Source: Caminibacter mediatlanticus TB-2 (GTDB lineage: Bacteria > Campylobacterota > Campylobacteria > Campylobacterales > Nautiliaceae). Taken from it: 64,000 bases of DNA. Below the pieces are notes generated by a model. The model did not search any database, was not told the DNA's origin, and saw only the letters and a list, made by a program, of their open reading frames with translations. Both the position numbers and the translations under genes were made by a program. Shown in pieces: positions 1 to 64,000 of this stretch (within the stretch, counting starts at the first letter, position 1; every line of letters begins with the position of its first letter). The stretch is taken from NCBI RefSeq assembly GCF_005843985.1, contig NZ_CP040463.1:1042001-1106000 (forward strand), given 5' to 3'.

Positions 1-1
1 A

Positions 2-226
2 AAATTAGTCAAACCTGCAATTGTAATTTTTACTTCTCCTTCAACTGTTAAATGTTTTTCTAAAATAGAAAATTTTGAGGAAATAATTCCTATTGCAATT
101 GGTAAAAAAACAAAAGAAGTTTTAAAACAATTTACTTCTTCTGAAATATTTATTCCTAAAAATCCAAACATTAAAGAGTGTATTAATTTAGCAAAAAATA
201 TAAACAAATCAAATCTATTAAATTAA
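2..226 (+). CDS. hemD: Uroporphyrinogen-III synthase, C-terminal part
   Basis: This is the 3' end of a gene that begins outside the window. Reading from base 2 gives 74 residues ending in a TAA stop at 224-226. The segment VIFTSPSTVKCF followed by IPIAIGKKTKEVLKQF and a late KECINLA stretch matches the second lobe of uroporphyrinogen-III synthase, which closes hydroxymethylbilane into uroporphyrinogen III in haem and sirohaem synthesis. The S/T-rich loop after the beta strand and the IG-K-T motif are family hallmarks. Only the C-terminal third is visible, so the assignment rests on these motifs. Confidence 0.8.
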   Translation, partial: KLVKPAIVIFTSPSTVKCFSKIENFEEIIPIAIGKKTKEVLKQFTSSEIFIPKNPNIKECINLAKNINKSNLLN

Positions 227-455
227 AAATTTAATTTATTAATTAGCAATATATAAATTTATAATATTTAATTATTAACATAACTAAATACACTTAATAA
301 CAATACCAAATTATTACCACTACTAATAAAGCAAAACTTGTAATTGTTTCGTTTTATTTAGTCAATTTTTAATTAGTGTTTATTAATTTTTTTATTTAAT
401 TTCCAATTGTTTTATTTTATTGATTTTTATAATGTAAAATATTTATCAACTTATG
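227..455. other. AT-rich intergenic stretch with no gene seen
   Basis: This stretch separates hemD from the RNA/reverse transcriptase module. It is almost entirely A and T, has stops in all frames and shows no recognisable coding or RNA signal. A weak 6-bp stem (218-223 with 229-234) right at the hemD stop could help end transcription but is poor for a terminator. No copy of the tRNA-Arg 3' end, which would mark an old integration site, is visible here. Confidence 0.6.
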
Positions 456-456
456 G

Positions 457-462
457 TATAAT
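457..462 (+). promoter_or_regulatory. -10 box of the structured RNA upstream of the reverse transcriptase
   Basis: A perfect TATAAT lies 14 bases before the first base of the long closing stem of the RNA (476). A start of transcription near 468-471 would give a transcript beginning just before that stem. No good -35 box is visible, as is usual for sigma-70 promoters in Campylobacterota, which rely on an AT-rich upstream region. Confidence 0.6.
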
Positions 463-468
463 AATAAT

Positions 469-645
469 ATATATTCCTGGGAGGAGCGCTACCCGCACAT
501 TTTGGGGCCCTACAAGAAATGTTATAGGGGAGATGGTAGTGGCTGGGGTGTGTGGCGAGTAATCTCGCCCCTAAACCAGCCCTCCTATCCCCACTTTGTG
601 GCTCACGGGAGCCCAAAGTCACTGCGTGAACGCCCTCCCGGGACT
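469..645 (+). ncRNA. GC-rich structured RNA paired with the reverse transcriptase (DRT ncRNA candidate)
   Basis: This is an island of high G+C in very AT-rich DNA, without an open frame. It folds on inspection: bases 476-488 pair with 631-642 as a 12-bp closing stem with one bulged A (485) and one G-U pair. Inside are GGGGA 527-531 with TCCCC 588-592; GGCTGG 541-546 with CCAGCC 576-581; hairpin 554-559/564-569 with loop TAAT; and hairpin 593-604/609-619 with loop ACGG and one bulge at 599. CCCTA 508-512 can alternatively pair with 525-529. The only U run in the core is 500-503. A multi-helix RNA directly upstream of a lone reverse transcriptase is the arrangement known for DRT2 and DRT9 systems. 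The exact ends are estimates. Confidence 0.78.
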
Positions 646-653
646 TAATAGGT

Positions 654-659
654 TATAAT
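654..659 (+). promoter_or_regulatory. Possible -10 box for the reverse transcriptase mRNA
   Basis: A second TATAAT sits between the end of the RNA structure and the reverse transcriptase start at 718. It lies in the loop of an AT hairpin (CTTAATA 644-650 with TATTAAG 665-671). It could start a separate messenger for the enzyme, or the hairpin could mark the 3' end of the upstream RNA. AT-rich DNA produces such boxes by chance, so this is tentative. Confidence 0.3.
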
Positions 660-717
660 CGTATTATTAAGATTTTAAATCAGACACTTTTAATAAATCA
701 ATAATAAGGTCTAATAA

Positions 718-2211
718 ATGAAATCACGTAGTATATTAGATATGTCTCCAAAAGAAGCTAAAAACTTTTTTTTGAAACAATCAAACTATTGCAATATTGA
801 TTTACCACCTTATTTTAATTTTAATCATTTACTACAACAAATTTCTCAATATTTAGAAAATAAAAATTTGAATAGTTTGATACAAAATCCAAAAAATTAT
901 GAAAATATTAATTATTCTATTATAACTAATAAAGATGGAAAAAATTCTTGGCGAAAACTTGAAATTATACATCCTGTATTGTATGTAGATGCTGTTCATA
1001 CAATAACCCAAGAGGAGAATTGGCAATTTATTATAGAAAGATTTAAAGAGTTACATAATTGTAAAAATATATATTGTATGAGTATGCCTATTGAGTCATT
1101 AAATATATCAAATAATGATAAAGAAGCTCAAATATCAAATTGGTGGTCTGAAATAGAACAAAAATCTTTAGAATTAGCATTAGATTACGAAATATTGATT
1201 CAAACAGATATAACAGATTGTTACGCTCAGTTATACACACATTCTATTGCATGGGCTTTACATTCAAAAGATAAAGCAAAAAATAATAAGCAAAATAAAA
1301 ATTTATTAGGTAATAAAATTGATTTATTTATACAAAATATGAGATATGGCCAAACAAATGGAATACCTCAAGGGTCAGTACTTATGGATTTTATTGCTGA
1401 AATTGTTTTAGGATATATTGATAAATTATTAGAAGAAAAAATAACAAAAGAAGTTAAAGAATATACTGTATTAAGATATAGAGATGATTATAGAATATTT
1501 GTAAATAATTACAAAGATGGTGAATTAATATTAAAAAGTTTAACAGAAGTTTTAATTGACTTTAGTTTTAAATTAAATTCATCAAAAACTTATATTAGTG
1601 ATGATATAATTTTATCTTCTATCAAAAAAGATAAATTTGATTGGATTTATATAAATAAAGAAATAAAAGATATCCAAAAAAAGCTTTTAATAATTTATAA
1701 TCATTCTAAAAAACATCCTAATAGTGGAAGTGTGTTTAAATCTTTAACGGAAATAAGAAAGATTATATATGATAAAAAAAATATAAACAATAGTCAAATA
1801 TTAATAAGTATTATAATTGAAATTGCTTATAAAAATCCTCGAACATATCCTGTATGTACAGCAATAATAAGTAAATTATTACATTTCATTCCTATAAAAG
1901 ATGAAAAAGAAAAACTTTTTGACAAAATAATCAAAAAATTTTCTAAATTACCAAACACAGAGTATTTATTTATATGGCTTCAACGTATTATCTTACCTTT
2001 AAATATTGATAAAAATTTTGAAAGCACCTTATGTAAAATAGTTAATGAAATTAAAAATAATAAAACTACAATAGAAAGTATTTGGAATAATAATTGGATT
2101 ACAAATAGAGAATTAAAAAAAATATTGTCAATGCCTATTATAGATAAAATTAAAATTAATCAATTAAAAGAAATAATTGCTCCAGAAGAATATGAATTAT
2201 TTTTATATTAA
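718..2211 (+). CDS. Defence-associated (UG/DRT-type) reverse transcriptase
   Basis: This is an RNA-directed DNA polymerase of 497 residues. Visible palm motifs are TDITDCY with D164 and D167 (motif A), GIPQGSV around 218-220 (motif B), YRDD at 254-257 (catalytic motif C, with R where most families have A) and NSSKT near 287-291. There is a conserved-looking N-terminal region (FFLKQSNYC, DLPPYF) and an alpha-helical C-terminal region of about 190 residues. Length, absence of retron hallmarks and absence of group II intron parts (maturase, HNH) point to the unknown-group/Abi-like RTs that act against phage. Subtype is uncertain: size plus an upstream RNA of about 175 nt recall UG28/DRT9, with UG2/DRT2 the next alternative; this is from memory. 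AAGG at 706-709 precedes the ATG by 8 bases. The gene stops 10 bases from the 3' end of tRNA-Arg. Confidence 0.9.
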   Translation: MKSRSILDMSPKEAKNFFLKQSNYCNIDLPPYFNFNHLLQQISQYLENKNLNSLIQNPKNYENINYSIITNKDGKNSWRKLEIIHPVLYVDAVHTITQEENWQFIIERFKELHNCKNIYCMSMPIESLNISNNDKEAQISNWWSEIEQKSLELALDYEILIQTDITDCYAQLYTHSIAWALHSKDKAKNNKQNKNLLGNKIDLFIQNMRYGQTNGIPQGSVLMDFIAEIVLGYIDKLLEEKITKEVKEYTVLRYRDDYRIFVNNYKDGELILKSLTEVLIDFSFKLNSSKTYISDDIILSSIKKDKFDWIYINKEIKDIQKKLLIIYNHSKKHPNSGSVFKSLTEIRKIIYDKKNINNSQILISIIIEIAYKNPRTYPVCTAIISKLLHFIPIKDEKEKLFDKIIKKFSKLPNTEYLFIWLQRIILPLNIDKNFESTLCKIVNEIKNNKTTIESIWNNNWITNRELKKILSMPIIDKIKINQLKEIIAPEEYELFLY

Positions 2212-2221
2212 TTTTTACATA

Positions 2222-2298
2222 TGGCGTCCCCGGCGCGATTCGAACGCACGACCTTCGCCTCCGCAGGGCGACGCTCTATCCAACTGAGCTACGGGGAC
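2222..2298 (-). tRNA. tRNA-Arg (anticodon GCG)
   Basis: The minus strand gives a full cloverleaf: acceptor GTCCCCG/CGGGGAC, D arm GCTC/GAGC, anticodon stem TCGCC/GGCGA with loop CTGCGGA, T arm GTGCG/CGCGC with TTCGAAT, and an encoded CCA. The loop puts G34-C35-G36 as the anticodon, reading CGC and CGU without inosine. Most bacteria use ACG modified to ICG for this box. The 3' end faces the reverse transcriptase module. Confidence 0.95.
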
Positions 2299-2307
2299 AG
2301 GAATGAA

Positions 2308-2313
2308 ATTATA
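2308..2313 (-). promoter_or_regulatory. -10 box of tRNA-Arg
   Basis: On the minus strand this reads TATAAT preceded by TTTTGA, 9 bases before the mature 5' end of the tRNA at 2298. The position fits a promoter giving a very short leader. It sits between the acpS stop and the tRNA, so the tRNA can be transcribed on its own as well as by read-through from acpS. Confidence 0.6.
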
Positions 2314-2319
2314 TCAAAA

Positions 2320-2661
2320 TTATCTTAAAATTATAACAGCAGCAATAGCAAAGCCACCATCGTGAGAAATAGATAAATCTGCTTTTTTTAAGTTAAATTT
2401 TTGTATAGTTTTTGGAGAAAAATAGGGCTTACCTTTTTCATTTTTTAATATTTCAATATCTAAAAAACTACATTCCTTTCCAATGCCTGTTCCAATTGCT
2501 TTGGAGAAAGCCTCTTTTGCTGCCCAAAAGCCTGCAATAGAAGAGGGTGATTTTAGGATATTTTGTTCATTTTGTGTAAGAAATCTATCTAATGCTTTAT
2601 AACCAAATTTTTCTATTAATTTTTCTACTCTACTAATTTTTACAATATCAATTCCTATCAT
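2320..2661 (-). CDS. acpS: Holo-[acyl-carrier-protein] synthase
   Basis: This enzyme transfers 4'-phosphopantetheine from CoA to a serine of acyl carrier protein, giving the active carrier for fatty acid synthesis. The 113-residue length is normal for AcpS. It opens with IGIDIVKISR (the Mg-binding D in GxDxxxxxR), has WAAKEAFSKAIGTG (the conserved WxxKEAxxKAxGTG signature with the catalytic E and K) and ends with SISHDGGFAIAAVI. It overlaps the upstream fliL gene by 4 bases (ATGA), so the two are translationally coupled. The downstream end lies 21 bases from tRNA-Arg. Confidence 0.95.
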   Translation of the reverse strand: MIGIDIVKISRVEKLIEKFGYKALDRFLTQNEQNILKSPSSIAGFWAAKEAFSKAIGTGIGKECSFLDIEILKNEKGKPYFSPKTIQKFNLKKADLSISHDGGFAIAAVIILR

Positions 2662-3179
2662 TGAATTACAAACTCCGTAAAATAAACATTTCTAATTTCA
2701 CCTGTTGTAAGTATTTCATTTATTTTTCTTTTTATCTCTTCTTTTAATTTTTCTTTACCTTTTGAAGTTTGAATCTCTTCAACAGTTTTACTTGAAAGTA
2801 TTCTAATAATTAAATCTCTAATTGCAGGTAATTTTTTATCAATTTCTTGTTGAGTTTCAGGAGCATCAAGTTCAAGGTCAATTTTGCATTTTAAATACCT
2901 GCTTGCATTTGAATTTATCAGATTTACAACAAATGTATCTAACGGATAAATTGGTCCAATTTCAGTCATATTAGTTACTTTTTTCTTTTTTTCTATTTTC
3001 TGAGGCTCTTGATTGTCTTGCGGTTCATCATTTCCACTTAATAAAAAATAGGCAACTAATCCACCAATTACTAACAATAATAAAAGCAAGATGATTATTA
3101 TAATTAATAAAAGTTTACTTCCACTACTTTTTCTCTCTTCTTTTTCTTCAACTTCTTTATTTTCTTTTTCTTCAGCCAT
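2658..3179 (-). CDS. fliL: Flagellar basal body-associated protein FliL
   Basis: FliL sits in the inner membrane next to the stator and supports flagellar torque. The 173-residue protein has a charged Lys/Glu-rich N-terminus (about 1-22), one strong membrane helix of Leu/Ile (about 23-48), an acidic and lysine-rich linker, and a periplasmic domain beginning near YPLDTFVVNL that carries the YLKCKIDLEL strand and the DLIIRILSSKT helix typical of FliL. It is the first gene of a fliL-acpS unit, divergent from mlaE. Its presence shows a flagellated cell, consistent with fapA further on. Confidence 0.88.
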   Translation of the reverse strand: MAEEKENKEVEEKEERKSSGSKLLLIIIIILLLLLLVIGGLVAYFLLSGNDEPQDNQEPQKIEKKKKVTNMTEIGPIYPLDTFVVNLINSNASRYLKCKIDLELDAPETQQEIDKKLPAIRDLIIRILSSKTVEEIQTSKGKEKLKEEIKRKINEILTTGEIRNVYFTEFVIQ

Positions 3180-3196
3180 CTTTTTCCTTTATTTGA

Positions 3197-3202
3197 TATA
3201 AT
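3197..3202 (+). promoter_or_regulatory. -10 box of the mlaE-like gene
   Basis: TATAAT lies in the 44-base gap between divergent fliL and the mlaE-like gene. An AAAAAGG ribosome-binding site follows at 3209-3215, and the TTG start is at 3224. A start of transcription near 3209 would leave a very short leader. Confidence 0.5.
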
Positions 3203-3223
3203 TTTAACAAAAAAGGTTTTTTA

Positions 3224-4003
3224 TTGTTAATAAAACTTTTAGATAATATCGGCACTTTTACATTAAATTTAATTAAAGGTTTTGGAGATTTTACATTATT
3301 TCAATTTAATATACTAAAATTAATATTTACTCCTCCTTATAGAATAAAAGAATTGTTTAATCAAATATACTTTATGGGATATGGAAGTTTAGGTGTTATT
3401 TTTTTAACTTCTTTTTTTACAGGTCTTGTTGAAGCTGTACAATTATATAATGGTTTTCATAAATTTGGAGTTGAAGACTTTATGGGATATACTATATTTA
3501 TTTCTATTGTAAAAGAATTAGGACCCGTTTTTGCATCCCTTATGGTAATTAGTAGGGGAATAAGTGCATATGCTGCTGAACTTGGTAGTATGAAAGTTAC
3601 AGAACAAATAGATGCATTAGAAGTAATGGCTGTTAATTCAAAACAGTATTTAATAGTACCAAGAATTCTTGCAACTATAATTTCATTGCCACTTTTAATT
3701 CTTTTTTTTGATGCTGTCTCAAATATTGGAGCATATTTAATCTCTACTTACTCTCTTGGTGTTAATGGATTTGCTTATTTAGACCATATAAGGCAATTTG
3801 GTGAAATTAGAGATATAATTGAAGGTGTAATAAAAGGTGCAGTATTTGGATATATTATAAGTGCAATAGGAACGTATATTGGATATAATACAAGAGGTGG
3901 TGCAAAAGGAGTAGGGCAAAGTACTACAAAAGCAGTTGTTTACTCTTCTGTAGCAGTTTTTGTTGCTGATTATGTTTTATCAGCAATATTTTTAGTTTTC
4001 TAA
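3224..4003 (+). CDS. mlaE: MlaE-family lipid transport permease
   Basis: This is the permease of an Mla-type ABC system that moves phospholipids between the inner and outer membranes. The 259 residues contain several membrane helices and the MlaE core: SFFTGLVEAVQ, FISIVKELGPVFASLMVISR, AELGSMKVTEQIDALEVM (the EQIDAL signature) and PRILATIISLPLL. The start is TTG, supported by AAAAAGG eight bases upstream; no better ATG is in place. The matching ATPase (MlaF) and substrate-binding (MlaD) genes are not beside it in this window. It converges on ftsZ with a 4-base overlap of 3' ends. Confidence 0.88.
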   Translation: MLIKLLDNIGTFTLNLIKGFGDFTLFQFNILKLIFTPPYRIKELFNQIYFMGYGSLGVIFLTSFFTGLVEAVQLYNGFHKFGVEDFMGYTIFISIVKELGPVFASLMVISRGISAYAAELGSMKVTEQIDALEVMAVNSKQYLIVPRILATIISLPLLILFFDAVSNIGAYLISTYSLGVNGFAYLDHIRQFGEIRDIIEGVIKGAVFGYIISAIGTYIGYNTRGGAKGVGQSTTKAVVYSSVAVFVADYVLSAIFLVF

Positions 4004-5112
4004 TCTTTTGCTTTTCTAAGCCAAGTTGGAATATCTAATGTTTCACTATCAAGCTCGATTCCACCAGATACTTTTCTTCTTACAAGCATTTCATTTACTG
4101 TTTCTTCTATTTTTTCAGATGGCTTATTATTAGCGCTTTTCTCTTTTTCAAAACCTGTTGCAACAATAGTAACTTTAATTTCATCTGGGGCTAATGAATT
4201 ATCAGTTGTTGTACCAAAAATAATATCAGCATCTTCATCTGCTTTATCATAAATTAAATTCATACTCTCTTCCATCTCAACAAGTGGATAGTCTTCATGT
4301 AAAGTAAAGTGTACAAGCACACCCATTGCACCATCAATTGAAATGTTATCAAGTAGAGGTGATTCAATTGCTTTTTTAATTGCATTAAATGCTGCATTTT
4401 CACCTTTATCTTCACCAACACCCATAAGTGCAAGACCTTGATGAGACATAACTGTTTTTAAGTCGTTAAAGTCAACATTAATATCATTTTCTCCATAACT
4501 TATTACCATATTTGAAATACCACTTACTGCTTTATATAACACATCATCAACTAATGAAAAAGCTTCTCTTCTTCCAACTTTTCTATCAATTATTGTAAGA
4601 ATTTTATCATTTGGTATAACAACAATAGAGTTAGTTTCATTTTTTAATTGATTTGTTCCAGCTTCTGCAAGTTTTCTTCTTCTTGGTCCTTCAAATGTAA
4701 ATGGTTTTGTTACAACTCCAATTGTTAAAGCACCAACTTCTCTTGCAGCTTTTGCAATAATTGGAGCAGCACCAGTACCAGTACCTCCACCCATTCCAGC
4801 CGAAATAAATACTAAATCAGCACCTTCAAGCGCAGCTTTAACTTCTTCAAAACTTTCCTCAGCAGCTTTTTCTCCAACTTCTGGTCTCATACCAGCACCA
4901 AGACCTTTTGTTAAAGATTTTCCAAGTTGAATTTTTTTATGAGCCTTACTTGTTTTTAAAGCTTGAATATCAGTGTTTGCTGCTATTAATTCAACATCTT
5001 TTATACCTTTTGCTGACATATAATTAATCATATTATTACCGCCACCACCAACACCTATAACTTTGATTTTTGGTCCATCTACCATATCATTTATTACAAA
5101 TAATTCATCCAT
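4000..5112 (-). CDS. ftsZ: Cell division GTPase FtsZ
   Basis: FtsZ is the tubulin-like GTPase that forms the division ring. The 370-residue length is normal. The signature GGGTGTG is at 108-114, an N-terminal VGGGGNN loop binds nucleotide, and NTDIQAL and the GPRRR/IPNDK segments are in place. The C-terminal tail ends with DIPTWLRKAK, which resembles the conserved DIPxFLR peptide that binds FtsA. It lies 13 bases downstream of ftsA in a ppiD-like/ftsA/ftsZ unit, an order I know from Campylobacterota, with an AAAGGA ribosome-binding site before ATG. Confidence 0.98.
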   Translation of the reverse strand: MDELFVINDMVDGPKIKVIGVGGGGNNMINYMSAKGIKDVELIAANTDIQALKTSKAHKKIQLGKSLTKGLGAGMRPEVGEKAAEESFEEVKAALEGADLVFISAGMGGGTGTGAAPIIAKAAREVGALTIGVVTKPFTFEGPRRRKLAEAGTNQLKNETNSIVVIPNDKILTIIDRKVGRREAFSLVDDVLYKAVSGISNMVISYGENDINVDFNDLKTVMSHQGLALMGVGEDKGENAAFNAIKKAIESPLLDNISIDGAMGVLVHFTLHEDYPLVEMEESMNLIYDKADEDADIIFGTTTDNSLAPDEIKVTIVATGFEKEKSANNKPSEKIEETVNEMLVRRKVSGGIELDSETLDIPTWLRKAKD

Positions 5113-5125
5113 TTTTCATCCTTTC

Positions 5126-6460
5126 TTAAAATAAGTTACTAAGCCAAGTTTTTATTTTTTGCCAAAAGCTTGGTTCATTATTAATCATAATTGAACTAAG
5201 TTCTTCTTTTGGTTCATTTTTTTCTTCTTTTTGGATTATTTGAGAATTATTTTCAATGTTTTTTGAAATTTCTTCAAAAGAAGATTTTGTTCTAAATTGT
5301 CTATTAGAATCTATTTCATATGTTAAGCCTTCTTTTGTTCCATAAAGAAGAAGACCTATTGGTGTTGAAAACTCAGGAGCTTTTAAGTTTTCAAACAACC
5401 CATCAATTTTTTTAGGAATACCAACTCTTACAGGTAATCCATCAAAAAATTGAGAAGCAATTTCTTTTATATTATAAAAATTAGTAAATCCACCAGTTAA
5501 TACGATACCTGCTCCAATTTTATTTTTTAATCCTGACTCTTCTATCTCTTTATTAAGAAGCATAAATGTCTCTTCAATTCTTGCAATGATAACTTGTGTT
5601 ATAGTTGTAATAGAAGCTTTTTGTTTTTCTTCTTCGTTTCCTATTACTGATATTTCAATTAATTCATCATCATTTTTAACATATTCCCCAAATTTTATTT
5701 TTATTTCTTCCGCATCAGATAAAGGTGTATGAAGAGCCATTGATAAATCATTAGTAATATGATGACTACCCACACCTAAATAATCAGTATGTCTTAATGA
5801 TTTATTTACAAATATAGCCAAATCAGAGGTTGTTGCCCCAATATCAATTAGTGCAACACCAAGCTCTTTTTCATCATCTTTTAAAGTAGCAAGTCCGCTT
5901 GCATAACCTGCTGAGACTATATTTTCTATTTCAAGACCTGCTTGTTTTAATGTTTTTTTCAAATTTTCAACACCGCTCTTTTGGACTGCGATAATATGTA
6001 AAGATACTTCAAGTCTACTCCCACTCATACCAGCAGGGTCTTCTATTTCACTTAGCTCATCAACTTTAAAATCATACGGTAATGCTTGTAATAATTGATA
6101 ATCCTGAGGTATATTTGCATTATATAGGGCAGTTTGTATTGCTCTATTAATCTCTTTTATTGTAATTTCATTTCCTGGTATATTCACTATTCCATAACTT
6201 ATTATACTTTTTGTATATACTGATGAAATTGATACAATTGCTTTTTTAACATCGACACCTGCAACTCTTTTAGCATCATTATATGCTTGTTTAATTGACC
6301 GAGAAGCCTGGTCAATGTTTACAATTGCACCTTTTTTTACACCTCTTGTTTTTGCTATACCAACACCGCTTATTGAAATGTTATCAGTTATTTCATCATA
6401 ATTTGCAATAATTGCAGTTGTTTTTGAGCTACCTAAATCTATTGCTAATAAATTTTTCAA
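5126..6460 (-). CDS. ftsA: Cell division protein FtsA
   Basis: FtsA is the actin-like protein that ties the FtsZ ring to the membrane. The 444 residues begin with LLAIDLGSSKTTAIIA (phosphate-1 loop), have the SHS2/1C region (KAIVSISSVY), the second phosphate loop VALIDIGATTSDLAIF and the adenosine loop GAGIVLTGGFTNF. The extreme C-terminus, FWQKIKTWLSNLF, is an amphipathic helix of the kind that anchors FtsA to the membrane. It overlaps the upstream ppiD-like gene by 4 bases, so the two are coupled. Confidence 0.97.
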   Translation of the reverse strand: MKNLLAIDLGSSKTTAIIANYDEITDNISISGVGIAKTRGVKKGAIVNIDQASRSIKQAYNDAKRVAGVDVKKAIVSISSVYTKSIISYGIVNIPGNEITIKEINRAIQTALYNANIPQDYQLLQALPYDFKVDELSEIEDPAGMSGSRLEVSLHIIAVQKSGVENLKKTLKQAGLEIENIVSAGYASGLATLKDDEKELGVALIDIGATTSDLAIFVNKSLRHTDYLGVGSHHITNDLSMALHTPLSDAEEIKIKFGEYVKNDDELIEISVIGNEEEKQKASITTITQVIIARIEETFMLLNKEIEESGLKNKIGAGIVLTGGFTNFYNIKEIASQFFDGLPVRVGIPKKIDGLFENLKAPEFSTPIGLLLYGTKEGLTYEIDSNRQFRTKSSFEEISKNIENNSQIIQKEEKNEPKEELSSIMINNEPSFWQKIKTWLSNLF

Positions 6461-7905
6461 CCGTTATCCTTTATATACTTAACTATTGTATATTTATTTT
6501 TTAATTTATTTAATAAGTCATTATATAGCTCGTTGTTAATTACAGATTGTGTTAAATTATACACAAGTTTTTTATTTTTTTCATATTCTTTTTCATCAAG
6601 CAACTTTTGTTCCCTTATATTATACAAAACTGCATATTCTGGATTGTTTTTATTAGGTAGAAATATTACTGATATTGGTTTTTGAGATATAAAAACACTC
6701 ATTAAGAACATTTCAGCTAAATTAGGAGGTAAATTTTTGATTTTATTAAAATCATATTTTGTTACATATCCTATATTTTTACCTTTAAAGTTTTGAAGAG
6801 TTTTATTTGCAATTTCAATAAGTTTTTTTGAAGACATTTCATTTATATAATCTTTTATTACAATATTTTTAACTTTTTCAAAAGGTAAAGGAGTAGGTTT
6901 TAATTCTTCTATTAATTTAGCAGTTATATATTGTTGATTATATACAAATGGTTTAAGGTAACCATTATTTTTTAATATTTGCATTTTATCAAAAGGGATT
7001 AATTTATTGTTTTCATTTACAGTAATAATTTTATAATTACCTTTTGAATTTTTTAAATTTTTATAAGCAATAATTGCTTTCTTTTTTAATTTATGTGCTA
7101 AATAATCAATTTTAACTTGATTTTTTGCTTTTTCAAAAGAAAGAATTTCACCTTTTTCGTTTTTATAGTTAAGTTTATTTTCATTATAATATTTTTTTAA
7201 TTCTTCTTCACTAACATCCCCCTCTAATGGTATAGTTTCAATCATAATTTTATATTGATTTTGCGATAAATATTTATTTTTATTTTTTTCCCAATATTTT
7301 TTTATTTCATTTTCATCAACATCAACTTTTATATTATTTTTATTTATTACTTTTATATCTAAGTTATCTGCATTATATAAAGCTGAAGCAATAGTCATTA
7401 TTTCTGTTTTTTGAGGTTTTAGATTTAAATATTTTAAAAGTTTTTCTACTAATAATTGTTTTCTTAAATTGTTTTCAAAATCTTTTGCTTTTTGCCCTGT
7501 ATTTTTTAGATAGTTTTCGTAATTTTGTTTATTTTTGAACACTTCAAGTATTTTTTTTGCTATATCATTATCAGTAACATATAATCCTAAATCTTTGGCA
7601 TATTGTCTAAGAATTCCTTGTTGAATTGCTATATCTAATGCTTCTTTTTGTAATCCTAATTTTTTTGCTGTTGCTTCATCTAATTTTCCACCTAATTGTT
7701 GATTAACCCTATCAAAAAGATTATTATATGCATTTTGCCAATCTTGAATAGTTATTTCAGTGTCTTTTACTTTTGCAATTGTTGAAGTTTTTTTACCAAA
7801 TTGAAATTGACCCCATCCTACAAAACCAGCTCCAACAAAAGCAATTGTTGCAATCCATATTGTAATTACAAGCCATTTTCTATGAGTTTGCATCCATTCT
7901 ATCAT
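6457..7905 (-). CDS. PpiD/SurA-like periplasmic folding factor
   Basis: This is a membrane-anchored SurA_N/PpiD-type chaperone, probably with peptidyl-prolyl isomerase ancestry. The N-terminus begins MIEWMQTHRKWLVITIW and continues into one membrane helix (about 11-31), followed by a long Lys/Asn-rich periplasmic part of 450 residues. The AKVKDTEITIQDWQNAYNN stretch is the SurA_N opening. A clear parvulin domain with its usual motifs is not evident, so catalytic activity is uncertain and a chaperone role is safer. It is the first gene of the ppiD-like/ftsA/ftsZ unit and is divergent from bioA. Confidence 0.75.
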   Translation of the reverse strand: MIEWMQTHRKWLVITIWIATIAFVGAGFVGWGQFQFGKKTSTIAKVKDTEITIQDWQNAYNNLFDRVNQQLGGKLDEATAKKLGLQKEALDIAIQQGILRQYAKDLGLYVTDNDIAKKILEVFKNKQNYENYLKNTGQKAKDFENNLRKQLLVEKLLKYLNLKPQKTEIMTIASALYNADNLDIKVINKNNIKVDVDENEIKKYWEKNKNKYLSQNQYKIMIETIPLEGDVSEEELKKYYNENKLNYKNEKGEILSFEKAKNQVKIDYLAHKLKKKAIIAYKNLKNSKGNYKIITVNENNKLIPFDKMQILKNNGYLKPFVYNQQYITAKLIEELKPTPLPFEKVKNIVIKDYINEMSSKKLIEIANKTLQNFKGKNIGYVTKYDFNKIKNLPPNLAEMFLMSVFISQKPISVIFLPNKNNPEYAVLYNIREQKLLDEKEYEKNKKLVYNLTQSVINNELYNDLLNKLKNKYTIVKYIKDNG

Positions 7906-7963
7906 AAAATCCCTTTTTTGTCACTCAAATGTAATAGAGTATTTTTTAAGTTTCTTTTGATAT

Positions 7964-7969
7964 TATAAT
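7964..7969 (+). promoter_or_regulatory. -10 box of bioA
   Basis: TATAAT in the 94-base gap between the divergent ppiD-like gene and bioA. The bioA ribosome-binding site AAAGGGA follows and the ATG is at 8000. An inverted pair AAAATCCCTTT/AAAGGGATTTT flanks this gap, but it is explained by the two ribosome-binding sites facing away from each other. Confidence 0.5.
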
Positions 7970-7999
7970 AAAAAAAAACTCCACAATAAAGGGATTTTT

Positions 8000-9292
8000 A
8001 TGAAAAATCAAGAAATTTTAGAAAAAGACTTAAAATATAATTGGCACCCATGCACACAAATGAAAGATCACGAATTTTTACCTCTCATTCCTATTAAAAA
8101 AGGAGAAGGTGTTTATTTAGAAGATTTTGATGGAAATAGATATATAGATGCAATTAGCAGTTGGTGGGTTAATTTGTTTGGTCATTGTAATCCTTATATT
8201 AATAAAAAAATAACTGAACAATTAAATACACTTGAACATGTAATTTTTGCAGGATTTACACATATGCCGGCTGTTAAATTAGCTGAGAGAATTTGTAACT
8301 TAACAAAAATGGATAAAGTTTTTTATGCAGATAATGGAAGTAGTGCAGTTGAAGTTGCAATTAAAATGAGCTTTCATTATTGGAAAAATAAAGGAGAAAT
8401 TAGACCTCTATTTTTTAGTTTAGAAAATTCTTACCATGGCGAAACAATAGGAGCATTGAGTGTAGGGGATGTTGGACTTTATAAAGATACTTATAAAGAA
8501 ATTTTAATAAAAAATATTACAATTCCTATACCAAAAGACAAAAGTGAAGAAGAAACAAATAAAGCTTTAAGAAAAGCAAGAAAAATTTTTGAAAAATACC
8601 ACAAACAAACCTCAGCATTTATAATAGAACCATTAATTCAGTGTGCCGGATATATGAAAATGCATTCTGCTAAGTTTGTAAAAGGACTTAAAAATTTGTG
8701 TGAAGAGTTTAATATTCATTTTATTGCTGATGAAATTGCTGTTGGTTTTGGAAGGAGCGGAAGTATGTTTGCTTGCGAACAAGCTAAAATAAAACCAGAT
8801 TTTATGCTTTTAAGTAAAGGACTTACAGGAGGATATTTACCACTTAGCTTATGTCTTACAACAGATGAAATTTATCAAGCCTTTTATTGTGACTATACTG
8901 AACTTAAAGCATTTTTACACTCTCACTCATACACAGCAAACCCACTTGGATGTGCAGCTGCAAATGCTACATTAGATATCTTTGAAAAAGAAAATGTAAT
9001 TGAAAAAAATAAAGAAAAATCAAAATATATTTGGGAAAGTATTCAAAAGTTTAAAGAATTACCAAATGTAAAAGAAATAAGACAAACAGGAATGATAACT
9101 GCAATTGAGATGATTGATTATCCTTGGCAAGAGAGAAAAGGCCTTCAAGTATATGAGTATGGCTTACAAAATGGAGTTTTACTTAGACCTCTTGGCAATG
9201 TTATCTATTTTATGCCTCCTTACATTATAAATAAAGAAGAGATTGACAGGATGATAAATGTAGCATATGAAGGAATTAAAAGGGTTAAATAG
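8000..9292 (+). CDS. bioA: Adenosylmethionine-8-amino-7-oxononanoate aminotransferase
   Basis: This PLP enzyme converts 7-keto-8-aminopelargonate to 7,8-diaminopelargonate in biotin synthesis. The 430-residue length fits. It opens with NWHPCTQMKDHE and has DAISSWWVNLFGHCNP, the BioA-specific double Trp segment that recognises S-adenosylmethionine. YHGETIGALSVGD, ADEIAVGFGRSG and LLSKGLTGGYLPLS (with the PLP-binding Lys) complete the fold type I core. RBS AAAGGGA precedes the ATG. The next gene starts on the base after its stop, so it is co-transcribed with the BT1-family transporter. Confidence 0.95.
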   Translation: MKNQEILEKDLKYNWHPCTQMKDHEFLPLIPIKKGEGVYLEDFDGNRYIDAISSWWVNLFGHCNPYINKKITEQLNTLEHVIFAGFTHMPAVKLAERICNLTKMDKVFYADNGSSAVEVAIKMSFHYWKNKGEIRPLFFSLENSYHGETIGALSVGDVGLYKDTYKEILIKNITIPIPKDKSEEETNKALRKARKIFEKYHKQTSAFIIEPLIQCAGYMKMHSAKFVKGLKNLCEEFNIHFIADEIAVGFGRSGSMFACEQAKIKPDFMLLSKGLTGGYLPLSLCLTTDEIYQAFYCDYTELKAFLHSHSYTANPLGCAAANATLDIFEKENVIEKNKEKSKYIWESIQKFKELPNVKEIRQTGMITAIEMIDYPWQERKGLQVYEYGLQNGVLLRPLGNVIYFMPPYIINKEEIDRMINVAYEGIKRVK

Positions 9293-10807
9293 ATGATAGA
9301 TTTTAAAAACGCTATAAAAAATTCACTTTTAAATCCAATAAAACATTTTAAATTAAGATATTTGCCACTTTTGATGATATATTTTGCTTATGGTGCAAGT
9401 GGTATTAGTGGCGTTGCTGAAACTTTTTGGGTAAAAGAAGAACTTAAACTCTCAGCAACTGCTCTTGTTTCTCTTGGTGTTTGGCTTTCACTTCCTTGGA
9501 GTGTAAAGATGGTTTTTGGTCAGCTTGTTGATAGTGTACCAATTTTAGGCTCTCAAAGAAGAGCTTATGTTTATATTGGAGCAGGGCTTATTACAATTGG
9601 GACAATTTTATTAATTGGTCTTGCAGGAAATTATGATTTTGTAAAATTTACAAGTAAAGAAAATGTATACATTATTTCATCTCTTCTTAGTATAATTGGC
9701 TTTGTATTACAAGATGTTGTTGCTGATGCAATGAGTACAGAAGTTGTAGATAGAAACCAAAGTGAAGAAAAAGTTCAAGAAGAACTTGCTTATGTACAAA
9801 TTTTAGGTAGACTTGCAATCTCACTTGCAGGAGTTATAGTTGCAGGTCTTAGTGGATGGCTTGCTCAAATTTTTAGCTATGAAACAATGTTTAAAATTTC
9901 TTTACTAATCCCCTTAATATCTATAATTGGTGTAACTATTATAAAAATAGATGTAGCAAAGCCTTCTCCTATAAATTGTAAAATTTTATGTGGAGGACTT
10001 ATTTTTGCAGTTTTTATAGTATTAATGGGATATGGAAGTTATCAAGAGTGGCAAAATAAAATTTTAAAATTTATTTTTAAATATTCACAAGAAATTATTG
10101 TTGTTATTAGTTTAATAGTAATTTCATATATGATAAGTCTAATTTTAAAAGATATAGATAAAAAAACAAGAAGTTTTATAATAAAAACTGCAATAGTAAT
10201 TTTTGTATACAGAGCAATGCCAAGTGTTGGGCCAGGTCTTCAATGGTGGGAAATTGATGTATTAGGATTTGATAAAGCTTTTTTTGGGACGCTTTCACAA
10301 ATAGGAGCTATATTATCAATACTTGGAATGTGGCTTTTTAGTGACTTTATTGCTAAAAAACCAGCTCATTATACACTTTTATGGCTTACCATTATTACTA
10401 CAATATTATTTTTACCAATAATAGCGTTATATTATAATATTCCACAAAGTTTAGGAATATCACCAAAAACAGTGGCTTTAATAGATACAGCAATATCTTC
10501 ACCTTTTGCTCAACTTAGTATGATTCCACTTTTAACGCTTATTGCTATATATGCACCTGAGGGAAAAAGAGCTACTTGGTTTGCATTAATGGCAAGTTTA
10601 ATGAATTTAGCCCTAACAACAGGTGGAATTTTTACAAAATATTTAAATGAAGTTTTCCCTGTAAGCAGAAAGATTGTAGAAAATGGTAATATAATAACTC
10701 CAATGGATTATTCAAATCTTGGAATTTTAATGATAATTGTTACAATTTTAAATGTAACAATACCGTTAGTTACAATTTATTATTTAATGATAAGAAACAA
10801 GAATTAA
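9293..10807 (+). CDS. BT1-family (folate/biopterin-type) major facilitator
   Basis: This is an integral membrane protein of 504 residues with about twelve hydrophobic segments. LSLPWSVKMVFGQLVDSVPI and GSQRRAYVYIG near residues 65-95 are the hallmark of the BT1 family of the major facilitator superfamily, whose eukaryotic members carry folate and biopterin. Bacterial members mostly have unknown substrates. It begins on the base after the bioA stop, so it is in the same operon. A role in moving a biotin-related compound or a cofactor is possible but is inferred only from position. Confidence 0.7.
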   Translation: MIDFKNAIKNSLLNPIKHFKLRYLPLLMIYFAYGASGISGVAETFWVKEELKLSATALVSLGVWLSLPWSVKMVFGQLVDSVPILGSQRRAYVYIGAGLITIGTILLIGLAGNYDFVKFTSKENVYIISSLLSIIGFVLQDVVADAMSTEVVDRNQSEEKVQEELAYVQILGRLAISLAGVIVAGLSGWLAQIFSYETMFKISLLIPLISIIGVTIIKIDVAKPSPINCKILCGGLIFAVFIVLMGYGSYQEWQNKILKFIFKYSQEIIVVISLIVISYMISLILKDIDKKTRSFIIKTAIVIFVYRAMPSVGPGLQWWEIDVLGFDKAFFGTLSQIGAILSILGMWLFSDFIAKKPAHYTLLWLTIITTILFLPIIALYYNIPQSLGISPKTVALIDTAISSPFAQLSMIPLLTLIAIYAPEGKRATWFALMASLMNLALTTGGIFTKYLNEVFPVSRKIVENGNIITPMDYSNLGILMIIVTILNVTIPLVTIYYLMIRNKN

Positions 10808-10830
10808 TTAGATTTTAACAAAAAGCTTGA

Positions 10831-10836
10831 TATAAT
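10831..10836 (+). promoter_or_regulatory. -10 box of htpX
   Basis: TATAAT preceded by CTTGA, 32 bases before the htpX ATG. A strong AAGGAGG ribosome-binding site lies at 10851-10857. It gives htpX its own promoter downstream of the bioA unit. Confidence 0.55.
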
Positions 10837-10862
10837 TAGACTAAACTTTTAAGGAGGATAAA

Positions 10863-11744
10863 ATGGCAATTGTTATGCTTATTTTAATGAATATAGCAGT
10901 AATGGCCTCGATTTATTTTTCAATATTTTTAATTGAAATGATTTTTGGTATTAGACTGGACCCACAAAGTATCACTGGCCTTGCAATTCTTGCAGTAATT
11001 GTTGGATTTAGTGGTAGTATTATTTCACTTTTACTTTCTAAATGGATGGCTAAAATGTCAATGGGAGTTAGAATTATTGAAACTCCTCAAAATGAAGCTG
11101 AGAGATGGTTAGTTGAAACAGTTGCAAAATTAGCTAATAAGGCAAATATTCCTATGCCAGAAGTTGGAATATTTGATGGTCCACCAAATGCATTTGCAAC
11201 AGGTCCAAGTAAATCAAATGCATTAGTAGCTGTTTCTACATCTCTTTTTGATATGATGGATACAAAAGAGATTGAAGGAGTTTTAGCTCACGAAATAAAA
11301 CATATTGCAAATGGAGACATGATTACAATGACACTTGTACAGGGTGTTTTAAACTCACTTGTATTTTTTATTTCAAGACTTATAGCTAATATTATAGCTC
11401 CAAAAGATGAAGAAGGAAATCCAAATCCATTTGCATATATAGCAATCAGTTTTGCATTAGAAATTGTATTAAGTATATTTGCAACTATGATTGCAATGTG
11501 GTTTAGCAGATATAGAGAATATAAGGCTGATGCAGGAGCAGTTGAAATTGATGGACCTGAAGGTATTTATTATGCATTAGCAAAACTTGGTCAAATTCCA
11601 AAAGACCAAATTGCATTACCTGCTGAAATGAAAGCTTTTGGTATTGTTGGATTTATTAGTGAACTATTTAGCTCACATCCTCCAATTGAAAAAAGACTTG
11701 AAAATATTAAAAGAGTTGCAAGAGAGTTAGGATATAACATATGA
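10863..11744 (+). CDS. htpX: Membrane zinc metalloprotease HtpX
   Basis: HtpX is an inner-membrane M48 protease that degrades damaged membrane proteins. The 293-residue length is normal. Two N-terminal membrane helices precede the protease domain. The zinc motif is HEIKH in EGVLAHEIKHIANGD, the third ligand is likely E in FSRYREYKADAGAVE, and a second pair of helices follows the HEIKH motif. SSHPPIEKRLENIKR is the typical C-terminal segment. It overlaps the following phosphatase gene by 4 bases (ATGA). Confidence 0.95.
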   Translation: MAIVMLILMNIAVMASIYFSIFLIEMIFGIRLDPQSITGLAILAVIVGFSGSIISLLLSKWMAKMSMGVRIIETPQNEAERWLVETVAKLANKANIPMPEVGIFDGPPNAFATGPSKSNALVAVSTSLFDMMDTKEIEGVLAHEIKHIANGDMITMTLVQGVLNSLVFFISRLIANIIAPKDEEGNPNPFAYIAISFALEIVLSIFATMIAMWFSRYREYKADAGAVEIDGPEGIYYALAKLGQIPKDQIALPAEMKAFGIVGFISELFSSHPPIEKRLENIKRVARELGYNI

Positions 11745-12535
11745 TTCCTTTACAAATAGTTGATGAAAGATTTAAAAAAATATATGAAATTATTTTATCA
11801 GCAGGAGAAATTTTAAAGGAAGGATTTTCTTCTGCTGTTTCTATTCAAGAAAAAGGTATTAAAGACTTAGTTACAGAATATGATATTAGAATTGAGAATT
11901 TTTTAAAAGAAAAATTAAAAAAATTTAATACAAATTTTGTTGCAGAAGAAAGCTTCTTAACATATGATTTTTCAAATTCTTTTATTATTGATCCAATTGA
12001 TGGGACTACTAACTTTGCTCATAAAATTCCTCATACTGCAATAAGTGTTGCTTATTATGAAAATAATAAAGTTATTTATGGATTTGTTTATAACCCTATA
12101 TTAAACGAGTTTTTTTATGCTAAAAAGGGGGAGGGGGCTTATTTAAATGATAAAAAAATTAATGTAAGTAAAATTGATAATTTTCAAAGAAGCCTTATTG
12201 CTACTGGTTTTCCATATTCTTCTGCTGAAAATGAAGAAGATTTAAATTTTGTAATTACAAAACTTAAACATATCTTACCAAGATGCCAAGATATTAGAAG
12301 ACTTGGAAGTGCTGCACTTGATTTATGTTATGTGGCAAGTGGTAGGTATGAGGGATTTTATGAAATTAATTTAAAACCTTGGGATGTGGCTGCTGGAATT
12401 CTTATTTTAGAAGAAGCAGGGGGAATAGTAAGTGATAATTTTGGTGAAGAGTATGATTTGATTGAAAGTAAATGTATTGTTGCAAGCAATGGCTTAATTC
12501 ATGAAAAGTTTATTGAAATTTTAAATAAAAAATAA
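11741..12535 (+). CDS. suhB: Inositol monophosphatase family protein
   Basis: This Mg-dependent phosphatase belongs to the inositol monophosphatase/SuhB family. The 264 residues contain KDLVTEYDIRIE, AEES, IDPIDGTTNFAHKIPH (the DPxDGTxxF metal site), RRLGSAALDLCYVASGRY and WDVAAGILILEEAGG. In Campylobacterota such proteins may act on inositol-1-phosphate, fructose-1,6-bisphosphate or related substrates, so the exact substrate is open. It is translationally coupled to htpX and is the last gene before the capsule locus. Confidence 0.88.
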   Translation: MIPLQIVDERFKKIYEIILSAGEILKEGFSSAVSIQEKGIKDLVTEYDIRIENFLKEKLKKFNTNFVAEESFLTYDFSNSFIIDPIDGTTNFAHKIPHTAISVAYYENNKVIYGFVYNPILNEFFYAKKGEGAYLNDKKINVSKIDNFQRSLIATGFPYSSAENEEDLNFVITKLKHILPRCQDIRRLGSAALDLCYVASGRYEGFYEINLKPWDVAAGILILEEAGGIVSDNFGEEYDLIESKCIVASNGLIHEKFIEILNKK

Positions 12536-12562
12536 TGAAAAATTAATGAAGGTGATTAATAA

Positions 12563-12724
12563 ATGGTTGAGATGAAAAATGCTAATTTTAAAATTGATAA
12601 ATCAAAATGGGAAGCATTTAAAAAAATAGCTAAAATGAAACATTCTGATTCAAGTAAAGAACTTAGAAAGTTAATTGAAAAATACATAGAAGAAAATAAG
12701 GACTTATTAAATAAATTATTTTAA
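12563..12724 (+). CDS. Small ribbon-helix-helix protein
   Basis: This short gene encodes 53 residues starting MVEMKNANFKIDKSKWEAF and ending LLNKLF. A predicted beta strand (NFKI) is followed by two helices (KSKWEAFKKIAKM and SSKELRKLIEKYIEEN) separated by a short turn, the layout of Arc/CopG/MetJ-type ribbon-helix-helix DNA-binding proteins. AAGGTG precedes the ATG by about 6 bases. It lies between the suhB-like gene and kpsM on the same strand, so it may regulate the capsule genes or itself. No toxin partner is adjacent. Confidence 0.7.
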   Translation: MVEMKNANFKIDKSKWEAFKKIAKMKHSDSSKELRKLIEKYIEENKDLLNKLF

Positions 12725-12733
12725 ATATTATGG

Positions 12734-12739
12734 TAGAAT
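12734..12739 (+). promoter_or_regulatory. Possible -10 box of the capsule operon
   Basis: TAGAAT just after the ribbon-helix-helix gene stop, followed by the AGGAGG ribosome-binding site at 12752-12757 ahead of kpsM. It is one mismatch from the consensus. In such AT-rich DNA this is weak evidence, but a promoter is needed at or upstream of this place for the 22-kb operon. Confidence 0.3.
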
Positions 12740-12761
12740 TTTAATAAAAAAAGGAGGTTTT

Positions 12762-13541
12762 ATTACAAAAAAAACGAGAACTTCAATAAAAATTTTTTAT
12801 TCTGTAATAAAAGCATTGTTATTAAGAGAAATTCAAACAAGATTTGGATCTCAAAAATTAGGATACTTTTGGGCAGTTATTGAGCCAATGGCAATGATTA
12901 TTGTGTTTTCAATTATACATTCTCATTTAGGTTCTAAAACTCCTTATAATATGATAATTTTTTTAGCAATAAGTTTTGTTACTTATAATTTATATAAAGA
13001 TATTATTATTATGAATTTAAATAGTTTTCAAAGTAATAAAGCTTTATTTGTGTATAAACAAGTAAAACCATTTGATACTCTCATTAGTAGAACTTTAATT
13101 GAAATAAATATACAAATATTCGTTACCATTATATTATTAATTATAGCTTATTATTTAAATATTGAAATAAAAGTTAAAAATTTATTATATGTTTTACTTT
13201 CTATTATTTGGCTAATTATTTTTTCTTTTTCATTATCGTTATTATTTGCAGTCTTGTCATACTTTTTTGAAAATTTTGCTAAAATTATCAAATTAATTTT
13301 TTTACCAATGTTTTTTATTTCAGGGTTATTTTTTACTGCAAAAGATTTACCTGATTCAATAAGAAATATTTTATTATATAATCCAGTGTTACAATTTGAA
13401 GAAATGATTCATGGATTCTTTTTTTATTCTTTAGATGATAGATATGTAAATTATTTATATTTATTGTTTTGGACAATAATACCATTATTTGTAGGATTAT
13501 GGTTATATAAAAAAAGTGAAAAAAAGATAATTATGTCATGA
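12762..13541 (+). CDS. kpsM: Capsular polysaccharide ABC exporter, permease KpsM
   Basis: KpsM is the membrane part of the ABC exporter that moves capsule across the inner membrane (ABC-2 type, about six helices). ALLLREIQTRFGSQKLGYFWAV is the conserved N-terminal region, and FFISGLFFTAKDLP matches the later conserved part. Family members have residues before ALLLREI, and here the frame is open back to an AGGAGG at 12752-12757, but no ATG, GTG or TTG follows it. The first plausible codon is ATT at 12762 (4 bases after the site); the first standard start is TTG at 12816, which lacks a ribosome-binding site and cuts off the conserved lead. I annotate the ATT start with caution; a lost base in the A run at 12767-12774 is the alternative. 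Confidence 0.85.
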   Translation: MTKKTRTSIKIFYSVIKALLLREIQTRFGSQKLGYFWAVIEPMAMIIVFSIIHSHLGSKTPYNMIIFLAISFVTYNLYKDIIIMNLNSFQSNKALFVYKQVKPFDTLISRTLIEINIQIFVTIILLIIAYYLNIEIKVKNLLYVLLSIIWLIIFSFSLSLLFAVLSYFFENFAKIIKLIFLPMFFISGLFFTAKDLPDSIRNILLYNPVLQFEEMIHGFFFYSLDDRYVNYLYLLFWTIIPLFVGLWLYKKSEKKIIMS

Positions 13542-14647
13542 TTGAACTTAAAAATGTCACAAAATATTTTAAAACTAAAAATGAAAAAAGATATATATTA
13601 AAAAATGTATCACTTACAATCCCAGAGAAAGTAAATGTAGGGATATTAGGTATTAATGGTGCTGGAAAATCAACTCTTTTAAGAATGCTTGGAAAAATTG
13701 ATTTTCCTAATAGTGGAAAAATTATATCTAAAAATTCCTTTTCCTGGCCGTTAGGTCTATCAGGAGGTTTTCAAGGAAGTATGACAGGTAAACAAAATGT
13801 AAAATTTGTCGCAAGAATATATGGTAAAGATGAAAAAGAAATAAAAAAAATAGTTGATTTTGTAAAAAATTTTAGTGAACTTGGAGACTATTTTGATATG
13901 CCAATTAAAACATATAGTAGTGGAATGAAAAGTAGATTAAGTTTTGCTCTAAGTTTAGCTTTTGATTTTGATTATATTTTAATTGATGAAACATTATCTG
14001 TCGGTGATGCAAGATTTAAAGAAAAATCAAAAAAAGCCCTTATGGAAAAAATAAAAGAATCAAATGTATTAATGGTAAGTCATTCTATGGTTGATTTAAA
14101 AAAAATATGTGATGTTGGAATAGTTTTACATGAAGGAAAAATAGAATATTATGATAATATTATAGATGCAATTGATAGGTATAATTATATTAATTTATTT
14201 AATAATGTTAGTAATGAAGATATAATTAATATGTTTTTAAGAGAAAGAGCAAAATTTGATTTAATAGTTAAAGAAAGTTTTTTAATTGAAAATCAAGAAT
14301 GTTATTATTTATATTTTGTCTTGAAATATATTAATAAAATATTAGTTTTTAAATTTCATAATGAATTTTTATGTGCATATATAAATAATACTATAACTCA
14401 ATTATGTAATGATACAAAACTTGATTTAGTAATAGGTCATTTGATAGGTTTTTTTAAAAGATTTAATACTAAATTTATTTTTAATAATTTAATTGATGAG
14501 CATAAAAAAGATTGTTTGCTAAAATGTAAAAAAGTTGAGTTAATAAAAAAAATCAAAAATAATAATTTAGAAATTATTGAAAATGACAATTTAAAAATAA
14601 GAATTTTAAATAAACTTAATAAATTATCCATTATTAAAGGAAATTAA
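13538..14647 (+). CDS. kpsT: Capsular polysaccharide ABC exporter, ATPase KpsT with C-terminal extension
   Basis: KpsT powers capsule export. Visible motifs are Walker A GINGAGKST (38-46), signature YSSGMKSR (126-133), Walker B YILIDE (146-151) and the switch SH at 181-182. The ATPase ends near residue 220, the usual KpsT length. About 145 further residues follow, rich in Ile, Asn, Lys and Cys, with no domain I recognise. Long C-terminal domains in Wzt-type ATPases bind the end of the glycan, but this one does not obviously look like the Wzt beta-sandwich. It overlaps kpsM by 4 bases and abuts kpsE. Confidence 0.92.
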   Translation: MIELKNVTKYFKTKNEKRYILKNVSLTIPEKVNVGILGINGAGKSTLLRMLGKIDFPNSGKIISKNSFSWPLGLSGGFQGSMTGKQNVKFVARIYGKDEKEIKKIVDFVKNFSELGDYFDMPIKTYSSGMKSRLSFALSLAFDFDYILIDETLSVGDARFKEKSKKALMEKIKESNVLMVSHSMVDLKKICDVGIVLHEGKIEYYDNIIDAIDRYNYINLFNNVSNEDIINMFLRERAKFDLIVKESFLIENQECYYLYFVLKYINKILVFKFHNEFLCAYINNTITQLCNDTKLDLVIGHLIGFFKRFNTKFIFNNLIDEHKKDCLLKCKKVELIKKIKNNNLEIIENDNLKIRILNKLNKLSIIKGN

Positions 14648-15723
14648 TGAAAAAAATAAACAAATTACAGTTCTTTTTTATTTTTATATTTATAATAATT
14701 TCTTTTTATATTATATTTATTAAAACTGAACTATATGAGTCTTATTCAAATATTGTAATTAAAAACTTAAATACAAAATCTGCATCTTATGAAGGTATAT
14801 CATTAATTTTACCATCTACTTCTTCCACACAAGATATATATATGATACAATCATATTTACAATCATTTGATGAATTAAGTAAATTAGATAAAAAGTTTAA
14901 ATTAAAAAAATATTATAGTAGTAAAAAAGTTGATTTCATAAATAGATTGTATAAATGGTCTAAAAAAGAAGATTTCTTAAAAAGATATTTAAAAGATTTA
15001 ATTTTTTATTATGATCAAACAACAGGAATTATTACAATTGGTTTTCTTCACTCTAATCCATTAGTTGCATATAAAATCACAAATCAATTGATAAAAGATG
15101 CTAATCAAAAATTAAACAATTATTATAAAATTCTAACAAAAAAACAACTTTCATATATAAAAAAAGAAGTAGAAATTAATAAAAAACTTTTAGAAGAATC
15201 TATTAAAAAATTAGAAAATTTTCAAAACTCTCATAATCTATTAGATCCAACACAAAATGCTCAATCTCAATTTGCTTTATTATCTCAATTACAGTCCCAA
15301 CTAATTAATAAAGAAGCTCAATTAAATGAACTATCACAATATATGAATTCTAAAAGTTTCGAAATTATAAGATTAAAAAATGAAATATTAAATTTAAAAA
15401 AAACAATCAAAAAAATAAAAAATAGTTTAGCTAATCCTAATAAAAAAGCGTTAAATATATTTATTTTTGAATTTGAAAGATTAAAAAATATGGTTGAATT
15501 TAATAAAGAATTATATAAGCAATCTTTAATTCAATATCAACAATTAAAATTAGACTTAAATAAAAATGTAAAAACATTATTAAAAATTACAAATCCATTT
15601 ATACCTGATGACTATAAATATCCACAAAAGTTTAAATCTATTATAACTTTAGCATTAATTTTATTCTTCTTATATGGAATAATTGTTTTAATTAATTCTA
15701 TTATTAAAGAACATATTGATTAA
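14647..15723 (+). CDS. kpsE: Capsule export inner-membrane/periplasmic protein KpsE
   Basis: KpsE is a polysaccharide co-polymerase-type protein linking the inner-membrane exporter to the outer-membrane channel. The 358 residues have one N-terminal membrane helix (about 9-25), a large periplasmic part with a long coiled coil (roughly 160-290, rich in Lys, Glu, Leu and Gln) and a C-terminal membrane helix (about 328-350). The segment ITNPFIPDDYKYPQK just before the last helix is the proline-rich signature of this family. The ATG overlaps the kpsT stop by one base. Confidence 0.85.
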   Translation: MKKINKLQFFFIFIFIIISFYIIFIKTELYESYSNIVIKNLNTKSASYEGISLILPSTSSTQDIYMIQSYLQSFDELSKLDKKFKLKKYYSSKKVDFINRLYKWSKKEDFLKRYLKDLIFYYDQTTGIITIGFLHSNPLVAYKITNQLIKDANQKLNNYYKILTKKQLSYIKKEVEINKKLLEESIKKLENFQNSHNLLDPTQNAQSQFALLSQLQSQLINKEAQLNELSQYMNSKSFEIIRLKNEILNLKKTIKKIKNSLANPNKKALNIFIFEFERLKNMVEFNKELYKQSLIQYQQLKLDLNKNVKTLLKITNPFIPDDYKYPQKFKSIITLALILFFLYGIIVLINSIIKEHID

Positions 15724-15736
15724 AGAAAGGATTATT

Positions 15737-17344
15737 ATGAGAAAAATATTCTTTATTTTACTTAGTGTTATTTATATTTTAGCAGTAGATATAACCATAA
15801 CTCAAACACCCAATAGCGAACAAAATTCATCTCTGCTAAAATTAACTGAAAAACCTTTTGGTTATAATTTATTTTTAGGAAAATTTTCTAAAATAAAACA
15901 ATTTATTTATAATCCTCATTATAGAATAAATATTGGAGATGAAATTGTTGTAATGTTTTGGGGAGCATTCGATGCAGAATATAAATTAAAAGTAGATAAT
16001 CAAGGAAATATTTTTATTCCAAAAGTAGGTGTTATTCATGTAATGGGCTTAGAAGCTGGAAAATTAAATATTGTAATTAAAAATGCAGTAAGAAAAGTTT
16101 TTAAAAATAATGTATTTGTTTATGCAAATGTATTAAATTATCAGCCAATTAATGTTTTTGTTACTGGAGCAGTTAATTCGCCAGGGCTTTATCAAGGATT
16201 AAGTACTGATAGTATTATCCAATTTATTGATAAAGCAAAAGGTATAAATTTAAATGATGGTAGTTTTAGAAAAATATATGTAAAAAGAAACAATAAAATT
16301 GTTGCAAAATATGATTTATATGATTTTTTAACAGGAGGAAATTTAAAACTATTTCAATTTAAAAACGGAGATATAATATTTGTTGACAATTTATCTTATT
16401 TTGTAAATGTCACTGGAGATGTAAAAAGACCTTATAGATTTGAATTATTAACTCCTACAATTACCTTGAATTTATTAAAAGTATATGCTCTACCTAAAAA
16501 AAGTGTAAGTCTTGTTATAGTAAATAGATTCAGTAAAGGAAAATTAATTACTAAAAGATTTTCAATAAATGATAATCCTATAATTTATAGTGGTGATAAT
16601 GTTGAGTTTATCTCAGACTTTAATACAAAAGAAATTAAAATATATATAGATGGTGAAATTAATGGTAAACATACTTTAATTGTAAGAAAAGGTACATCAT
16701 TAAAAGATGTATTAAATACTATTCATTATACTAAGGAAGCAAATATTCAAGCTATTCAATTATATAGAAAGAGTATTGCTAAGTTACAAAAACAATTAAT
16801 TGATGCAGAACTAAAAGATTTAGAAGCAAAAGTTTTAACAACAAGTTCTGTTACTACTGCAGGTGCAACAATCAAAAAAGAAGAAGCACAATTAATTCTT
16901 GATTTTATAAAAAGAGCAAAAAAAATACAACCAAAAGGAAAAGTTATTCTAAATAAAGAAACAAATTTATCTTCAATAATATTAGAAGATGGTGATACTA
17001 TATTTATTCCTAAAAAATCTTCAGTTGTTACAATTCAGGGAGAAGTTAAAATACCAGGTGCTCAAACATATGTAAAAAATTACAATATAGAAGATTACAT
17101 TAAATCAGTTGGAGGATTTACTAATAGAGCTGATAAATCTCACATATTAATAGTGAGACAAAGTGGAAAAGTTATTACATATAATTCAAATGTATTTTTC
17201 AAAAAAAATATTAAAATAAAACCAGGAGATTCTATTTTAGTACTTAGTAAACCTTCAAGTGAAAATTTACAAATTACAAAAGATATTACTCAAATCTTAT
17301 ATCAAATTGCAGTTAGTGCTGGTATAGTTTTAAGATTATTTTAA
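15737..17344 (+). CDS. kpsD: Capsule export outer-membrane protein KpsD
   Basis: KpsD belongs to the outer-membrane polysaccharide export family and forms the periplasmic/outer-membrane conduit for capsule. From the ATG at 15737 (AAAGG at 15726-15730) the protein has a signal peptide (MRKIFFILLSVIYILAV), a Poly_export region (YRINIGDEIVVMFWGAFDAEY, VDNQGNIFIPKVGVIHVMGL) and later SLBB-type repeats (FVTGAVNSPGLYQGLS, VNVTGDVKRPYRFELL, VTIQGEVKIPGAQTYV). A longer frame from TTG 15716 is open, but the signal peptide and ribosome-binding site favour the ATG. The C-terminus ends in a hydrophobic stretch. Confidence 0.9.
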   Translation: MRKIFFILLSVIYILAVDITITQTPNSEQNSSLLKLTEKPFGYNLFLGKFSKIKQFIYNPHYRINIGDEIVVMFWGAFDAEYKLKVDNQGNIFIPKVGVIHVMGLEAGKLNIVIKNAVRKVFKNNVFVYANVLNYQPINVFVTGAVNSPGLYQGLSTDSIIQFIDKAKGINLNDGSFRKIYVKRNNKIVAKYDLYDFLTGGNLKLFQFKNGDIIFVDNLSYFVNVTGDVKRPYRFELLTPTITLNLLKVYALPKKSVSLVIVNRFSKGKLITKRFSINDNPIIYSGDNVEFISDFNTKEIKIYIDGEINGKHTLIVRKGTSLKDVLNTIHYTKEANIQAIQLYRKSIAKLQKQLIDAELKDLEAKVLTTSSVTTAGATIKKEEAQLILDFIKRAKKIQPKGKVILNKETNLSSIILEDGDTIFIPKKSSVVTIQGEVKIPGAQTYVKNYNIEDYIKSVGGFTNRADKSHILIVRQSGKVITYNSNVFFKKNIKIKPGDSILVLSKPSSENLQITKDITQILYQIAVSAGIVLRLF

Positions 17345-17352
17345 AAGTTTGC

Positions 17353-19188
17353 ATGGAAAGAATAAATATTTTAAAGAAATTTTTTACTATTATTCAATAT
17401 GATTATCAAAATAACACAGATCCATTAAGAATTATTAAAAAATCATATGCAAGATTTAAAAGATTTGGATTAAAAGGTATGATAGAAAGATTAAATAAAG
17501 AATATAATATTATTGTAAAAACTAATATTTTTTATAAATATAACATACCCCACCAAACAGATAAAGAGAGAGAAGAGATAGAGAGGTTTGAGAAGAAGCC
17601 ATTAATATCAATAATAATGCCAGTATATAATGTAGAAGAAAGGTGGCTAAAATTAGCCATAGAATCAGTAGAGAGACAATGGTATAAGAACTGGGAGTTG
17701 TGTATCGTAGATGATGCATCAACAAGAGAAGAAACAAAGAAATATTTAAAAAGTTTAAATAATACAAAAATAAAAATAAAGTTTCTTGAAAAGAATCAAG
17801 GGATATCAGGGGCTTCTAATGAGGCATTAAAATTAGCAAAAGGGGAATATATAGCTTTGATGGATAATGATGATGAGTTAACTCCTGATGCATTATATGA
17901 AGTAGTAAAAGCAATAAATGAACAAGAAGCAGAGTTTATATATAGCGATGAAGATAAAATAGATATAAATGGAAATTATGTAGAACCACATTTTAAACCA
18001 GATTTTGCTCCAGATATGTTTTTATCACAAAACTATTTAAGTCATTTAGGTGTTATAAAAAAGGAATTAATAGATAGAGTAGGAGGATTTGAAAAAGGAT
18101 TAGAAGGTAGTCAAGATTATGATTTATATTTAAAAGTTTTAGAACATACTAATAAGATTTATCATATTCCAAAAGTATTATATCATTGGAGAAAAATTCC
18201 AGGTTCAACAGCAGAAGGTTTTAGTAATAAAGATTATGCGCAAGAGGCAGGTAGAAAAGCGCTTGAAAATGCAATGAAAAGAAGAAGTATTGAAGCTATT
18301 GTAAAAAATGGATTAAAAGCAGGAACTTATAAGATAGATTATAAAATAAAAGGGAATCCTTTAATAAGTATAATTATACCTTTTAAAGATAAACCTGAGT
18401 TATTAAGAACATGTGTAGAGTCTATATTAAATAAATCTACTTATAATAATTTTGAGATTATAGGAATAAGTAATAACTCAGAAGAAAAAGAAACTTTTGA
18501 TGAAATGAATAGACTTGAAAATCTTGATAGAAGAGTGAAATTTTATGAGTATAATATTCCTTTTAATTATTCGAAAATAAATAATTATGCCGTAAATAAT
18601 TATGCAAATGGTGAACATATTGTGTTAATGAATAATGATATAGAGATAATTACTCCAAATTGGATTGAAGAGATGTTAATGTTTTCACAAAGAGATGATG
18701 TAGGATGTGTTGGTGCTAAGCTGTATTATCCTGATAATACTATTCAACATGCGGGAGTGATTTTAGGACTTGGAGGAGTAGCAGGGCATTCTCATAAATA
18801 TTATAAAAGAGAAGATTGTGGGTATTTTCATAGAGCATGTATAGTACAAAATTTATCAGCGGTAACAGCTGCATTAATGATGGTTAAAAAAAGAATCTAT
18901 GAAGAGGTAAGAGGTTTAGATGAAGAGAATTTAAAAGTAGCATTTAATGATGTAGATTTTTGTTTAAGAGTCAGAGAAAAAGGATATTTAAATGTATTTA
19001 ATCCTTGGGTTGAAGCATATCATTATGAATCTAAAAGTAGAGGATTAGAAGATACTCCTGAAAAAATAGAAAGATTTCAAAAAGAAATAAATTATATGAA
19101 ACAAAAATATGGTAAAATTCTTCTTAAAGACCCTTATTATAATCCAAATCTAACTTTAGATAAAGAAGATTTTAGTTTAAATTTATAA
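17353..19188 (+). CDS. Two-domain family 2 glycosyltransferase (rhamnosyltransferase-like), copy 1
   Basis: This enzyme should add sugars to the growing capsule repeat on the cytoplasmic side. Of 611 residues, the first 65 are a short unique lead. Then come two GT-A domains: PLISIIMPVYNVEERWLKLA with MDNDDELTP (metal-binding DxD-like) and PLISIIIPFKDKPELLRTC with MNNDIEIITPNWIEEML. The second domain, with GCVGAKLYYPD, IQHAGVILGLGG and FNDVDFCLRV, resembles GT2 rhamnosyltransferases, which fits the rfbACDB genes downstream. From residue 66 onward the DNA is almost identical to the next gene. Confidence 0.9.
   Translation: MERINILKKFFTIIQYDYQNNTDPLRIIKKSYARFKRFGLKGMIERLNKEYNIIVKTNIFYKYNIPHQTDKEREEIERFEKKPLISIIMPVYNVEERWLKLAIESVERQWYKNWELCIVDDASTREETKKYLKSLNNTKIKIKFLEKNQGISGASNEALKLAKGEYIALMDNDDELTPDALYEVVKAINEQEAEFIYSDEDKIDINGNYVEPHFKPDFAPDMFLSQNYLSHLGVIKKELIDRVGGFEKGLEGSQDYDLYLKVLEHTNKIYHIPKVLYHWRKIPGSTAEGFSNKDYAQEAGRKALENAMKRRSIEAIVKNGLKAGTYKIDYKIKGNPLISIIIPFKDKPELLRTCVESILNKSTYNNFEIIGISNNSEEKETFDEMNRLENLDRRVKFYEYNIPFNYSKINNYAVNNYANGEHIVLMNNDIEIITPNWIEEMLMFSQRDDVGCVGAKLYYPDNTIQHAGVILGLGGVAGHSHKYYKREDCGYFHRACIVQNLSAVTAALMMVKKRIYEEVRGLDEENLKVAFNDVDFCLRVREKGYLNVFNPWVEAYHYESKSRGLEDTPEKIERFQKEINYMKQKYGKILLKDPYYNPNLTLDKEDFSLNL
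17548..19183 (+). repeat. 1,636-bp direct repeat, copy 1 (glycosyltransferase module)
   Basis: This block matches 20007-21642 base for base at an offset of 2,459, apart from a handful of substitutions noticed on reading: F to C, R to K and G to S changes plus at least one silent change near the end. It starts at CCCCACCAAACAG and ends within the last codons of the gene. Flanking DNA on both sides is unrelated, so the event was a recent duplication or gene conversion confined to the catalytic part. Confidence 0.97.
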
Positions 19189-19205
19189 TATTACAAGGAA
19201 AAAGG

Positions 19206-21665
19206 ATGAAAAAGGAATTTTATTACGAAAATTTCGTAAAAATAAATGAATTAAAAAACAAATATAAGCAAGGCATAAAAAATAAATTTTTCAAAAAAAA
19301 ATATAAAAATTTTATTAAAAAATTAAATAATATTCCAGAAAACTTTTGGATTTTTTTTAATGAAAAAGAGTACATTAAAGCTAACAAAGACATTTTAGAA
19401 GATATAAAAAAAGGAAGTTTGTTAAATGGAATAGAACATTTCATATGGTTTGGATATGATGAAATAAAAAAAGGTAAAAGAAGAATAGGTAGTATTTTTC
19501 CTTTTTACAATGAAGAAATTTATCTTAATTATAATAGTGATTTGAAAGAAGAAAAAAATAAAAATCCTAATTTTAATGCTTTTATTCACTTTTTAGAATA
19601 TGGCTACTTAGAATATTTAGAACAAAAAAGATTAGCTATAGGGTTTTTTCATTTTAATTGGGATGAATCAACTCAAAAAAAATTTAAAGAATTTTTTAAT
19701 GAAGAAGAATATATTAATGCTAATCCAGATATTAAAGAAGCAATTCAAAAAGGTTTATTAAAAAATGGATGGAGTCATTTTGTAGAGTTTGGAATATTTG
19801 AATTACAAAAAGGTGAAAGAAAATTAAATACTTTTTTACCATTATTTAATGAAATAGATTATTTTTTATGGTTTGAAGATGTAAGAAATGCTTTATTCAA
19901 TCAAACAATAAATTCTCCATATGAACATTTTTTATTTTTTGGATATAAAGAAATTTTAGATAAAAAAAGAACTATACCAGGTTTTTCTACTTATTATTAT
20001 TTCTGTCCCCACCAAACAGATAAAGAGAGAGAAGAGATAGAGAGGTTTGAGAAGAAGCCATTAATATCAATAATAATGCCAGTATATAATGTAGAAGAAA
20101 GGTGGCTAAAATTAGCCATAGAATCAGTAGAGAGACAATGGTATAAGAACTGGGAGTTGTGTATCGTAGATGATGCATCAACAAGAGAAGAAACAAAGAA
20201 ATATTTAAAAAGTTTAAATAATACAAAAATAAAAATAAAGTGTCTTGAAAAGAATCAAGGGATATCAGGGGCTTCTAATGAGGCATTAAAATTAGCAAAA
20301 GGGGAATATATAGCTTTGATGGATAATGATGATGAGTTAACTCCTGATGCATTATATGAAGTAGTAAAAGCAATAAATGAACAAGAAGCAGAGTTTATAT
20401 ATAGCGATGAAGATAAAATAGATATAAATGGAAATTATGTAGAACCACATTTTAAACCAGATTTTGCTCCAGATATGTTTTTATCACAAAACTATTTAAG
20501 TCATTTAGGTGTTATAAAAAAGGAATTAATAGATAAAGTAGGAGGATTTGAAAAAGGATTAGAAGGTAGTCAAGATTATGATTTATATTTAAAAGTTTTA
20601 GAACATACTAATAAGATTTATCATATTCCAAAAGTATTATATCATTGGAGAAAAATTCCAGGTTCAACAGCAGAAGGTTTTAGTAATAAAGATTATGCGC
20701 AAGAGGCAGGTAGAAAAGCGCTTGAAAATGCAATGAAAAGAAGAAGTATTGAAGCTATTGTAAAAAATGGATTAAAAGCAGGAACTTATAAGATAGATTA
20801 TAAAATAAAAGGGAATCCTTTAATAAGTATAATTATACCTTTTAAAGATAAACCTGAGTTATTAAGAACATGTGTAGAGTCTATATTAAATAAATCTACT
20901 TATAATAATTTTGAGATTATAGGAATAAGTAATAACTCAGAAGAAAAAGAAACTTTTGATGAAATGAATAGACTTGAAAATCTTGATAGAAGAGTGAAAT
21001 TTTATGAGTATAATATTCCTTTTAATTATTCGAAAATAAATAATTATGCCGTAAATAATTATGCAAATGGTGAACATATTGTGTTAATGAATAATGATAT
21101 AGAGATAATTACTCCAAATTGGATTGAAGAGATGTTAATGTTTTCACAAAGAGATGATGTAGGATGTGTTGGTGCTAAGCTGTATTATCCTGATAATACT
21201 ATTCAACATGCGGGAGTGATTTTAGGACTTGGAGGAGTAGCAGGGCATTCTCATAAATATTATAAAAGAGAAGATTGTGGGTATTTTCATAGAGCATGTA
21301 TAGTACAAAATTTATCAGCGGTAACAGCTGCATTAATGATGGTTAAAAAAAGAATCTATGAAGAGGTAAGAGGTTTAGATGAAGAGAATTTAAAAGTAGC
21401 ATTTAATGATGTAGATTTTTGTTTAAGAGTCAGAGAAAAAGGATATTTAAATGTATTTAATCCTTGGGTTGAAGCATATCATTATGAATCTAAAAGTAGA
21501 GGATTAGAAGATACTCCTGAAAAAATAGAAAGATTTCAAAAAGAAATAAATTATATGAAACAAAAATATAGTAAAATTCTGCTTAAAGACCCTTATTATA
21601 ATCCAAATCTAACTTTAGATAAAGAAGATTTTAGTTTAAATTCAGAATATAAAGGATTTTTATGA
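19206..21665 (+). CDS. Two-domain family 2 glycosyltransferase with N-terminal repeat region, copy 2
   Basis: This protein of 819 residues shares residues 268 onward with the preceding gene almost exactly (both GT-A domains, DNDDE and NNDIE motifs), so both probably use the same donor, likely dTDP-rhamnose. It differs in a unique N-terminal region of about 265 residues containing several degenerate repeats of 45-60 residues of the type FFNEEEYINANPDI, then GLLKNGWSHFVEFG, then a GER or GKR ending. This Y-x-x-x-N-x-D-I ... H-F-x-x-F-G module recurs in bacterial glycosyltransferases and may bind the acceptor or mediate assembly. The C-terminus differs from copy 1 (SEYKGFL). Confidence 0.9.
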   Translation: MKKEFYYENFVKINELKNKYKQGIKNKFFKKKYKNFIKKLNNIPENFWIFFNEKEYIKANKDILEDIKKGSLLNGIEHFIWFGYDEIKKGKRRIGSIFPFYNEEIYLNYNSDLKEEKNKNPNFNAFIHFLEYGYLEYLEQKRLAIGFFHFNWDESTQKKFKEFFNEEEYINANPDIKEAIQKGLLKNGWSHFVEFGIFELQKGERKLNTFLPLFNEIDYFLWFEDVRNALFNQTINSPYEHFLFFGYKEILDKKRTIPGFSTYYYFCPHQTDKEREEIERFEKKPLISIIMPVYNVEERWLKLAIESVERQWYKNWELCIVDDASTREETKKYLKSLNNTKIKIKCLEKNQGISGASNEALKLAKGEYIALMDNDDELTPDALYEVVKAINEQEAEFIYSDEDKIDINGNYVEPHFKPDFAPDMFLSQNYLSHLGVIKKELIDKVGGFEKGLEGSQDYDLYLKVLEHTNKIYHIPKVLYHWRKIPGSTAEGFSNKDYAQEAGRKALENAMKRRSIEAIVKNGLKAGTYKIDYKIKGNPLISIIIPFKDKPELLRTCVESILNKSTYNNFEIIGISNNSEEKETFDEMNRLENLDRRVKFYEYNIPFNYSKINNYAVNNYANGEHIVLMNNDIEIITPNWIEEMLMFSQRDDVGCVGAKLYYPDNTIQHAGVILGLGGVAGHSHKYYKREDCGYFHRACIVQNLSAVTAALMMVKKRIYEEVRGLDEENLKVAFNDVDFCLRVREKGYLNVFNPWVEAYHYESKSRGLEDTPEKIERFQKEINYMKQKYSKILLKDPYYNPNLTLDKEDFSLNSEYKGFL
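20007..21642 (+). repeat. 1,636-bp direct repeat, copy 2 (glycosyltransferase module)
   Basis: Second copy of the block at 17548-19183. The two copies lie head to tail in adjacent genes and are separated by 823 bases of unique DNA that encodes the end of copy 1 and the N-terminal repeat region of copy 2. Homologous recombination between them would delete that segment and fuse the two genes in frame. Confidence 0.97.
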
Positions 21666-23038
21666 AAAATGAAAAAATAACAGAAGGTCAGATAATTGGA
21701 ACTGCTACTATTATAAATAATTCAATAATTCAAGGATGGTTTTTTTCAAAAAAGGAAATTAATATACCTTTGAAATTAGAAATTTATATTAATAATAATA
21801 AAATTACTAATATTGTTGCTAATAAATTTAGACCAGATATTGTAGAAAAAAAAATTCATCCTACAGGTATGATAGGATTTAACTATAAATATAATATAAA
21901 TGAAAATGATGATATTTTTTTATATTTCCCAGAATATGATTACAAATTTTATTTACAAAAAAGAAAAAGTAATTCTTTTCAAAATATTAATATTAATAAA
22001 AACAAAAAAAAGTTATGTATTGTGCATATAGGGATGCATAAAACAGGGTCTTCTTCAATTCAATATAATTTAAATAAATATAAATTTAATAATTTTTCAT
22101 ATTTTAATTTAGGAGTAGATAATCATAGTATACCAATATTTAGTCTTTTCACTAAACATCCAGAAAAATATCATATACACTTGAGAGCAGGGAGGAATAA
22201 AAAAGAGATAGAAGAATATAATAATGAAATTAAAAAAATGTTTATTAATCATTTACAAAAAAATAAAGATAAAGAAGTCTTCATTATTTCGGGAGAAGAT
22301 ATTAGTGCATTAAATAATGAAGAAGTTACTGCTTTTAGAAACTTCTTATATAAATATTTTGAAAAAATTAAAATAATTGGGTATATTCGTTCTCCGCATA
22401 GTTTTATTTCTAGTAATTTTCAAGAAAGTGTAAAAGCAGGTTTATATAATTTTAATATTGATATTCATTATCCTCATTATAGGAATAGAATTGAGAAATT
22501 TGATATGATATTTGGAAGAGAAAATGTTGATTTAATATATTTTAATCAAAAAAATTTAAAAAACAAAGATGTTGTAATTGATTTTTTGTATAGACTACAA
22601 TTATATAATGATGATTATAAAAATATAAAATTTGAAAAAATTAATACTTCTCTTTCTTTAGAAACAACCTCAGTGCTTTACTTTTTTAATAAATTTTTAA
22701 AAAATAAAAATTTTACTATTGTAGAAAAAGAAAAAATTCGTATGAATTTACTTTCTAAAATAAAGAATTTAGGAAATAAAAAATTTCTATTAGATATGGA
22801 ACTAATAAAAAAAGTTATACAAAAATATAAGGATGATGTTGATTGGATTGAAAAAAGAATGAATGTTAATCTATCAAAACAAGAAAATTTAAATTATTCC
22901 ATAGGAATAAAAAGTGAAAATGATATGTTATTTATTGCTAAAAAAACTTTAGATATTTTAAATAAAATTGATTTTAATGATGCTAATTTATTTTCACAAT
23001 TTCAAAAATTTATTATAGATGAATATAAAAAATTATAA
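21662..23038 (+). CDS. PAPS-dependent carbohydrate sulfotransferase
   Basis: This likely transfers sulfate from PAPS to the capsule. Residues 122-132 (HIGMHKTGSSS) form the 5'-phosphosulfate-binding loop typical of sulfotransferases, and IGYIRSPHSFISSNFQE (about 239-255, with R243 and the following serines) matches the 3'-phosphate-binding site. An N-terminal region of about 100 residues with SIIQGWFF, NKFRPDI and GMIGF resembles the small accessory domain often attached to bacterial glycosyltransferases. The gene overlaps the upstream glycosyltransferase by 4 bases and is followed directly by PAPS-making genes, which strongly supports the role. The acceptor sugar and position are unknown. 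Confidence 0.82.
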   Translation: MKNEKITEGQIIGTATIINNSIIQGWFFSKKEINIPLKLEIYINNNKITNIVANKFRPDIVEKKIHPTGMIGFNYKYNINENDDIFLYFPEYDYKFYLQKRKSNSFQNININKNKKKLCIVHIGMHKTGSSSIQYNLNKYKFNNFSYFNLGVDNHSIPIFSLFTKHPEKYHIHLRAGRNKKEIEEYNNEIKKMFINHLQKNKDKEVFIISGEDISALNNEEVTAFRNFLYKYFEKIKIIGYIRSPHSFISSNFQESVKAGLYNFNIDIHYPHYRNRIEKFDMIFGRENVDLIYFNQKNLKNKDVVIDFLYRLQLYNDDYKNIKFEKINTSLSLETTSVLYFFNKFLKNKNFTIVEKEKIRMNLLSKIKNLGNKKFLLDMELIKKVIQKYKDDVDWIEKRMNVNLSKQENLNYSIGIKSENDMLFIAKKTLDILNKIDFNDANLFSQFQKFIIDEYKKL

Positions 23039-23047
23039 AGGTATCAA

Positions 23048-23947
23048 ATGAAATTAACTCATTTAAAACAGCTTGAAGCAGAATCAATATACATTTTAAG
23101 AGAAGTAGCCGCAAATTTTAAAAATCCAGTGATGATGTATTCTATCGGAAAAGATAGTAGTGTCATGTTACATTTAGCTATGAAAGCTTTTTATCCTGCT
23201 AAACCACCTTTTCCATTATTACATGTCGACACCTTATGGAAATTTAAAGAAATGATTGAATTTAGAGACAAGAGAGTAAAAGAACTTGGAGTAGAATTAA
23301 TTACATATACAAATCCTGATGGAATTGAAATGAATATAAATCCCTTTGTGCATGGTAGTAAAATTCATACGGATATAATGAAAACACAAGCTTTGAAAAA
23401 AGCATTAAATAAATATGGATTTGATGCAATAATTGGTGGTGCAAGACGAGATGAAGAAAAATCACGCGCAAAAGAAAGAATATTTAGTTTCAGAGATAAA
23501 AATCATAGATGGAATCCAAAAGCACAAAGACCAGAGCTTTGGAATTTATATAATACTCATATTAATAAGGGTGAAAGTGTTAGAGTTTTTCCTCTATCAA
23601 ACTGGACAGAACTTGATATTTGGCAATATATATATCTTGAAAAAATTCCTATAGTTCCTTTATATTTTGCAAAAGAAAGAGATGTAGTAGAATATGAAGG
23701 AGCAAAAATTATGGTTGATGATGATAGAATGCCAGTGGAATTAAGAAAAAAAGCAAAAAAAGAAATGGTAAGATTTAGAACCCTTGGATGTTATCCTCTA
23801 ACAGGAGCAATAAATTCTAATGCAGATACACTCGAAAAAATAATTGAAGAAATGTTATTATCAAAAAATAGTGAAAGACAAGGAAGATTAATTGATAAAG
23901 ATGAAGAAGGAAGTATGGAAAAGAAAAAAATAGAAGGGTATTTCTAA
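23048..23947 (+). CDS. cysD: Sulfate adenylyltransferase small subunit
   Basis: CysD forms adenosine 5'-phosphosulfate (APS) from ATP and sulfate, driven by the GTPase CysN. The 299 residues show the PP-loop [52 protein letters not shown] and LGCYPLTGA, all standard for CysD. Its neighbours are the sulfotransferase and cysN, and no cysH or cysIJ is nearby. The context therefore points to PAPS supply for capsule sulfation rather than sulfur assimilation. Confidence 0.97.
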
Positions 23948-23959
23948 AAAAGGAGAATA

Positions 23960-25402
23960 ATGAAATCAATCATAAATTATTTAAAAGAGCATGAAAATAA
24001 AGAGATGTTAAGATTTATAACATGTGGAAGTGTAGATGATGGTAAATCAACACTTATAGGAAGGCTTTTATATGATAGTAAAAAGATTTACGAAGATCAA
24101 TTAGCGCAAGTTAAAAATGAAACAAAAAAATATGGAACTACAAATGAAGAAATTGATTTTGCATTATTAGTAGATGGTTTACAAAGTGAAAGAGAACAGG
24201 GGATTACAATTGATGTTGCATATAGATTTTTTAGTACAGACAAAAGAAAATATATAATTGCTGATACTCCTGGACACGAACAATATACAAGGAATATGGC
24301 AACTGGAGCAAGTACAGCTGATTTAGCTGTAATATTAATTGATGCAAGAAAAGGAGTATTAACTCAAACTATAAGACATACTTTTATAGTAACATTAATG
24401 GGAATTCAAAATATTCTTATAGCGATAAATAAAATGGATTTAGTAAACTATGATGAAGCTATTTTTAATAAAATAATAAATGAATATAATAACATGTTTG
24501 AAAAACTTAGATTATCTTTACCGTATAAAAACATTGATTTTAATATAGATTTTATACCTATTAGTGCTTTAAAAGGTGATAATGTAACTAATCATTCTCA
24601 AAACATGAGGTGGTATAAAGGTAAAAGTTTATTAAGCTATCTTGATACAATAAATATACTTAATAATAATAATTTTAACGCATTTAGATATCCAGTCCAA
24701 TATGTTAATAGACCTAATTTAGATTTTAGAGGATATTGTGGTACTATTACTAATGGAAAAATACAAGTAGGTGATGAAATAAAAATATACCCTTCACATA
24801 AAACTGCTACTATTAAAGAAATTATTTTACCCGTTAATAATATAGATAATAAAAAAGAAAATCCATATATTAAAAAAGCAGAAAAAAATATGGCAGTTAC
24901 TTTAACTTTAAATAATGAGCTTGATATAAGTAGAGGTGATTTAATAATAAAAAAAGATGAAATAGAACCAAAGTTTAATGATTCTTTTGAAGCAATGCTA
25001 ATTTGGTTTGATGATCAATCAATGCAAAAAAACAGAGAATATATTTTAAAAATATATTCTAAAGAAACGACAGCAAGAGTAGATAAAATTTTGTATAAAA
25101 AAAATATAAATACATTAGAAAAACAAGAAGCAGATACATTAAATTTAAATGATATTGCAAGAGTAAAAATTGATTTGAGTGAAAAAATTGCTTTTGATTT
25201 CTATGAAGAAAATAAAGAAACAGGTGCTTTTATATTAATAGATAAACTTACTAATAATACGGTAGCTGCTGGAATGATAGTAGGAGATGCTACAAAATCC
25301 CAAATCAAAAAAACATATACTGATTCTGAAATTGCATTAAATGAATATATAAGAAAGTTTTATCCAGAATGGGGATGTAAACCAATCGAGGATATAAAGT
25401 AA
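23960..25402 (+). CDS. cysN: Sulfate adenylyltransferase large subunit (GTPase)
   Basis: CysN is the GTPase partner of CysD. The 480 residues carry GSVDDGKSTLIGRLLYDSK (G1), QGITIDVAYRFF (G2), DTPGHEQYTRNMATGAS (G3) and NKMD (G4), followed by EF-Tu-like beta-barrel domains. There is no C-terminal APS kinase domain (as in NodQ/CysNC); the kinase is supplied by two separate genes downstream. The stop overlaps the next start by one base. AAGGAG precedes the ATG. Confidence 0.97.
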   Translation: MKSIINYLKEHENKEMLRFITCGSVDDGKSTLIGRLLYDSKKIYEDQLAQVKNETKKYGTTNEEIDFALLVDGLQSEREQGITIDVAYRFFSTDKRKYIIADTPGHEQYTRNMATGASTADLAVILIDARKGVLTQTIRHTFIVTLMGIQNILIAINKMDLVNYDEAIFNKIINEYNNMFEKLRLSLPYKNIDFNIDFIPISALKGDNVTNHSQNMRWYKGKSLLSYLDTINILNNNNFNAFRYPVQYVNRPNLDFRGYCGTITNGKIQVGDEIKIYPSHKTATIKEIILPVNNIDNKKENPYIKKAEKNMAVTLTLNNELDISRGDLIIKKDEIEPKFNDSFEAMLIWFDDQSMQKNREYILKIYSKETTARVDKILYKKNINTLEKQEADTLNLNDIARVKIDLSEKIAFDFYEENKETGAFILIDKLTNNTVAAGMIVGDATKSQIKKTYTDSEIALNEYIRKFYPEWGCKPIEDIK

Positions 25403-26127
25403 TGTATAAAGAAACAAATATACGCTCTATAGCAAAAGGTATAACATGGAGAATTGTTGCCACTGGTACAACAATGTCAATAGTTTATATTTTTTTTGGA
25501 AATATTGAGTTAGCAGTAGCAACTGGAATTCTTGAAACTATTGCAAAAGTAGGATTATATTGGGCACATGAAAAGGTATGGCAGAAAATTAGATGGGGTA
25601 GAAAAAAGATAGAACCTTTTAATTTAATGTTTACAGGGCTTCCTCTTAGTGGGAAAACAACAATAGCTGATTTAGTATATGATAAATTACAAAAACTTGA
25701 TATTCCAATTGAGAGAATTGATAGTAAAGATATTAGAGAATTAATCCCTAATATTGGATATAGTAAAGAAGAGAGACTAAAACATATAAAAAGAATAGCT
25801 CATCTTATTCAAACTTTGCAAAAAAACTCAATATCAACTATAACAAGTTTCGTATTTCCTTATAAAGAAAGCAGAAAAATTGTAAGAGAAATGGTAAAAA
25901 ATAACATAGTTGTATATGTAAAAGCAAGTATTGAAGAGTGTAAAAAAAGGGATTATAAAGGAGTATATGAAAAAGCCCTAAAAGGAGAAATTGAGAACTT
26001 TACAGGAATTAGTGATGTATATGAAGAACCACAACATGCTGAAATAATAATCGATACTGAAAAAATAAAACCTGAAGAAGCAGCTGATATTATTTATAAG
26101 TATATCAAAAAAAATTACATAAAATAG
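25402..26127 (+). CDS. Membrane-anchored APS kinase-like protein (DUF2061 + CysC fusion)
   Basis: A two-part protein of 241 residues. Residues 1-66 match the DUF2061 membrane domain (SIAKGITWRIVATGTT, ILETIAKVGLYWAHEKVW), with about two hydrophobic helices. Residues 74-241 are an APS kinase-like P-loop domain: GLPLSGKTT (79-87) is the Walker A, with Pro-Leu where CysC has Ser-Gly/Ala. The CysC substrate motif LDGDN is replaced by RIDSKDIREL, while HIKRIAHL and a late KALKGEIENFTGISDVYE segment are kept. It may tether PAPS synthesis to the membrane next to the sulfotransferase, or may have a changed substrate. A canonical CysC follows 12 bases downstream. Confidence 0.8.
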   Translation: MYKETNIRSIAKGITWRIVATGTTMSIVYIFFGNIELAVATGILETIAKVGLYWAHEKVWQKIRWGRKKIEPFNLMFTGLPLSGKTTIADLVYDKLQKLDIPIERIDSKDIRELIPNIGYSKEERLKHIKRIAHLIQTLQKNSISTITSFVFPYKESRKIVREMVKNNIVVYVKASIEECKKRDYKGVYEKALKGEIENFTGISDVYEEPQHAEIIIDTEKIKPEEAADIIYKYIKKNYIK

Positions 26128-26139
26128 AGGAATTAACAA

Positions 26140-26745
26140 ATGAAAAATATTATAATTCATCCTCATAAAGTAAAAAGAAATGATAGAGAAAAAATTAAGA
26201 ATCAAAAAGGTTGTGTGATTTGGCTTACAGGTCTTAGTGGTAGTGGTAAAAGTACTATTGCAAATGAATTAGAATATGAGTTAAATAAGATGAAATATCA
26301 TACCTATCTGCTTGATGGAGACAATATTAGAAGTGGATTAAATAGTGATTTAAGTTTTAATGAAAATGATAGAAAAGAAAATATTAGAAGAATAAGTGAA
26401 GTAGCAAAACTTTTTGTAGACTCAGGAATTATTACAATTACTGCATTTATTTCTCCTTTTATTAAAGATAGAGAAAAAGCTAAAAAAATTATAGGAGTGG
26501 AAAATTTTATAGAAGTTTTTATTGATACTCCTCTTGAAGAATGCATAAAAAGAGATCCTAAGGGGTTATATAAAAAAGCATTAGATGGAAAGATTAAAAA
26601 TTTTACAGGTATTGATCAAAAATATGAAAAACCAATTAATCCAAATATACATATTGATACAATAAAAGAAGATTTAAATATAAGTATTAATAAAATTATA
26701 AATTATTTAGACAAAAAAGGATACATAAATGTTAAGCAATATTAA
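26140..26745 (+). CDS. cysC: Adenylylsulfate kinase
   Basis: CysC phosphorylates APS at the 3' position to give PAPS, the sulfate donor. The 201 residues have a canonical Walker A GLSGSGKST (31-39), LLDGDNIRSGLNSDLSF with the substrate-binding motif, ENIRRISEVAKLF, ITAFISPF and KALDGKIKNFTGIDQ. Unlike the preceding fusion, all key motifs are intact, so this is probably the working kinase. It overlaps cysQ by 17 bases. Confidence 0.97.
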   Translation: MKNIIIHPHKVKRNDREKIKNQKGCVIWLTGLSGSGKSTIANELEYELNKMKYHTYLLDGDNIRSGLNSDLSFNENDRKENIRRISEVAKLFVDSGIITITAFISPFIKDREKAKKIIGVENFIEVFIDTPLEECIKRDPKGLYKKALDGKIKNFTGIDQKYEKPINPNIHIDTIKEDLNISINKIINYLDKKGYINVKQY

Positions 26746-27481
26746 TATAAACTATATACTAGATATTGCAAAAAAGGCTGGAAAAGAAGTTTTAAAAATT
26801 TACAATAAAGACTTTGAAGTTGAATATAAAAGTGATAAATCCCCTCTAACAAAAGCTGATAAAATTTCTCATCAAATAATTGTCGAAGGATTAAAAGAAT
26901 ATAATTTACCTATTTTATCTGAAGAAGGAAAAAATATTCCATATGAAGAAAGAAAAAATTGGGAATATTTTTGGATGATAGACCCTCTTGATGGGACTAA
27001 AGAATTTATAAAAAGAAATGGAGAATTTACTATAAATATAGCTTTAATTCATAAAGACACTCCTGTATTTGGAGTAGTATATGCACCAGCCATTGATATC
27101 TTATATTTTAATGATAAAAATAATGCCTATAAGATAGAAAATAATAAAAAATTTACTTTACCATTACATAAAAATAAAGATAAACTTGTTATAATTGCAA
27201 GCAAATCTCATATGAATACAGAAACAAAAAAATTTATAGATACTATAAAAACAGATAAAAAGAAAGTTTTTATTTCAAAAGGCAGTAGTTTAAAACTATG
27301 TTTAGTTGCAGAAGGAATAGCAGATATTTATCCAAGACTTGCTCCCACTATGGAATGGGATACAGCAGCAGCTGATGCTATTGTAAGAAAATGTAACAAA
27401 AAAACTATTGATTTGCAAACCGATAAATTGTTAAAATATAATAAAAAAAATTTACTTAATAATTATTTCATAGTTTATTAG
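26729..27481 (+). CDS. cysQ: 3'(2'),5'-bisphosphate nucleotidase
   Basis: CysQ hydrolyses PAP (adenosine 3',5'-bisphosphate), the inhibitory by-product of sulfotransferases, to AMP. The 250 residues belong to the inositol monophosphatase fold: SPLTKADKISHQIIVE, LSEEGK, WMIDPLDGTKEFIKRNGEFT (the CysQ-type DPLDGTKEF metal site) and MEWDTAAADAIV. AAAAAAGG at 26713-26720 supports the ATG that overlaps the end of cysC. In this locus it completes the sulfation cycle. Confidence 0.93.
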   Translation: MLSNININYILDIAKKAGKEVLKIYNKDFEVEYKSDKSPLTKADKISHQIIVEGLKEYNLPILSEEGKNIPYEERKNWEYFWMIDPLDGTKEFIKRNGEFTINIALIHKDTPVFGVVYAPAIDILYFNDKNNAYKIENNKKFTLPLHKNKDKLVIIASKSHMNTETKKFIDTIKTDKKKVFISKGSSLKLCLVAEGIADIYPRLAPTMEWDTAAADAIVRKCNKKTIDLQTDKLLKYNKKNLLNNYFIVY

Positions 27482-27500
27482 TTTATAAAAAGGAGAATTG

Positions 27501-28382
27501 ATGAAAGGCATAATATTAGCAGGGGGAAGTGGTACGAGGTTATACCCAATAACAAGAGGGATAAGCAAACAACTACTACCAATATATGATAAGCCAATGA
27601 TATATTATCCAATGTCAGTTTTAATGCTTAGTGGAATAAAAGATATTTTAATAATAAGTAATCCAGAGTATATAGATAATTATAAAGCAATATTTAAAGA
27701 TGGAAGTCAACTTGGTATGAATATTGAATATGCTATTCAAAAAGAGCCAAGAGGTCTTGCAGAAGCATTTATAATAGGGGAAGAATTCATAGGTAATGAT
27801 AATGTATGTTTAGTATTAGGGGATAATATATTTTATGGACATGGATTAACTAATTTATTAAAAGAATCAGTAAATATTGTAGAAAATGAAGATAAAGCAG
27901 TTGTGTTTGGATATTATGTAAATAATCCTAAGGCATATGGAGTAGTAGAGTTTGATGAGAATTTTAAAGCAATAAGTATAGAAGAAAAACCAGAAAATCC
28001 AAAAAGCAATTATGCAGTAACAGGACTTTATTTTTATCCAAATGATGTAGTAAAAAAAGCAAAAGAAGTAAAGCCAAGCAATAGAGGAGAACTTGAAATA
28101 ACATCAATTAATGAGATGTATTTAAATGAAGATAGATTAAATGTAAAATTAATGGGAAGAGGGTATGCTTGGCTTGATACAGGTACTCATGATAATTTAA
28201 TAGAAGCAGGAATGTTTGTAAAAGTTTTAGAGCAAAGAAAAGGTTTTAAAATAGCTTGTATTGAAGAGATAGCTTATGAGAATGGATGGATAGATAAAGA
28301 CCAAATTAAAAAACTTGCTAAACCTCTTAAAAAAACAGAATATGGGGAATACCTTTTAAAAATTATCAATGAAGAATGTTAA
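27501..28382 (+). CDS. rfbA: Glucose-1-phosphate thymidylyltransferase
   Basis: RfbA (RmlA) makes dTDP-glucose, the first step to dTDP-L-rhamnose. The protein begins [20 protein letters not shown] (nucleotidyl loop GGSGTRL) and has [49 protein letters not shown] and [15 protein letters not shown], all diagnostic. The ATG at 27501 follows AAGGAG at 27490-27495; a TTG codon directly before it is in frame but too close to the ribosome-binding site. The stop codon lies inside a heptanucleotide repeat (28376-28396). Confidence 0.97.
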
Positions 28383-28396
28383 ATTTTAAATTGAAG
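28376..28396 (+). repeat. Heptamer repeat spanning the rfbA stop
   Basis: Three consecutive 7-base units ATGTTAA, ATTTTAA, ATTGAAG. The first unit contains the rfbA stop codon and the third overlaps the rfbC ribosome-binding site. Units of the same kind recur at 28967, 29052, 29640 (inverted sense) and 30761. Confidence 0.5.
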
Positions 28397-28403
28397 GGCT
28401 AAA

Positions 28404-28967
28404 ATGAAATTTATACCAACTAAAATACCAGAAGTAGTAATAATAGAACCAAAAGTATTTGGAGATGATAGAGGCTATTTTATGGAGACTTTTAGGCAGG
28501 ATTTATTTGAAAAAAATATTAGAAAAATAGATTTTATCCAAGATAATGAATCAAAAAGTAAAAGAGGAGTTTTAAGAGGACTTCATTATCAATTGCCTCC
28601 ATTTGCACAAAGTAAGCTTGTAAGAGTAATAAAAGGAAAAGTATTAGATGTAGCAGTAGATATAAGAAAAAATTCACCAACATTTAAACAATATGTAGCA
28701 GTTGAACTTAGCGAAGAGAATAAAAGACAACTTTTTATTCCAAGAGGATTTGCCCATGGATTTTTAGTATTGAGTGATGAGGCGATATTTACTTATAAAG
28801 TAGATAATTATTATTCTCCTGAGCATGATAGAAGTATAAGATTTGATGATTTAGAAATTGGTATAAATTGGAATTTTCCAAAAGAAGAGTTGATTATTTC
28901 AGAGAAAGATAAAAATGCACCATTTTTAAAAGATGCAGAGATATTTGAGTCAATGGAAAATTATTAA
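28404..28967 (+). CDS. rfbC: dTDP-4-dehydrorhamnose 3,5-epimerase
   Basis: RfbC (RmlC) epimerises dTDP-4-keto-6-deoxyglucose at C3 and C5. The 187 residues show the cupin core: DDRGYFMETFRQDLF, DNESKSKRGVLRGLHYQLPP (active-site His), VDIRKNSPTF, FIPRGFAHGFLVLSD and FTYKVDNYYSPEHDRSIRFDD. It stands in the usual rhamnose cluster, here in the order A, C, D, B. The ribosome-binding site GAAGGG overlaps the end of the heptamer repeat after rfbA. Confidence 0.97.
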   Translation: MKFIPTKIPEVVIIEPKVFGDDRGYFMETFRQDLFEKNIRKIDFIQDNESKSKRGVLRGLHYQLPPFAQSKLVRVIKGKVLDVAVDIRKNSPTFKQYVAVELSEENKRQLFIPRGFAHGFLVLSDEAIFTYKVDNYYSPEHDRSIRFDDLEIGINWNFPKEELIISEKDKNAPFLKDAEIFESMENY

Positions 28968-28980
28968 TGTTAAATTTAAG
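28967..28980 (+). repeat. Heptamer repeat at the rfbC/rfbD junction
   Basis: Two units ATGTTAA and ATTTAAG directly after the rfbC stop and ahead of the rfbD ribosome-binding site. They match the units at the rfbA/rfbC junction. Confidence 0.4.
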
Positions 28981-28988
28981 TAGGGAAA

Positions 28989-29915
28989 ATGATGAATAAT
29001 ATTAATATATTAATAACAGGGAGTAGTGGGCAACTTGGAAGTGAACTTAGGATGTTAAATGATAAATTTAAAATGTTAAATTATAGATGTTTTTTCACAG
29101 ATAAAAATGAACTTGATATAACAGATTTTAAAAGAGTAAAAGGTTTTATAGAAAAAAATGATATTAAGATAATTATAAATACAGCTGCATATACAGCGGT
29201 TGATAAAGCAGAAGAAGAAAAAGAATTAGCAGAGCTTATAAATTATAAAGCAGTTGAAAATTTAGCAAAAATAAGTAAAGAAAAAGAGATATTTTTAGTT
29301 CATATTTCAACAGATTATGTATTTAATGGGAAAAATTATAGACCATATGTAGAAGAAGACAAAACTGACCCAATAAATTATTATGGACTTACTAAATTAA
29401 AAGGTGAAGAAGCAATAAAAAAAATAAATCCAAAAGGTGTAATTATAAGGACTTCTTGGGTATATAGTAGCTTTGGGAAAAATTTTGTAAAAACAATGCT
29501 TAATTTGGCAAAGACAAAAAAAGAATTAAATATTATATTTGACCAAATAGGAACTCCTACTTATGCAAGAGACCTTGCCGAAGTAATACTTCGAATTTTA
29601 GATGTTAAATTTAAAATTACAGATTCAAATAATAATTTAACATCTAACATTAAACATTTACCATCTAATGTAGAAATTTATCATTATAGTAATGAAGGAG
29701 TTTGTAGTTGGTATGATTTTGCAAAAGCAATATTTGAGATAGAAGGGATTGATATAAAAGTTAATCCAATAGAGAGTAAGGACTATCCAACACCAGCAAA
29801 AAGACCATTTTATTCAGTACTTAATAAGTCTAAAATAAAAAGAGATTTTAATATCGAAATTCCTTATTGGATAGATTCTTTAAAAGAGTGTTTAGAAAGG
29901 TTATATGATGAATAA
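28989..29915 (+). CDS. rfbD: dTDP-4-dehydrorhamnose reductase
   Basis: RfbD (RmlD) performs the final NADPH-dependent reduction to dTDP-L-rhamnose. It has the Rossmann motif ILITGSSGQLGSELR, NTAAYTAVDKAEEEKELA, STDYVFNGKNYRPYVEED, YYGLTKLKGEEA (catalytic Tyr/Lys) and GVCSWYDFAKAIFE. Two stretches look inserted relative to the family: one after GSELR (29052-29093) and one between ILDVKF and VEIYHYSNEG (29598-29667). Both are made of heptanucleotide repeats yet keep the frame. Two ATG codons (28989, 28992) are possible starts. The 3' end overlaps rfbB. Confidence 0.95.
   Translation: MMNNINILITGSSGQLGSELRMLNDKFKMLNYRCFFTDKNELDITDFKRVKGFIEKNDIKIIINTAAYTAVDKAEEEKELAELINYKAVENLAKISKEKEIFLVHISTDYVFNGKNYRPYVEEDKTDPINYYGLTKLKGEEAIKKINPKGVIIRTSWVYSSFGKNFVKTMLNLAKTKKELNIIFDQIGTPTYARDLAEVILRILDVKFKITDSNNNLTSNIKHLPSNVEIYHYSNEGVCSWYDFAKAIFEIEGIDIKVNPIESKDYPTPAKRPFYSVLNKSKIKRDFNIEIPYWIDSLKECLERLYDE
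29052..29093 (+). repeat. Six heptamer units inside rfbD (first block)
   Basis: ATGTTAA, ATGATAA, ATTTAAA, ATGTTAA, ATTATAG, ATGTTTT in unbroken succession, encoding residues after GSELR. Forty-two bases is a multiple of both 7 and 3, so the frame is kept. Confidence 0.6.
29598..29667 (+). repeat. Heptamer block with 14-bp inverted repeat inside rfbD (second block)
   Basis: TTAGATGTTAAATT (29598-29611) is perfectly inverted as AATTTAACATCTAA (29634-29647), followed by heptamers ACATCTA, ACATTAA, ACATTTA, CCATCTA (29640-29667). On the other strand these read as ATGTTAG-type units, the same family as the first block. The segment encodes an extra loop before the conserved YHYSNEG. Confidence 0.6.
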
Positions 29916-30966
29916 AAATATATTAATAACAGGTGGGGCTGGATTTATAGGAAGTAATTTTATTCCATATTTTTTAGAAAAGTATCCAGAATATAATGTA
30001 ATAAATCTTGATAAATTAACTTATGCAGGCAATTTAGAAAATTTAAAAGAATTAGAAAATAATCCAAGATATAAATTTATAAAAGGTGATATTTGTAATC
30101 GTGAATTAGTAGAATATATTTTTAATGAATTTGATATTGGGGGAGTAATACATTTTGCAGCAGAATCTCATGTAGATAATTCAATTAAAAATCCAGATGT
30201 ATTTGTAAAAACAAATGTAAATGGGACTTTTACTTTAATAGATGTTGCATATAAATATTGGATGCAAGGGCCTTTTAAATATAAAGAAAAATATAAAAAT
30301 TCAAGGTTTCATCATATATCAACAGATGAAGTATATGGAACATTGTCTGATGATCCAAATGAACTATTCACAGAAGAGACACCTTATAGACCTAATTCCC
30401 CATACTCTGCAAGTAAAGCAAGTAGTGATATGATAGTTAGAAGTTATCATCATACATATGGAATGAATACAGTAATAACAAATTGTTCAAACAATTATGG
30501 ACCAAAACAACACGATGAAAAATTAATTCCTACAATTATAAGAAATGCTATAAATTTAAATCCAATACCAATTTATGGAGATGGAAAAAACATAAGAGAT
30601 TGGTTATATGTGTTAGACCATTGCAAGGGAATAGATTTAGCATATCACAAAGGAAAAAGTGGAGAGACTTATAACATTGGTGGAAGAAATGAAAGGACTA
30701 ATATTTATATTGCAAATAAAATATGTGAAATCCTTGATGAACTTTATCCTATTAAACAAAATTCTAAATTCTCAACTCTCAATTCTCAATTAAAAAGTTA
30801 TAAAGACCTTATAACATTTGTATCAGATAGACCAGGACATGATAGAAGGTATGCAATAGATGCGAGTAAAATTGAAAATGAACTTGGATGGAGGGCTGAT
30901 GAAAATTTTGAAAGTGGGATTGTTAAAACAGTAAAGTGGTATTTAGAGAAATATCATAAAATATAG
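29905..30966 (+). CDS. rfbB: dTDP-glucose 4,6-dehydratase
   Basis: RfbB (RmlB) converts dTDP-glucose to the 4-keto-6-deoxy sugar. The 353 residues have ILITGGAGFIGSNFIPYFL (NAD-binding), HFAAESHVDNSI, HHISTDEVYGTL, YSASKASSDMIVRSYHHTYG (YxxxK), NCSNNYGPKQHDEKLIP and VSDRPGHDRRYAIDASKI. Between ILDELYP and SYKDLITF there are extra residues encoded by five tandem heptamers (30761-30795). The gene overlaps rfbD by 11 bases; ATG codons at 29905 and 29908 are both possible. Confidence 0.97.
   Translation: MMNKNILITGGAGFIGSNFIPYFLEKYPEYNVINLDKLTYAGNLENLKELENNPRYKFIKGDICNRELVEYIFNEFDIGGVIHFAAESHVDNSIKNPDVFVKTNVNGTFTLIDVAYKYWMQGPFKYKEKYKNSRFHHISTDEVYGTLSDDPNELFTEETPYRPNSPYSASKASSDMIVRSYHHTYGMNTVITNCSNNYGPKQHDEKLIPTIIRNAINLNPIPIYGDGKNIRDWLYVLDHCKGIDLAYHKGKSGETYNIGGRNERTNIYIANKICEILDELYPIKQNSKFSTLNSQLKSYKDLITFVSDRPGHDRRYAIDASKIENELGWRADENFESGIVKTVKWYLEKYHKI
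30761..30795 (+). repeat. Five heptamer units inside rfbB
   Basis: ATTCTAA, ATTCTCA, ACTCTCA, ATTCTCA, ATTAAAA in succession. They encode Ser/Asn-rich residues between ILDELYP and SYKDLITF that are not part of the usual RfbB sequence. Confidence 0.6.
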
Positions 30967-30972
30967 TATAAC

Positions 30973-31905
30973 GTGAAAAAAATTGAAATATTACTATTTG
31001 TTTATAATGGAGAAAGATTTTTAGAAAAACAAATAAATTCTATACTAACACAAACATATAAAAATTTTACATTACATTTAATAGATGATTGTTCAAACGA
31101 TAATAGTTTTGAAATAATAAATAAGTATAAAAATTTAACAAATGTGAAAATCTATCGGAATGATAAAAATATAGGCATTGTAAAAAATGTAGAAAAATAT
31201 TTAAATTTAATAAATGGAGAATTTTTTGCATTGAGTGATCAAGATGATATTTGGTTACCTAATAAATTAGAAAAACAAATAAAATATATAAACAATAAAA
31301 AGCCTATGTTAGTTCATAGTGATTTAGTAATGATAAATGAATATGAAAAAATTTTATATTCTTCTTATTTTAAATTTAGAAATTATAATTTACCTAATAA
31401 AAAATCTTTAAATACAATAATTTCTCAAAATGGTGTAATGGGTAATACTATTTTATTTAACCAAAAACTAAAAGAATTAATTTTACCTTTTCCTAAAGAT
31501 TTAATTGTACATGATTATTGGATTGCATTAATAAATGAAATTTATGGAGAAAGAATTACTTTAAATGAAAAACTTGTAATGTATAGAATACATAATAATA
31601 ATTTATCTAATAATATTTCTTCTTTAAGTAAAAGAAACAAAATTAAATTAAATAATATACAATTGCCATATTACAACATTAATAGAGAAAAAGTTTTAGA
31701 ATTTTTATTAAATAATTATTATATTAAAGAACAAGATAAAATTATAATTAAAAAATTCATTGAATATTTAGAGTTTAAAAAAAACAAATTATATATTATT
31801 TTTAACTTATTAAAATACAACTTTTTAAAAAAATCATTATTTTATAGAATAAAAATTATCATCAAAATATTATTAAAGAAAAAAACAAATGAATATAAAA
31901 AATAA
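30973..31905 (+). CDS. Family 2 glycosyltransferase (rhamnosyltransferase-like)
   Basis: A single-domain GT-A enzyme of 310 residues: LFVYNGERFLEKQINSILTQ, HLIDDCSNDNSFEI, ALSDQDDIWLPNKLEKQI (DQDD metal motif) and FPKDLIVHDYWIALI. This pattern resembles alpha-rhamnosyltransferases such as RgpB-type enzymes, which agrees with the dTDP-rhamnose genes directly upstream. The start is GTG at 30973. The end overlaps kpsC by 17 bases. The C-terminal 70 residues are very Lys/Ile/Leu-rich and may attach to the membrane surface. Confidence 0.88.
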   Translation: MKKIEILLFVYNGERFLEKQINSILTQTYKNFTLHLIDDCSNDNSFEIINKYKNLTNVKIYRNDKNIGIVKNVEKYLNLINGEFFALSDQDDIWLPNKLEKQIKYINNKKPMLVHSDLVMINEYEKILYSSYFKFRNYNLPNKKSLNTIISQNGVMGNTILFNQKLKELILPFPKDLIVHDYWIALINEIYGERITLNEKLVMYRIHNNNLSNNISSLSKRNKIKLNNIQLPYYNINREKVLEFLLNNYYIKEQDKIIIKKFIEYLEFKKNKLYIIFNLLKYNFLKKSLFYRIKIIIKILLKKKTNEYKK

Positions 31906-33907
31906 AAATTTTTATTTAAATAATATTTGTAATATATTTACAAAACAGTATTTTACAGGTTGGGGTAGGAAAAGAACAGGTATGTTTGCTAAATGGAGTT
32001 ATAAAAAATTTGGTGGTAAGCTTGTTTTATTAGAAGATGGTTTTATTCGTTCTATTGGTCTTGGAGATGATAAAAGCTTTAGTATTGTTGAAGATGATAT
32101 TGGAATTTATTACGATGCTACTACTGACAGTAGATTAGAAAAGATTTTAAAAGAATATGATTTAACAAAGTATATCAAAACAGCAAAAAAATCTATAAAT
32201 TTAATAAAAACAAAAAAAATCTCAAAATATAATAATGGAAAATTAAAATTACCTCAATATTTGCAAACTTCTACAAAAAAAGTTTTGATAATTGCTCAAA
32301 CAAAAGGTGATTTGTCATTAAAATATGGGTATGCTAACTTATTTGATGATAAGTATATCATTCAAAAAGCTTTGAAAGATAATCCAGATAGTGAAATATA
32401 TTTGAAAGTTCATCCAGATGTAATTGCTGGGAAAAAAGAGTCAAATATAAATATAGAGTATGCAAAAAAATATTGCAAAATAATAGATGAAAATTTTCAT
32501 CCAATAGTATTGCTTGAAGCATTTAATAAAGTATATACTCAAACTTCTCAAATGGGATTTGAAGCTGCTTTATTAGGAAAAGAAGTACATATATTGGGAG
32601 CTCCTTTTTATGTAGGTTGGGGGATTGAAAACCTACATTGGCATTTAGATGAAAACATAAAAAAAGAAATATTAAAAAGAAGAGGAAAGAAACTAACTAT
32701 TGAAGAGTTGTTTACAGGTGCTTTTATTATTTATTCAAAATATTTTAATCCATTTAAAAATAAAAAAAGTAATATTATTGATACAATAGAAACAATTGAT
32801 AAATACAGAAAAATATATATTGAAAATAGCGGAAATTTATATTTTTTTGGTTTTAAACCGTGGAAAAGAAAATATATAAAACCTTTCTTTTATACAATAT
32901 ATAAAAATAAAATTTTTTTTTGTAACGATTTAAAAGATGGACTAAAAAAAGGATTAAATAATAATTCCAAAATTTTTATTTGGGGTAAAAAAGAGTTTAA
33001 AAATGTTGAAGAATTTGCAAAAAAAAATAAAATAAAAATTTATAGAGTAGAGGATGGCTTTTTAAGATCTGTTTCACTTGGCTCAGATTTGACAAGACCA
33101 TATTCATTAGTTATTGATAGTAAAGGTATTTATTTTGATCCAAGTAAAGAGAGTGATTTAGAATATATATTAAATAATTATAAATTTGATGAAAAAATAA
33201 TAAAAAGAGCTAAGAAACTAAAAGACTATTTGATAAATAACAAAATTTCAAAATATAATATTTTTTCATATAAAAAATTAAATATTAAAACTAATAAAAA
33301 AATTATTTTTGTTCCAGGACAAGTAGAGGATGATGCTTCCATAATATATGGTGCTAACGGTATGAGTAATTTAGAATTATTACAAAAAGTAAGAAAAAAC
33401 AATAGAGATGCTTTTATTATTTTTAAACCACATCCTGATGTAGTAGTAGGAAATAGGATAGGGAATATAGATAAGGATATTGCTTTAAAATATTGTGATT
33501 TAATTATTGATAAAATAAGTATTGATTCAATTTTAGAAATTTGTGATGAAGTTCACACTATGACATCACTTGTTGGTTTTGAAGCATTAATAAGGGGTAA
33601 AAAAGTCTATACTTATGGTATTCCTTTTTATTCTAACTGGGGATTAACAATTGATGAAAAAAAATTACAACGAAGAAAAAGAAAATTAACTATAGAAGAA
33701 TTAATCGCAGGAGCATATATAATTTATCCAAGATATATACATCCAAAAACTTTTAAATTTTGTGAAGTAGAAGTATTGATTTCTGAATTAGAAAAAATAA
33801 AAAAATTGTATAATTCTAATTTAATTTATAGATATTTTACTAATATCCGAAATTATTTAAGTAGAAAAAGTCAATTAATATTAAGGTTAATAAATGAAAA
33901 GTTGTAA
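31889..33907 (+). CDS. kpsC: Capsule Kdo-linker transferase KpsC
   Basis: KpsC adds beta-Kdo residues to the lipid anchor of group 2-type capsules. The 672 residues contain two tandem related halves. Half one has LLEDGFIRSIGLG, IYYDATTDSRLE, IIAQTKGDLSLKYG, YLKVHPDVIAGKK and GAPFYVGWG. Half two has RVEDGFLRSVSLGSDLTRPY, IYFDPSKESDLE, VPGQVEDDASIIYG, FKPHPDVVVGNR and GIPFYSNWGLT. The duplicated EDGFxRS, HPDV and PFYxxWG motifs are the mark of KpsC. It overlaps both neighbours, the next being kpsS. Confidence 0.95.
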   Translation: MNIKNKNFYLNNICNIFTKQYFTGWGRKRTGMFAKWSYKKFGGKLVLLEDGFIRSIGLGDDKSFSIVEDDIGIYYDATTDSRLEKILKEYDLTKYIKTAKKSINLIKTKKISKYNNGKLKLPQYLQTSTKKVLIIAQTKGDLSLKYGYANLFDDKYIIQKALKDNPDSEIYLKVHPDVIAGKKESNINIEYAKKYCKIIDENFHPIVLLEAFNKVYTQTSQMGFEAALLGKEVHILGAPFYVGWGIENLHWHLDENIKKEILKRRGKKLTIEELFTGAFIIYSKYFNPFKNKKSNIIDTIETIDKYRKIYIENSGNLYFFGFKPWKRKYIKPFFYTIYKNKIFFCNDLKDGLKKGLNNNSKIFIWGKKEFKNVEEFAKKNKIKIYRVEDGFLRSVSLGSDLTRPYSLVIDSKGIYFDPSKESDLEYILNNYKFDEKIIKRAKKLKDYLINNKISKYNIFSYKKLNIKTNKKIIFVPGQVEDDASIIYGANGMSNLELLQKVRKNNRDAFIIFKPHPDVVVGNRIGNIDKDIALKYCDLIIDKISIDSILEICDEVHTMTSLVGFEALIRGKKVYTYGIPFYSNWGLTIDEKKLQRRKRKLTIEELIAGAYIIYPRYIHPKTFKFCEVEVLISELEKIKKLYNSNLIYRYFTNIRNYLSRKSQLILRLINEKL

Positions 33908-35072
33908 AAATATATTATTATTACAAGGTCCTATGGGAGATTTTTTTAAAAGATTAGATAATTTTCTAAGAAGTCAAAATTACTCAACTTATAGGATAGG
34001 TTTTAATTTAGGAGATTATTTTTATTCAAATAAAGATAATTATTTTGCTTTTAAGGGAGAAAAAAAAGATTGGGAACACTATATAAAAAATTTTTTAAAA
34101 AAAAAACAAATTGATAAAATAATTTTATTTGGTGATTGTAGATTTTATCAGAAAAAAACAATTCAAATTGCAAAAAAAATGAATATTGATATTTATGTTT
34201 TTGAAGAAGGATATATAAGACCTGATTTTGTCACTTTTGAAAAATGGGGAGTTAATAATTTTTCTTTAATTCCAAGAGAAAAAGAATTTTATGAAAAAAA
34301 TAATATAAAATTAGATTTAAAAATAAAACCTGTAAATTTTTCTTATTATAAAATGGCAAAAAGTGCAACAATTTATTATTTATTAGCTTATTTTGGAAAG
34401 TTTCTTTATCCTAATTATGAACATCATAGAGAATTAAATCCATATAAAGAATTTTTTTATGGAATTAGAAACTTTTATAGAAAATATAAATATAAATATA
34501 TTGAAAAAAACTTATTAAATAAAATCATAAATTTAAAATATTTTTTTGTACCATTGCAAACTTATAATGATTTCCAAATAAAAGTACATTCTGATTTTAA
34601 ATCTATAGAAGAATTTATTGAATTGGTATTATTATCTTTTAGCAAAAATGCACCTAAAAATATATTTATAGTAATAAAACATCATCCAATGGATAGAGGT
34701 AGAAAAGATTATAAAAATTTTATTTTTAATTTATCTAAAAAATTTGGAATAGAAAACAGGGTCATTGTAGTTTATGATTTACACTTACCTACTTTATTAA
34801 AAAATACATTAGGAACGGTAACAATAAATTCCACAGTTGGATTACAAGCCTTATATCATAATTCACCAGTAAAAGCATTAGGCAAAGCTATATATGATAT
34901 AAATGGATTAACAGATCAAAAAAATTTAAATGAATTTTGGATAAATCCAACTAAACCAAATAAAAGACTTTTTAATAACTATAGAAATTATTTAATCAAA
35001 CATACTCAAATAAATGGAAGCTTTTATGGTTATTTTGACTTTAATGATTTTAAAAAAAAGTTCAGTAGTTAA
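33894..35072 (+). CDS. kpsS: Capsule Kdo-linker transferase KpsS
   Basis: KpsS adds the first Kdo to phosphatidylglycerol in the capsule lipid anchor. The 392 residues have LLLQGPMGDFFKRLDNFL (GPxGxFFxxL opening), FGDCRFYQKKTIQIAKK, VFEEGYIRPDFVTFE, VPLQTYNDFQIKVHSDF and IKHHPMDRGRKDY, all typical. The ATG overlaps the end of kpsC by 14 bases. It is the last gene of the capsule operon. Together with kpsMTED and kpsC it shows an ABC-exported, lipid-anchored capsule. Confidence 0.95.
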   Translation: MKSCKNILLLQGPMGDFFKRLDNFLRSQNYSTYRIGFNLGDYFYSNKDNYFAFKGEKKDWEHYIKNFLKKKQIDKIILFGDCRFYQKKTIQIAKKMNIDIYVFEEGYIRPDFVTFEKWGVNNFSLIPREKEFYEKNNIKLDLKIKPVNFSYYKMAKSATIYYLLAYFGKFLYPNYEHHRELNPYKEFFYGIRNFYRKYKYKYIEKNLLNKIINLKYFFVPLQTYNDFQIKVHSDFKSIEEFIELVLLSFSKNAPKNIFIVIKHHPMDRGRKDYKNFIFNLSKKFGIENRVIVVYDLHLPTLLKNTLGTVTINSTVGLQALYHNSPVKALGKAIYDINGLTDQKNLNEFWINPTKPNKRLFNNYRNYLIKHTQINGSFYGYFDFNDFKKKFSS

Positions 35073-35107
35073 TTTAAATATTAAAAAAGTTTTTTGTCAT
35101 GTACAAT

Positions 35108-35152
35108 TAACTTCTAACTTCTTTGGAATATATTTTGTTTAGAAAACAAATA
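35108..35152. terminator. Weak hairpin between convergent kpsS and the DUF72 gene
   Basis: The 113-base gap between kpsS and the converging gene contains TATTTTGTTT/AAACAAATA (35131-35152, loop AGA, one bulge), a 9-bp all-AT-rich stem that could stop transcription from either side. Two heptamers TAACTTC lie at 35108-35121. A run AAAAAAGTTTTTT near the kpsS end is another candidate. None is a textbook terminator. Confidence 0.3.
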
Positions 35153-35185
35153 CTTAACATAATGTATATTCTCTTGAAAAGAATT

Positions 35186-35881
35186 TTATTTCTCTATTAA
35201 TTTTCTAAACCTTAAAGCATCATAAGGTGCACTCACATCATCAGTATTATTAAAGTAGCAAAAACCTGTATTTGAATGATTTATTATAGTTTGTAAGAAT
35301 TCATCAGGATAACTTCCCTTATATTTTCCACTATATCCATGAAATCTTGTATAAGTAAAATTTGCAGTTTTCTCTAAAACAAACGGCTGATTAAAGTCAT
35401 GCCAAACTAATGCTATATTGTAATTTCTTAGTAAATTATATATTTTATCATTATACCAGGTTTTGTGTCTAAACTCTATTGCATATTTATATTGGAATTT
35501 TATATTGATTAAGAATTCATTTAATAATGAATAATCATACTTTAAACTTGGAGGTAATTGAAAAAGTATTGCTCCTAAATACTCCTCTAATGGAGAAATA
35601 AGTTCTAAAAACTTATTTGTTTTATCAAAATTTTTCAATTTATATGTATGAGTAATTATTTTATTTGCTTTTATGCTTAAAATCAAGTTTAATTTTTTTA
35701 ATTTATATTTCCAAGATTTTATTGTTGCTTCTTTTGGTATTTTATAAAACATTGAATTTAATTCTAATGAATTAAAGTACTTAACATAATATTCTAACCA
35801 TTTTGATTTTAGTAATTCATCTGGATAAAATTTACCTTTCCATTTTGAGTAATTAAATCCACTTGTACCTACAAAAAACAT
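35186..35881 (-). CDS. DUF72 family protein
   Basis: A TIM-barrel-like protein of 231 residues of the DUF72/YecE family, whose function is not established. Typical features are the opening FVGTSGFNYSKWKGKFYP, FNSLELNSMFYKIP, LFQLPPSLKYD, YAIEFRHKTWYN and the end FCYFNNTDDVSAPYDALRFRKL. The start overlaps the end of the TRAP permease by one base, so it is probably co-transcribed as the last gene of that unit. Confidence 0.92.
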   Translation of the reverse strand: MFFVGTSGFNYSKWKGKFYPDELLKSKWLEYYVKYFNSLELNSMFYKIPKEATIKSWKYKLKKLNLILSIKANKIITHTYKLKNFDKTNKFLELISPLEEYLGAILFQLPPSLKYDYSLLNEFLINIKFQYKYAIEFRHKTWYNDKIYNLLRNYNIALVWHDFNQPFVLEKTANFTYTRFHGYSGKYKGSYPDEFLQTIINHSNTGFCYFNNTDDVSAPYDALRFRKLIEK

Positions 35882-37173
35882 TATTTAACCAATAAATATA
35901 CCAAATTAGGATAAAAAAGTATAATTAGCAATGCTATTATTTGAATAATAATAAATGGAATTACACCTTTATATAAATCAGTTGTTTTAATTAATTTACC
36001 AGCTGCTCCTTTTAAATAAAATAAACTAAATCCAAAAGGAGGAGTTAGAAATGATGTTTGTAAATTTATAGCAATAAGTAATGCAAACCATAAAGGGTCT
36101 ATATCAAATTCCTCAACTATTGGAAGTAAAATTGGTATTACAATAAATGTAATTTCAATAAAATCAATAAAAAAACCTAAAATAAATATCAAAATCATAG
36201 TAATAGCAATAAAAATGTACTTATTAGAAATTGAATCGGTAAAGAATTCAGTTACAATATCCCCTGCCCCAGACTCATTAAAAACAAGAGAAAATGCTGT
36301 TGCACCAATTAAAATCATAAAAATCATAGCAGTAATTTTAACAGTTTCTACACTTGCATATCTTAACAGCTCAAAACTAAAAGTTCTATAAAAAATTGTA
36401 AGTATTATTGCACCAAGTGCTCCAATTGCTGCAGATTCGGTAGGAGTTGCAAATCCTGCAAAAATACTTCCAAGAACTATTGCAATTAATACAAATGGAG
36501 CAATTAGTGATTTAATTGCATTAATTAATATTTGTTTATAGTTTTTATCTGTTTTAATTAGAGGTGCAATGTCTGGTTTTATAAAAGCAATTATTAATAC
36601 ATATAACATATAAAGTCCAACAATAATAATACCTGGGATTATAGCTGCTTTAAACAAATCCCCTACACTAATATTCATAACAGCCCCAAGAATAATTAAA
36701 ACAATACTTGGTGGTATAAGTTGACCAAGTGTCCCACTTGCTGCAATTACTCCACTTGCAAGTGATGGTGAATATCCATGTTTAAGCATTATTGGAAGAG
36801 AAATTATAGTCATCATAACAACACTTGCACCAACAATTCCAGTAGAAGCAGCCAATACCGCTCCAACAATTATGATTGCAATTGCAAGACCACCTCTTAT
36901 TGGACCAAAAAGCTCACCAATTGATTCGAGCATATTTTCTGCAATTTTACTTTTTTCTAAAATAAATCCCATAAAAATAAACAAAGGCACTGCCATTAGT
37001 GTAAAATTTTGCATAATTCCATAAATTCTATATGGTAAAAGTCCAAAAACATCAAGACCGATATTTGGGTCAATTAATGCTGCAAAAATAGCACTTGCAC
37101 CAAATGCAAAAGCAACAGGAATTCCAATCATAAGTAAAATGAATGCAACTACAAATAAAATAATACCTGTCAT
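35881..37173 (-). CDS. dctM: TRAP transporter large permease (DctM family)
   Basis: DctM is the main membrane channel of a TRAP transporter, which uses an ion gradient to import organic acids delivered by a binding protein. The 430 residues are almost wholly hydrophobic (about 12 helices). IPVAFAFGASAIFAALID, AVPLFIFMGFILEKS, GASVVMMTIISLPIML, GTLGQLIPPSIVLIILG and QTSFLTPPFGFSLFYLKG are the family signatures. It abuts dctQ, but no binding protein gene (dctP) is in the neighbourhood, so the substrate cannot be guessed. Confidence 0.95.
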   Translation of the reverse strand: MTGIILFVVAFILLMIGIPVAFAFGASAIFAALIDPNIGLDVFGLLPYRIYGIMQNFTLMAVPLFIFMGFILEKSKIAENMLESIGELFGPIRGGLAIAIIIVGAVLAASTGIVGASVVMMTIISLPIMLKHGYSPSLASGVIAASGTLGQLIPPSIVLIILGAVMNISVGDLFKAAIIPGIIIVGLYMLYVLIIAFIKPDIAPLIKTDKNYKQILINAIKSLIAPFVLIAIVLGSIFAGFATPTESAAIGALGAIILTIFYRTFSFELLRYASVETVKITAMIFMILIGATAFSLVFNESGAGDIVTEFFTDSISNKYIFIAITMILIFILGFFIDFIEITFIVIPILLPIVEEFDIDPLWFALLIAINLQTSFLTPPFGFSLFYLKGAAGKLIKTTDLYKGVIPFIIIQIIALLIILFYPNLVYLLVK

Positions 37174-37763
37174 TAGTTACCTTTATGATGTTTTAATTGG
37201 TAATATATTTTTTTAAGTTCAGCTATTGATTGTAAATAAACCATTAAAAAAGCCCAAATCATTGCACTTTTTATAATCCATCTACAACAAAGCCCCCCTG
37301 GGTCTCCACTTGATTCGTGTTGAGCATAACTCATTTGCACAAACGGAATAGCTTCAATTACTATAAGGGTTGATAAAGGTATAATAAAAAAAAGAATAGT
37401 TATTATGTTTATAATTTTTTTTACTTTAAATGGAAATTTATCATAAAAAATATCAACTCTAACGTGTTTATCATGACATAAAGCATACGCAATTGCAAAT
37501 AAAAAAGTTATATCAAATAAATGCCATTCAAGCTCTTGCAGTGCAATACTTCCTCCTGAGAATAATTTTCTTGTTATTACGTCATAACTCACAAGCAATG
37601 TTAAAGTTATTAAAGAAAAAACTGAAATATACATAAAAAGGCGAGTCAATTTTTCTATGACAAAATCAATTTTAGGTATAAATGAAAAAATAATTGCAAT
37701 AACTATTGAAACAAAAATTACATTATCAATATTTTCTGTAAGTAGATTAATTAAATTATCCAT
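37173..37763 (-). CDS. dctQ: TRAP transporter small permease (DctQ family)
   Basis: DctQ is the four-helix small membrane subunit of the TRAP transporter. The 196 residues have four hydrophobic segments with YDVITRKLFSGGSIALQELEW and FDITFLFAIAYALCHDKHVRVDIF, the conserved core of the family. The segment SGDPGGLCCRWIIKSAM near the C-terminus also matches DctQ proteins paired with this class of DctM. It precedes dctM, sharing one base. Confidence 0.92.
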   Translation of the reverse strand: MDNLINLLTENIDNVIFVSIVIAIIFSFIPKIDFVIEKLTRLFMYISVFSLITLTLLVSYDVITRKLFSGGSIALQELEWHLFDITFLFAIAYALCHDKHVRVDIFYDKFPFKVKKIINIITILFFIIPLSTLIVIEAIPFVQMSYAQHESSGDPGGLCCRWIIKSAMIWAFLMVYLQSIAELKKIYYQLKHHKGN

Positions 37764-37772
37764 TTTATACCT

Positions 37773-39182
37773 TTATAAATATTCTGGAGCATCATTGCTA
37801 AAAATAATTAAATCACCACTTCTTGTTACATCAGCTAATATTTTTTCTAAATTTTTTTTATCTTTTAAAACTATTTTTTCTATTGTTATGTTATCACATA
37901 ATGTTTTTTTATTAATTTGACCTGTAATTATAGCTAAATCAAATGTTTTATTAATTGCTTTTGCAAGTTTAATATTTAAATTTTCATTACCTTCTATAAT
38001 TCCAGGAGTTACTATTATTTTTCTTCCTGGATGTGTTTTTATTAATTTAAAACTTTTTAACATTCCTTCAATGTTTCCATTAAAACTATCATCAATAATT
38101 ATTTTCCCCCCTACTTCAATTTTTTGAAGTCTATGAGGTATTGGTTCAAGTTTTAATACCTTTTCTTTAATAGTTTCTATATCTAAAAATTCTAATGCTT
38201 GGTAAATTGCAAGAGAAATATTTATTGCATTAAATTCTCCTAAAATATTGCATTCAAAATGATGTAATTCACCATTTATTTCTAAATCCCATTCTAACTT
38301 TTCAAGAGTTGCTTTTATATTATGGATTTTATCTTTTATTTTAATCACATTTTCCCGATAAGGAATATCATAAGAAAATCCTTTTATTAAATTATTACTT
38401 TCAAAAACTTCAAGTTTTGTTTTTTCAATATTTTCAATTGTTTTAAAATATTCTAAATGTTGAGGTCCTATTTTTCCTAAAATAGCATAATGATTTTCTA
38501 AAAATTTTACTATTGTCTTTATATCACCTCTCTCTCTTGCCCCAGCTTCTGTAATGTAAATTTCTGTATCCTCAGGAAGAGATGTATTAATATCTAAAAT
38601 TATTCCTTTAATAGTATTTACACTTCTTGGAGTTTTATATGCTTTAAACTTATCTTTTAAAAGTTGATAAACAAAATTTTTTATTGAAGTTTTACCATAA
38701 CTGCCTGTAATAGTTATAATTTTTGGATTGATCTTTTGAATTTTCTTTTTAGCTTTTTTCTTATACATAAAAAATAAAAATTCTTCAATTAAATAACTAA
38801 TTAATAATGCAAGAGATAAAACAACAATTAATGAAAGCCCTGGATTATTATGGTATTTATTCATTACTAATAAATTTAATGTCTCTGTAAAGCCAACTAT
38901 TAACAAAAATCTTTTAACTCTTTTAGTAAAATTAAGAGGTTTGTTAATTTTTCTAAACCAAAAAATTAGAGCTGGTAAATATCCAAAAAACAGATATATC
39001 CAAAAATATTTATAAGCAAAAATATAGGTTATTAATGGAATAATTAAATAAAAAATATGCCATCTGTAATTATGAAAATGAAAAATTATTCTATTAATCT
39101 TGTAGTTGTACCATTGAAGAGTTGTTATCAAGTAAAATGCAATAGCATAAGTAGTTATAAAATGAACAATTAAATCAAACAT
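37773..39182 (-). CDS. murF: UDP-N-acetylmuramoyl-tripeptide-D-alanyl-D-alanine ligase
   Basis: MurF joins D-Ala-D-Ala to the UDP-MurNAc tripeptide in peptidoglycan synthesis. The 469 residues have an N-terminal part with several membrane helices (about 1-150) instead of the usual soluble UDP-binding domain, a form I associate with Campylobacterota. Next is the ATP loop ITGSYGKTSIKNFVYQLL, then TEAGARERGDI, LGEFNAINISLAIYQAL, and PHRLQKIEVGGKIIIDDSF for the C-terminal domain. It lies upstream of ddl's group on the same strand and overlaps the next gene by 8 bases. Confidence 0.9.
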   Translation of the reverse strand: MFDLIVHFITTYAIAFYLITTLQWYNYKINRIIFHFHNYRWHIFYLIIPLITYIFAYKYFWIYLFFGYLPALIFWFRKINKPLNFTKRVKRFLLIVGFTETLNLLVMNKYHNNPGLSLIVVLSLALLISYLIEEFLFFMYKKKAKKKIQKINPKIITITGSYGKTSIKNFVYQLLKDKFKAYKTPRSVNTIKGIILDINTSLPEDTEIYITEAGARERGDIKTIVKFLENHYAILGKIGPQHLEYFKTIENIEKTKLEVFESNNLIKGFSYDIPYRENVIKIKDKIHNIKATLEKLEWDLEINGELHHFECNILGEFNAINISLAIYQALEFLDIETIKEKVLKLEPIPHRLQKIEVGGKIIIDDSFNGNIEGMLKSFKLIKTHPGRKIIVTPGIIEGNENLNIKLAKAINKTFDLAIITGQINKKTLCDNITIEKIVLKDKKNLEKILADVTRSGDLIIFSNDAPEYL

Positions 39183-39834
39183 TTCCTATTCCTTTTATTA
39201 AATAAAAAAGTATATCTTTTTTTGGCAAAGAAATAAATATTGAAAACAAAATCAAATAAGTAATTAAATTAAGTTTTTTATTAGTACTGCAAATTTTTAA
39301 GGCACTACCAAATGATTTTTTAATTTTTCTTCCTGTAATATCTACACTATAAATCTCATCTAAAATTAAATGAGTTAAATATCCTATAAAAACAAAAAAA
39401 CCTAAAAGATAACTTCTTAAAATATCTAAATAAAAAAATTTATATGCAATTAAGGAAATCAAAAACCAAAAAATTAATCCTGCTGGTATTGAATGTATCA
39501 TACCTCTATGCTTAGTTATTTTTTTAAAAAAGAAAAAAAATAGACTCATAAAAATATAACTACTAATCCAAATTAATAATAAATTCAAAACAGGTAATTT
39601 GTTGACATACTTAAATACAATAACAAATGCTATTAAGTTAGAGAAAAAAAATTGGAGTATTTTAAGTGGAGTTGATTTGTCATGGTCAATATCAGGTAAA
39701 ATACCACCAACTATTCCTGCACAAAAATATATAAAAGCATCATTTGGAGTAGATATATTAGAATATCCTACACTAATAGCCCCAATCCCGCTTACAAAAG
39801 CGGAAACATTTAAGTGTGTTGCAAAATTTGCCAA
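39175..39834 (-). CDS. YdjM/DUF457-type membrane-bound metal-dependent hydrolase
   Basis: A small inner-membrane protein of 219 residues with about five hydrophobic segments. ANFATHLNVSAFVSGIGA, GGILPDIDHDKSTP, KHRGMIHSIPAG and GYLTHLILDEIYSVD are the His/Asp motifs of the YdjM (DUF457) family, where they are thought to bind metal. The activity is not well established. The gene sits tightly between murF and acyP in the same operon. Its stop overlaps the murF start. Confidence 0.85.
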   Translation of the reverse strand: MANFATHLNVSAFVSGIGAISVGYSNISTPNDAFIYFCAGIVGGILPDIDHDKSTPLKILQFFFSNLIAFVIVFKYVNKLPVLNLLLIWISSYIFMSLFFFFFKKITKHRGMIHSIPAGLIFWFLISLIAYKFFYLDILRSYLLGFFVFIGYLTHLILDEIYSVDITGRKIKKSFGSALKICSTNKKLNLITYLILFSIFISLPKKDILFYLIKGIGNV

Positions 39835-40107
39835 TTAATACCTTATTTCAAAATCATGAAATTCTATAAATGGAATTTCTTCATATTCAATTTTTTCAAC
39901 TTGACTAAAAGGCGAACCTTCCTTTAATAACTCTAAAAACTCTTCTAATCTCTCAGGAGACTCAATATTAGCAACTGCTTCAACTCTTCCGTCTTCTAAA
40001 TTTTTTACATAGCCTTTGAAGTTATGCTTTTTTGCATTTTCACTTACAAATTTTCTATACCAAACACCTTGGACTTTTCCGCTTACTAAAAAGCGATATG
40101 TTTTCAC
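39835..40107 (-). CDS. acyP: Acylphosphatase
   Basis: Acylphosphatase hydrolyses carboxyl-phosphate bonds. The 90-residue size is typical. The phosphate-binding loop VQGVWYRKF contains the catalytic Arg (W replaces the usual G-F step), and GYVKNLEDGRVEAVA contains the catalytic Asn. The gene begins one base inside the end of ddl, so it is co-transcribed in the ruvA-ddl-acyP group. Confidence 0.95.
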   Translation of the reverse strand: MKTYRFLVSGKVQGVWYRKFVSENAKKHNFKGYVKNLEDGRVEAVANIESPERLEEFLELLKEGSPFSQVEKIEYEEIPFIEFHDFEIRY

Positions 40108-41132
40108 TACTTACCTTTTGCCATTTGAATTTTATTTATATACATATAATCAATTCTAATATCATTTTCTAACTCAACACTTTTAGCCAATTTATCAATT
40201 ACATTTTTAAAATCATCAAATAAATAATTAGCCATACTTCCAGGAATTGGATTAATTTCATTTAAATAAATTATATCATCTTTACAAAAAAAATCGCATC
40301 TTATTAATGCATTTTTAAATATATTATTATAAATTTTTTTAAATTCTGTTTTAAATTTTTCTTTAATTTCTAAATTTTCGTTAATTTTAACTTCTTTTCT
40401 TGAAAAATCCATATATTTTTTATCAAAGTCTAAAAATTCTTTTTTTTCTACTTTTTCAAGTTTAGAAAATATCCACTCATCCCCTGCTTTACAACCAGCT
40501 AAATTATATTCTTCTATTCCTTCAATAAAAGGTTCAACTATTATTAAATCATCAAATTCTCTTGCTACATCAAACGCATAATTCAACTCATCTTGATTTT
40601 TTGCAATACTAACACCAATACTGCTTCCAAGTCTTGCTGGTTTAATAATTACTGGAAAATCAAATTTCGTCTTAGGAGAATCAATGATTTCATATTCAAT
40701 TACATTTACTCTCATCTCTTTTGCATAAGCTTTTGTTAACACTTTATTGTAACTTACACTGCAAGCTTCAACATTAGGAGTAATAGCTTTTATTTTATAA
40801 AATTCAAGCATTGCTGGTATTTTACCATCTTCACCATCTCTTCCATGAATAAGATTTATTACTACATCAAAGTCTAAGAAAAATTCTTTTTTTAAAAGTC
40901 CTTTTTTATATTTAAACCCACCTTTTGTAATTTCAAGCTTTATCGAATTTTTATATTCTCCACTTGCAAAATATTTACTTTTCATATTATCTTTATCTAT
41001 CAAATAAAAATCTCTATTAGAATCTAAAAAAATAAAATATTCGATATTAAGCTTATCTTTTATTGTTATTGCACTAACAATACTTATTTCATGTTCAAAA
41101 CTACTACCTCCAAAAATTAAAGCATATTTCAT
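40107..41132 (-). CDS. ddl: D-alanine-D-alanine ligase
   Basis: Ddl makes the D-Ala-D-Ala dipeptide used by MurF, encoded nearby. The 341 residues have the opening ALIFGGSSFEHEISIVSA, NLIHGRDGEDGKIPAMLE, the ATP-grasp core PVIIKPARLGSSIGVSIA, VEPFIEGIEEYNLA and the metal-binding end YLNEINPIPGSMANYLF. The gene overlaps ruvA by 4 bases. Confidence 0.97.
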   Translation of the reverse strand: MKYALIFGGSSFEHEISIVSAITIKDKLNIEYFIFLDSNRDFYLIDKDNMKSKYFASGEYKNSIKLEITKGGFKYKKGLLKKEFFLDFDVVINLIHGRDGEDGKIPAMLEFYKIKAITPNVEACSVSYNKVLTKAYAKEMRVNVIEYEIIDSPKTKFDFPVIIKPARLGSSIGVSIAKNQDELNYAFDVAREFDDLIIVEPFIEGIEEYNLAGCKAGDEWIFSKLEKVEKKEFLDFDKKYMDFSRKEVKINENLEIKEKFKTEFKKIYNNIFKNALIRCDFFCKDDIIYLNEINPIPGSMANYLFDDFKNVIDKLAKSVELENDIRIDYMYINKIQMAKGK

Positions 41133-41671
41133 TTTATTCCTTTTGAAAGTTTTTTTAAAGCTTCTTTTATTATATCTTCTAAACTTCCATCAAGCCCGCT
41201 AATTGCTTTTAAAATATCAGCCCTTTTAAACCCTAAATTTTCAAGAGCTGTTACAGCCTGTGAAATAATTGGATTAATATTTTCTATTTCAAAATCCCCC
41301 ATCTCCATCAAAATTCTTTTAGCTGATTTTGGTCCAATACCTGGAACTTTTTTTAGTGAATTAATATCTTGTGATGAAATTATACTTATAAACTCATCAG
41401 GTGTAAATGTCGAACAAATTGCAAGTGCTACCTTTGGCCCTACTCCATTTAGTTTTATTAAATTATCAAAAAGTTTTTTTTCATTTTTATTTATAAAACC
41501 ATAAAGGGAATATTCATTTTCTTTTATTATTTCAGTAATATAAAAAATTCCATCTTTTGCATTAGCAAAAGTATTTAAAGATACATTAAGCTCATAAATA
41601 ATATCTCTTACATCTAAAAATATTTTTCCATTATCTTTTTCAAATATTTTTCCCTTTAGAGCTGCTATCAT
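41129..41671 (-). CDS. ruvA: Holliday junction branch migration protein RuvA
   Basis: RuvA binds four-way DNA junctions and loads RuvB. The 180 residues show the OB-like N-terminal domain (MIAALKGKIFEKDNGKIFLD), two helix-hairpin-helix motifs (LIKLNGVGPKVALAICS and LKKVPGIGPKSAKRILMEM) and the small C-terminal RuvB-contact domain (VTALENLGFKRADILKAI). The start overlaps fapA by 32 bases. Confidence 0.97.
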   Translation of the reverse strand: MIAALKGKIFEKDNGKIFLDVRDIIYELNVSLNTFANAKDGIFYITEIIKENEYSLYGFINKNEKKLFDNLIKLNGVGPKVALAICSTFTPDEFISIISSQDINSLKKVPGIGPKSAKRILMEMGDFEIENINPIISQAVTALENLGFKRADILKAISGLDGSLEDIIKEALKKLSKGIK

Positions 41672-43511
41672 TATTTATCCTTATTTTTACAATTTTAGGA
41701 GTTTCACTAATAAACTTTAATTTAAATCCACAAATTCCTTCATCGCCTTTTGTATCATATTTCAATGAAACAGGTGGTTCAAGTAAATCAAATTCTATTC
41801 TATTATAAGCAATCCATGGTGTTTTAGAAACTATTTTAGCATTATATATTGCATTTTGAATATTATCAATAATTTCAAGCAGCTCTTCTTTTTCTTTTTT
41901 TAAATTTTTATATTTTTTCATTAATTTCTCATACTTTTCATAAAAAAGCTTATATTCTTTTAGTTTCATTAAAATTGATGAACTTGTACTTTTACCTCTT
42001 TTTTTATTTTCATTATAAGTATTTTTTAATTGTTCATAGGCAGATTTATTTTTGTCTATTGTTTCTTTTTTCTTTTTTATTTCTCTTTTTAAAATAAACA
42101 TACTATGTTCAATTTCTTCTACTTCTTTTAATAATTCATCAGTATTTTTCTCTTTTAAAACTCTTTTTGGTGAAATTACAAGTAAATTTTCTTCGCCTTT
42201 TAAGTTATTAATAACAATTATTTTTAATGCATAAATTTTAGTATGAGATAGAAGATTTTCAATTTCAACACTATGAGCTATAATTTCACCACCCATTGCC
42301 ATTTTAACCTTTACATTTTTTCCTATGACTCTGCCATTTTCTAATGAATTAATTTCTATATTTTTTCCTTCAAGAAAACCTTTGTGTTTATTAATTTTTG
42401 AATTAGTTGCATAAATTATAGCATTTTTATGAGTTTGTCCTTCAATAATTAATTTTTTTGCTTTTACTTTTGCTTTGTTACCTACATTCCCTTTTACTCT
42501 CAACTCTTCACTCTCAACTACCATATCATCTGCAATTGCCTCTTTTAAAAGATCACTCTCTTTTACATTAATTTTTACACCTCTCTCAGCATTAGTTACA
42601 TTTCCTGTTTTTATATTTATCTGATTAATATCAAGTTCATCTTTTATAAGATACTTATTTTCTTCAAATACTACATATCCATCTTTTTTTGAAAAATAAC
42701 TTATTTTATTTTCATCCTCTTTTTTTTCAATTGTCTTTTCATCAAAATCAATTTCTGGAATAGTAAAATCTTTTAACTTTTCAATAGGTATAATTTTTCC
42801 TTTACAATTTCTTCCAACTCTTCCTTCTTTTGGTTTAATAATTTCAATAACTAACTCATTTTTTTTAATAGGATATATTAATTCTTTTTTTATACTTTTT
42901 TTATGCTTTTTATAATGGTAAATAATTTTTCCATTAATCGTTGGAATTTGGTCTATTCCTCTGCATAATTCAACTTTATATTCTTCTTTTAATTCTTTAT
43001 AAATTTTAGATAAGTTTTTTATATCTTCTTTTAATTTGTCATCAAATAAATTTATAAATAAAGAGCTCCTCAGTTTCTTTTTATTCATTTCTTCATAAAA
43101 TTTTACTTCATTAAATTCTTTAATATTAGATTTAGGAGAAAAAATAAAATTAGCAATTGTATAGTTTTTATTAATTTCTAATTTTCCTAAAATCTCAAAA
43201 TCAGGATTTAATTTAAACTTTTTTATTTTTATTTGATAAACTTGTTTAATTTCTAAATCTTCATTCAACAAAAAATCTCTATCTTGAAGATGAAGTAATG
43301 CCTCTTTATCAGCCTCAATAAAATCTTCATCTTTTAATTTTATATAAGTTTTAACACTCAAAACATCAAAATCCAATGAAGAGAGTGGAATATTATATTC
43401 TTTTGATACTTTTATTAATTCTTCATTTACATTTTCACATATTACAATTTTTTCATTAAAATCTTTTTTTTCCTCATTTTTATCATTTTTCAAAAAATCA
43501 AGTAATCCCAC
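41640..43511 (-). CDS. fapA: FapA/DUF342 family protein (flagellar assembly protein A-like)
   Basis: A protein of 623 residues of the FapA (DUF342) family, linked to flagellar assembly and placement in some bacteria. An N-terminal region is followed by a beta-helix-like core (GRVGRNCKGKIIP, KKDGYVVFEENKYLI, VKGNVGNKAKVKAKKLIIEG, NGRVIGKNVKVKMAMGGEI) and a long coiled coil (about 455-560) rich in Lys/Glu. The start is GTG at 43511 with AAAGGAAGAG upstream. Seven residues (ESEELRV) just before KGNVG are encoded by heptamer repeats at 42496-42523. It is divergent from murJ with barely 26 bases between starts. Confidence 0.88.
   Translation of the reverse strand: MGLLDFLKNDKNEEKKDFNEKIVICENVNEELIKVSKEYNIPLSSLDFDVLSVKTYIKLKDEDFIEADKEALLHLQDRDFLLNEDLEIKQVYQIKIKKFKLNPDFEILGKLEINKNYTIANFIFSPKSNIKEFNEVKFYEEMNKKKLRSSLFINLFDDKLKEDIKNLSKIYKELKEEYKVELCRGIDQIPTINGKIIYHYKKHKKSIKKELIYPIKKNELVIEIIKPKEGRVGRNCKGKIIPIEKLKDFTIPEIDFDEKTIEKKEDENKISYFSKKDGYVVFEENKYLIKDELDINQINIKTGNVTNAERGVKINVKESDLLKEAIADDMVVESEELRVKGNVGNKAKVKAKKLIIEGQTHKNAIIYATNSKINKHKGFLEGKNIEINSLENGRVIGKNVKVKMAMGGEIIAHSVEIENLLSHTKIYALKIIVINNLKGEENLLVISPKRVLKEKNTDELLKEVEEIEHSMFILKREIKKKKETIDKNKSAYEQLKNTYNENKKRGKSTSSSILMKLKEYKLFYEKYEKLMKKYKNLKKEKEELLEIIDNIQNAIYNAKIVSKTPWIAYNRIEFDLLEPPVSLKYDTKGDEGICGFKLKFISETPKIVKIRINNDSSSKGKNI
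42496..42523 (+). repeat. Heptamer repeat inside fapA
   Basis: On the plus strand ACTCTCA, ACTCTTC, ACTCTCA, ACTACCA follow each other. They resemble the units in rfbB (ACTCTCA, ATTCTCA). In fapA they encode the extra ESEELRV stretch: 21 bases, three units, seven residues. Confidence 0.5.
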
Positions 43512-43537
43512 TCTCTTCCTTTATGTTAAAATTTCAT

Positions 43538-44929
43538 ATGCTTAAATCTATAATCGTAAATTTCATAGGAATCTTTAATTCAAGAGTACTTGGATTTATT
43601 CGTGATTTGTTAAGTGCTTCATATTTAGGAGCTACAATATATTCAGATATTTTTTTTGTAGCATTTAAATTTCCAAATTTATTTAGAAGAATATTTGCAG
43701 AAGGTGCATTTTCTCAAAGCTTTATTCCTTCTTTTGCAAAGTCTCAATATAAACCTAAATTTGCATATAAAGTATTTATTACTTTTTTATTAATTCTAAT
43801 TTTTATGTCAATAATAGTTAATGTTTTTTCATATCAAATTACTTCAATTTTAGCTTATGGATTTAGTGAAGAAGCTAAAAAATTAGCAGCCCCTCTTGTT
43901 GGACTTAATTTTTGGTATTTAGATTTAATTTTTATAGTTACATTTTTTGCAAGTTTATTACAATACAAAAATCACTTTGCAACTACTGCATTCTCTACTG
44001 CACTTCTTAATATATCGATGATAGTAGCCCTTATAATTTCAAAAGATTTACCAAAAGAAAAAATTATTTGGTATTTAAGTTATGGTGTTTTAATTGGTGG
44101 AATTTTACAAGTAATAGCTCATTTAATCGCTGCTAAATATAAAGGAATTTTAAAACTTTTATATATTGGTTTTTTAAGCAAAAAAAAGGTAGATTTATCT
44201 ACCTTTAAAAAACATTTTTTACCATCAGTTTTTGGTAACTCTACTGCACACATATCAGCATTTATTGATACTTGGCTTGCAAGTTTTTTAACTGCTGGAA
44301 GCATTAGTTATTTATATTATGCTAATAGACTTTTTCAACTCCCATTTGCTCTTTTTGCAATTGCAACTTCAATTGTACTTTTTCCTAAAATTACAAAAGC
44401 TATCTCAAAAGAAAATTTTGACGAAGCTAAAATACTAATGAAAAAAAGTTTTTGGTATTTATTATATGCTTTAAGCTTAGCTTTAATTGTAACTATTATT
44501 GCAAATAAGGAAATAGTAAGTATTTTATTTGAAAGAGGAGAATTTACAAGCAAAGATACTCAAATTACAGCAGTTGTATTAATAATGTATATGATTGGAA
44601 TTATTCCTTTTGGACTTAATAAACTTTTTAGTAGCTATTTATATGCAACACATAAACATCTAAAAGCTGCAAAATTTTCTGCAATTTCTTTAATAGTAAA
44701 TATAATTTTTTCTATTATACTAATTTTTCCCCTTAAAGTTTATGGACTTGCACTTGCAAGTAGTATTGGAGGAATTGTTTTATTTTTTTTAACTCTTAAA
44801 GAGTATGGATATAAAGAGTTTTTAGAGTTTTTTGAAAAGAAATATATTTTTTTAATGTTAATTGTTATAATTCTTTCAATTATATTTGGGATAGGATTTA
44901 AAGAAATTATTTTATTAATAAAGGGATAG
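43538..44929 (+). CDS. murJ: Lipid II flippase MurJ
   Basis: MurJ flips lipid II across the inner membrane for peptidoglycan synthesis. About 14 membrane helices are evident. The opening MLKSIIVNFIGIFNSRVLGF, FVAFKFPNLFRRIFAEGAFSQSFIP and LFERGEFTSKDT are the family signature (RRxFAEGAFxxxFxP). A longer frame opens at ATG 43523, but family proteins start like MLKSI, so I place the start at 43538. Neither site has a clear ribosome-binding sequence, and a TAAAAT box at 43527-43532 lies directly before it, so translation may be nearly leaderless. Confidence 0.95.
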   Translation: MLKSIIVNFIGIFNSRVLGFIRDLLSASYLGATIYSDIFFVAFKFPNLFRRIFAEGAFSQSFIPSFAKSQYKPKFAYKVFITFLLILIFMSIIVNVFSYQITSILAYGFSEEAKKLAAPLVGLNFWYLDLIFIVTFFASLLQYKNHFATTAFSTALLNISMIVALIISKDLPKEKIIWYLSYGVLIGGILQVIAHLIAAKYKGILKLLYIGFLSKKKVDLSTFKKHFLPSVFGNSTAHISAFIDTWLASFLTAGSISYLYYANRLFQLPFALFAIATSIVLFPKITKAISKENFDEAKILMKKSFWYLLYALSLALIVTIIANKEIVSILFERGEFTSKDTQITAVVLIMYMIGIIPFGLNKLFSSYLYATHKHLKAAKFSAISLIVNIIFSIILIFPLKVYGLALASSIGGIVLFFLTLKEYGYKEFLEFFEKKYIFLMLIVIILSIIFGIGFKEIILLIKG

Positions 44930-44930
44930 T

Positions 44931-46325
44931 ATGAAAATTTATGATTCACACTTAAAAGAAAAGGTAGAATTTATTCCAATAAAAGAAAAAGAAGTTAGAA
45001 TTTATGTTTGCGGTCCAACGGTATATGATGATGCACATTTAGGACACGCAAGAAGTTCAATTAGTTTTGATTTATTAAGAAGGACATTAGAGTGTTTAGG
45101 ATATCAAGTTACTTTTGTAAAAAACTTTACAGATATTGATGATAAGATAATTAAAAAAATGAATGAAACAAAAAAAAGTTTAAAAGAAATAACTGAATAT
45201 TATATAAAAAGATACCTTGAAGATATGGATGCACTTAATGTAAAAAGAGCTGATATTGAACCAAAAGCAACTCAGTCACTTGAAGCAATGTTTGAAATAA
45301 TTCAAATACTACTTGATAAAGGATATGCTTATAAACTTCCAAATGGAGATATTTATTTTGATGTTAGTAAAGATGAAGAGTATTGTAAGTTATCAAATAA
45401 ATGCCAAGATGATGAGGTTGTCCATAGAGTAGAAATTGAAGGCAAAAAAAATCCAGCTGATTTTGCTTTGTGGAAAGCTTGTAAGGGTGAAAGTGATGTA
45501 TGTTTTGATTCTCCATTTGGAAAAGGAAGACCTGGATGGCATATAGAATGTAGTGCTATGATTAAAAAGCATATTGCTTATGATGGAGAGTATGAAATTG
45601 ATATTCATGGAGGTGGGGCTGATTTGTTTTTTCCACATCACGAAAATGAAGAAGCTCAAAGCCACTGCGCATATGGAGGACACCTTGCAAAATATTGGAT
45701 GCATAATGGATTTGTACAAATTAATGGGGAAAAGATGAGCAAATCTCTTGGTAATAGCTTTTTTATAAAAGATGCACTAAAACACTACTCAGGAGAAGTT
45801 TTAAGATTTTATTTAATGTCTACTCATTATAGAGCACCTCTTAATTTTAGCGAAGAAGATTTAATTGCAAGTAAAAAAAGACTTGATAAATTATATAGAC
45901 TAAAAAAAAGAATCTATGGTGTAAGTAAAAAACAACAAGATAAAAGTTTTGAAGAGAACCTACTAAATGCTATGAGTGATGATTTAAATATCTCAAAAGC
46001 CTTAGCAGTAGTTGATGAATTTATAAAAGATGCAAATGAAAATTTAGATAAAAATCCAAAAGACAAAATTTTAAAACAAAAAATTGTTAGTAATATTGAA
46101 TTTATAAATAAACTTCTTGGAGTTGGTGGTAGTGATGCATATGAATATTTTCAAACTGGAATTGATGAAGAGACTAAGAAAAAAATAGAAGAATTAATTG
46201 CTAAAAGAAGCGAAGCTAAAAAAGAGAAAAATTTTGAGTTAGCAGATAAAATAAGAGATGAATTAAAAAAGATGGGAATATCTATTCAAGACACTCCAAA
46301 TGGCACAAAATGGGAGAGAGTTTAA
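44931..46325 (+). CDS. cysS: Cysteinyl-tRNA synthetase
   Basis: CysS charges tRNA-Cys. The 464 residues contain VCGPTVYDDAHLGHARS (the HIGH-like motif and a zinc-binding Cys), WHIECSAM (zinc site), DIHGGGADLFFPHHENEEAQ, and KMSKSLGNSFF (KMSKS loop). The C-terminal helical domain (LADKIRDELKKMGISIQDT) is complete. It starts one base after the murJ stop, so murJ and cysS form one operon. The 3' end overlaps the converging gene by 4 bases. Confidence 0.98.
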   Translation: MKIYDSHLKEKVEFIPIKEKEVRIYVCGPTVYDDAHLGHARSSISFDLLRRTLECLGYQVTFVKNFTDIDDKIIKKMNETKKSLKEITEYYIKRYLEDMDALNVKRADIEPKATQSLEAMFEIIQILLDKGYAYKLPNGDIYFDVSKDEEYCKLSNKCQDDEVVHRVEIEGKKNPADFALWKACKGESDVCFDSPFGKGRPGWHIECSAMIKKHIAYDGEYEIDIHGGGADLFFPHHENEEAQSHCAYGGHLAKYWMHNGFVQINGEKMSKSLGNSFFIKDALKHYSGEVLRFYLMSTHYRAPLNFSEEDLIASKKRLDKLYRLKKRIYGVSKKQQDKSFEENLLNAMSDDLNISKALAVVDEFIKDANENLDKNPKDKILKQKIVSNIEFINKLLGVGGSDAYEYFQTGIDEETKKKIEELIAKRSEAKKEKNFELADKIRDELKKMGISIQDTPNGTKWERV

Positions 46326-46888
46326 TTATTTTTTATTAGTCTCTTTTTTTCTTCTACAACTTCTGTATCTATTATTTCTGAATCATAAATTTCATTATTC
46401 TCAACTATTATTGTAAAAAATCCAAGTAAGACTAAAAGCCAACCTATTTCACTAATAATCATACCTATTCCAAAAATAACTAAAATTGCCCCAATTACAA
46501 TAAAATATCCTGCATATTTAAAAAAATTATTTTTATAAATTACTGACAATTTATCAAAAGACTTTTTAAAATAAACAGCACTTATAATATTTAAAACATA
46601 AAAAATGAACAAATAAATAAGCATTGAAAATGTAAGTGGAATAAAAGGATTTTGCGAAAATATTGCTAATAAAGAACTTACAATAAAAGCAAGCAATTTA
46701 AAATAAAAAAGGAAACTTGCAATAATATTTAAAACAACTCCAATAATAAAATCACTAAATGCATTTGTATCTTTAATTGCAATTGAAATTAAAACAAAAC
46801 CTATTAACAAAAAAAAGACTGACACTGTTGGCAAAATAGAAAGCATAATCAATGCACTTCCAACAATTCCTAATATTTTATTACTCAT
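46322..46888 (-). CDS. DUF996-like membrane protein
   Basis: An inner-membrane protein of 188 residues with about five hydrophobic segments and a short charged tail. The opening ILGIVGSALIMLSILPTV followed by LLIGFVLISIAIKDTN resembles DUF996 family proteins of unknown function. It is alone on its strand, between cysS (convergent) and pyrD (divergent). I cannot suggest a role. Confidence 0.65.
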   Translation of the reverse strand: MSNKILGIVGSALIMLSILPTVSVFFLLIGFVLISIAIKDTNAFSDFIIGVVLNIIASFLFYFKLLAFIVSSLLAIFSQNPFIPLTFSMLIYLFIFYVLNIISAVYFKKSFDKLSVIYKNNFFKYAGYFIVIGAILVIFGIGMIISEIGWLLVLLGFFTIIVENNEIYDSEIIDTEVVEEKKRLIKNN

Positions 46889-46910
46889 TACTTTCCTTTA
46901 TTATTTAATG

Positions 46911-46916
46911 TATAAT
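46911..46916 (+). promoter_or_regulatory. -10 box of pyrD
   Basis: TATAAT lies 27 bases before the pyrD ATG at 46938. It falls inside a longer in-frame extension that would begin at 46908, which argues that the extension is not translated and that 46938 is the real start. Confidence 0.55.
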
Positions 46917-46937
46917 TTTAACAAAAAAGGTTTTAAA

Positions 46938-48023
46938 ATGAATATTTTTGATAAAATAAAGCCTCTTATATATAAAACCGACCCAGAATTTGCTCATCAT
47001 ATGGTTGAGATGATTTTTAAAACTGCAAGAAGGTGCCCTCTTTTTTTTAATCCATTGATTGAGAAAAATTTTGTTGATGATGAGATTTTACATCAAAAAA
47101 TATGGAGTTTAGAGTTTAAAAATCCTATTGGAGTTGCTGCTGGGTTTGATAAAAATGCAACAATGATTCAAGCCTGGCCTGCCCTTGGATTTGGATGGGG
47201 AGAAATTGGAGCTGTTACTCCAAAAGCACAAGAAGGCAATGAAAAACCTCGTGCTTGGAGGCATATAGAGTATGAAGCTGTCCAAAATGCATATGGATTT
47301 AATAATGATGGAGTAGAAGTTATTAAAAATAGACTTAAAAAAATATACCCTTTTATTTTGCCAATTGGTGCTAATATTGGGAAAAACAAAACTACAAAAG
47401 AAGAAAATGCAATTGATGATTATAAAATTTTAGTAAAAGAGTTAAATGATGTAGTTGATTTTTTTGTAGTTAATATCTCTTCACCAAATACACCAGGACT
47501 TAGAGATTTATTAAATGAAGAGTTTATAAAAAATTTATTTAAAGAATTAAAAAACTTAACAAAAAAACCTATTTTAATTAAATTCTCACCTGATATGGAA
47601 GATGATTTTATAAGAAATTTAGCTAATATTTCTGTTTTGGCTGGGGCTGATGGAATTATTGTAACAAATACTACAATAAATTATGATTTAGTAAATTCAA
47701 ACATAAAAAAAGGTGGAATTTCAGGAAAACCACTTGCAAGTAGAAGTTTTGAAGTATTAAAAATTGTTGCAAATGAAGTTTTTGGAAAAATTCCTATCAT
47801 ATCAGTTGGTGGAATTGATTCTGCTGAGGAAGCATATAAAAGAATAAGATATGGTGCAAGCTTGCTTCAACTATATACAGCAATAATTTATAAAGGCCCA
47901 TCAATTGTAGGTGAAATAAATAGAGGACTTATTGAACTTCTAAAAAAAGATGGATTTAATCATATAAGTGAGGCTATTGGAGTTGATATTCCCAAAAAAT
48001 TACAAAGGGTTATTTTAAAATAA
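46938..48023 (+). CDS. pyrD: Dihydroorotate dehydrogenase (quinone)
   Basis: PyrD oxidises dihydroorotate to orotate in pyrimidine synthesis, passing electrons to quinone (class 2). An N-terminal helix (MNIFDKIKPLIYKTDPEFAHH) for membrane contact precedes the barrel. LEFKNPIGVAAGFDKNATMI, GEIGAVTPKAQEGNEKPRAWR, YGFNNDGVEVI, VVNISSPNTPGLRDL (catalytic Ser region) and ISVGGIDSAEEAYKRI are class 2 motifs. AAAAAAGG precedes the ATG. The stop lies within a perfect palindrome shared with the converging carbonic anhydrase gene; both proteins end RVILK. Confidence 0.97.
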   Translation: MNIFDKIKPLIYKTDPEFAHHMVEMIFKTARRCPLFFNPLIEKNFVDDEILHQKIWSLEFKNPIGVAAGFDKNATMIQAWPALGFGWGEIGAVTPKAQEGNEKPRAWRHIEYEAVQNAYGFNNDGVEVIKNRLKKIYPFILPIGANIGKNKTTKEENAIDDYKILVKELNDVVDFFVVNISSPNTPGLRDLLNEEFIKNLFKELKNLTKKPILIKFSPDMEDDFIRNLANISVLAGADGIIVTNTTINYDLVNSNIKKGGISGKPLASRSFEVLKIVANEVFGKIPIISVGGIDSAEEAYKRIRYGASLLQLYTAIIYKGPSIVGEINRGLIELLKKDGFNHISEAIGVDIPKKLQRVILK

Positions 48024-48028
48024 CCCTT
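48005..48028. terminator. 24-bp perfect palindrome at the shared end of pyrD and carbonic anhydrase
   Basis: The palindrome AAGGGTTATTTT/AAAATAACCCTT spans both stop codons. Read in either direction it encodes R-V-I-L-K and then a TAA stop, so two unrelated convergent genes finish with the same five residues. A GGGTTA stem with an AT-rich top could also act as a two-way terminator, although no long U tract follows. Confidence 0.6.
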
Positions 48029-48759
48029 GCATTAATTGGCTGGACTGGTCTATTGTTAGTACCCATTACAGCGTGCATTTTTTCATATTGAGCTTGTGAA
48101 ATCTCAACTGGTGTTTTAAATACTATCCATCTAACACCTTCACTACAAGGTGGAGTTGTTAATGAACCATTAAATCTATAATATGCTTTATTTTTTGGTA
48201 ATAATTCCATTGGATTTAGATTACCCATAACTTTATTTTCTTCACCAACTTTTGTTGGTAAAACAGCTAACATTTTATTTAATGATTTATTTTCTTTACC
48301 TATTTTATACATAACCGCTAAAACTGTAATGTTTCCATTTTTATCTAAATGTACATAGTGTGCTTCCATTGGAAAATGTTTTCCATTTATTGTATTTTCA
48401 CTTGGTGTATGAAAGTGAAGTTGTGCTAATTTAAATTTAATACCATCAATTCTAACACAGTTTTTGCCTTCTGTTTTTACTTTAATTGTATGACCATTGT
48501 TTATTACTTCATAACCTTTACCTAAATATTTAATTTTAAATGGTTTTAAGTTTGTATTAAATGTTTGAGTTGAATTTGTTTTGATATCAATTGGTGATTG
48601 ATTTTTCCCAATTTTACACATTTGATATTCTTTTTTTAAATCTCCCCAATACTCAGGTCCAGTTTTTCCACTATAACTCCAAGTTGCATGATAATTATAA
48701 CTACTTGCACTTAGCATTGTAATTGCTGCTACACCTAACCCTAATAAAAATTTTTTCAT
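48010..48759 (-). CDS. cah: Alpha-carbonic anhydrase, periplasmic
   Basis: This enzyme interconverts CO2 and bicarbonate in the periplasm. The 249 residues start with a signal peptide (MKKFLLGLGVAAITMLSASS). WSYSGKTGPEYWGDLKKEY, GKNQSPIDIKT, AQLHFHTPSENTING (two of three zinc His, plus Ser/Glu), PMEAHYVHLDKNGNI (third zinc His), and YRFNGSLTTPPCSEGVRWIV (the TTPPC loop) are all present. Such enzymes help chemolithoautotrophs supply inorganic carbon and manage pH. An AAAGGAG site precedes the ATG, and a TATAAT -10 box lies at 48792-48797 on the minus strand. Confidence 0.97.
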   Translation of the reverse strand: MKKFLLGLGVAAITMLSASSYNYHATWSYSGKTGPEYWGDLKKEYQMCKIGKNQSPIDIKTNSTQTFNTNLKPFKIKYLGKGYEVINNGHTIKVKTEGKNCVRIDGIKFKLAQLHFHTPSENTINGKHFPMEAHYVHLDKNGNITVLAVMYKIGKENKSLNKMLAVLPTKVGEENKVMGNLNPMELLPKNKAYYRFNGSLTTPPCSEGVRWIVFKTPVEISQAQYEKMHAVMGTNNRPVQPINARVILK

Positions 48760-48791
48760 AAAAACTCCTTTGATTTTTTTTTGTTTTTAAA

Positions 48792-48797
48792 ATTATA
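48792..48797 (-). promoter_or_regulatory. -10 box of the carbonic anhydrase gene
   Basis: The plus-strand ATTATA here reads TATAAT toward the carbonic anhydrase start at 48759. Its -35 position falls inside the 13-bp inverted repeat 48811-48842. Confidence 0.5.
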
Positions 48798-48810
48798 TTG
48801 ATAAACTATC

Positions 48811-48842
48811 AAGAAAAATTTACAAATATGTAAATTTTTCTT
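48811..48842. promoter_or_regulatory. 13-bp perfect inverted repeat between divergent promoters (operator candidate)
   Basis: AAGAAAAATTTAC (48811-48823) and its exact reverse complement (48830-48842) flank six bases. The repeat covers the -35 zones of both the carbonic anhydrase promoter (-10 at 48792-48797) and the opposite promoter for the Spy-like gene (TAAAAT at 48856-48861). That position suits a dimeric regulator acting on both genes. The nearest candidate regulator is the OmpR-type response regulator two genes downstream, although that family often binds direct rather than inverted repeats. Confidence 0.5.
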
Positions 48843-48879
48843 TACAAAACATTATTAAAATACAACAAAAAGGAAATAT

Positions 48880-49248
48880 ATGAGAGTTTTGATAATGTTT
48901 ATATTTTTAATAAGTTTTGTTTTTGCAGATATAAAAAATGTAAAATTACCTTATGATTTAAGTAAATTAAATTTAACGAAAATTCAAAAACAAAAATTAA
49001 AAAAAGCTATAATAAATTATAGAAAAAAGTTAAATAGCTTACATACAAAAGAAGAGATAATTGAATATAAAGTACAAAAAGAGTTTTTAAAAGATTTTGA
49101 ATACAGGAATTTATTAAAAGAAAAAATAGAAGTAAAAAAGAAACTTATTGAAAATGAATTTGAGTTTTTAAAACAATTACATACTATTTTAAATAAAACC
49201 CAAAGAGAAAAATTTATAAAACAATTAAAGGAGTGGGAAATTGAGTAA
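48880..49248 (+). CDS. Spy/CpxP-like periplasmic protein
   Basis: A small exported protein of 122 residues: signal peptide MRVLIMFIFLISFVFA, then an all-helical, Lys/Glu-rich domain. LNLTKIQKQKLKKAI near the start and ILNKTQREKFIKQL near the end are two LTxxQ-like motifs, the mark of the Spy/CpxP family of periplasmic chaperones and envelope-stress sensors. It overlaps the response regulator gene by 8 bases and is followed by a histidine kinase. A CpxP/CpxR/CpxA-like arrangement is therefore likely, with this protein acting as the signal modulator. The sequence is too divergent to name it. Confidence 0.7.
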   Translation: MRVLIMFIFLISFVFADIKNVKLPYDLSKLNLTKIQKQKLKKAIINYRKKLNSLHTKEEIIEYKVQKEFLKDFEYRNLLKEKIEVKKKLIENEFEFLKQLHTILNKTQREKFIKQLKEWEIE

Positions 49249-49888
49249 AATTTTATTAATAGAAGATGATTTAGAAATGCAAGAAGAAATTAGCGAATAT
49301 TTAAAAAACTTTGGATTTGAAGTTGATTTTACTGATAATCCAATAGAAGCTTTAAAAATTTTTAAAAATTATGAGTTAATTATACTTGATTTAATGCTTC
49401 CAAAAATGGATGGCTTTGATGTATTAAAAGAGATTAAAAAAAGCGATATCCCTGTAATTATTTCAAGTGCAAGAGGAGATATTGGCAATAAGATAACAGG
49501 ATTTGAGCTTGGTGCTGATGATTATTTAGCAAAACCATACGAACCAAGAGAGTTAGTTTTAAGGATTAATGCACTACTTAAAAGAAAAAATTCTACTATT
49601 ATTAAAATTTCAGACTTTACAATCGATAAAGAAAAAAGAGAAGTAAAAATTGATAATTACCCTATTCCTTTTACTCAAATAGAATATGAAATTTTTTATT
49701 ATCTAATAAAAAATAGAGGAAAAGTAATTTCAAGAGAACAAATCTTACACTCAACTTCCCTTCATCCAGACACTCAAAATAGAACAATTGATATGCATAT
49801 TAGTAATATTCGTCATAAAATTGGAGATGAGCCTAAAAATCCAAAATATATTAAATCAGTATGGGGCATAGGATATAAATTCTTATGA
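49241..49888 (+). CDS. OmpR-family response regulator
   Basis: The regulator half of a two-component pair, 215 residues. The receiver domain has the acidic pair EDD near residue 8, the phosphorylated Asp in LIILDLMLPKMDGFDVL, SSARGD (Thr/Ser position) and the Lys in DYLAKPYEPRELVLR. The C-terminal winged helix (PFTQIEYEIFYYLIKN, TIDMHISNIRHKIG, IKSVWGIGYKFL) binds DNA. The start is TTG at 49241 with AAAGGAG eight bases before it. It overlaps the kinase gene by 4 bases. Confidence 0.95.
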   Translation: MSKILLIEDDLEMQEEISEYLKNFGFEVDFTDNPIEALKIFKNYELIILDLMLPKMDGFDVLKEIKKSDIPVIISSARGDIGNKITGFELGADDYLAKPYEPRELVLRINALLKRKNSTIIKISDFTIDKEKREVKIDNYPIPFTQIEYEIFYYLIKNRGKVISREQILHSTSLHPDTQNRTIDMHISNIRHKIGDEPKNPKYIKSVWGIGYKFL

Positions 49889-51054
49889 TTAAAAAAATAA
49901 ATATACTTTTTGGATTATTGTTTCTTTTTATTACTATTCTTTTTTATTGGAGCTATACTAACATAAATACTAAAAATCAAGAAATTATTATAAACAAATA
50001 CATTATTGCAATTAAAGAGTTAATGCCCTTTATTGTAACTAATAACAATGCAAAATTAAAACAAAAAATTAATGAATTAAATTTACAAAAGATTAGTAAT
50101 ATTGATGGAAAAAAGATTTTCAGTAAAGATATAACATTTGGAAAAATCGATATTTTACAAAATAAAAACAAATATTATCTGAAAATAAAATATCTAAATT
50201 CTGAGTACATATTTTTTGATAGCTCCCAAATTATTTTATTAAAAGAAAATAATTTTATAATGCTTTCATATCTTTTAATTCTATTTTTACTATCGATTGC
50301 CTATTTTATAATTAAAAGTATTTTTAAACCATTAAATCTTTTAAATAAAAAAATCGATAAGCTCTCAAAAGGTGACTTAAATATAAATAAAATTGAACTA
50401 AAAGCTGACAAAGAAATTCAAAACTTAATTGATAGCTTTAATCATATGGCAAGTCAGATTAATAATTTTATTATTGAAAGAGAAAATTTTATTAAATACA
50501 TAGGACACGAACTTAAAACTCCACTTGCAAAGTTAAAATTTGCAATTGAAAATAAAGATTTAGAAAAAATAAAAAAACACACTAATAATTTAGATATTTT
50601 AATTAATGAATTAATTTTAATTAATTTGATCACAAAAGAAAATATGAAACTACAAAATTTTAATGCTTCTACTTTAATTTTAAATGCGCTATCTAATATA
50701 GATGTTGAAGAAGAAAATATTGAAATAGAATTAAATGATTTTAGTATAAATGCAGATAAACAATATTTAACAATTGCAATTAAAAATATAATCGAAAATG
50801 CTATAAAATATACTACAAAATATCCAATAAAAATTGTAGCAAAAAATAATTTTATTGAAGTTGTTAATTATGGCGATAAAAAATTAGAGTTTAAAGAAAT
50901 AAAAAAACTTTTTGTTAAAAATAGTAAAGGCTTAGGTATTGGACTTAATTTAGTCGAAAAAATAGTAAAATTACATAATTTTAGTTTTGAATATGAGTTT
51001 GAGAATAATCATCATATATTTAGAATAATTTTAAAGGATAAAAATGCTTCATAA
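49885..51054 (+). CDS. Membrane sensor histidine kinase
   Basis: The sensor half of the two-component pair, 389 residues. There are two membrane helices (about 6-24 and 130-148) around a periplasmic sensor of about 105 residues, a HAMP region (FKPLNLLNKKIDKLSKGD), the H box FIKYIGHELKTPLAKLKFAI with the phosphorylated His, the N box IKNIIENAIKYT and the glycine-rich loop GLGIGLNLVEKIVKLH. The periplasmic part has no family I recognise. With the Spy-like protein it suggests envelope-stress sensing. Confidence 0.93.
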   Translation: MIKKINILFGLLFLFITILFYWSYTNINTKNQEIIINKYIIAIKELMPFIVTNNNAKLKQKINELNLQKISNIDGKKIFSKDITFGKIDILQNKNKYYLKIKYLNSEYIFFDSSQIILLKENNFIMLSYLLILFLLSIAYFIIKSIFKPLNLLNKKIDKLSKGDLNINKIELKADKEIQNLIDSFNHMASQINNFIIERENFIKYIGHELKTPLAKLKFAIENKDLEKIKKHTNNLDILINELILINLITKENMKLQNFNASTLILNALSNIDVEEENIEIELNDFSINADKQYLTIAIKNIIENAIKYTTKYPIKIVAKNNFIEVVNYGDKKLEFKEIKKLFVKNSKGLGIGLNLVEKIVKLHNFSFEYEFENNHHIFRIILKDKNAS

Positions 51055-52270
51055 ATTTTATACTCATAAATTGAAAAATGATTTAGAAGTTATAGCAATT
51101 CCTATGAATAAAGGAAGTAATGTAATTACAAGTAATATTTATTACAAAGTTGGAAGTAGAAATGAAGTAATGGGTAAAACAGGAATTGCTCATATGCTTG
51201 AACATATGAACTTTAAATCTACAAAAAACTTAAAAGAAGGTGAATTTGATAAGGTTGTAAAATCTCTTGGTGGAGTTGATAACGCATCAACTGGATTTGA
51301 TTATACACACTACTTTATAAAAACTTCAAGGAGATATCTTAATAAAACTTTTGAACTTTTTAGTGAAGTTATGGCAAATTTAAAACTTAGTGATGAAGAA
51401 TTTCAAAGAGAGAGAAAAGTAGTATATGAAGAGAGACTTTGGAGGACTGATAATAATCCTATTGGATACCTTTATTTTAGACTATTTAATAATGCTTACA
51501 TTTACCATCCATACCATTGGACACCTATTGGCTTTAAAGATGATATTTTAAATTGGAGTATTGAAGATGTAAGAGAGTTTCACAAAACATACTACCAACC
51601 AAAAAATGCATTTTTACTTGTTGCAGGTGATATTGAAGTTGATGAGGTTTTTAAAAGTGCTGAGAAATATTTTTCTCATATAAAAAACCGTGCTGAAATC
51701 CCAAAAGTCCATCAAAAAGAACCTCCCCTTGATGGAGATAAAAAAATAGAAATAAAAAGAGAAACTCAGGTTGATATTGTTGCAATAGCTTATCATATCC
51801 CAGAATTTAACCACGAAGACCAATTTGCCCTTAGTGCTTACTCTGAAATATTGAGTGGTGGAAAAAGTGGAGTTTTAAGAGATAAATTAATTAATAAAAA
51901 AAGAGTTGTTAGTGAAGTATATGCTTATAATATGGAATTGATTGATAAAGGTGTATTTTTAAGTTTAGCAGTAGTAAATCCAGGAGTTAACCCAGATAAA
52001 GTAGTTAAAGAAATAAAAAGTATTTTAAGAAATACCAAAATTACAAAAAAAGATTTACAAAAAGTTAAAAACCAAACAAAAATGGACTTTTTAACTTCTC
52101 TTGAAAGTAGTAGTGGTGTAAGTAATATTTATGGCGATTATTTTGCAAAAGAAGATATTACTCCTTTATTACAATATGAAGAAAAAATAAATTCCCTAAC
52201 TCCACAAAAAGTAGAAGAGATTAAAAAATATTTTGATAAGAGTGTTGAGGTTAAACTTATATCACTTTAA
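51044..52270 (+). CDS. M16-family zinc protease
   Basis: A processing-peptidase-like M16 protease of 408 residues. The inverted zinc motif HMLEH is in TGIAHMLEHMNFKST, and the downstream glutamate is in REREFxxERKVVYEE-like VVYEERLWRTDNNP. The second half (KGVFLSLAVVNPGVNPDKVV) is the inactive-type domain common in the family. There is no obvious signal peptide; the gene overlaps the kinase gene by 11 bases. The substrate is unknown. Its 3' end overlaps the converging EAL gene by 9 bases. Confidence 0.92.
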   Translation: MLHKFYTHKLKNDLEVIAIPMNKGSNVITSNIYYKVGSRNEVMGKTGIAHMLEHMNFKSTKNLKEGEFDKVVKSLGGVDNASTGFDYTHYFIKTSRRYLNKTFELFSEVMANLKLSDEEFQRERKVVYEERLWRTDNNPIGYLYFRLFNNAYIYHPYHWTPIGFKDDILNWSIEDVREFHKTYYQPKNAFLLVAGDIEVDEVFKSAEKYFSHIKNRAEIPKVHQKEPPLDGDKKIEIKRETQVDIVAIAYHIPEFNHEDQFALSAYSEILSGGKSGVLRDKLINKKRVVSEVYAYNMELIDKGVFLSLAVVNPGVNPDKVVKEIKSILRNTKITKKDLQKVKNQTKMDFLTSLESSSGVSNIYGDYFAKEDITPLLQYEEKINSLTPQKVEEIKKYFDKSVEVKLISL

Positions 52271-54244
52271 GTTTAACTCAAACATCATAAGTTCTTCTAT
52301 TTTTAATGGTGTTGATAAATAAAATCCTTGATATAAATCTATGCCTATTTCTTGTAAAATATTTAATGATTCTTTATTTTCTACAAACTCTGCAAGAGAT
52401 AAAATTTCAAGTCTTTTACACATATCATAAATTATTTCAACAATTTGTTTTAATTTTTCATCTTTATTTATTGTTTTTATCAACTCCCCATCAATTTTTA
52501 ATAATTTAATCATTCCCGTATCAATTAAATCAACTACTGTTTTAAGTGCAGAATAACCACTTCCAAAATCATCAATTGCAAAAGATACTCCTGTTTTCTT
52601 GTGTATATCTTTAATAACATTCATATTATTTAATGCTTGTTGTTCGGTTATTTCTATAATTATTTTTTCACTACCGAAAATTTCTATAAATTCTATTAAT
52701 TCTTGGAAATAAATATTATCTAATATACTTGATGGAGAAGCATTAATAAAAATTTTTGATATCGAATTTAATTTATCCTTTTTATTAAGTAATGCTTTTA
52801 AAACTAATCTATCTAATTCAACAATTTTGCCCATTTCATAAATAGTATCAATAAACATTCCAGCACTTATAAGTCTATTTTTATCTTTTATTCTTGCTAA
52901 TACTTCCGTTGAATATATATTAAGGTTTTTATCAAAAATTGGTTGAAACACAACATCAACTTCACCATTTTCAAGTTTTTCTTTTATAAAATTAACACTA
53001 AAAAATTTATCTTTAAGCCATTTAATCAATTCTTCTTTTTCTTTTTGTTCATAAACTAAATATATATTATTATTTTTTTTAGCTAATTCTTTTAAATGAA
53101 GCATTATTCTTATTAAATCATTTTTTTCATATTTAATATTATCATCTAAGGAAAATGATGCTAAAATATAAGAAATATCAATGATTTTAGATTTAATTTC
53201 TAACTTTTTTGGCAATGAATCAAATATATTTAATATGAATTTTTTAAAACTCTTCTCATCATTATCAATACTTAATAAGTAAAAGTTTGCACTTAATCCT
53301 TTAATTATTAACATATTACTTGCATATTTTTTTATTTTTTCTTTTAATAAATTATATAATCTTTCTAATACTTCATTTACAATATCTTCACCATAAATAT
53401 TATTTAAATATTTAAGGTCTTTTATATCTATCATAGATACAATTTGCTTTTTATCACTAAAACCTAACATTTCTATTAATTTAAAAAAACTAACTTCTAA
53501 ATTATTATAAGTTGAATAATATAAATCTTTTATAGTAGATGAAAATTTATGATTTATTTCAATAAAATCTTTCAATACCAAATATGCTTGGACATAATCT
53601 TCTCTAACTAAAAATCTGTAAAATATATTAATATTTTTATGTAAAAGATTGTGTATTTCGTGTAAAATATTGCATAAATTTACATCCATACAAACCATCA
53701 AAGATTCAGGATACTGCATTACTTGATTAAACATACACTTCTCTGGTTTTTGAATAACATTAGGGTCAATATAATCTTCTTTTATAGACTTTACAATTAA
53801 TTTATTTAATTCAATATGAGGTTTAAAAAGCAAATATTTATCATATTGTGATGTAATATTTATTTTTTCAATATCCATTTTAATATATAATTTAGCAACT
53901 AAATTTAGTGCTTTTTGTAAAAACTCATCAATTTCTAATATAGTTTCAGAGTTAAACCCATTATTATTTAAATATAAAATTAACTCTTTTTTTATTAAAT
54001 TTATAGATTTTAATACAACAAAAAAAGGTAACTTATATTTTGCAATATCAAAATAACTAATCTCACATTCTTCATTATTTATTGAAACTTCAATATATTC
54101 ATTAAGCATACTCTCTAATGCTAAAAAAACTTTTTCATATTCAGACTCATCAAACATTGAATTAAAAATCTCATCGTTAAATAAATCAACTTTAACCTTA
54201 TCTAATACATGAGGTAAAACTTTTTTAACTTCTTTAGCTATCAT
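52262..54244 (-). CDS. EAL-domain c-di-GMP phosphodiesterase with degenerate GGDEF domain
   Basis: A soluble signalling protein of 660 residues. The N-terminal 240 residues are helical and unassigned. The middle (about 255-385) follows the GGDEF fold (VSMIDIKDLKYLNNIYGEDI) but lacks the GGDEF motif, so it cannot make c-di-GMP. The C-terminal EAL domain has EVL in place of EAL, NASPSS, EITEQ, FAIDDFGSGYSAL, LLKIDGELI and LAEFVENKESL followed by QGFYLSTP. Most catalytic residues are kept, so phosphodiesterase activity is plausible. It may tune motility versus surface attachment. Confidence 0.88.
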   Translation of the reverse strand: MIAKEVKKVLPHVLDKVKVDLFNDEIFNSMFDESEYEKVFLALESMLNEYIEVSINNEECEISYFDIAKYKLPFFVVLKSINLIKKELILYLNNNGFNSETILEIDEFLQKALNLVAKLYIKMDIEKINITSQYDKYLLFKPHIELNKLIVKSIKEDYIDPNVIQKPEKCMFNQVMQYPESLMVCMDVNLCNILHEIHNLLHKNINIFYRFLVREDYVQAYLVLKDFIEINHKFSSTIKDLYYSTYNNLEVSFFKLIEMLGFSDKKQIVSMIDIKDLKYLNNIYGEDIVNEVLERLYNLLKEKIKKYASNMLIIKGLSANFYLLSIDNDEKSFKKFILNIFDSLPKKLEIKSKIIDISYILASFSLDDNIKYEKNDLIRIMLHLKELAKKNNNIYLVYEQKEKEELIKWLKDKFFSVNFIKEKLENGEVDVVFQPIFDKNLNIYSTEVLARIKDKNRLISAGMFIDTIYEMGKIVELDRLVLKALLNKKDKLNSISKIFINASPSSILDNIYFQELIEFIEIFGSEKIIIEITEQQALNNMNVIKDIHKKTGVSFAIDDFGSGYSALKTVVDLIDTGMIKLLKIDGELIKTINKDEKLKQIVEIIYDMCKRLEILSLAEFVENKESLNILQEIGIDLYQGFYLSTPLKIEELMMFELNLK

Positions 54245-54253
54245 AATTTTTCC

Positions 54254-54655
54254 TTAATTAAATAGTTCTTCTTTAACTCTCTTTAACAACTTTTCTTTTA
54301 TCAAATCCCTTGTTTTTCTAAATTCTTCTATATCTTTTCCATCTGGGTCTTCAAAAGATACATGAATTTTTTTAATAGGCTTTGGAAAAACTAGACAACT
54401 CTCTTTTGCCCTGTCACAAACAGTAACTACTAAATCAAAATCTTCATTTATAATTTCATCTATTTTTTTAGAATAATAACTATTATCCCAAGCATCAATC
54501 TCTTTTAAAACTTTAATAGCATTAGGATTAACTTTTCCTGTTGGGTTGCTTCCAGCTGATTTTGCACTTACTCCATCTAAAAATTTATTAATTAAAGCTT
54601 CACCCATTATACTTCTACAACTATTACCCGTACATAAAACTAATACTTTTTTCAT
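54254..54655 (-). CDS. arsC: Thioredoxin-coupled arsenate reductase / low-molecular-weight tyrosine phosphatase family
   Basis: A protein of 133 residues of the low-molecular-weight phosphatase fold. The P-loop is CTGNSCRS (CX5R), SAGSNPTG follows, and VTVCDRAKESCLVFP carries the two further Cys that relay electrons in thioredoxin-type arsenate reductases. FEDPDGKDIEEFRKTRD supplies the Asp. The three-Cys pattern favours arsenate reduction over phosphatase activity. It overlaps yggS by 4 bases; no other ars genes are near. Confidence 0.88.
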   Translation of the reverse strand: MKKVLVLCTGNSCRSIMGEALINKFLDGVSAKSAGSNPTGKVNPNAIKVLKEIDAWDNSYYSKKIDEIINEDFDLVVTVCDRAKESCLVFPKPIKKIHVSFEDPDGKDIEEFRKTRDLIKEKLLKRVKEELFN

Positions 54656-55320
54656 TTTTTCTCCATATAACTATTTAATAAAGCACTTCCAACTCTAATC
54701 ATATTACTACCCTCTTCTATTGCAATTTCAAAATCACCACTCATTCCCATTGAGCATATTTTTGCTCCATATGGTTTTAGTTTATCAAATATCTCATATG
54801 TTAATTTAAAACTTTTTCTAATTTCTTTTTCATCATCTGTATGAGCTCCAATAGTCATAACCCCTTGAAGATTTATATTAGGAAGGTTTTCTTTAATTTG
54901 AAGATATGTATCAATTGCTTTTTCTGGCTCTAATCCATGCTTTGTAGGCTCTTTTGAAGAGTTTATTTCAAGCAAACATCTTATAGGTTTATTGGCTCTT
55001 TTATTAATAGCTTGGGCTAATTCATATGAGTTAATTGATTGAATCATAAAAGGATTTAATTTAAGTAGTTTATTTATCTTATTTTTTTGAAGGTTTCCTA
55101 TAAAATGCCACTCAATTGGTAATTCACTTAATCCATTAACTTTTTCTTCCATATCTTGAACTCTATTTTCTCCAAAAGCTCTTTGTCCATCTTCATATAA
55201 TCTTTTTAAAACTTCTAAATCATTTGTGTATTTAGTAACTGCTACAATTTGAACAATTAAATGCTCACTTCTTCTAAGTCTTGCAACTTCTACTCTTTGA
55301 ATTAATTCATCAAGCGTCAT
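54652..55320 (-). CDS. yggS: PLP homeostasis protein (YggS/PROSC family)
   Basis: A single-domain alanine-racemase-fold protein of 222 residues that binds PLP and keeps vitamin B6 and amino acid pools in balance. IVAVTKYTNDLEVLKRLYEDG (PLP-binding Lys), FGENRVQDMEEKVNGL, WHFIGNLQKNKI, LLEINSSKEPTKHG, GVMTIGAHT and CSMGMSGDFEIAIEEGSNMIRVGSA-like segments are standard. It sits between rseP and arsC on the same strand. Confidence 0.95.
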   Translation of the reverse strand: MTLDELIQRVEVARLRRSEHLIVQIVAVTKYTNDLEVLKRLYEDGQRAFGENRVQDMEEKVNGLSELPIEWHFIGNLQKNKINKLLKLNPFMIQSINSYELAQAINKRANKPIRCLLEINSSKEPTKHGLEPEKAIDTYLQIKENLPNINLQGVMTIGAHTDDEKEIRKSFKLTYEIFDKLKPYGAKICSMGMSGDFEIAIEEGSNMIRVGSALLNSYMEKK

Positions 55321-55321
55321 T

Positions 55322-56368
55322 TTATCCTCCTAATATTCTTCTAATATCATTAACTACTCCTATAATCATTAAACTCCCAAGTAATATCCACCCTGCAATT
55401 GTTAAGCGATACATAACTTCTTCGTTTACTTCTCTTTTAAAGATACCCTCATATAAATTAAACATTATATGTCCCCCATCAAGGGCAGGAATTGGAAGAA
55501 GATTTAAAACTCCTAAATTCACTGATAACAAAGCTGTTAAAAATAATAAAGGAATTATTCCTGCTTGTGAAACTTTTGCAGTTACATCAACTATTCCTAT
55601 TGGACCACTTAATGTATCAAGTCCTAATGCCCCTGTTATTAATTTTTGAACAGATTTAAATATTAAAGTAGCATCATTTATTACTTTCTCAAAAGCTATT
55701 TTAAGGACTTCAATGCCTGAATAGTGTAGTTTAATAGTTTCTCCACTTGGAGTTATTCCAATAATTTTTCTTTTTATTTTTTCTTTGAAAATATTTTCTG
55801 TAATTTCAATTTTTGATTTTAAAGTTAACATAATAATTTTTCTATTGCGAATTATTTTTAATTTAACTTCATTTTTACTCTCTTGAATTAATCTACCTAC
55901 ATCATCCCAAGATTTAACTTTAACTCCATTAACTTCAATAATTTTATCTCCACTTTTTAATACCTTTGCAGCAGGAGTATTTGGAAGTGTTTTTCCTACA
56001 ATTGGAGCAAGTTTTGGCCATCCATTTATTGCAATAAAGATGTATATTAAAAATGCAAGTAAAAAGTTAAATCCAGGTCCTCCAAGAAGTATTAAAATCC
56101 TCTGCCATGGAGATTTTGAAGTATAAGAATCTTTATCATCGCTTTTTGCAAGAGGATTAGAATCATCCTGACCTTTCATTTGAACATAACCACCAAGAGG
56201 AATAGCACTAATACACCAATTTGTATCGCCTATTTTTTTACAAAAAAGTTTTTTACCAAATCCAATAGAAAAGACTTCAACTTTTACACCAACAAGCCTT
56301 GCCATTAAAAAATGACCAAGCTCATGAAAAAAAATTAAAAAAGATAATATTAAAATTGCAGTTAACAT
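55322..56368 (-). CDS. rseP: Site-2 intramembrane zinc protease RseP
   Basis: RseP cleaves within membrane helices of anti-sigma factors and leftover signal peptides. The 348 residues have HELGH in LIFFHELGHFLMARLVG, IPLGGYVQMKG, a PDZ domain (KVLKSGDKIIEVNGVKVKSW) and the second metal motif in LLPIPALDGGHIMF. About four membrane helices fit the family. It lies 6 bases after pgsA on the same strand, in the dapA-fabL-pgsA-rseP run. Confidence 0.95.
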   Translation of the reverse strand: MLTAILILSFLIFFHELGHFLMARLVGVKVEVFSIGFGKKLFCKKIGDTNWCISAIPLGGYVQMKGQDDSNPLAKSDDKDSYTSKSPWQRILILLGGPGFNFLLAFLIYIFIAINGWPKLAPIVGKTLPNTPAAKVLKSGDKIIEVNGVKVKSWDDVGRLIQESKNEVKLKIIRNRKIIMLTLKSKIEITENIFKEKIKRKIIGITPSGETIKLHYSGIEVLKIAFEKVINDATLIFKSVQKLITGALGLDTLSGPIGIVDVTAKVSQAGIIPLLFLTALLSVNLGVLNLLPIPALDGGHIMFNLYEGIFKREVNEEVMYRLTIAGWILLGSLMIIGVVNDIRRILGG

Positions 56369-56374
56369 ATTTCC

Positions 56375-56962
56375 TCACTTAGTTTTTTGTAAATAAACTT
56401 TTAAGTAATCATACCCGCTATATAAAGTTAAAAACACAGCAATCCATAATAATATGTTTGCAAAAGGCCAATCCATAAGTAAAAATCCAATAGCTATCAT
56501 CTGAAAGACTGTTTTTACTTTTCCAGCAAAAGAAGCTTTTACTGAAATTCCCTCACTTGCCATTGAAATTCTAAGGGCTGTTATAAAAAACTCTCTAACT
56601 AAAATCAAATAAACTGCCCAAGGATTAGCCCTATGTAAATATAAAAGACCAAGAAACGCTCCAAGGACTAACATTTTATCTGCAAGTGGATCAAGAATTT
56701 CGCCAAGTTTACTTGTTGCATTAAATTCTCTTGCTATGTACCCATCAAAAAAATCGGTAATTGAAGCTATTACAAAAATCAAGGCAGCAAAATAATCAAG
56801 CCAGGATGGATGAATTCCCTCAAATAAATTTCTATTTACTAAAAACAAATACATTAAAAAAGCGAGAATAACTCTAAAAAAAGCTAAAATATTAGGAATG
56901 TTTTTTAATCTTTTTTCCCATATTTGCTTTTTATAAAGCTTTAATCCTTCTTGTGTCACCAT
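56375..56962 (-). CDS. pgsA: CDP-diacylglycerol-glycerol-3-phosphate 3-phosphatidyltransferase
   Basis: PgsA makes phosphatidylglycerol phosphate, the precursor of phosphatidylglycerol (also the lipid anchor used by KpsS). The CDP-alcohol phosphotransferase signature is seen as DFFDGYIAREFNATSKLGEI then LDPLADKMLV, with all four Asp. About four to five membrane helices are present. The listed start gives 14 residues before WEKRLKNIPNILAFFR; a shorter protein starting nearer to that segment is possible because family members usually begin there. Confidence 0.93.
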   Translation of the reverse strand: MVTQEGLKLYKKQIWEKRLKNIPNILAFFRVILAFLMYLFLVNRNLFEGIHPSWLDYFAALIFVIASITDFFDGYIAREFNATSKLGEILDPLADKMLVLGAFLGLLYLHRANPWAVYLILVREFFITALRISMASEGISVKASFAGKVKTVFQMIAIGFLLMDWPFANILLWIAVFLTLYSGYDYLKVYLQKTK

Positions 56963-57735
56963 TATCTACACCCAAAAGTTGTTCCACCATCAACAATAAA
57001 TGTTTGTCCTGTAATCCAACTTGCTTCATCTGTACATAAAAAGTATGTAATACCTGCTAAATCAGTAGGTAATCCCATTCTATTTAATGGACTTCTTTTT
57101 TCAACTTCTGCTTTTACTTCTTCATAATTTGGAAATGCCCTCAAAGCATCAGTATCAATAGGACCGCCACTTACTGCATTTACTCTAATTCCTTTATCAC
57201 CAAGCTCACACGCTGCATATTTAACTACTGTCTCAACTGCTGCTTTACTTGCTCCATGCCCTGTATAATTTGGAGTATAAACTAAATTACCAGTTGAGCT
57301 AAGGGATATTATAACCCCACCACCTACTTTTTCCATTCTTTTTGCAGCTTCTTGAGCACCAACTACGAATGCACTAACTGTTGCTGTAAAAATATTACAA
57401 AGACCTTTTGGTTTTAATCTCATAAAAGGACCAAATCCTCCAACTACTGCACGACCACTAATAATTGCATTTGATACAAAAAAATCAACTCTATCAAAAT
57501 CTTTATCTATTTCTTTAAATAAATCTTTGTATGTTTCTGGTTCTAAAATATTTAATTTATAAGCTTTTGCTTTAATATTATATTTTTTACTCCACTCATC
57601 TGCTAAATTCTCAGCAACTTCTTTATTAGAATTATATGTAAAAGCTATATTAACACCCTCTTTTGCAAATCTCTCAGCAATAGCTTTTCCTATCCCTCTT
57701 GTAGCACCACTTATTACTAATGTCTTATTTTTCAA
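56962..57735 (-). CDS. fabL: FabL-like enoyl-[acyl-carrier-protein] reductase
   Basis: A short-chain dehydrogenase of 257 residues that should carry out the last reduction of the fatty acid elongation cycle. It has SGATRGIGKAIAERFAKEG (cofactor loop), VSNAIISGRAVVGG, SLSSTG, NYTGHGASKAAVETVVKYAA (Tyr-x6-Lys catalytic pair, characteristic of FabL/FabI rather than the usual Tyr-x3-Lys) and NAVSGGPIDTDALRAFPNYE, very close to the Bacillus FabL segment as I remember it. FabL-type enzymes resist triclosan better than FabI. It overlaps pgsA by one base. Confidence 0.82.
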   Translation of the reverse strand: MKNKTLVISGATRGIGKAIAERFAKEGVNIAFTYNSNKEVAENLADEWSKKYNIKAKAYKLNILEPETYKDLFKEIDKDFDRVDFFVSNAIISGRAVVGGFGPFMRLKPKGLCNIFTATVSAFVVGAQEAAKRMEKVGGGVIISLSSTGNLVYTPNYTGHGASKAAVETVVKYAACELGDKGIRVNAVSGGPIDTDALRAFPNYEEVKAEVEKRSPLNRMGLPTDLAGITYFLCTDEASWITGQTFIVDGGTTFGCR

Positions 57736-57761
57736 CTTATCTCCTTAACATAATAATTTTT

Positions 57762-58628
57762 CTATAAATATCTTTTAATAACTTCTTTAATTTTTCTTTT
57801 ACTCTCTTCACTTGGTTCAACTAATGGTAGTCTATATTCAAGTGATGGTATAAGTCCTGCTTCATACATTGCATATTTTATTGGAATTGGATTACTTTCA
57901 ATAAATAAAACTTTATTTAATTCATATAACTCCTCATTAATTTCTCTTGCTTTTATAAAATCACCTTTTAGTGCTTTATGAACAAGTTTTGCAATTTTTT
58001 TAGGAACTAAATTTGAAGCAACAGAAATTACACCTTTTCCGCCACTTGCAATTATTGGAAAATTTATTGCATCATCTCCACTAATTACACTTATTGCACA
58101 CTTACTACATAATGCTACAACATTTTCAATCTTTCCTGTTGCTTCTTTTATAGCTACAATATTCTCAACATCATTAAAAAGCCTAACAGCAGTTTCTACT
58201 TCTATATTACTACAAGTCCTACCTGGGACATTATATAAAACTAATGGAATTTCAATAGATTCTGCTAATGCTTTATAATGTTCATAAAGTCCTTTTTGAG
58301 TTGGTTTGTTATAATATGGAGCTACACTTAAAATTGCATTAGCCCCTTTTTGCTGTGCAAATTTAGCTAAATCTATTGCTTCATGAGTTGAATTACTTCC
58401 AGCCCCTGCTAAAACTTTTGTATCAGTACCTTTACATACTTCAACTGCTATTTCGATACATTTTTTATGTTCATCGTGAGTTAAAGTTGCACTCTCCCCT
58501 GTCGTCCCAACTGGCACTACCCAATCAATATCATTATCTATTTGTCTTTGAATTAATTTTGCATAAGTTTCTTCATCAACTTTTCCATTTCTAAATGGAG
58601 TTATTAAAGCAGTCATTGCACCTTGCAT
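57762..58628 (-). CDS. dapA: 4-hydroxy-tetrahydrodipicolinate synthase
   Basis: DapA condenses pyruvate and aspartate semialdehyde in lysine and diaminopimelate synthesis. The 288 residues show [61 protein letters not shown] and [14 protein letters not shown] (Schiff-base Lys). The gene lies 26 bases before the fabL-like gene on the same strand, in a group of cell-envelope genes. Confidence 0.97.
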
Positions 58629-58660
58629 TTTTATCCTTTTTTAAGAAATTTTATCATATT

Positions 58661-59854
58661 TTATTCATACCTTAATGTATCAAGTACATCAGTTTTACTC
58701 GCTTTTATAGCTGGGTATATAGATGATATCAATACAATAATAAATGCTCCAACTATTATTAAAGAAAAATCGACTAAACTTAAATCTATTGGTAATCTAC
58801 TAACTCCATATACATCTGCTGGAAGTTTAATAATATCAAAATTTTTTAAAATATAAATACCAATTCCTCCAAGAATGGCACCACTAACTATACCTAAAAC
58901 TCCAATTATCATCCCAAGTTTTAGAAAAATTCTTTTTATCTCAGTTCGTGTAGCACCAAGAGAAATCATCAAAGCAATCTCTTTTCTTTTACTCATAATC
59001 ATCATAAGAAGTGAGCTTATTATATTAAGTGAAGCTACAATAATAATTAACATCAAAACCAAAAATAGCGCTCTTTTTTCCATTTTTAAAGCTGCAAAAA
59101 AGTTTCCATTTTGTTGCCACCAACCAATAATTCCAACTCCTGGGGGAAGTATTTTTTTTATTTTCTCTATATCCTTAAAAGGATTAGGAGTCCAGATATG
59201 AATGCCACTATAATAATCTTGATTTAAGATTATTTTAAGTCCTTGTATATTCATATATGCAATTCCTTTATCATATGCAACAAGTCCACTATTAAAATAT
59301 CCTCTTATTTTAACTTTTTTCATAAGAGGTGAAACACCAAAGCCTATTGGAGTCATTTTTGAAAAAATCATTATAACTTTTTCATTTGGATAAAGCCCAA
59401 TATCTTCAAAAAGTCTTTTACCAACTATTACATCAAATTTGCCAATATTTTTTATATTTTTTAATGCATCATTAATAACAAAATTAATTTTTCTCTCTTT
59501 TTCAAAATCTACTCCATATACTAAAACACCATTTAAGCCATTTTTTTGGATTATTGCACTTGTTTGTATATAAGGAGAATACTTGTAATTTGGAAATTTT
59601 TTTTCTAAATATAAAAGAAGCTTTTTATCTACTTTTACTAATGATGAATAAACTGTAATTGGATAATTCATTACTTTTAATTTTTTTTCAAACTCCTTAT
59701 CCATTCCATTCATTATCCCCATTGCTATCATCAAAGTAGCAACACCTGTTAAAATTCCAAGAAAAGCCAAAAGAAAACTTATATAAATAAAGGGGTGTTT
59801 TTTATCAAATCTAAGATATCTTTTTACAATAAAATTTACAAACTTTTTATTCAT
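58661..59854 (-). CDS. Lipoprotein-releasing ABC transporter permease (LolC/LolE family)
   Basis: The membrane subunit of the LolCDE complex that hands lipoproteins to LolA. The 397 residues have the LolC/E opening (FIVKRYLRFDKKHPFIYISF, then GVATLMIAMGIMNGMDKEFE), a large periplasmic domain (about 45-260) and three C-terminal helices (LVLMLIIIVASLNIISSLLM, KLGMIIGVLGIVSGAILGG, DVLDTLRYE end). LolC and LolE cannot be told apart here; one permease may serve both roles. secA lies 6 bases upstream and lolA is divergent just beyond it. Confidence 0.9.
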   Translation of the reverse strand: MNKKFVNFIVKRYLRFDKKHPFIYISFLLAFLGILTGVATLMIAMGIMNGMDKEFEKKLKVMNYPITVYSSLVKVDKKLLLYLEKKFPNYKYSPYIQTSAIIQKNGLNGVLVYGVDFEKERKINFVINDALKNIKNIGKFDVIVGKRLFEDIGLYPNEKVIMIFSKMTPIGFGVSPLMKKVKIRGYFNSGLVAYDKGIAYMNIQGLKIILNQDYYSGIHIWTPNPFKDIEKIKKILPPGVGIIGWWQQNGNFFAALKMEKRALFLVLMLIIIVASLNIISSLLMMIMSKRKEIALMISLGATRTEIKRIFLKLGMIIGVLGIVSGAILGGIGIYILKNFDIIKLPADVYGVSRLPIDLSLVDFSLIIVGAFIIVLISSIYPAIKASKTDVLDTLRYE

Positions 59855-59860
59855 TTTAAC

Positions 59861-62503
59861 CTAAAATTTTGGACTTTTTCCACAGCAATCTTTAAACTTC
59901 TTCCCACTTCCACAAGGACAGGGCTCGTTTCTTTTAACTTTTTTTCTTTGTTTTGCCTCAAACTCTTTTTTTAATAGTTCAGTTTGAGCTTCAAGTTCTT
60001 TCATTATTGTATCAACATCTTTTTGTTCTATATCCTCTGGAATAGAAGGTGCTGAATTTAATATTTCAAGTACATCTTTTCCCTCTAAACTTTTCATAAA
60101 TTCTGCAATTTCTGGGTCAATTTCAGGTTGAAGCTCAATTTGTAAATTATGCAATATTTTCAAAGAATCAACTTTAACTCTTCTAATTAAATCAGTAAAT
60201 AACTCAAAACTTTCTTTTTTATATTCAACTAATGGGTCTTTTTGATTATATCCTCTAAGTCCAATTCCTGTTTTTAAAACATCCATTGTATATAAATGCT
60301 CTCTCCAAGCTTCATCAAGAACTTGTAGCATAATTTGTCTTATTATTCTCTCTTTTTCTTCACTATCTACATCTTTAAATTTCTCTTCAAACTCTTTTTT
60401 AATTTTTTCTATTATATATTTTTTGAGTTCATCATAATCTTTATCAAGCTCTTCATCACTAAAATCTATTCCTGTATACTCTTTTAAATGAGCTTTTAAT
60501 TTTTCTTTATCTATATCTTCTTTTGGAGTATGTTCATAAACTTCGCTAATTTGTAAAATATAATTAACAAACTCTTCTCTCATTTCTTCAAGTTTTGAGT
60601 AGATATCAAAATTTTTATCAAGTAATTGGTCTCTAAATTTATAAATTACTTTTCTTTGTTCGTTTGCAACATCATCATATTTTAAGATATGCTTTCTTGC
60701 CTCAAAATGCATAGTTTCAACTTTTTTTTGTGCTTTTTCAATTGCACGAGTGACTATTTTACTATCGATATGCTCTCCTCTTTCGATTCCAAGTCTATCC
60801 ATAATATGTTTTATTCTGTCACTTCCAAAAATTCTTAATAAATCATCTTCAAGTGATAGATAAAATTGACTAACACCAGGGTCACCTTGTCTACCAGCCC
60901 TACCTCTTAATTGGTTATCTATTCTTCTACTTTCATGTCTTTCTGTACCAATAATATAAAGACCACCAAGCTTTCTTACTTCATCATCTATTTTAATATC
61001 AACTCCTCTACCTGCCATATTAGTAGCAACCGTTACAGCACCTTTTTGCCCAGCTTTTGCAATAATTTCTGCCTCTTTTTCGTGATGTTTAGCATTTAAT
61101 ACAGTATGTGGAATTTTTTCTTTTTTTAATAATCTACTTAAATACTCACTTTTTTGTACTGATGTAGTACCAATTAATACAGGCTGTCCTTTTTTATGAA
61201 GCTCTTTTACTTTTTTAACAACTGCTTCAAATTTCTCTTCTTCTGTTTTATAAACTACATCATTTAAATCTTTTCTTGCAATTGGTTTATTAGTAGGAAT
61301 TGAAATAACTTCAAGTCCATAAATTTCTAAAAACTCAGTTGCTTCTGTTTGAGCTGTACCTGTCATACCAGCCAATTTTTCATACATTCTAAAATAATTT
61401 TGATATGTAATATCAGCAAATGTTTGAGACTCTTCTTGAATTTCAACTCCCTCTTTTGCTTCTAATGCTTGATGAAGACCTTCACTAAATCTCCTACCTT
61501 CTGCAATTCTTCCTGTAAACTCATCGACAATTAAAATCTCTCCCTTTCTTACTATATAATCTTTTCCTTCTTTAAATAGATAATTAGCTTTTAATGCTTG
61601 GTCAAGATGATGAGCTAAAATTGCATTTTCAGGTGTATATAGATTTTCAACACCAAATAACTCTTCTGCTTTTTTAATTCCTTCTTCTGTAAGTAAAACT
61701 ACTCTATCTTTTTCATCAATTGTAAAATGCTTATCAACTTCAAGCTGTTTTGCTACTTTATCTGCCTTTATATAATTTTCTACTGTTTTATTTGCAGGAC
61801 CTGAGATTATAAGGGGAGTTCTTGCTTCATCAATTAAAATACTATCAACTTCATCGACTATTGCATAATAATGCCCTCTTTGTACTTTATCATTAATATC
61901 AAAAACCATATTATCTCTTAAATAATCAAATCCAAATTCAGAATTTGTCCCATATGTTACATCACATTCATAAGCTTTCTTTCTTTCATATTCTTCCATC
62001 CCACTAACAACTACTCCTGTACTTAATCCAAAAAATTCATATAGTTTTCCCATTTCACTTGCATCTCTTTGTGCTAAGTAATCATTAACTGTTACTACAT
62101 GAACACCTTTTCCTAAAATTGCATTTAAAACAACAGGCAAAGTTGCAACAAGTGTTTTACCTTCACCTGTTTTCATTTCTGCAATTTTTCCTTCGTGTAA
62201 TACCATTCCACCTACAAGCTGGACATCATAATGTCTCATACCAAGTACTCTTTTACTTGCTTCTCTTGTCATAGCAAAAACATCATATAAATATTTATTT
62301 AATGTTTCTTGTTCATCAGCTCCATTTTTAATTTCTTCTAATACTTTTTCTTTTATATTATTAAATTCTTTTTTTATTTCTTCATCACTCATTTTTTCAT
62401 ATTTTGGTTCTAACTCATTAATTTTTTTTACTCTTGCAAAATATTTTTTAAGTTCTCTATCATTTTTTGTACCAAAAATTTTTCTTACTATATTTTTTAC
62501 CAT
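59861..62503 (-). CDS. secA: Protein translocase motor SecA
   Basis: SecA drives preproteins through SecYEG. The 880-residue length is normal. [19 protein letters not shown] (Walker A), [20 protein letters not shown] (Walker B), [19 protein letters not shown] and [12 protein letters not shown] and [20 protein letters not shown] (helicase motifs) are present, and the C-terminus carries the zinc-binding [13 protein letters not shown] motif that contacts SecB and phospholipids. It heads a unit with the lolC/E gene and is divergent from lolA. Confidence 0.98.
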
Positions 62504-62527
62504 TAAAAGCCTTTAAAACTTTTTTGT

Positions 62528-62533
62528 TATAAT
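62528..62533 (+). promoter_or_regulatory. -10 box of lolA
   Basis: TATAAT preceded by TTTTTGT in the 48-base gap between divergent secA and lolA. AAAAAGGA follows at about 62539-62546 and the lolA ATG is at 62552, so the leader would be about 12 bases. Confidence 0.5.
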
Positions 62534-62551
62534 ATCATAAAAAGGAATTTT

Positions 62552-63043
62552 ATGAGATTATTAGTTATTATGATAATGACATTATACTCATTTGCTCTGA
62601 CACTTCCAAATAAATTTAGTTCTGAATTTATTCAAACGATTAACTCAAATGATAAAAACTTAACTTATAAAGGAAAAGTTTATTTAAATAATAATGAAAT
62701 CGTATGGAAATATATTTATCCTAACAATAAAATAATCTGGGTAAAAGATAAAGTATATATATACGAACCAGACCTTGAACAACTAACAATCACAAAAAGA
62801 AATAAATTATCACTAAGAGATATAGTAAAAAATGCTAAAAAAATAAAAAATAACCTCTATTTTAGTAAAGTAGAAAATAAAAAAATATACTTTATTTATG
62901 ACAAAACATTAAAAAAACTATATTATAAAAATAATATTGGAAACAAAATTACAATAAAATTTTTTAATCAAAAAAATGATGTCAATAAATCGGTGTTTAA
63001 AATAAATTTACCAAAAGATATTGATATAATTTACCAAAATTAA
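62552..63043 (+). CDS. lolA: Outer-membrane lipoprotein carrier protein LolA
   Basis: LolA ferries lipoproteins through the periplasm to the outer membrane. The 163 residues include a signal peptide (MRLLVIMIMTLYSFA) and a beta-rich fold: FSSEFIQTINSNDKNLTYKG, NNEIVWKYIYPNNKIIWV, KVYIYEPDLEQLTI, and IKFFNQKNDVNKSVFKINLPK, which follow the LolA strand order. It is a short, Campylobacterota-like version. Position beside secA and lolC/E supports the call. The 3' end overlaps purN by 4 bases. Confidence 0.85.
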   Translation: MRLLVIMIMTLYSFALTLPNKFSSEFIQTINSNDKNLTYKGKVYLNNNEIVWKYIYPNNKIIWVKDKVYIYEPDLEQLTITKRNKLSLRDIVKNAKKIKNNLYFSKVENKKIYFIYDKTLKKLYYKNNIGNKITIKFFNQKNDVNKSVFKINLPKDIDIIYQN

Positions 63044-63555
63044 TCACACAACATCTCAATAACAGCAGGTAAAAATTTATGCTCTGCTTTTTTTAACTCT
63101 TTATGATATTCTTCAAAAGAACTAAACCTATTTGGGTTAATATGGTATTGCAAAATAATATCTCCACTATCAAGCTCAACATCTGCATAATGAATTGTAA
63201 TTCCACAAGATTTTTTAGCTTCAAAAGATATTTTATCAGCATTTAAACCTTTAAAATTTGGCAAGATACTTGGATGAAGATTAATAATTTTACCTTTAAA
63301 TTCCTCTATAATTTCTTTTGGTATTATTTTCAAATAACCAGCTAACACTATTAAATCTGGTTTTATTTGTTTTAATTTATTTAAAATTTCATTATGATTA
63401 TTACTTATTAATATTGGAGGTAGTTTTTTATTTTTTAGAGCATCTGAATCACTTCTATTTGTTATACCTAAAATAATTTTATAATTAGTTTGATTTTTTA
63501 AAAGATTTAAAAAATTACTTCCACCTTTTCCAAAAAAAACAACAACTTTTCTCAA
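63040..63555 (-). CDS. purN: Phosphoribosylglycinamide formyltransferase
   Basis: PurN transfers a formyl group from 10-formyl-tetrahydrofolate to GAR in purine synthesis. The 171 residues are slightly short for the family. VVVFFGKGGSNFLNLLKN (opening), ISNNHNEILN, PDLIVLAGYLKIIPKEII, GKIINLHPSILPNFKGLNAD (catalytic Asn/His with HPS), CGITIHYADVELDSGDIILQ (catalytic Asp) are conserved. The usual G-S-N at the substrate loop is present. It ends over the lolA stop. Confidence 0.93.
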   Translation of the reverse strand: MRKVVVFFGKGGSNFLNLLKNQTNYKIILGITNRSDSDALKNKKLPPILISNNHNEILNKLKQIKPDLIVLAGYLKIIPKEIIEEFKGKIINLHPSILPNFKGLNADKISFEAKKSCGITIHYADVELDSGDIILQYHINPNRFSSFEEYHKELKKAEHKFLPAVIEMLCD

Positions 63556-63581
63556 GATTTACCTTTTAGAAGATTTTGTAG

Positions 63582-63668
63582 TGGTGCGGCGGGGGGGACT
63601 CGAACCCCCACGGGCTTACGCCCACAAGACCCTCAATCTTGCGCGTCTACCAGTTCCGCCACCGCCGC
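63582..63668 (-). tRNA. tRNA-Leu (anticodon GAG)
   Basis: The minus strand folds as a class II tRNA of 87 bases: acceptor GCGGCGG/CCGCCGC, D arm with GGAACTGGTAGACGC, anticodon stem CAAGA/TCTTG with loop TTGAGGG (anticodon GAG, for CUC/CUU), a long variable arm (TGGGCGTAAGCCC) and T arm GGGGG/CCCCC with TTCGAGT. CCA is encoded. Confidence 0.97.
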
Positions 63669-63679
63669 AAGCAAATGAA

Positions 63680-63685
63680 ATTATA
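63680..63685 (-). promoter_or_regulatory. -10 box of tRNA-Leu
   Basis: On the minus strand TTTGCTATAATTTC places TATAAT 11 bases before the tRNA 5' end at 63668, the normal spacing for a stable-RNA promoter. Confidence 0.6.
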
Positions 63686-63908
63686 GCAAAAAAATTCTAT
63701 TATATTAACGTTCATTAGATAAATATTATAAAAGAAAAAAATAAATACTTAAAATGAGAAAAAAATTGCAAATTTTAGTGTAGCAAAACCGTTAAAAAAA
63801 ATTCTATTTGAACGAAGTGAGTTAATGCTTTTTAGCTTTTACAAATGTTAAAAAATTTGCTCTTTTGTTGAGAAATTTTAAAAATCTGTCTCTTAAATTG
63901 AATTTACG
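63686..63908. other. AT-rich intergenic stretch with an isolated inverted repeat
   Basis: No open frame or RNA gene is seen. GCAAATTTT at 63768-63776 is exactly inverted at 63852-63860, enclosing 75 bases that include the only G/C-containing patch (GAACGAAGTGAG). This could be a small structured element or a remnant of a repeat, but the arms are short and AT-rich. Confidence 0.35.
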
Positions 63909-64000
63909 TTATATTAATAGTTTTAATCTATTTTCAATCTCTTCAATATCTTTTTTATCACATACACTTGTAATTTGGTCAATAAATAATCCTTTTTCTT
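63909..64000 (-). CDS. C-terminal end of an unrecognised gene
   Basis: The last 30 residues of a minus-strand gene that starts beyond the window, ending IEEIENRLKLLI and a TAA stop at 63909-63911. The visible sequence (GLFIDQITSVCDKKDI followed by the end) is helical and has no motif I can place. Confidence 0.5.
   Translation of the reverse strand, partial: EKGLFIDQITSVCDKKDIEEIENRLKLLI

Follow-up and report, generated by a model that had tools for sequence, protein, structure and literature searches.

The window analysed here (the whole 64-kb stretch of DNA) comes from a hot-vent bacterium of the family Nautiliaceae and carries a capsule gene cluster in which two adjacent genes, referred to here as gene A and gene B, each encode a glycosyltransferase (GT) with two GT2 domains. 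The genes and features of the cluster are as follows.

12816-17344, plus strand: kpsM (12816), kpsT (13538), kpsE (14647) and a kpsD-type gene (15716), directly upstream of gene A.
17353-19188, plus strand: gene A, a chimeric dual-domain GT2 of 611 aa; open reading frame with Pfam Glycos_transf_2 twice, the first gene past kpsD.
17353-17547, plus strand: N-terminal 65 aa of gene A, with the A-type tag at about residues 4-58 (tag profiles).
17548-19183, plus strand: catalytic module of gene A, two GT-A domains, B-type (identity, trees, AU test).
19206-21665, plus strand: gene B, a dual-domain GT2 of 819 aa with a repeat N-terminus (open reading frame, Pfam).
19206-20006, plus strand: N-terminus of gene B, 267 aa, with repeats of ~45 aa (sequence; homologous N-termini elsewhere).
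20007-21642, plus strand: B-type catalytic module of gene B with two GT-A domains, probable donor of the copy in gene A (identity, tree, AlphaFold2).
21662-23038, plus strand: probable sulfotransferase, a small N-terminal domain followed by the P-loop-like motif GMHKTGSSS.
23048-30966, plus strand: CysD, CysN, two CysC, an inositol-monophosphatase/CysQ-like protein, RmlA, RmlC, RmlD and an RmlB-like protein (Pfam).
30973: single-domain GT2, an open reading frame past the Rml genes and before the KpsC-type gene.
31889-35072, plus strand: KpsC-type (31889) and KpsS (33894) Kdo-linker enzymes (Pfam Capsule_synth; NCBIfam KpsS).

Genes for KpsM, T, E, D, C and S are all present, and on this gene content the locus is an ABC-transporter-dependent (group 2-like) capsule locus. 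KpsM and KpsS were recognized by NCBIfam models, both under the equivalog cut-offs (KpsS with 417 bits, under the 600-bit cut-off), the KpsC-type protein by Pfam Capsule_synth, the kpsD-type exporter by its SLBB and Poly_export domains and KpsE by homology and synteny only. The genes between 23048 and 30966 serve sulfate activation and dTDP-rhamnose synthesis, and it can reasonably be inferred from gene content that the capsule is sulfated and contains rhamnose. The probable sulfotransferase had no Pfam or NCBIfam match; a homologue (45%) lies downstream of a fused GT gene in genome G210, described below. Its start is a small domain of ~65 aa (..KFRPDIVEKKIHPTGMIGFNY..), relatives of which are found on other capsule-locus proteins of genome G168 (related loci: window 21662-23038; L098:9880-10596; L131:4057-5361). 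The two CysC-type APS kinase genes adjoin each other (25402-26745), the first being fused to a DUF2061 membrane domain, and the same pair seems to be present in genome G013 (L097:2106-3377).

The initial annotation had described near-identical 1,636-bp modules in the two genes that comprise both GT-A domains but are joined to unrelated N-termini and end in different last codons, and this description held in every respect. Positions 17548-19183 and 20007-21642 are direct repeats of 1,636 bp with a spacing of 2,459 bp, which align without gaps and differ by only 4 substitutions (99.76% DNA and 99.4% protein identity). These are F in gene A versus C in gene B at 17783, R versus K at 18077, G versus S at 19111 and a synonymous difference at 19122. 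The reading frame is kept in both copies, which are identical over uninterrupted stretches of up to 1,033 bp. Upstream of the modules, no similarity between genes A and B was detectable; at the 3′ side, the sequences diverge within the last codons (TTA TAA in gene A, TCA GAA ... TGA in gene B), gene A stopping with TAA and gene B continuing for a few codons beyond the module end. A third copy is absent from the complete, single-contig genome of 1,685,887 bp, in which the other matches are ≤67 bp long, and no comparable duplication was found elsewhere in the 64-kb window. Chance as the origin of this identity is excluded. Since there is only 1 silent difference per ~309 synonymous sites, the copying, or its last round, must have been recent in sequence terms. 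A gene-conversion tract read from the spacing of the four differences was rejected as not significant, a 1,033-bp run being not unusual for 4 randomly placed differences (calculated p ~0.09).

Pfam PF00535 matched in two stretches, and the AlphaFold2 model of gene B placed two GT-A domains inside the shared segment, both with high confidence, while the repeat N-terminus was modelled poorly. Acidic DXD-like motifs (MDNDD in domain 1, NND in domain 2) are conserved in nearly all B-type sequences. The best Foldseek/PDB and sequence matches of the gene B module were the chondroitin polymerase K4CP/KfoC (2z86/2z87) and the Pasteurella heparosan synthase 2 (8vh7/8vh8), with 14-17% identity. Like the proteins of the window, these two are encoded in capsule loci and have two GT-A GT2 domains per polypeptide; they produce alternating polymers. 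However, the whole-chain superposition was poor (TM ~0.22-0.35, rmsd 17-23 Å), and thus the domain arrangement either differs from that of K4CP and heparosan synthase 2 or was mispredicted. Furthermore, the N-termini of genes A and B are absent from both enzymes. The N-terminus of gene B consists of ~45-aa repeats (FNEEEYINANPDIKEAIQKG..SHFVEFG..ELQKGER and variants), for which we found no Pfam family and no convincing PDB match and obtained a helical model of low confidence. A repeat of this kind (consensus F-N-E-E-x-Y-L-x-x-N-P-D-V-K-x-A ... H-F-x-x-x-G-x-x-E-I-x-x-G-K-R), mostly in capsule loci and again matching no Pfam family, was seen attached to a number of GTs and, in one instance, making up a separate protein of 277 aa (window 19206-20006; L098:18787-19620; L097:9078-10667; L131:1-3379; L102:2803-6054).

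The module was searched for in 399 genomes of the order and in 84,980 species genomes, and the loci found were then read. The kps loci of Campylobacterota contain two types of dual-GT2 genes, termed A-type and B-type (A′ and B′ in other genomes). A-type genes (n = 10 loci) share an N-terminal tag of ~58 aa (RIFKKSYARYKKHGFKGMYxRLEKEY) and, wherever kpsE or kpsD could be seen in the locus, lie beside the former or directly after the latter. B-type genes have several N-termini; the ~45-aa repeats of gene B recur in four loci (L080, L098, L131 and L132), and B-type modules are also found under several others, which indicates that N-terminal exchange is not rare in this family. Gene order in G168 (L098) is kpsMTED-A′-B′, identical to that of the window; Poseidonibacter (L080) and G314 (L132) have kpsD-A′...B′ with intervening genes, and G013 (L097), which belongs to the window's own family, has kpsMTED-A′. 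In G210, A′ and B′ are fused end to end in one open reading frame of 1,341 aa with four GT-A domains (L131:5349-9374, minus strand). Within each of the four genomes holding both types, the A′ and B′ modules are only 50-52% identical, compared to 99.4% for the pair in the window. The two types are separate, ancient lineages.

The N-terminus of gene A, which had been regarded as unrelated or new, is in fact the A-type tag: a profile built from the 10 A-type N-termini matched gene A with 63.7 bits (E = 1.8e-20), compared to 3.2 bits for the best non-A-type sequence and 3.8 bits for the runner-up in all frames of the window. With an independent 6-row profile from which gene A had been left out, gene A was still the sole match in the genome (E = 9.8e-16). 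The catalytic module of gene A belongs elsewhere. In the tree, the A′ modules formed one clade (100/100) and both modules of the window fell within the B clade (100/100); trees of each GT domain alone also placed both of them with the B-type. Forcing the gene A module into the A′ clade cost 98 lnL units (AU test, p-AU = 1.3e-5). At the 11 diagnostic columns, defined as fixed in A′ and ≥80% uniform in B, gene A carries the residue of B in 10 columns and that of A′ in no column; one of the 10 lies inside the DXD-like motif of domain 1, which reads LDHDD in A′ but MDNDD in B and in the window. A-type tag and B-type module together make gene A a natural chimera, as shown by profiles and trees of its sequence. 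The shared module sets in ~7 residues beyond the tag and its 3′ end lies ≤5 bp from the stop codon; almost nothing but the catalytic part thus appears to have been exchanged. For the last ~65 residues of the two copies, neither an A- nor a B-type origin is clear, and one A-like gap lies in them. These residues apart, a mosaic with a partly A-type module was rejected since each domain alone is B-type. By catalytic clade, genes A and B both belong to the B-type lineage, and gene A was consequently filed as a carrier of the A-type tag only and not as an A-type enzyme.

The best explanation of this structure, to which we assign a probability of about 0.72, is that the catalytic module of an A-type gene was overwritten by a copy of that of gene B. 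The ancestor of gene A would have been an A-type dual-GT2 gene beside kpsE/kpsD, adjoining or near the B-type gene B. Its whole catalytic module would then have been replaced, probably in situ, by non-reciprocal recombination or gene conversion, with gene B as the presumed donor, and the 4 substitutions would have been acquired afterwards, unless the copies were kept alike through further conversion. The cell would have been left with two proteins that have the same pair of catalytic domains, one behind a short tag and one behind a repeat N-terminus. The A-type sugar linkage(s) are predicted to have been lost, leaving B-type chemistry at both positions and thus, as a further prediction, a changed capsule structure. 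The direction of transfer rests on the lineage argument, because the state of gene A is common in B-type relatives at two of the three amino acid sites: at 17783 and 18077, it is at least as common as that of gene B (clearly so for F, mixed for R/K). Counting against a replacement in situ, the DNA of A′ and B′ in other genomes has an identity of no more than ~65-70%, which makes it a poor substrate for ordinary homologous recombination. A pre-replacement A gene of the window's lineage was not seen. Moreover, the A/B pair is absent from the same-genus genomes in the collection, and the chimera may therefore have arrived ready-made by horizontal transfer.

The initial annotation had offered two readings, a duplication in which the copy was fused to a new N-terminus and ongoing gene conversion. 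This choice can be narrowed: the new part of gene A is its B-type module and not its N-terminus, and replacement of the module by that of gene B fits better than a duplication with fusion to an unrelated N-terminus. In another possible history, gene A would be an old chimera whose module was kept identical to that of gene B by repeated conversion (concerted evolution). The single silent difference would fit such a history, as would the long direct repeats only 2.5 kb apart, which are a good substrate for conversion, and the paralogues of the window are more alike within the genome than versus orthologues, a pattern seen in this one genome. However, no chimera of this kind was found in the ~400 sampled genomes of the order, and the 1,033-bp stretch free of differences is not unusual. 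We also compared 13 other same-locus module pairs from Campylobacterota, Clostridia and Treponema. Where longer stretches aligned, their DNA was ~64-71% identical, and the longest exact match in any of the 13 was ≤36 bp, with no homogenisation; in the Clostridium pairs of L043 and L047, the tree showed that orthology was kept across species. Homogenisation as a habit of the dual-GT2 family was rejected on these grounds, although the 13 pairs are too diverged to convert easily, and the window pair is the sole homogenised pair among those compared. We consider long-standing repeated conversion possible but less likely than the replacement described above.

A tandem duplication of the gene B module, fused to a different N-terminus with no A-type gene there before, would likewise produce near-identical copies in tandem, and the B-type modules found under several N-termini in other genomes demonstrate that swapping occurs in this family. 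It would have to explain why the N-terminus acquired is specifically the A-type GT tag and why gene A lies at the A-type position, directly after kpsD and before gene B as in G168. That this tag was gained at exactly this position with no A-type gene involved is the less parsimonious assumption, and we regard this course of events as improbable.

A crossover between the direct repeats would, as the initial annotation had anticipated, leave an intact in-frame gene, predicted to encode 617 aa with the tag of gene A and the tail of gene B; its further suggestion that the capsule could thereby vary reversibly is not supported. The crossover would delete 2,459 bp including the whole 267-aa N-terminus of gene B, so that the same cell lineage could not switch back, and re-expansion would require unequal exchange between sister chromosomes or DNA uptake. 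No long poly-G/C tract typical of phase variation was found between 12701 and 24000, and there were no strong inverted repeats around the gene pair, nor any other reversible element near it. A switch between the A and B copies is therefore unlikely, and a dedicated device that toggles between one gene and two very much so. Least probable of all is that one real module was assembled twice: 1.6-kb repeats may mislead short-read assembly, but an error is unlikely in a single-contig genome in which all four junctions are unique sequence, the 3′ ends differ, four differences separate the copies and both reading frames are intact.

If module replacement is accepted, the tag is the part of gene A that stayed in place. 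The finding also points to an unnamed N-terminal element common to capsule GTs and the export protein KpsE. In genomes G323 and G255, the ~58-aa tag is found on the cytoplasmic N-terminus of KpsE, before the first membrane segment (L156:15833-17098 and L157:15443-16708, minus strand). These tags were matched with E values of 9.9e-11 and 4.3e-9 by a profile excluding them (5.9e-27 and 8.3e-26 by one including them), and the remainder of the tagged protein is KpsE, 38% identical to that of the window (E = 3e-86). No dual-GT2 gene was seen in the fetched loci of these two genomes. Conversely, the tag was absent from the seven KpsE proteins examined, including that of the window, in loci with the tag on a GT; six of the seven start near the membrane segment, and the one in L143 has a different short extension. 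The idea that the tag heads dual-GT2 proteins in general was rejected, since among the 2,299 open reading frames of the fetched loci it had no match in Firmicutes, Treponema or B-type N-termini. Its complementary occurrence on either a GT or KpsE, always within a kps locus, suggests an address or docking element for the Kps export complex. There is a precedent for docking of a GT at this complex, as interactions of the E. coli K1 polymerase NeuS with both KpsC and KpsE have been reported (PMC2408645). Going further, the tag might be a portable docking element and polymers might evolve by swaps of catalytic modules under fixed addresses; we put this forward as a tentative possibility.

Being conserved beside the export genes, the A-type GTs could conceivably act at the linker-to-polymer position, like the transition transferases of group 2 capsules; these, CpsA and CpsC, are members of the PF04464 and LicD families (PMC11666461), whereas the A-type GTs are GT2. 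The closest precedent for the A/B pair is found in C. jejuni HS:2, where Cj1434 and Cj1438, encoded in one capsule locus, have GT2 domains with ~87% amino acid identity, catalyze the same reaction and differ in the attached domains; the authors saw no reason for two enzymes, and HS19.11/HS19.08 of HS:19 is a weaker case with 67% (PMC11800379). Both pairs combine a near-identical GT2 catalytic part with different attached domains in one kps locus, but Cj1434 and Cj1438 share one N-terminal GT2 and differ in their C-termini, whereas genes A and B share a C-terminal GT2 pair and differ in their N-termini. Furthermore, genes A and B are adjacent, are 99.4% (protein) and 99.76% (DNA) identical in the shared part, and their phylogeny points to a replacement across lineages. 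It is established that capsule loci of C. jejuni evolve through duplications, fusions and deletions (Karlyshev et al. 2005, cited in PMC2527321); this process is of the same class and takes place in the same kind of locus, in a member of the same phylum. With these precedents, the process proposed for genes A and B is of a known kind. To our knowledge, no case has been described in C. jejuni in which a neighbouring paralogue from a different lineage overwrote a whole catalytic module, and a limited literature search found no description of a dual-GT2 module replaced in full across lineages or of a tag common to a GT and KpsE, and nothing useful on capsule genes of Nautiliaceae. Innovation in capsule polymers is usually inferred from gain or loss of whole genes. 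Here, a module replacement would have been captured soon after it happened, the unaltered N-terminus proving what gene A used to be, and the pair would document in nature how gene clusters of this kind can alter their sugar coat. The vent lineage concerned is not known for disease, and nothing medical is claimed. It also offers a testable answer to the question raised in C. jejuni of why there should be two enzymes for one reaction in one locus: if the tag is indeed a docking element, a locus would have duplicate GTs, including Cj1434 and Cj1438, since one and the same reaction has to take place at two addresses.
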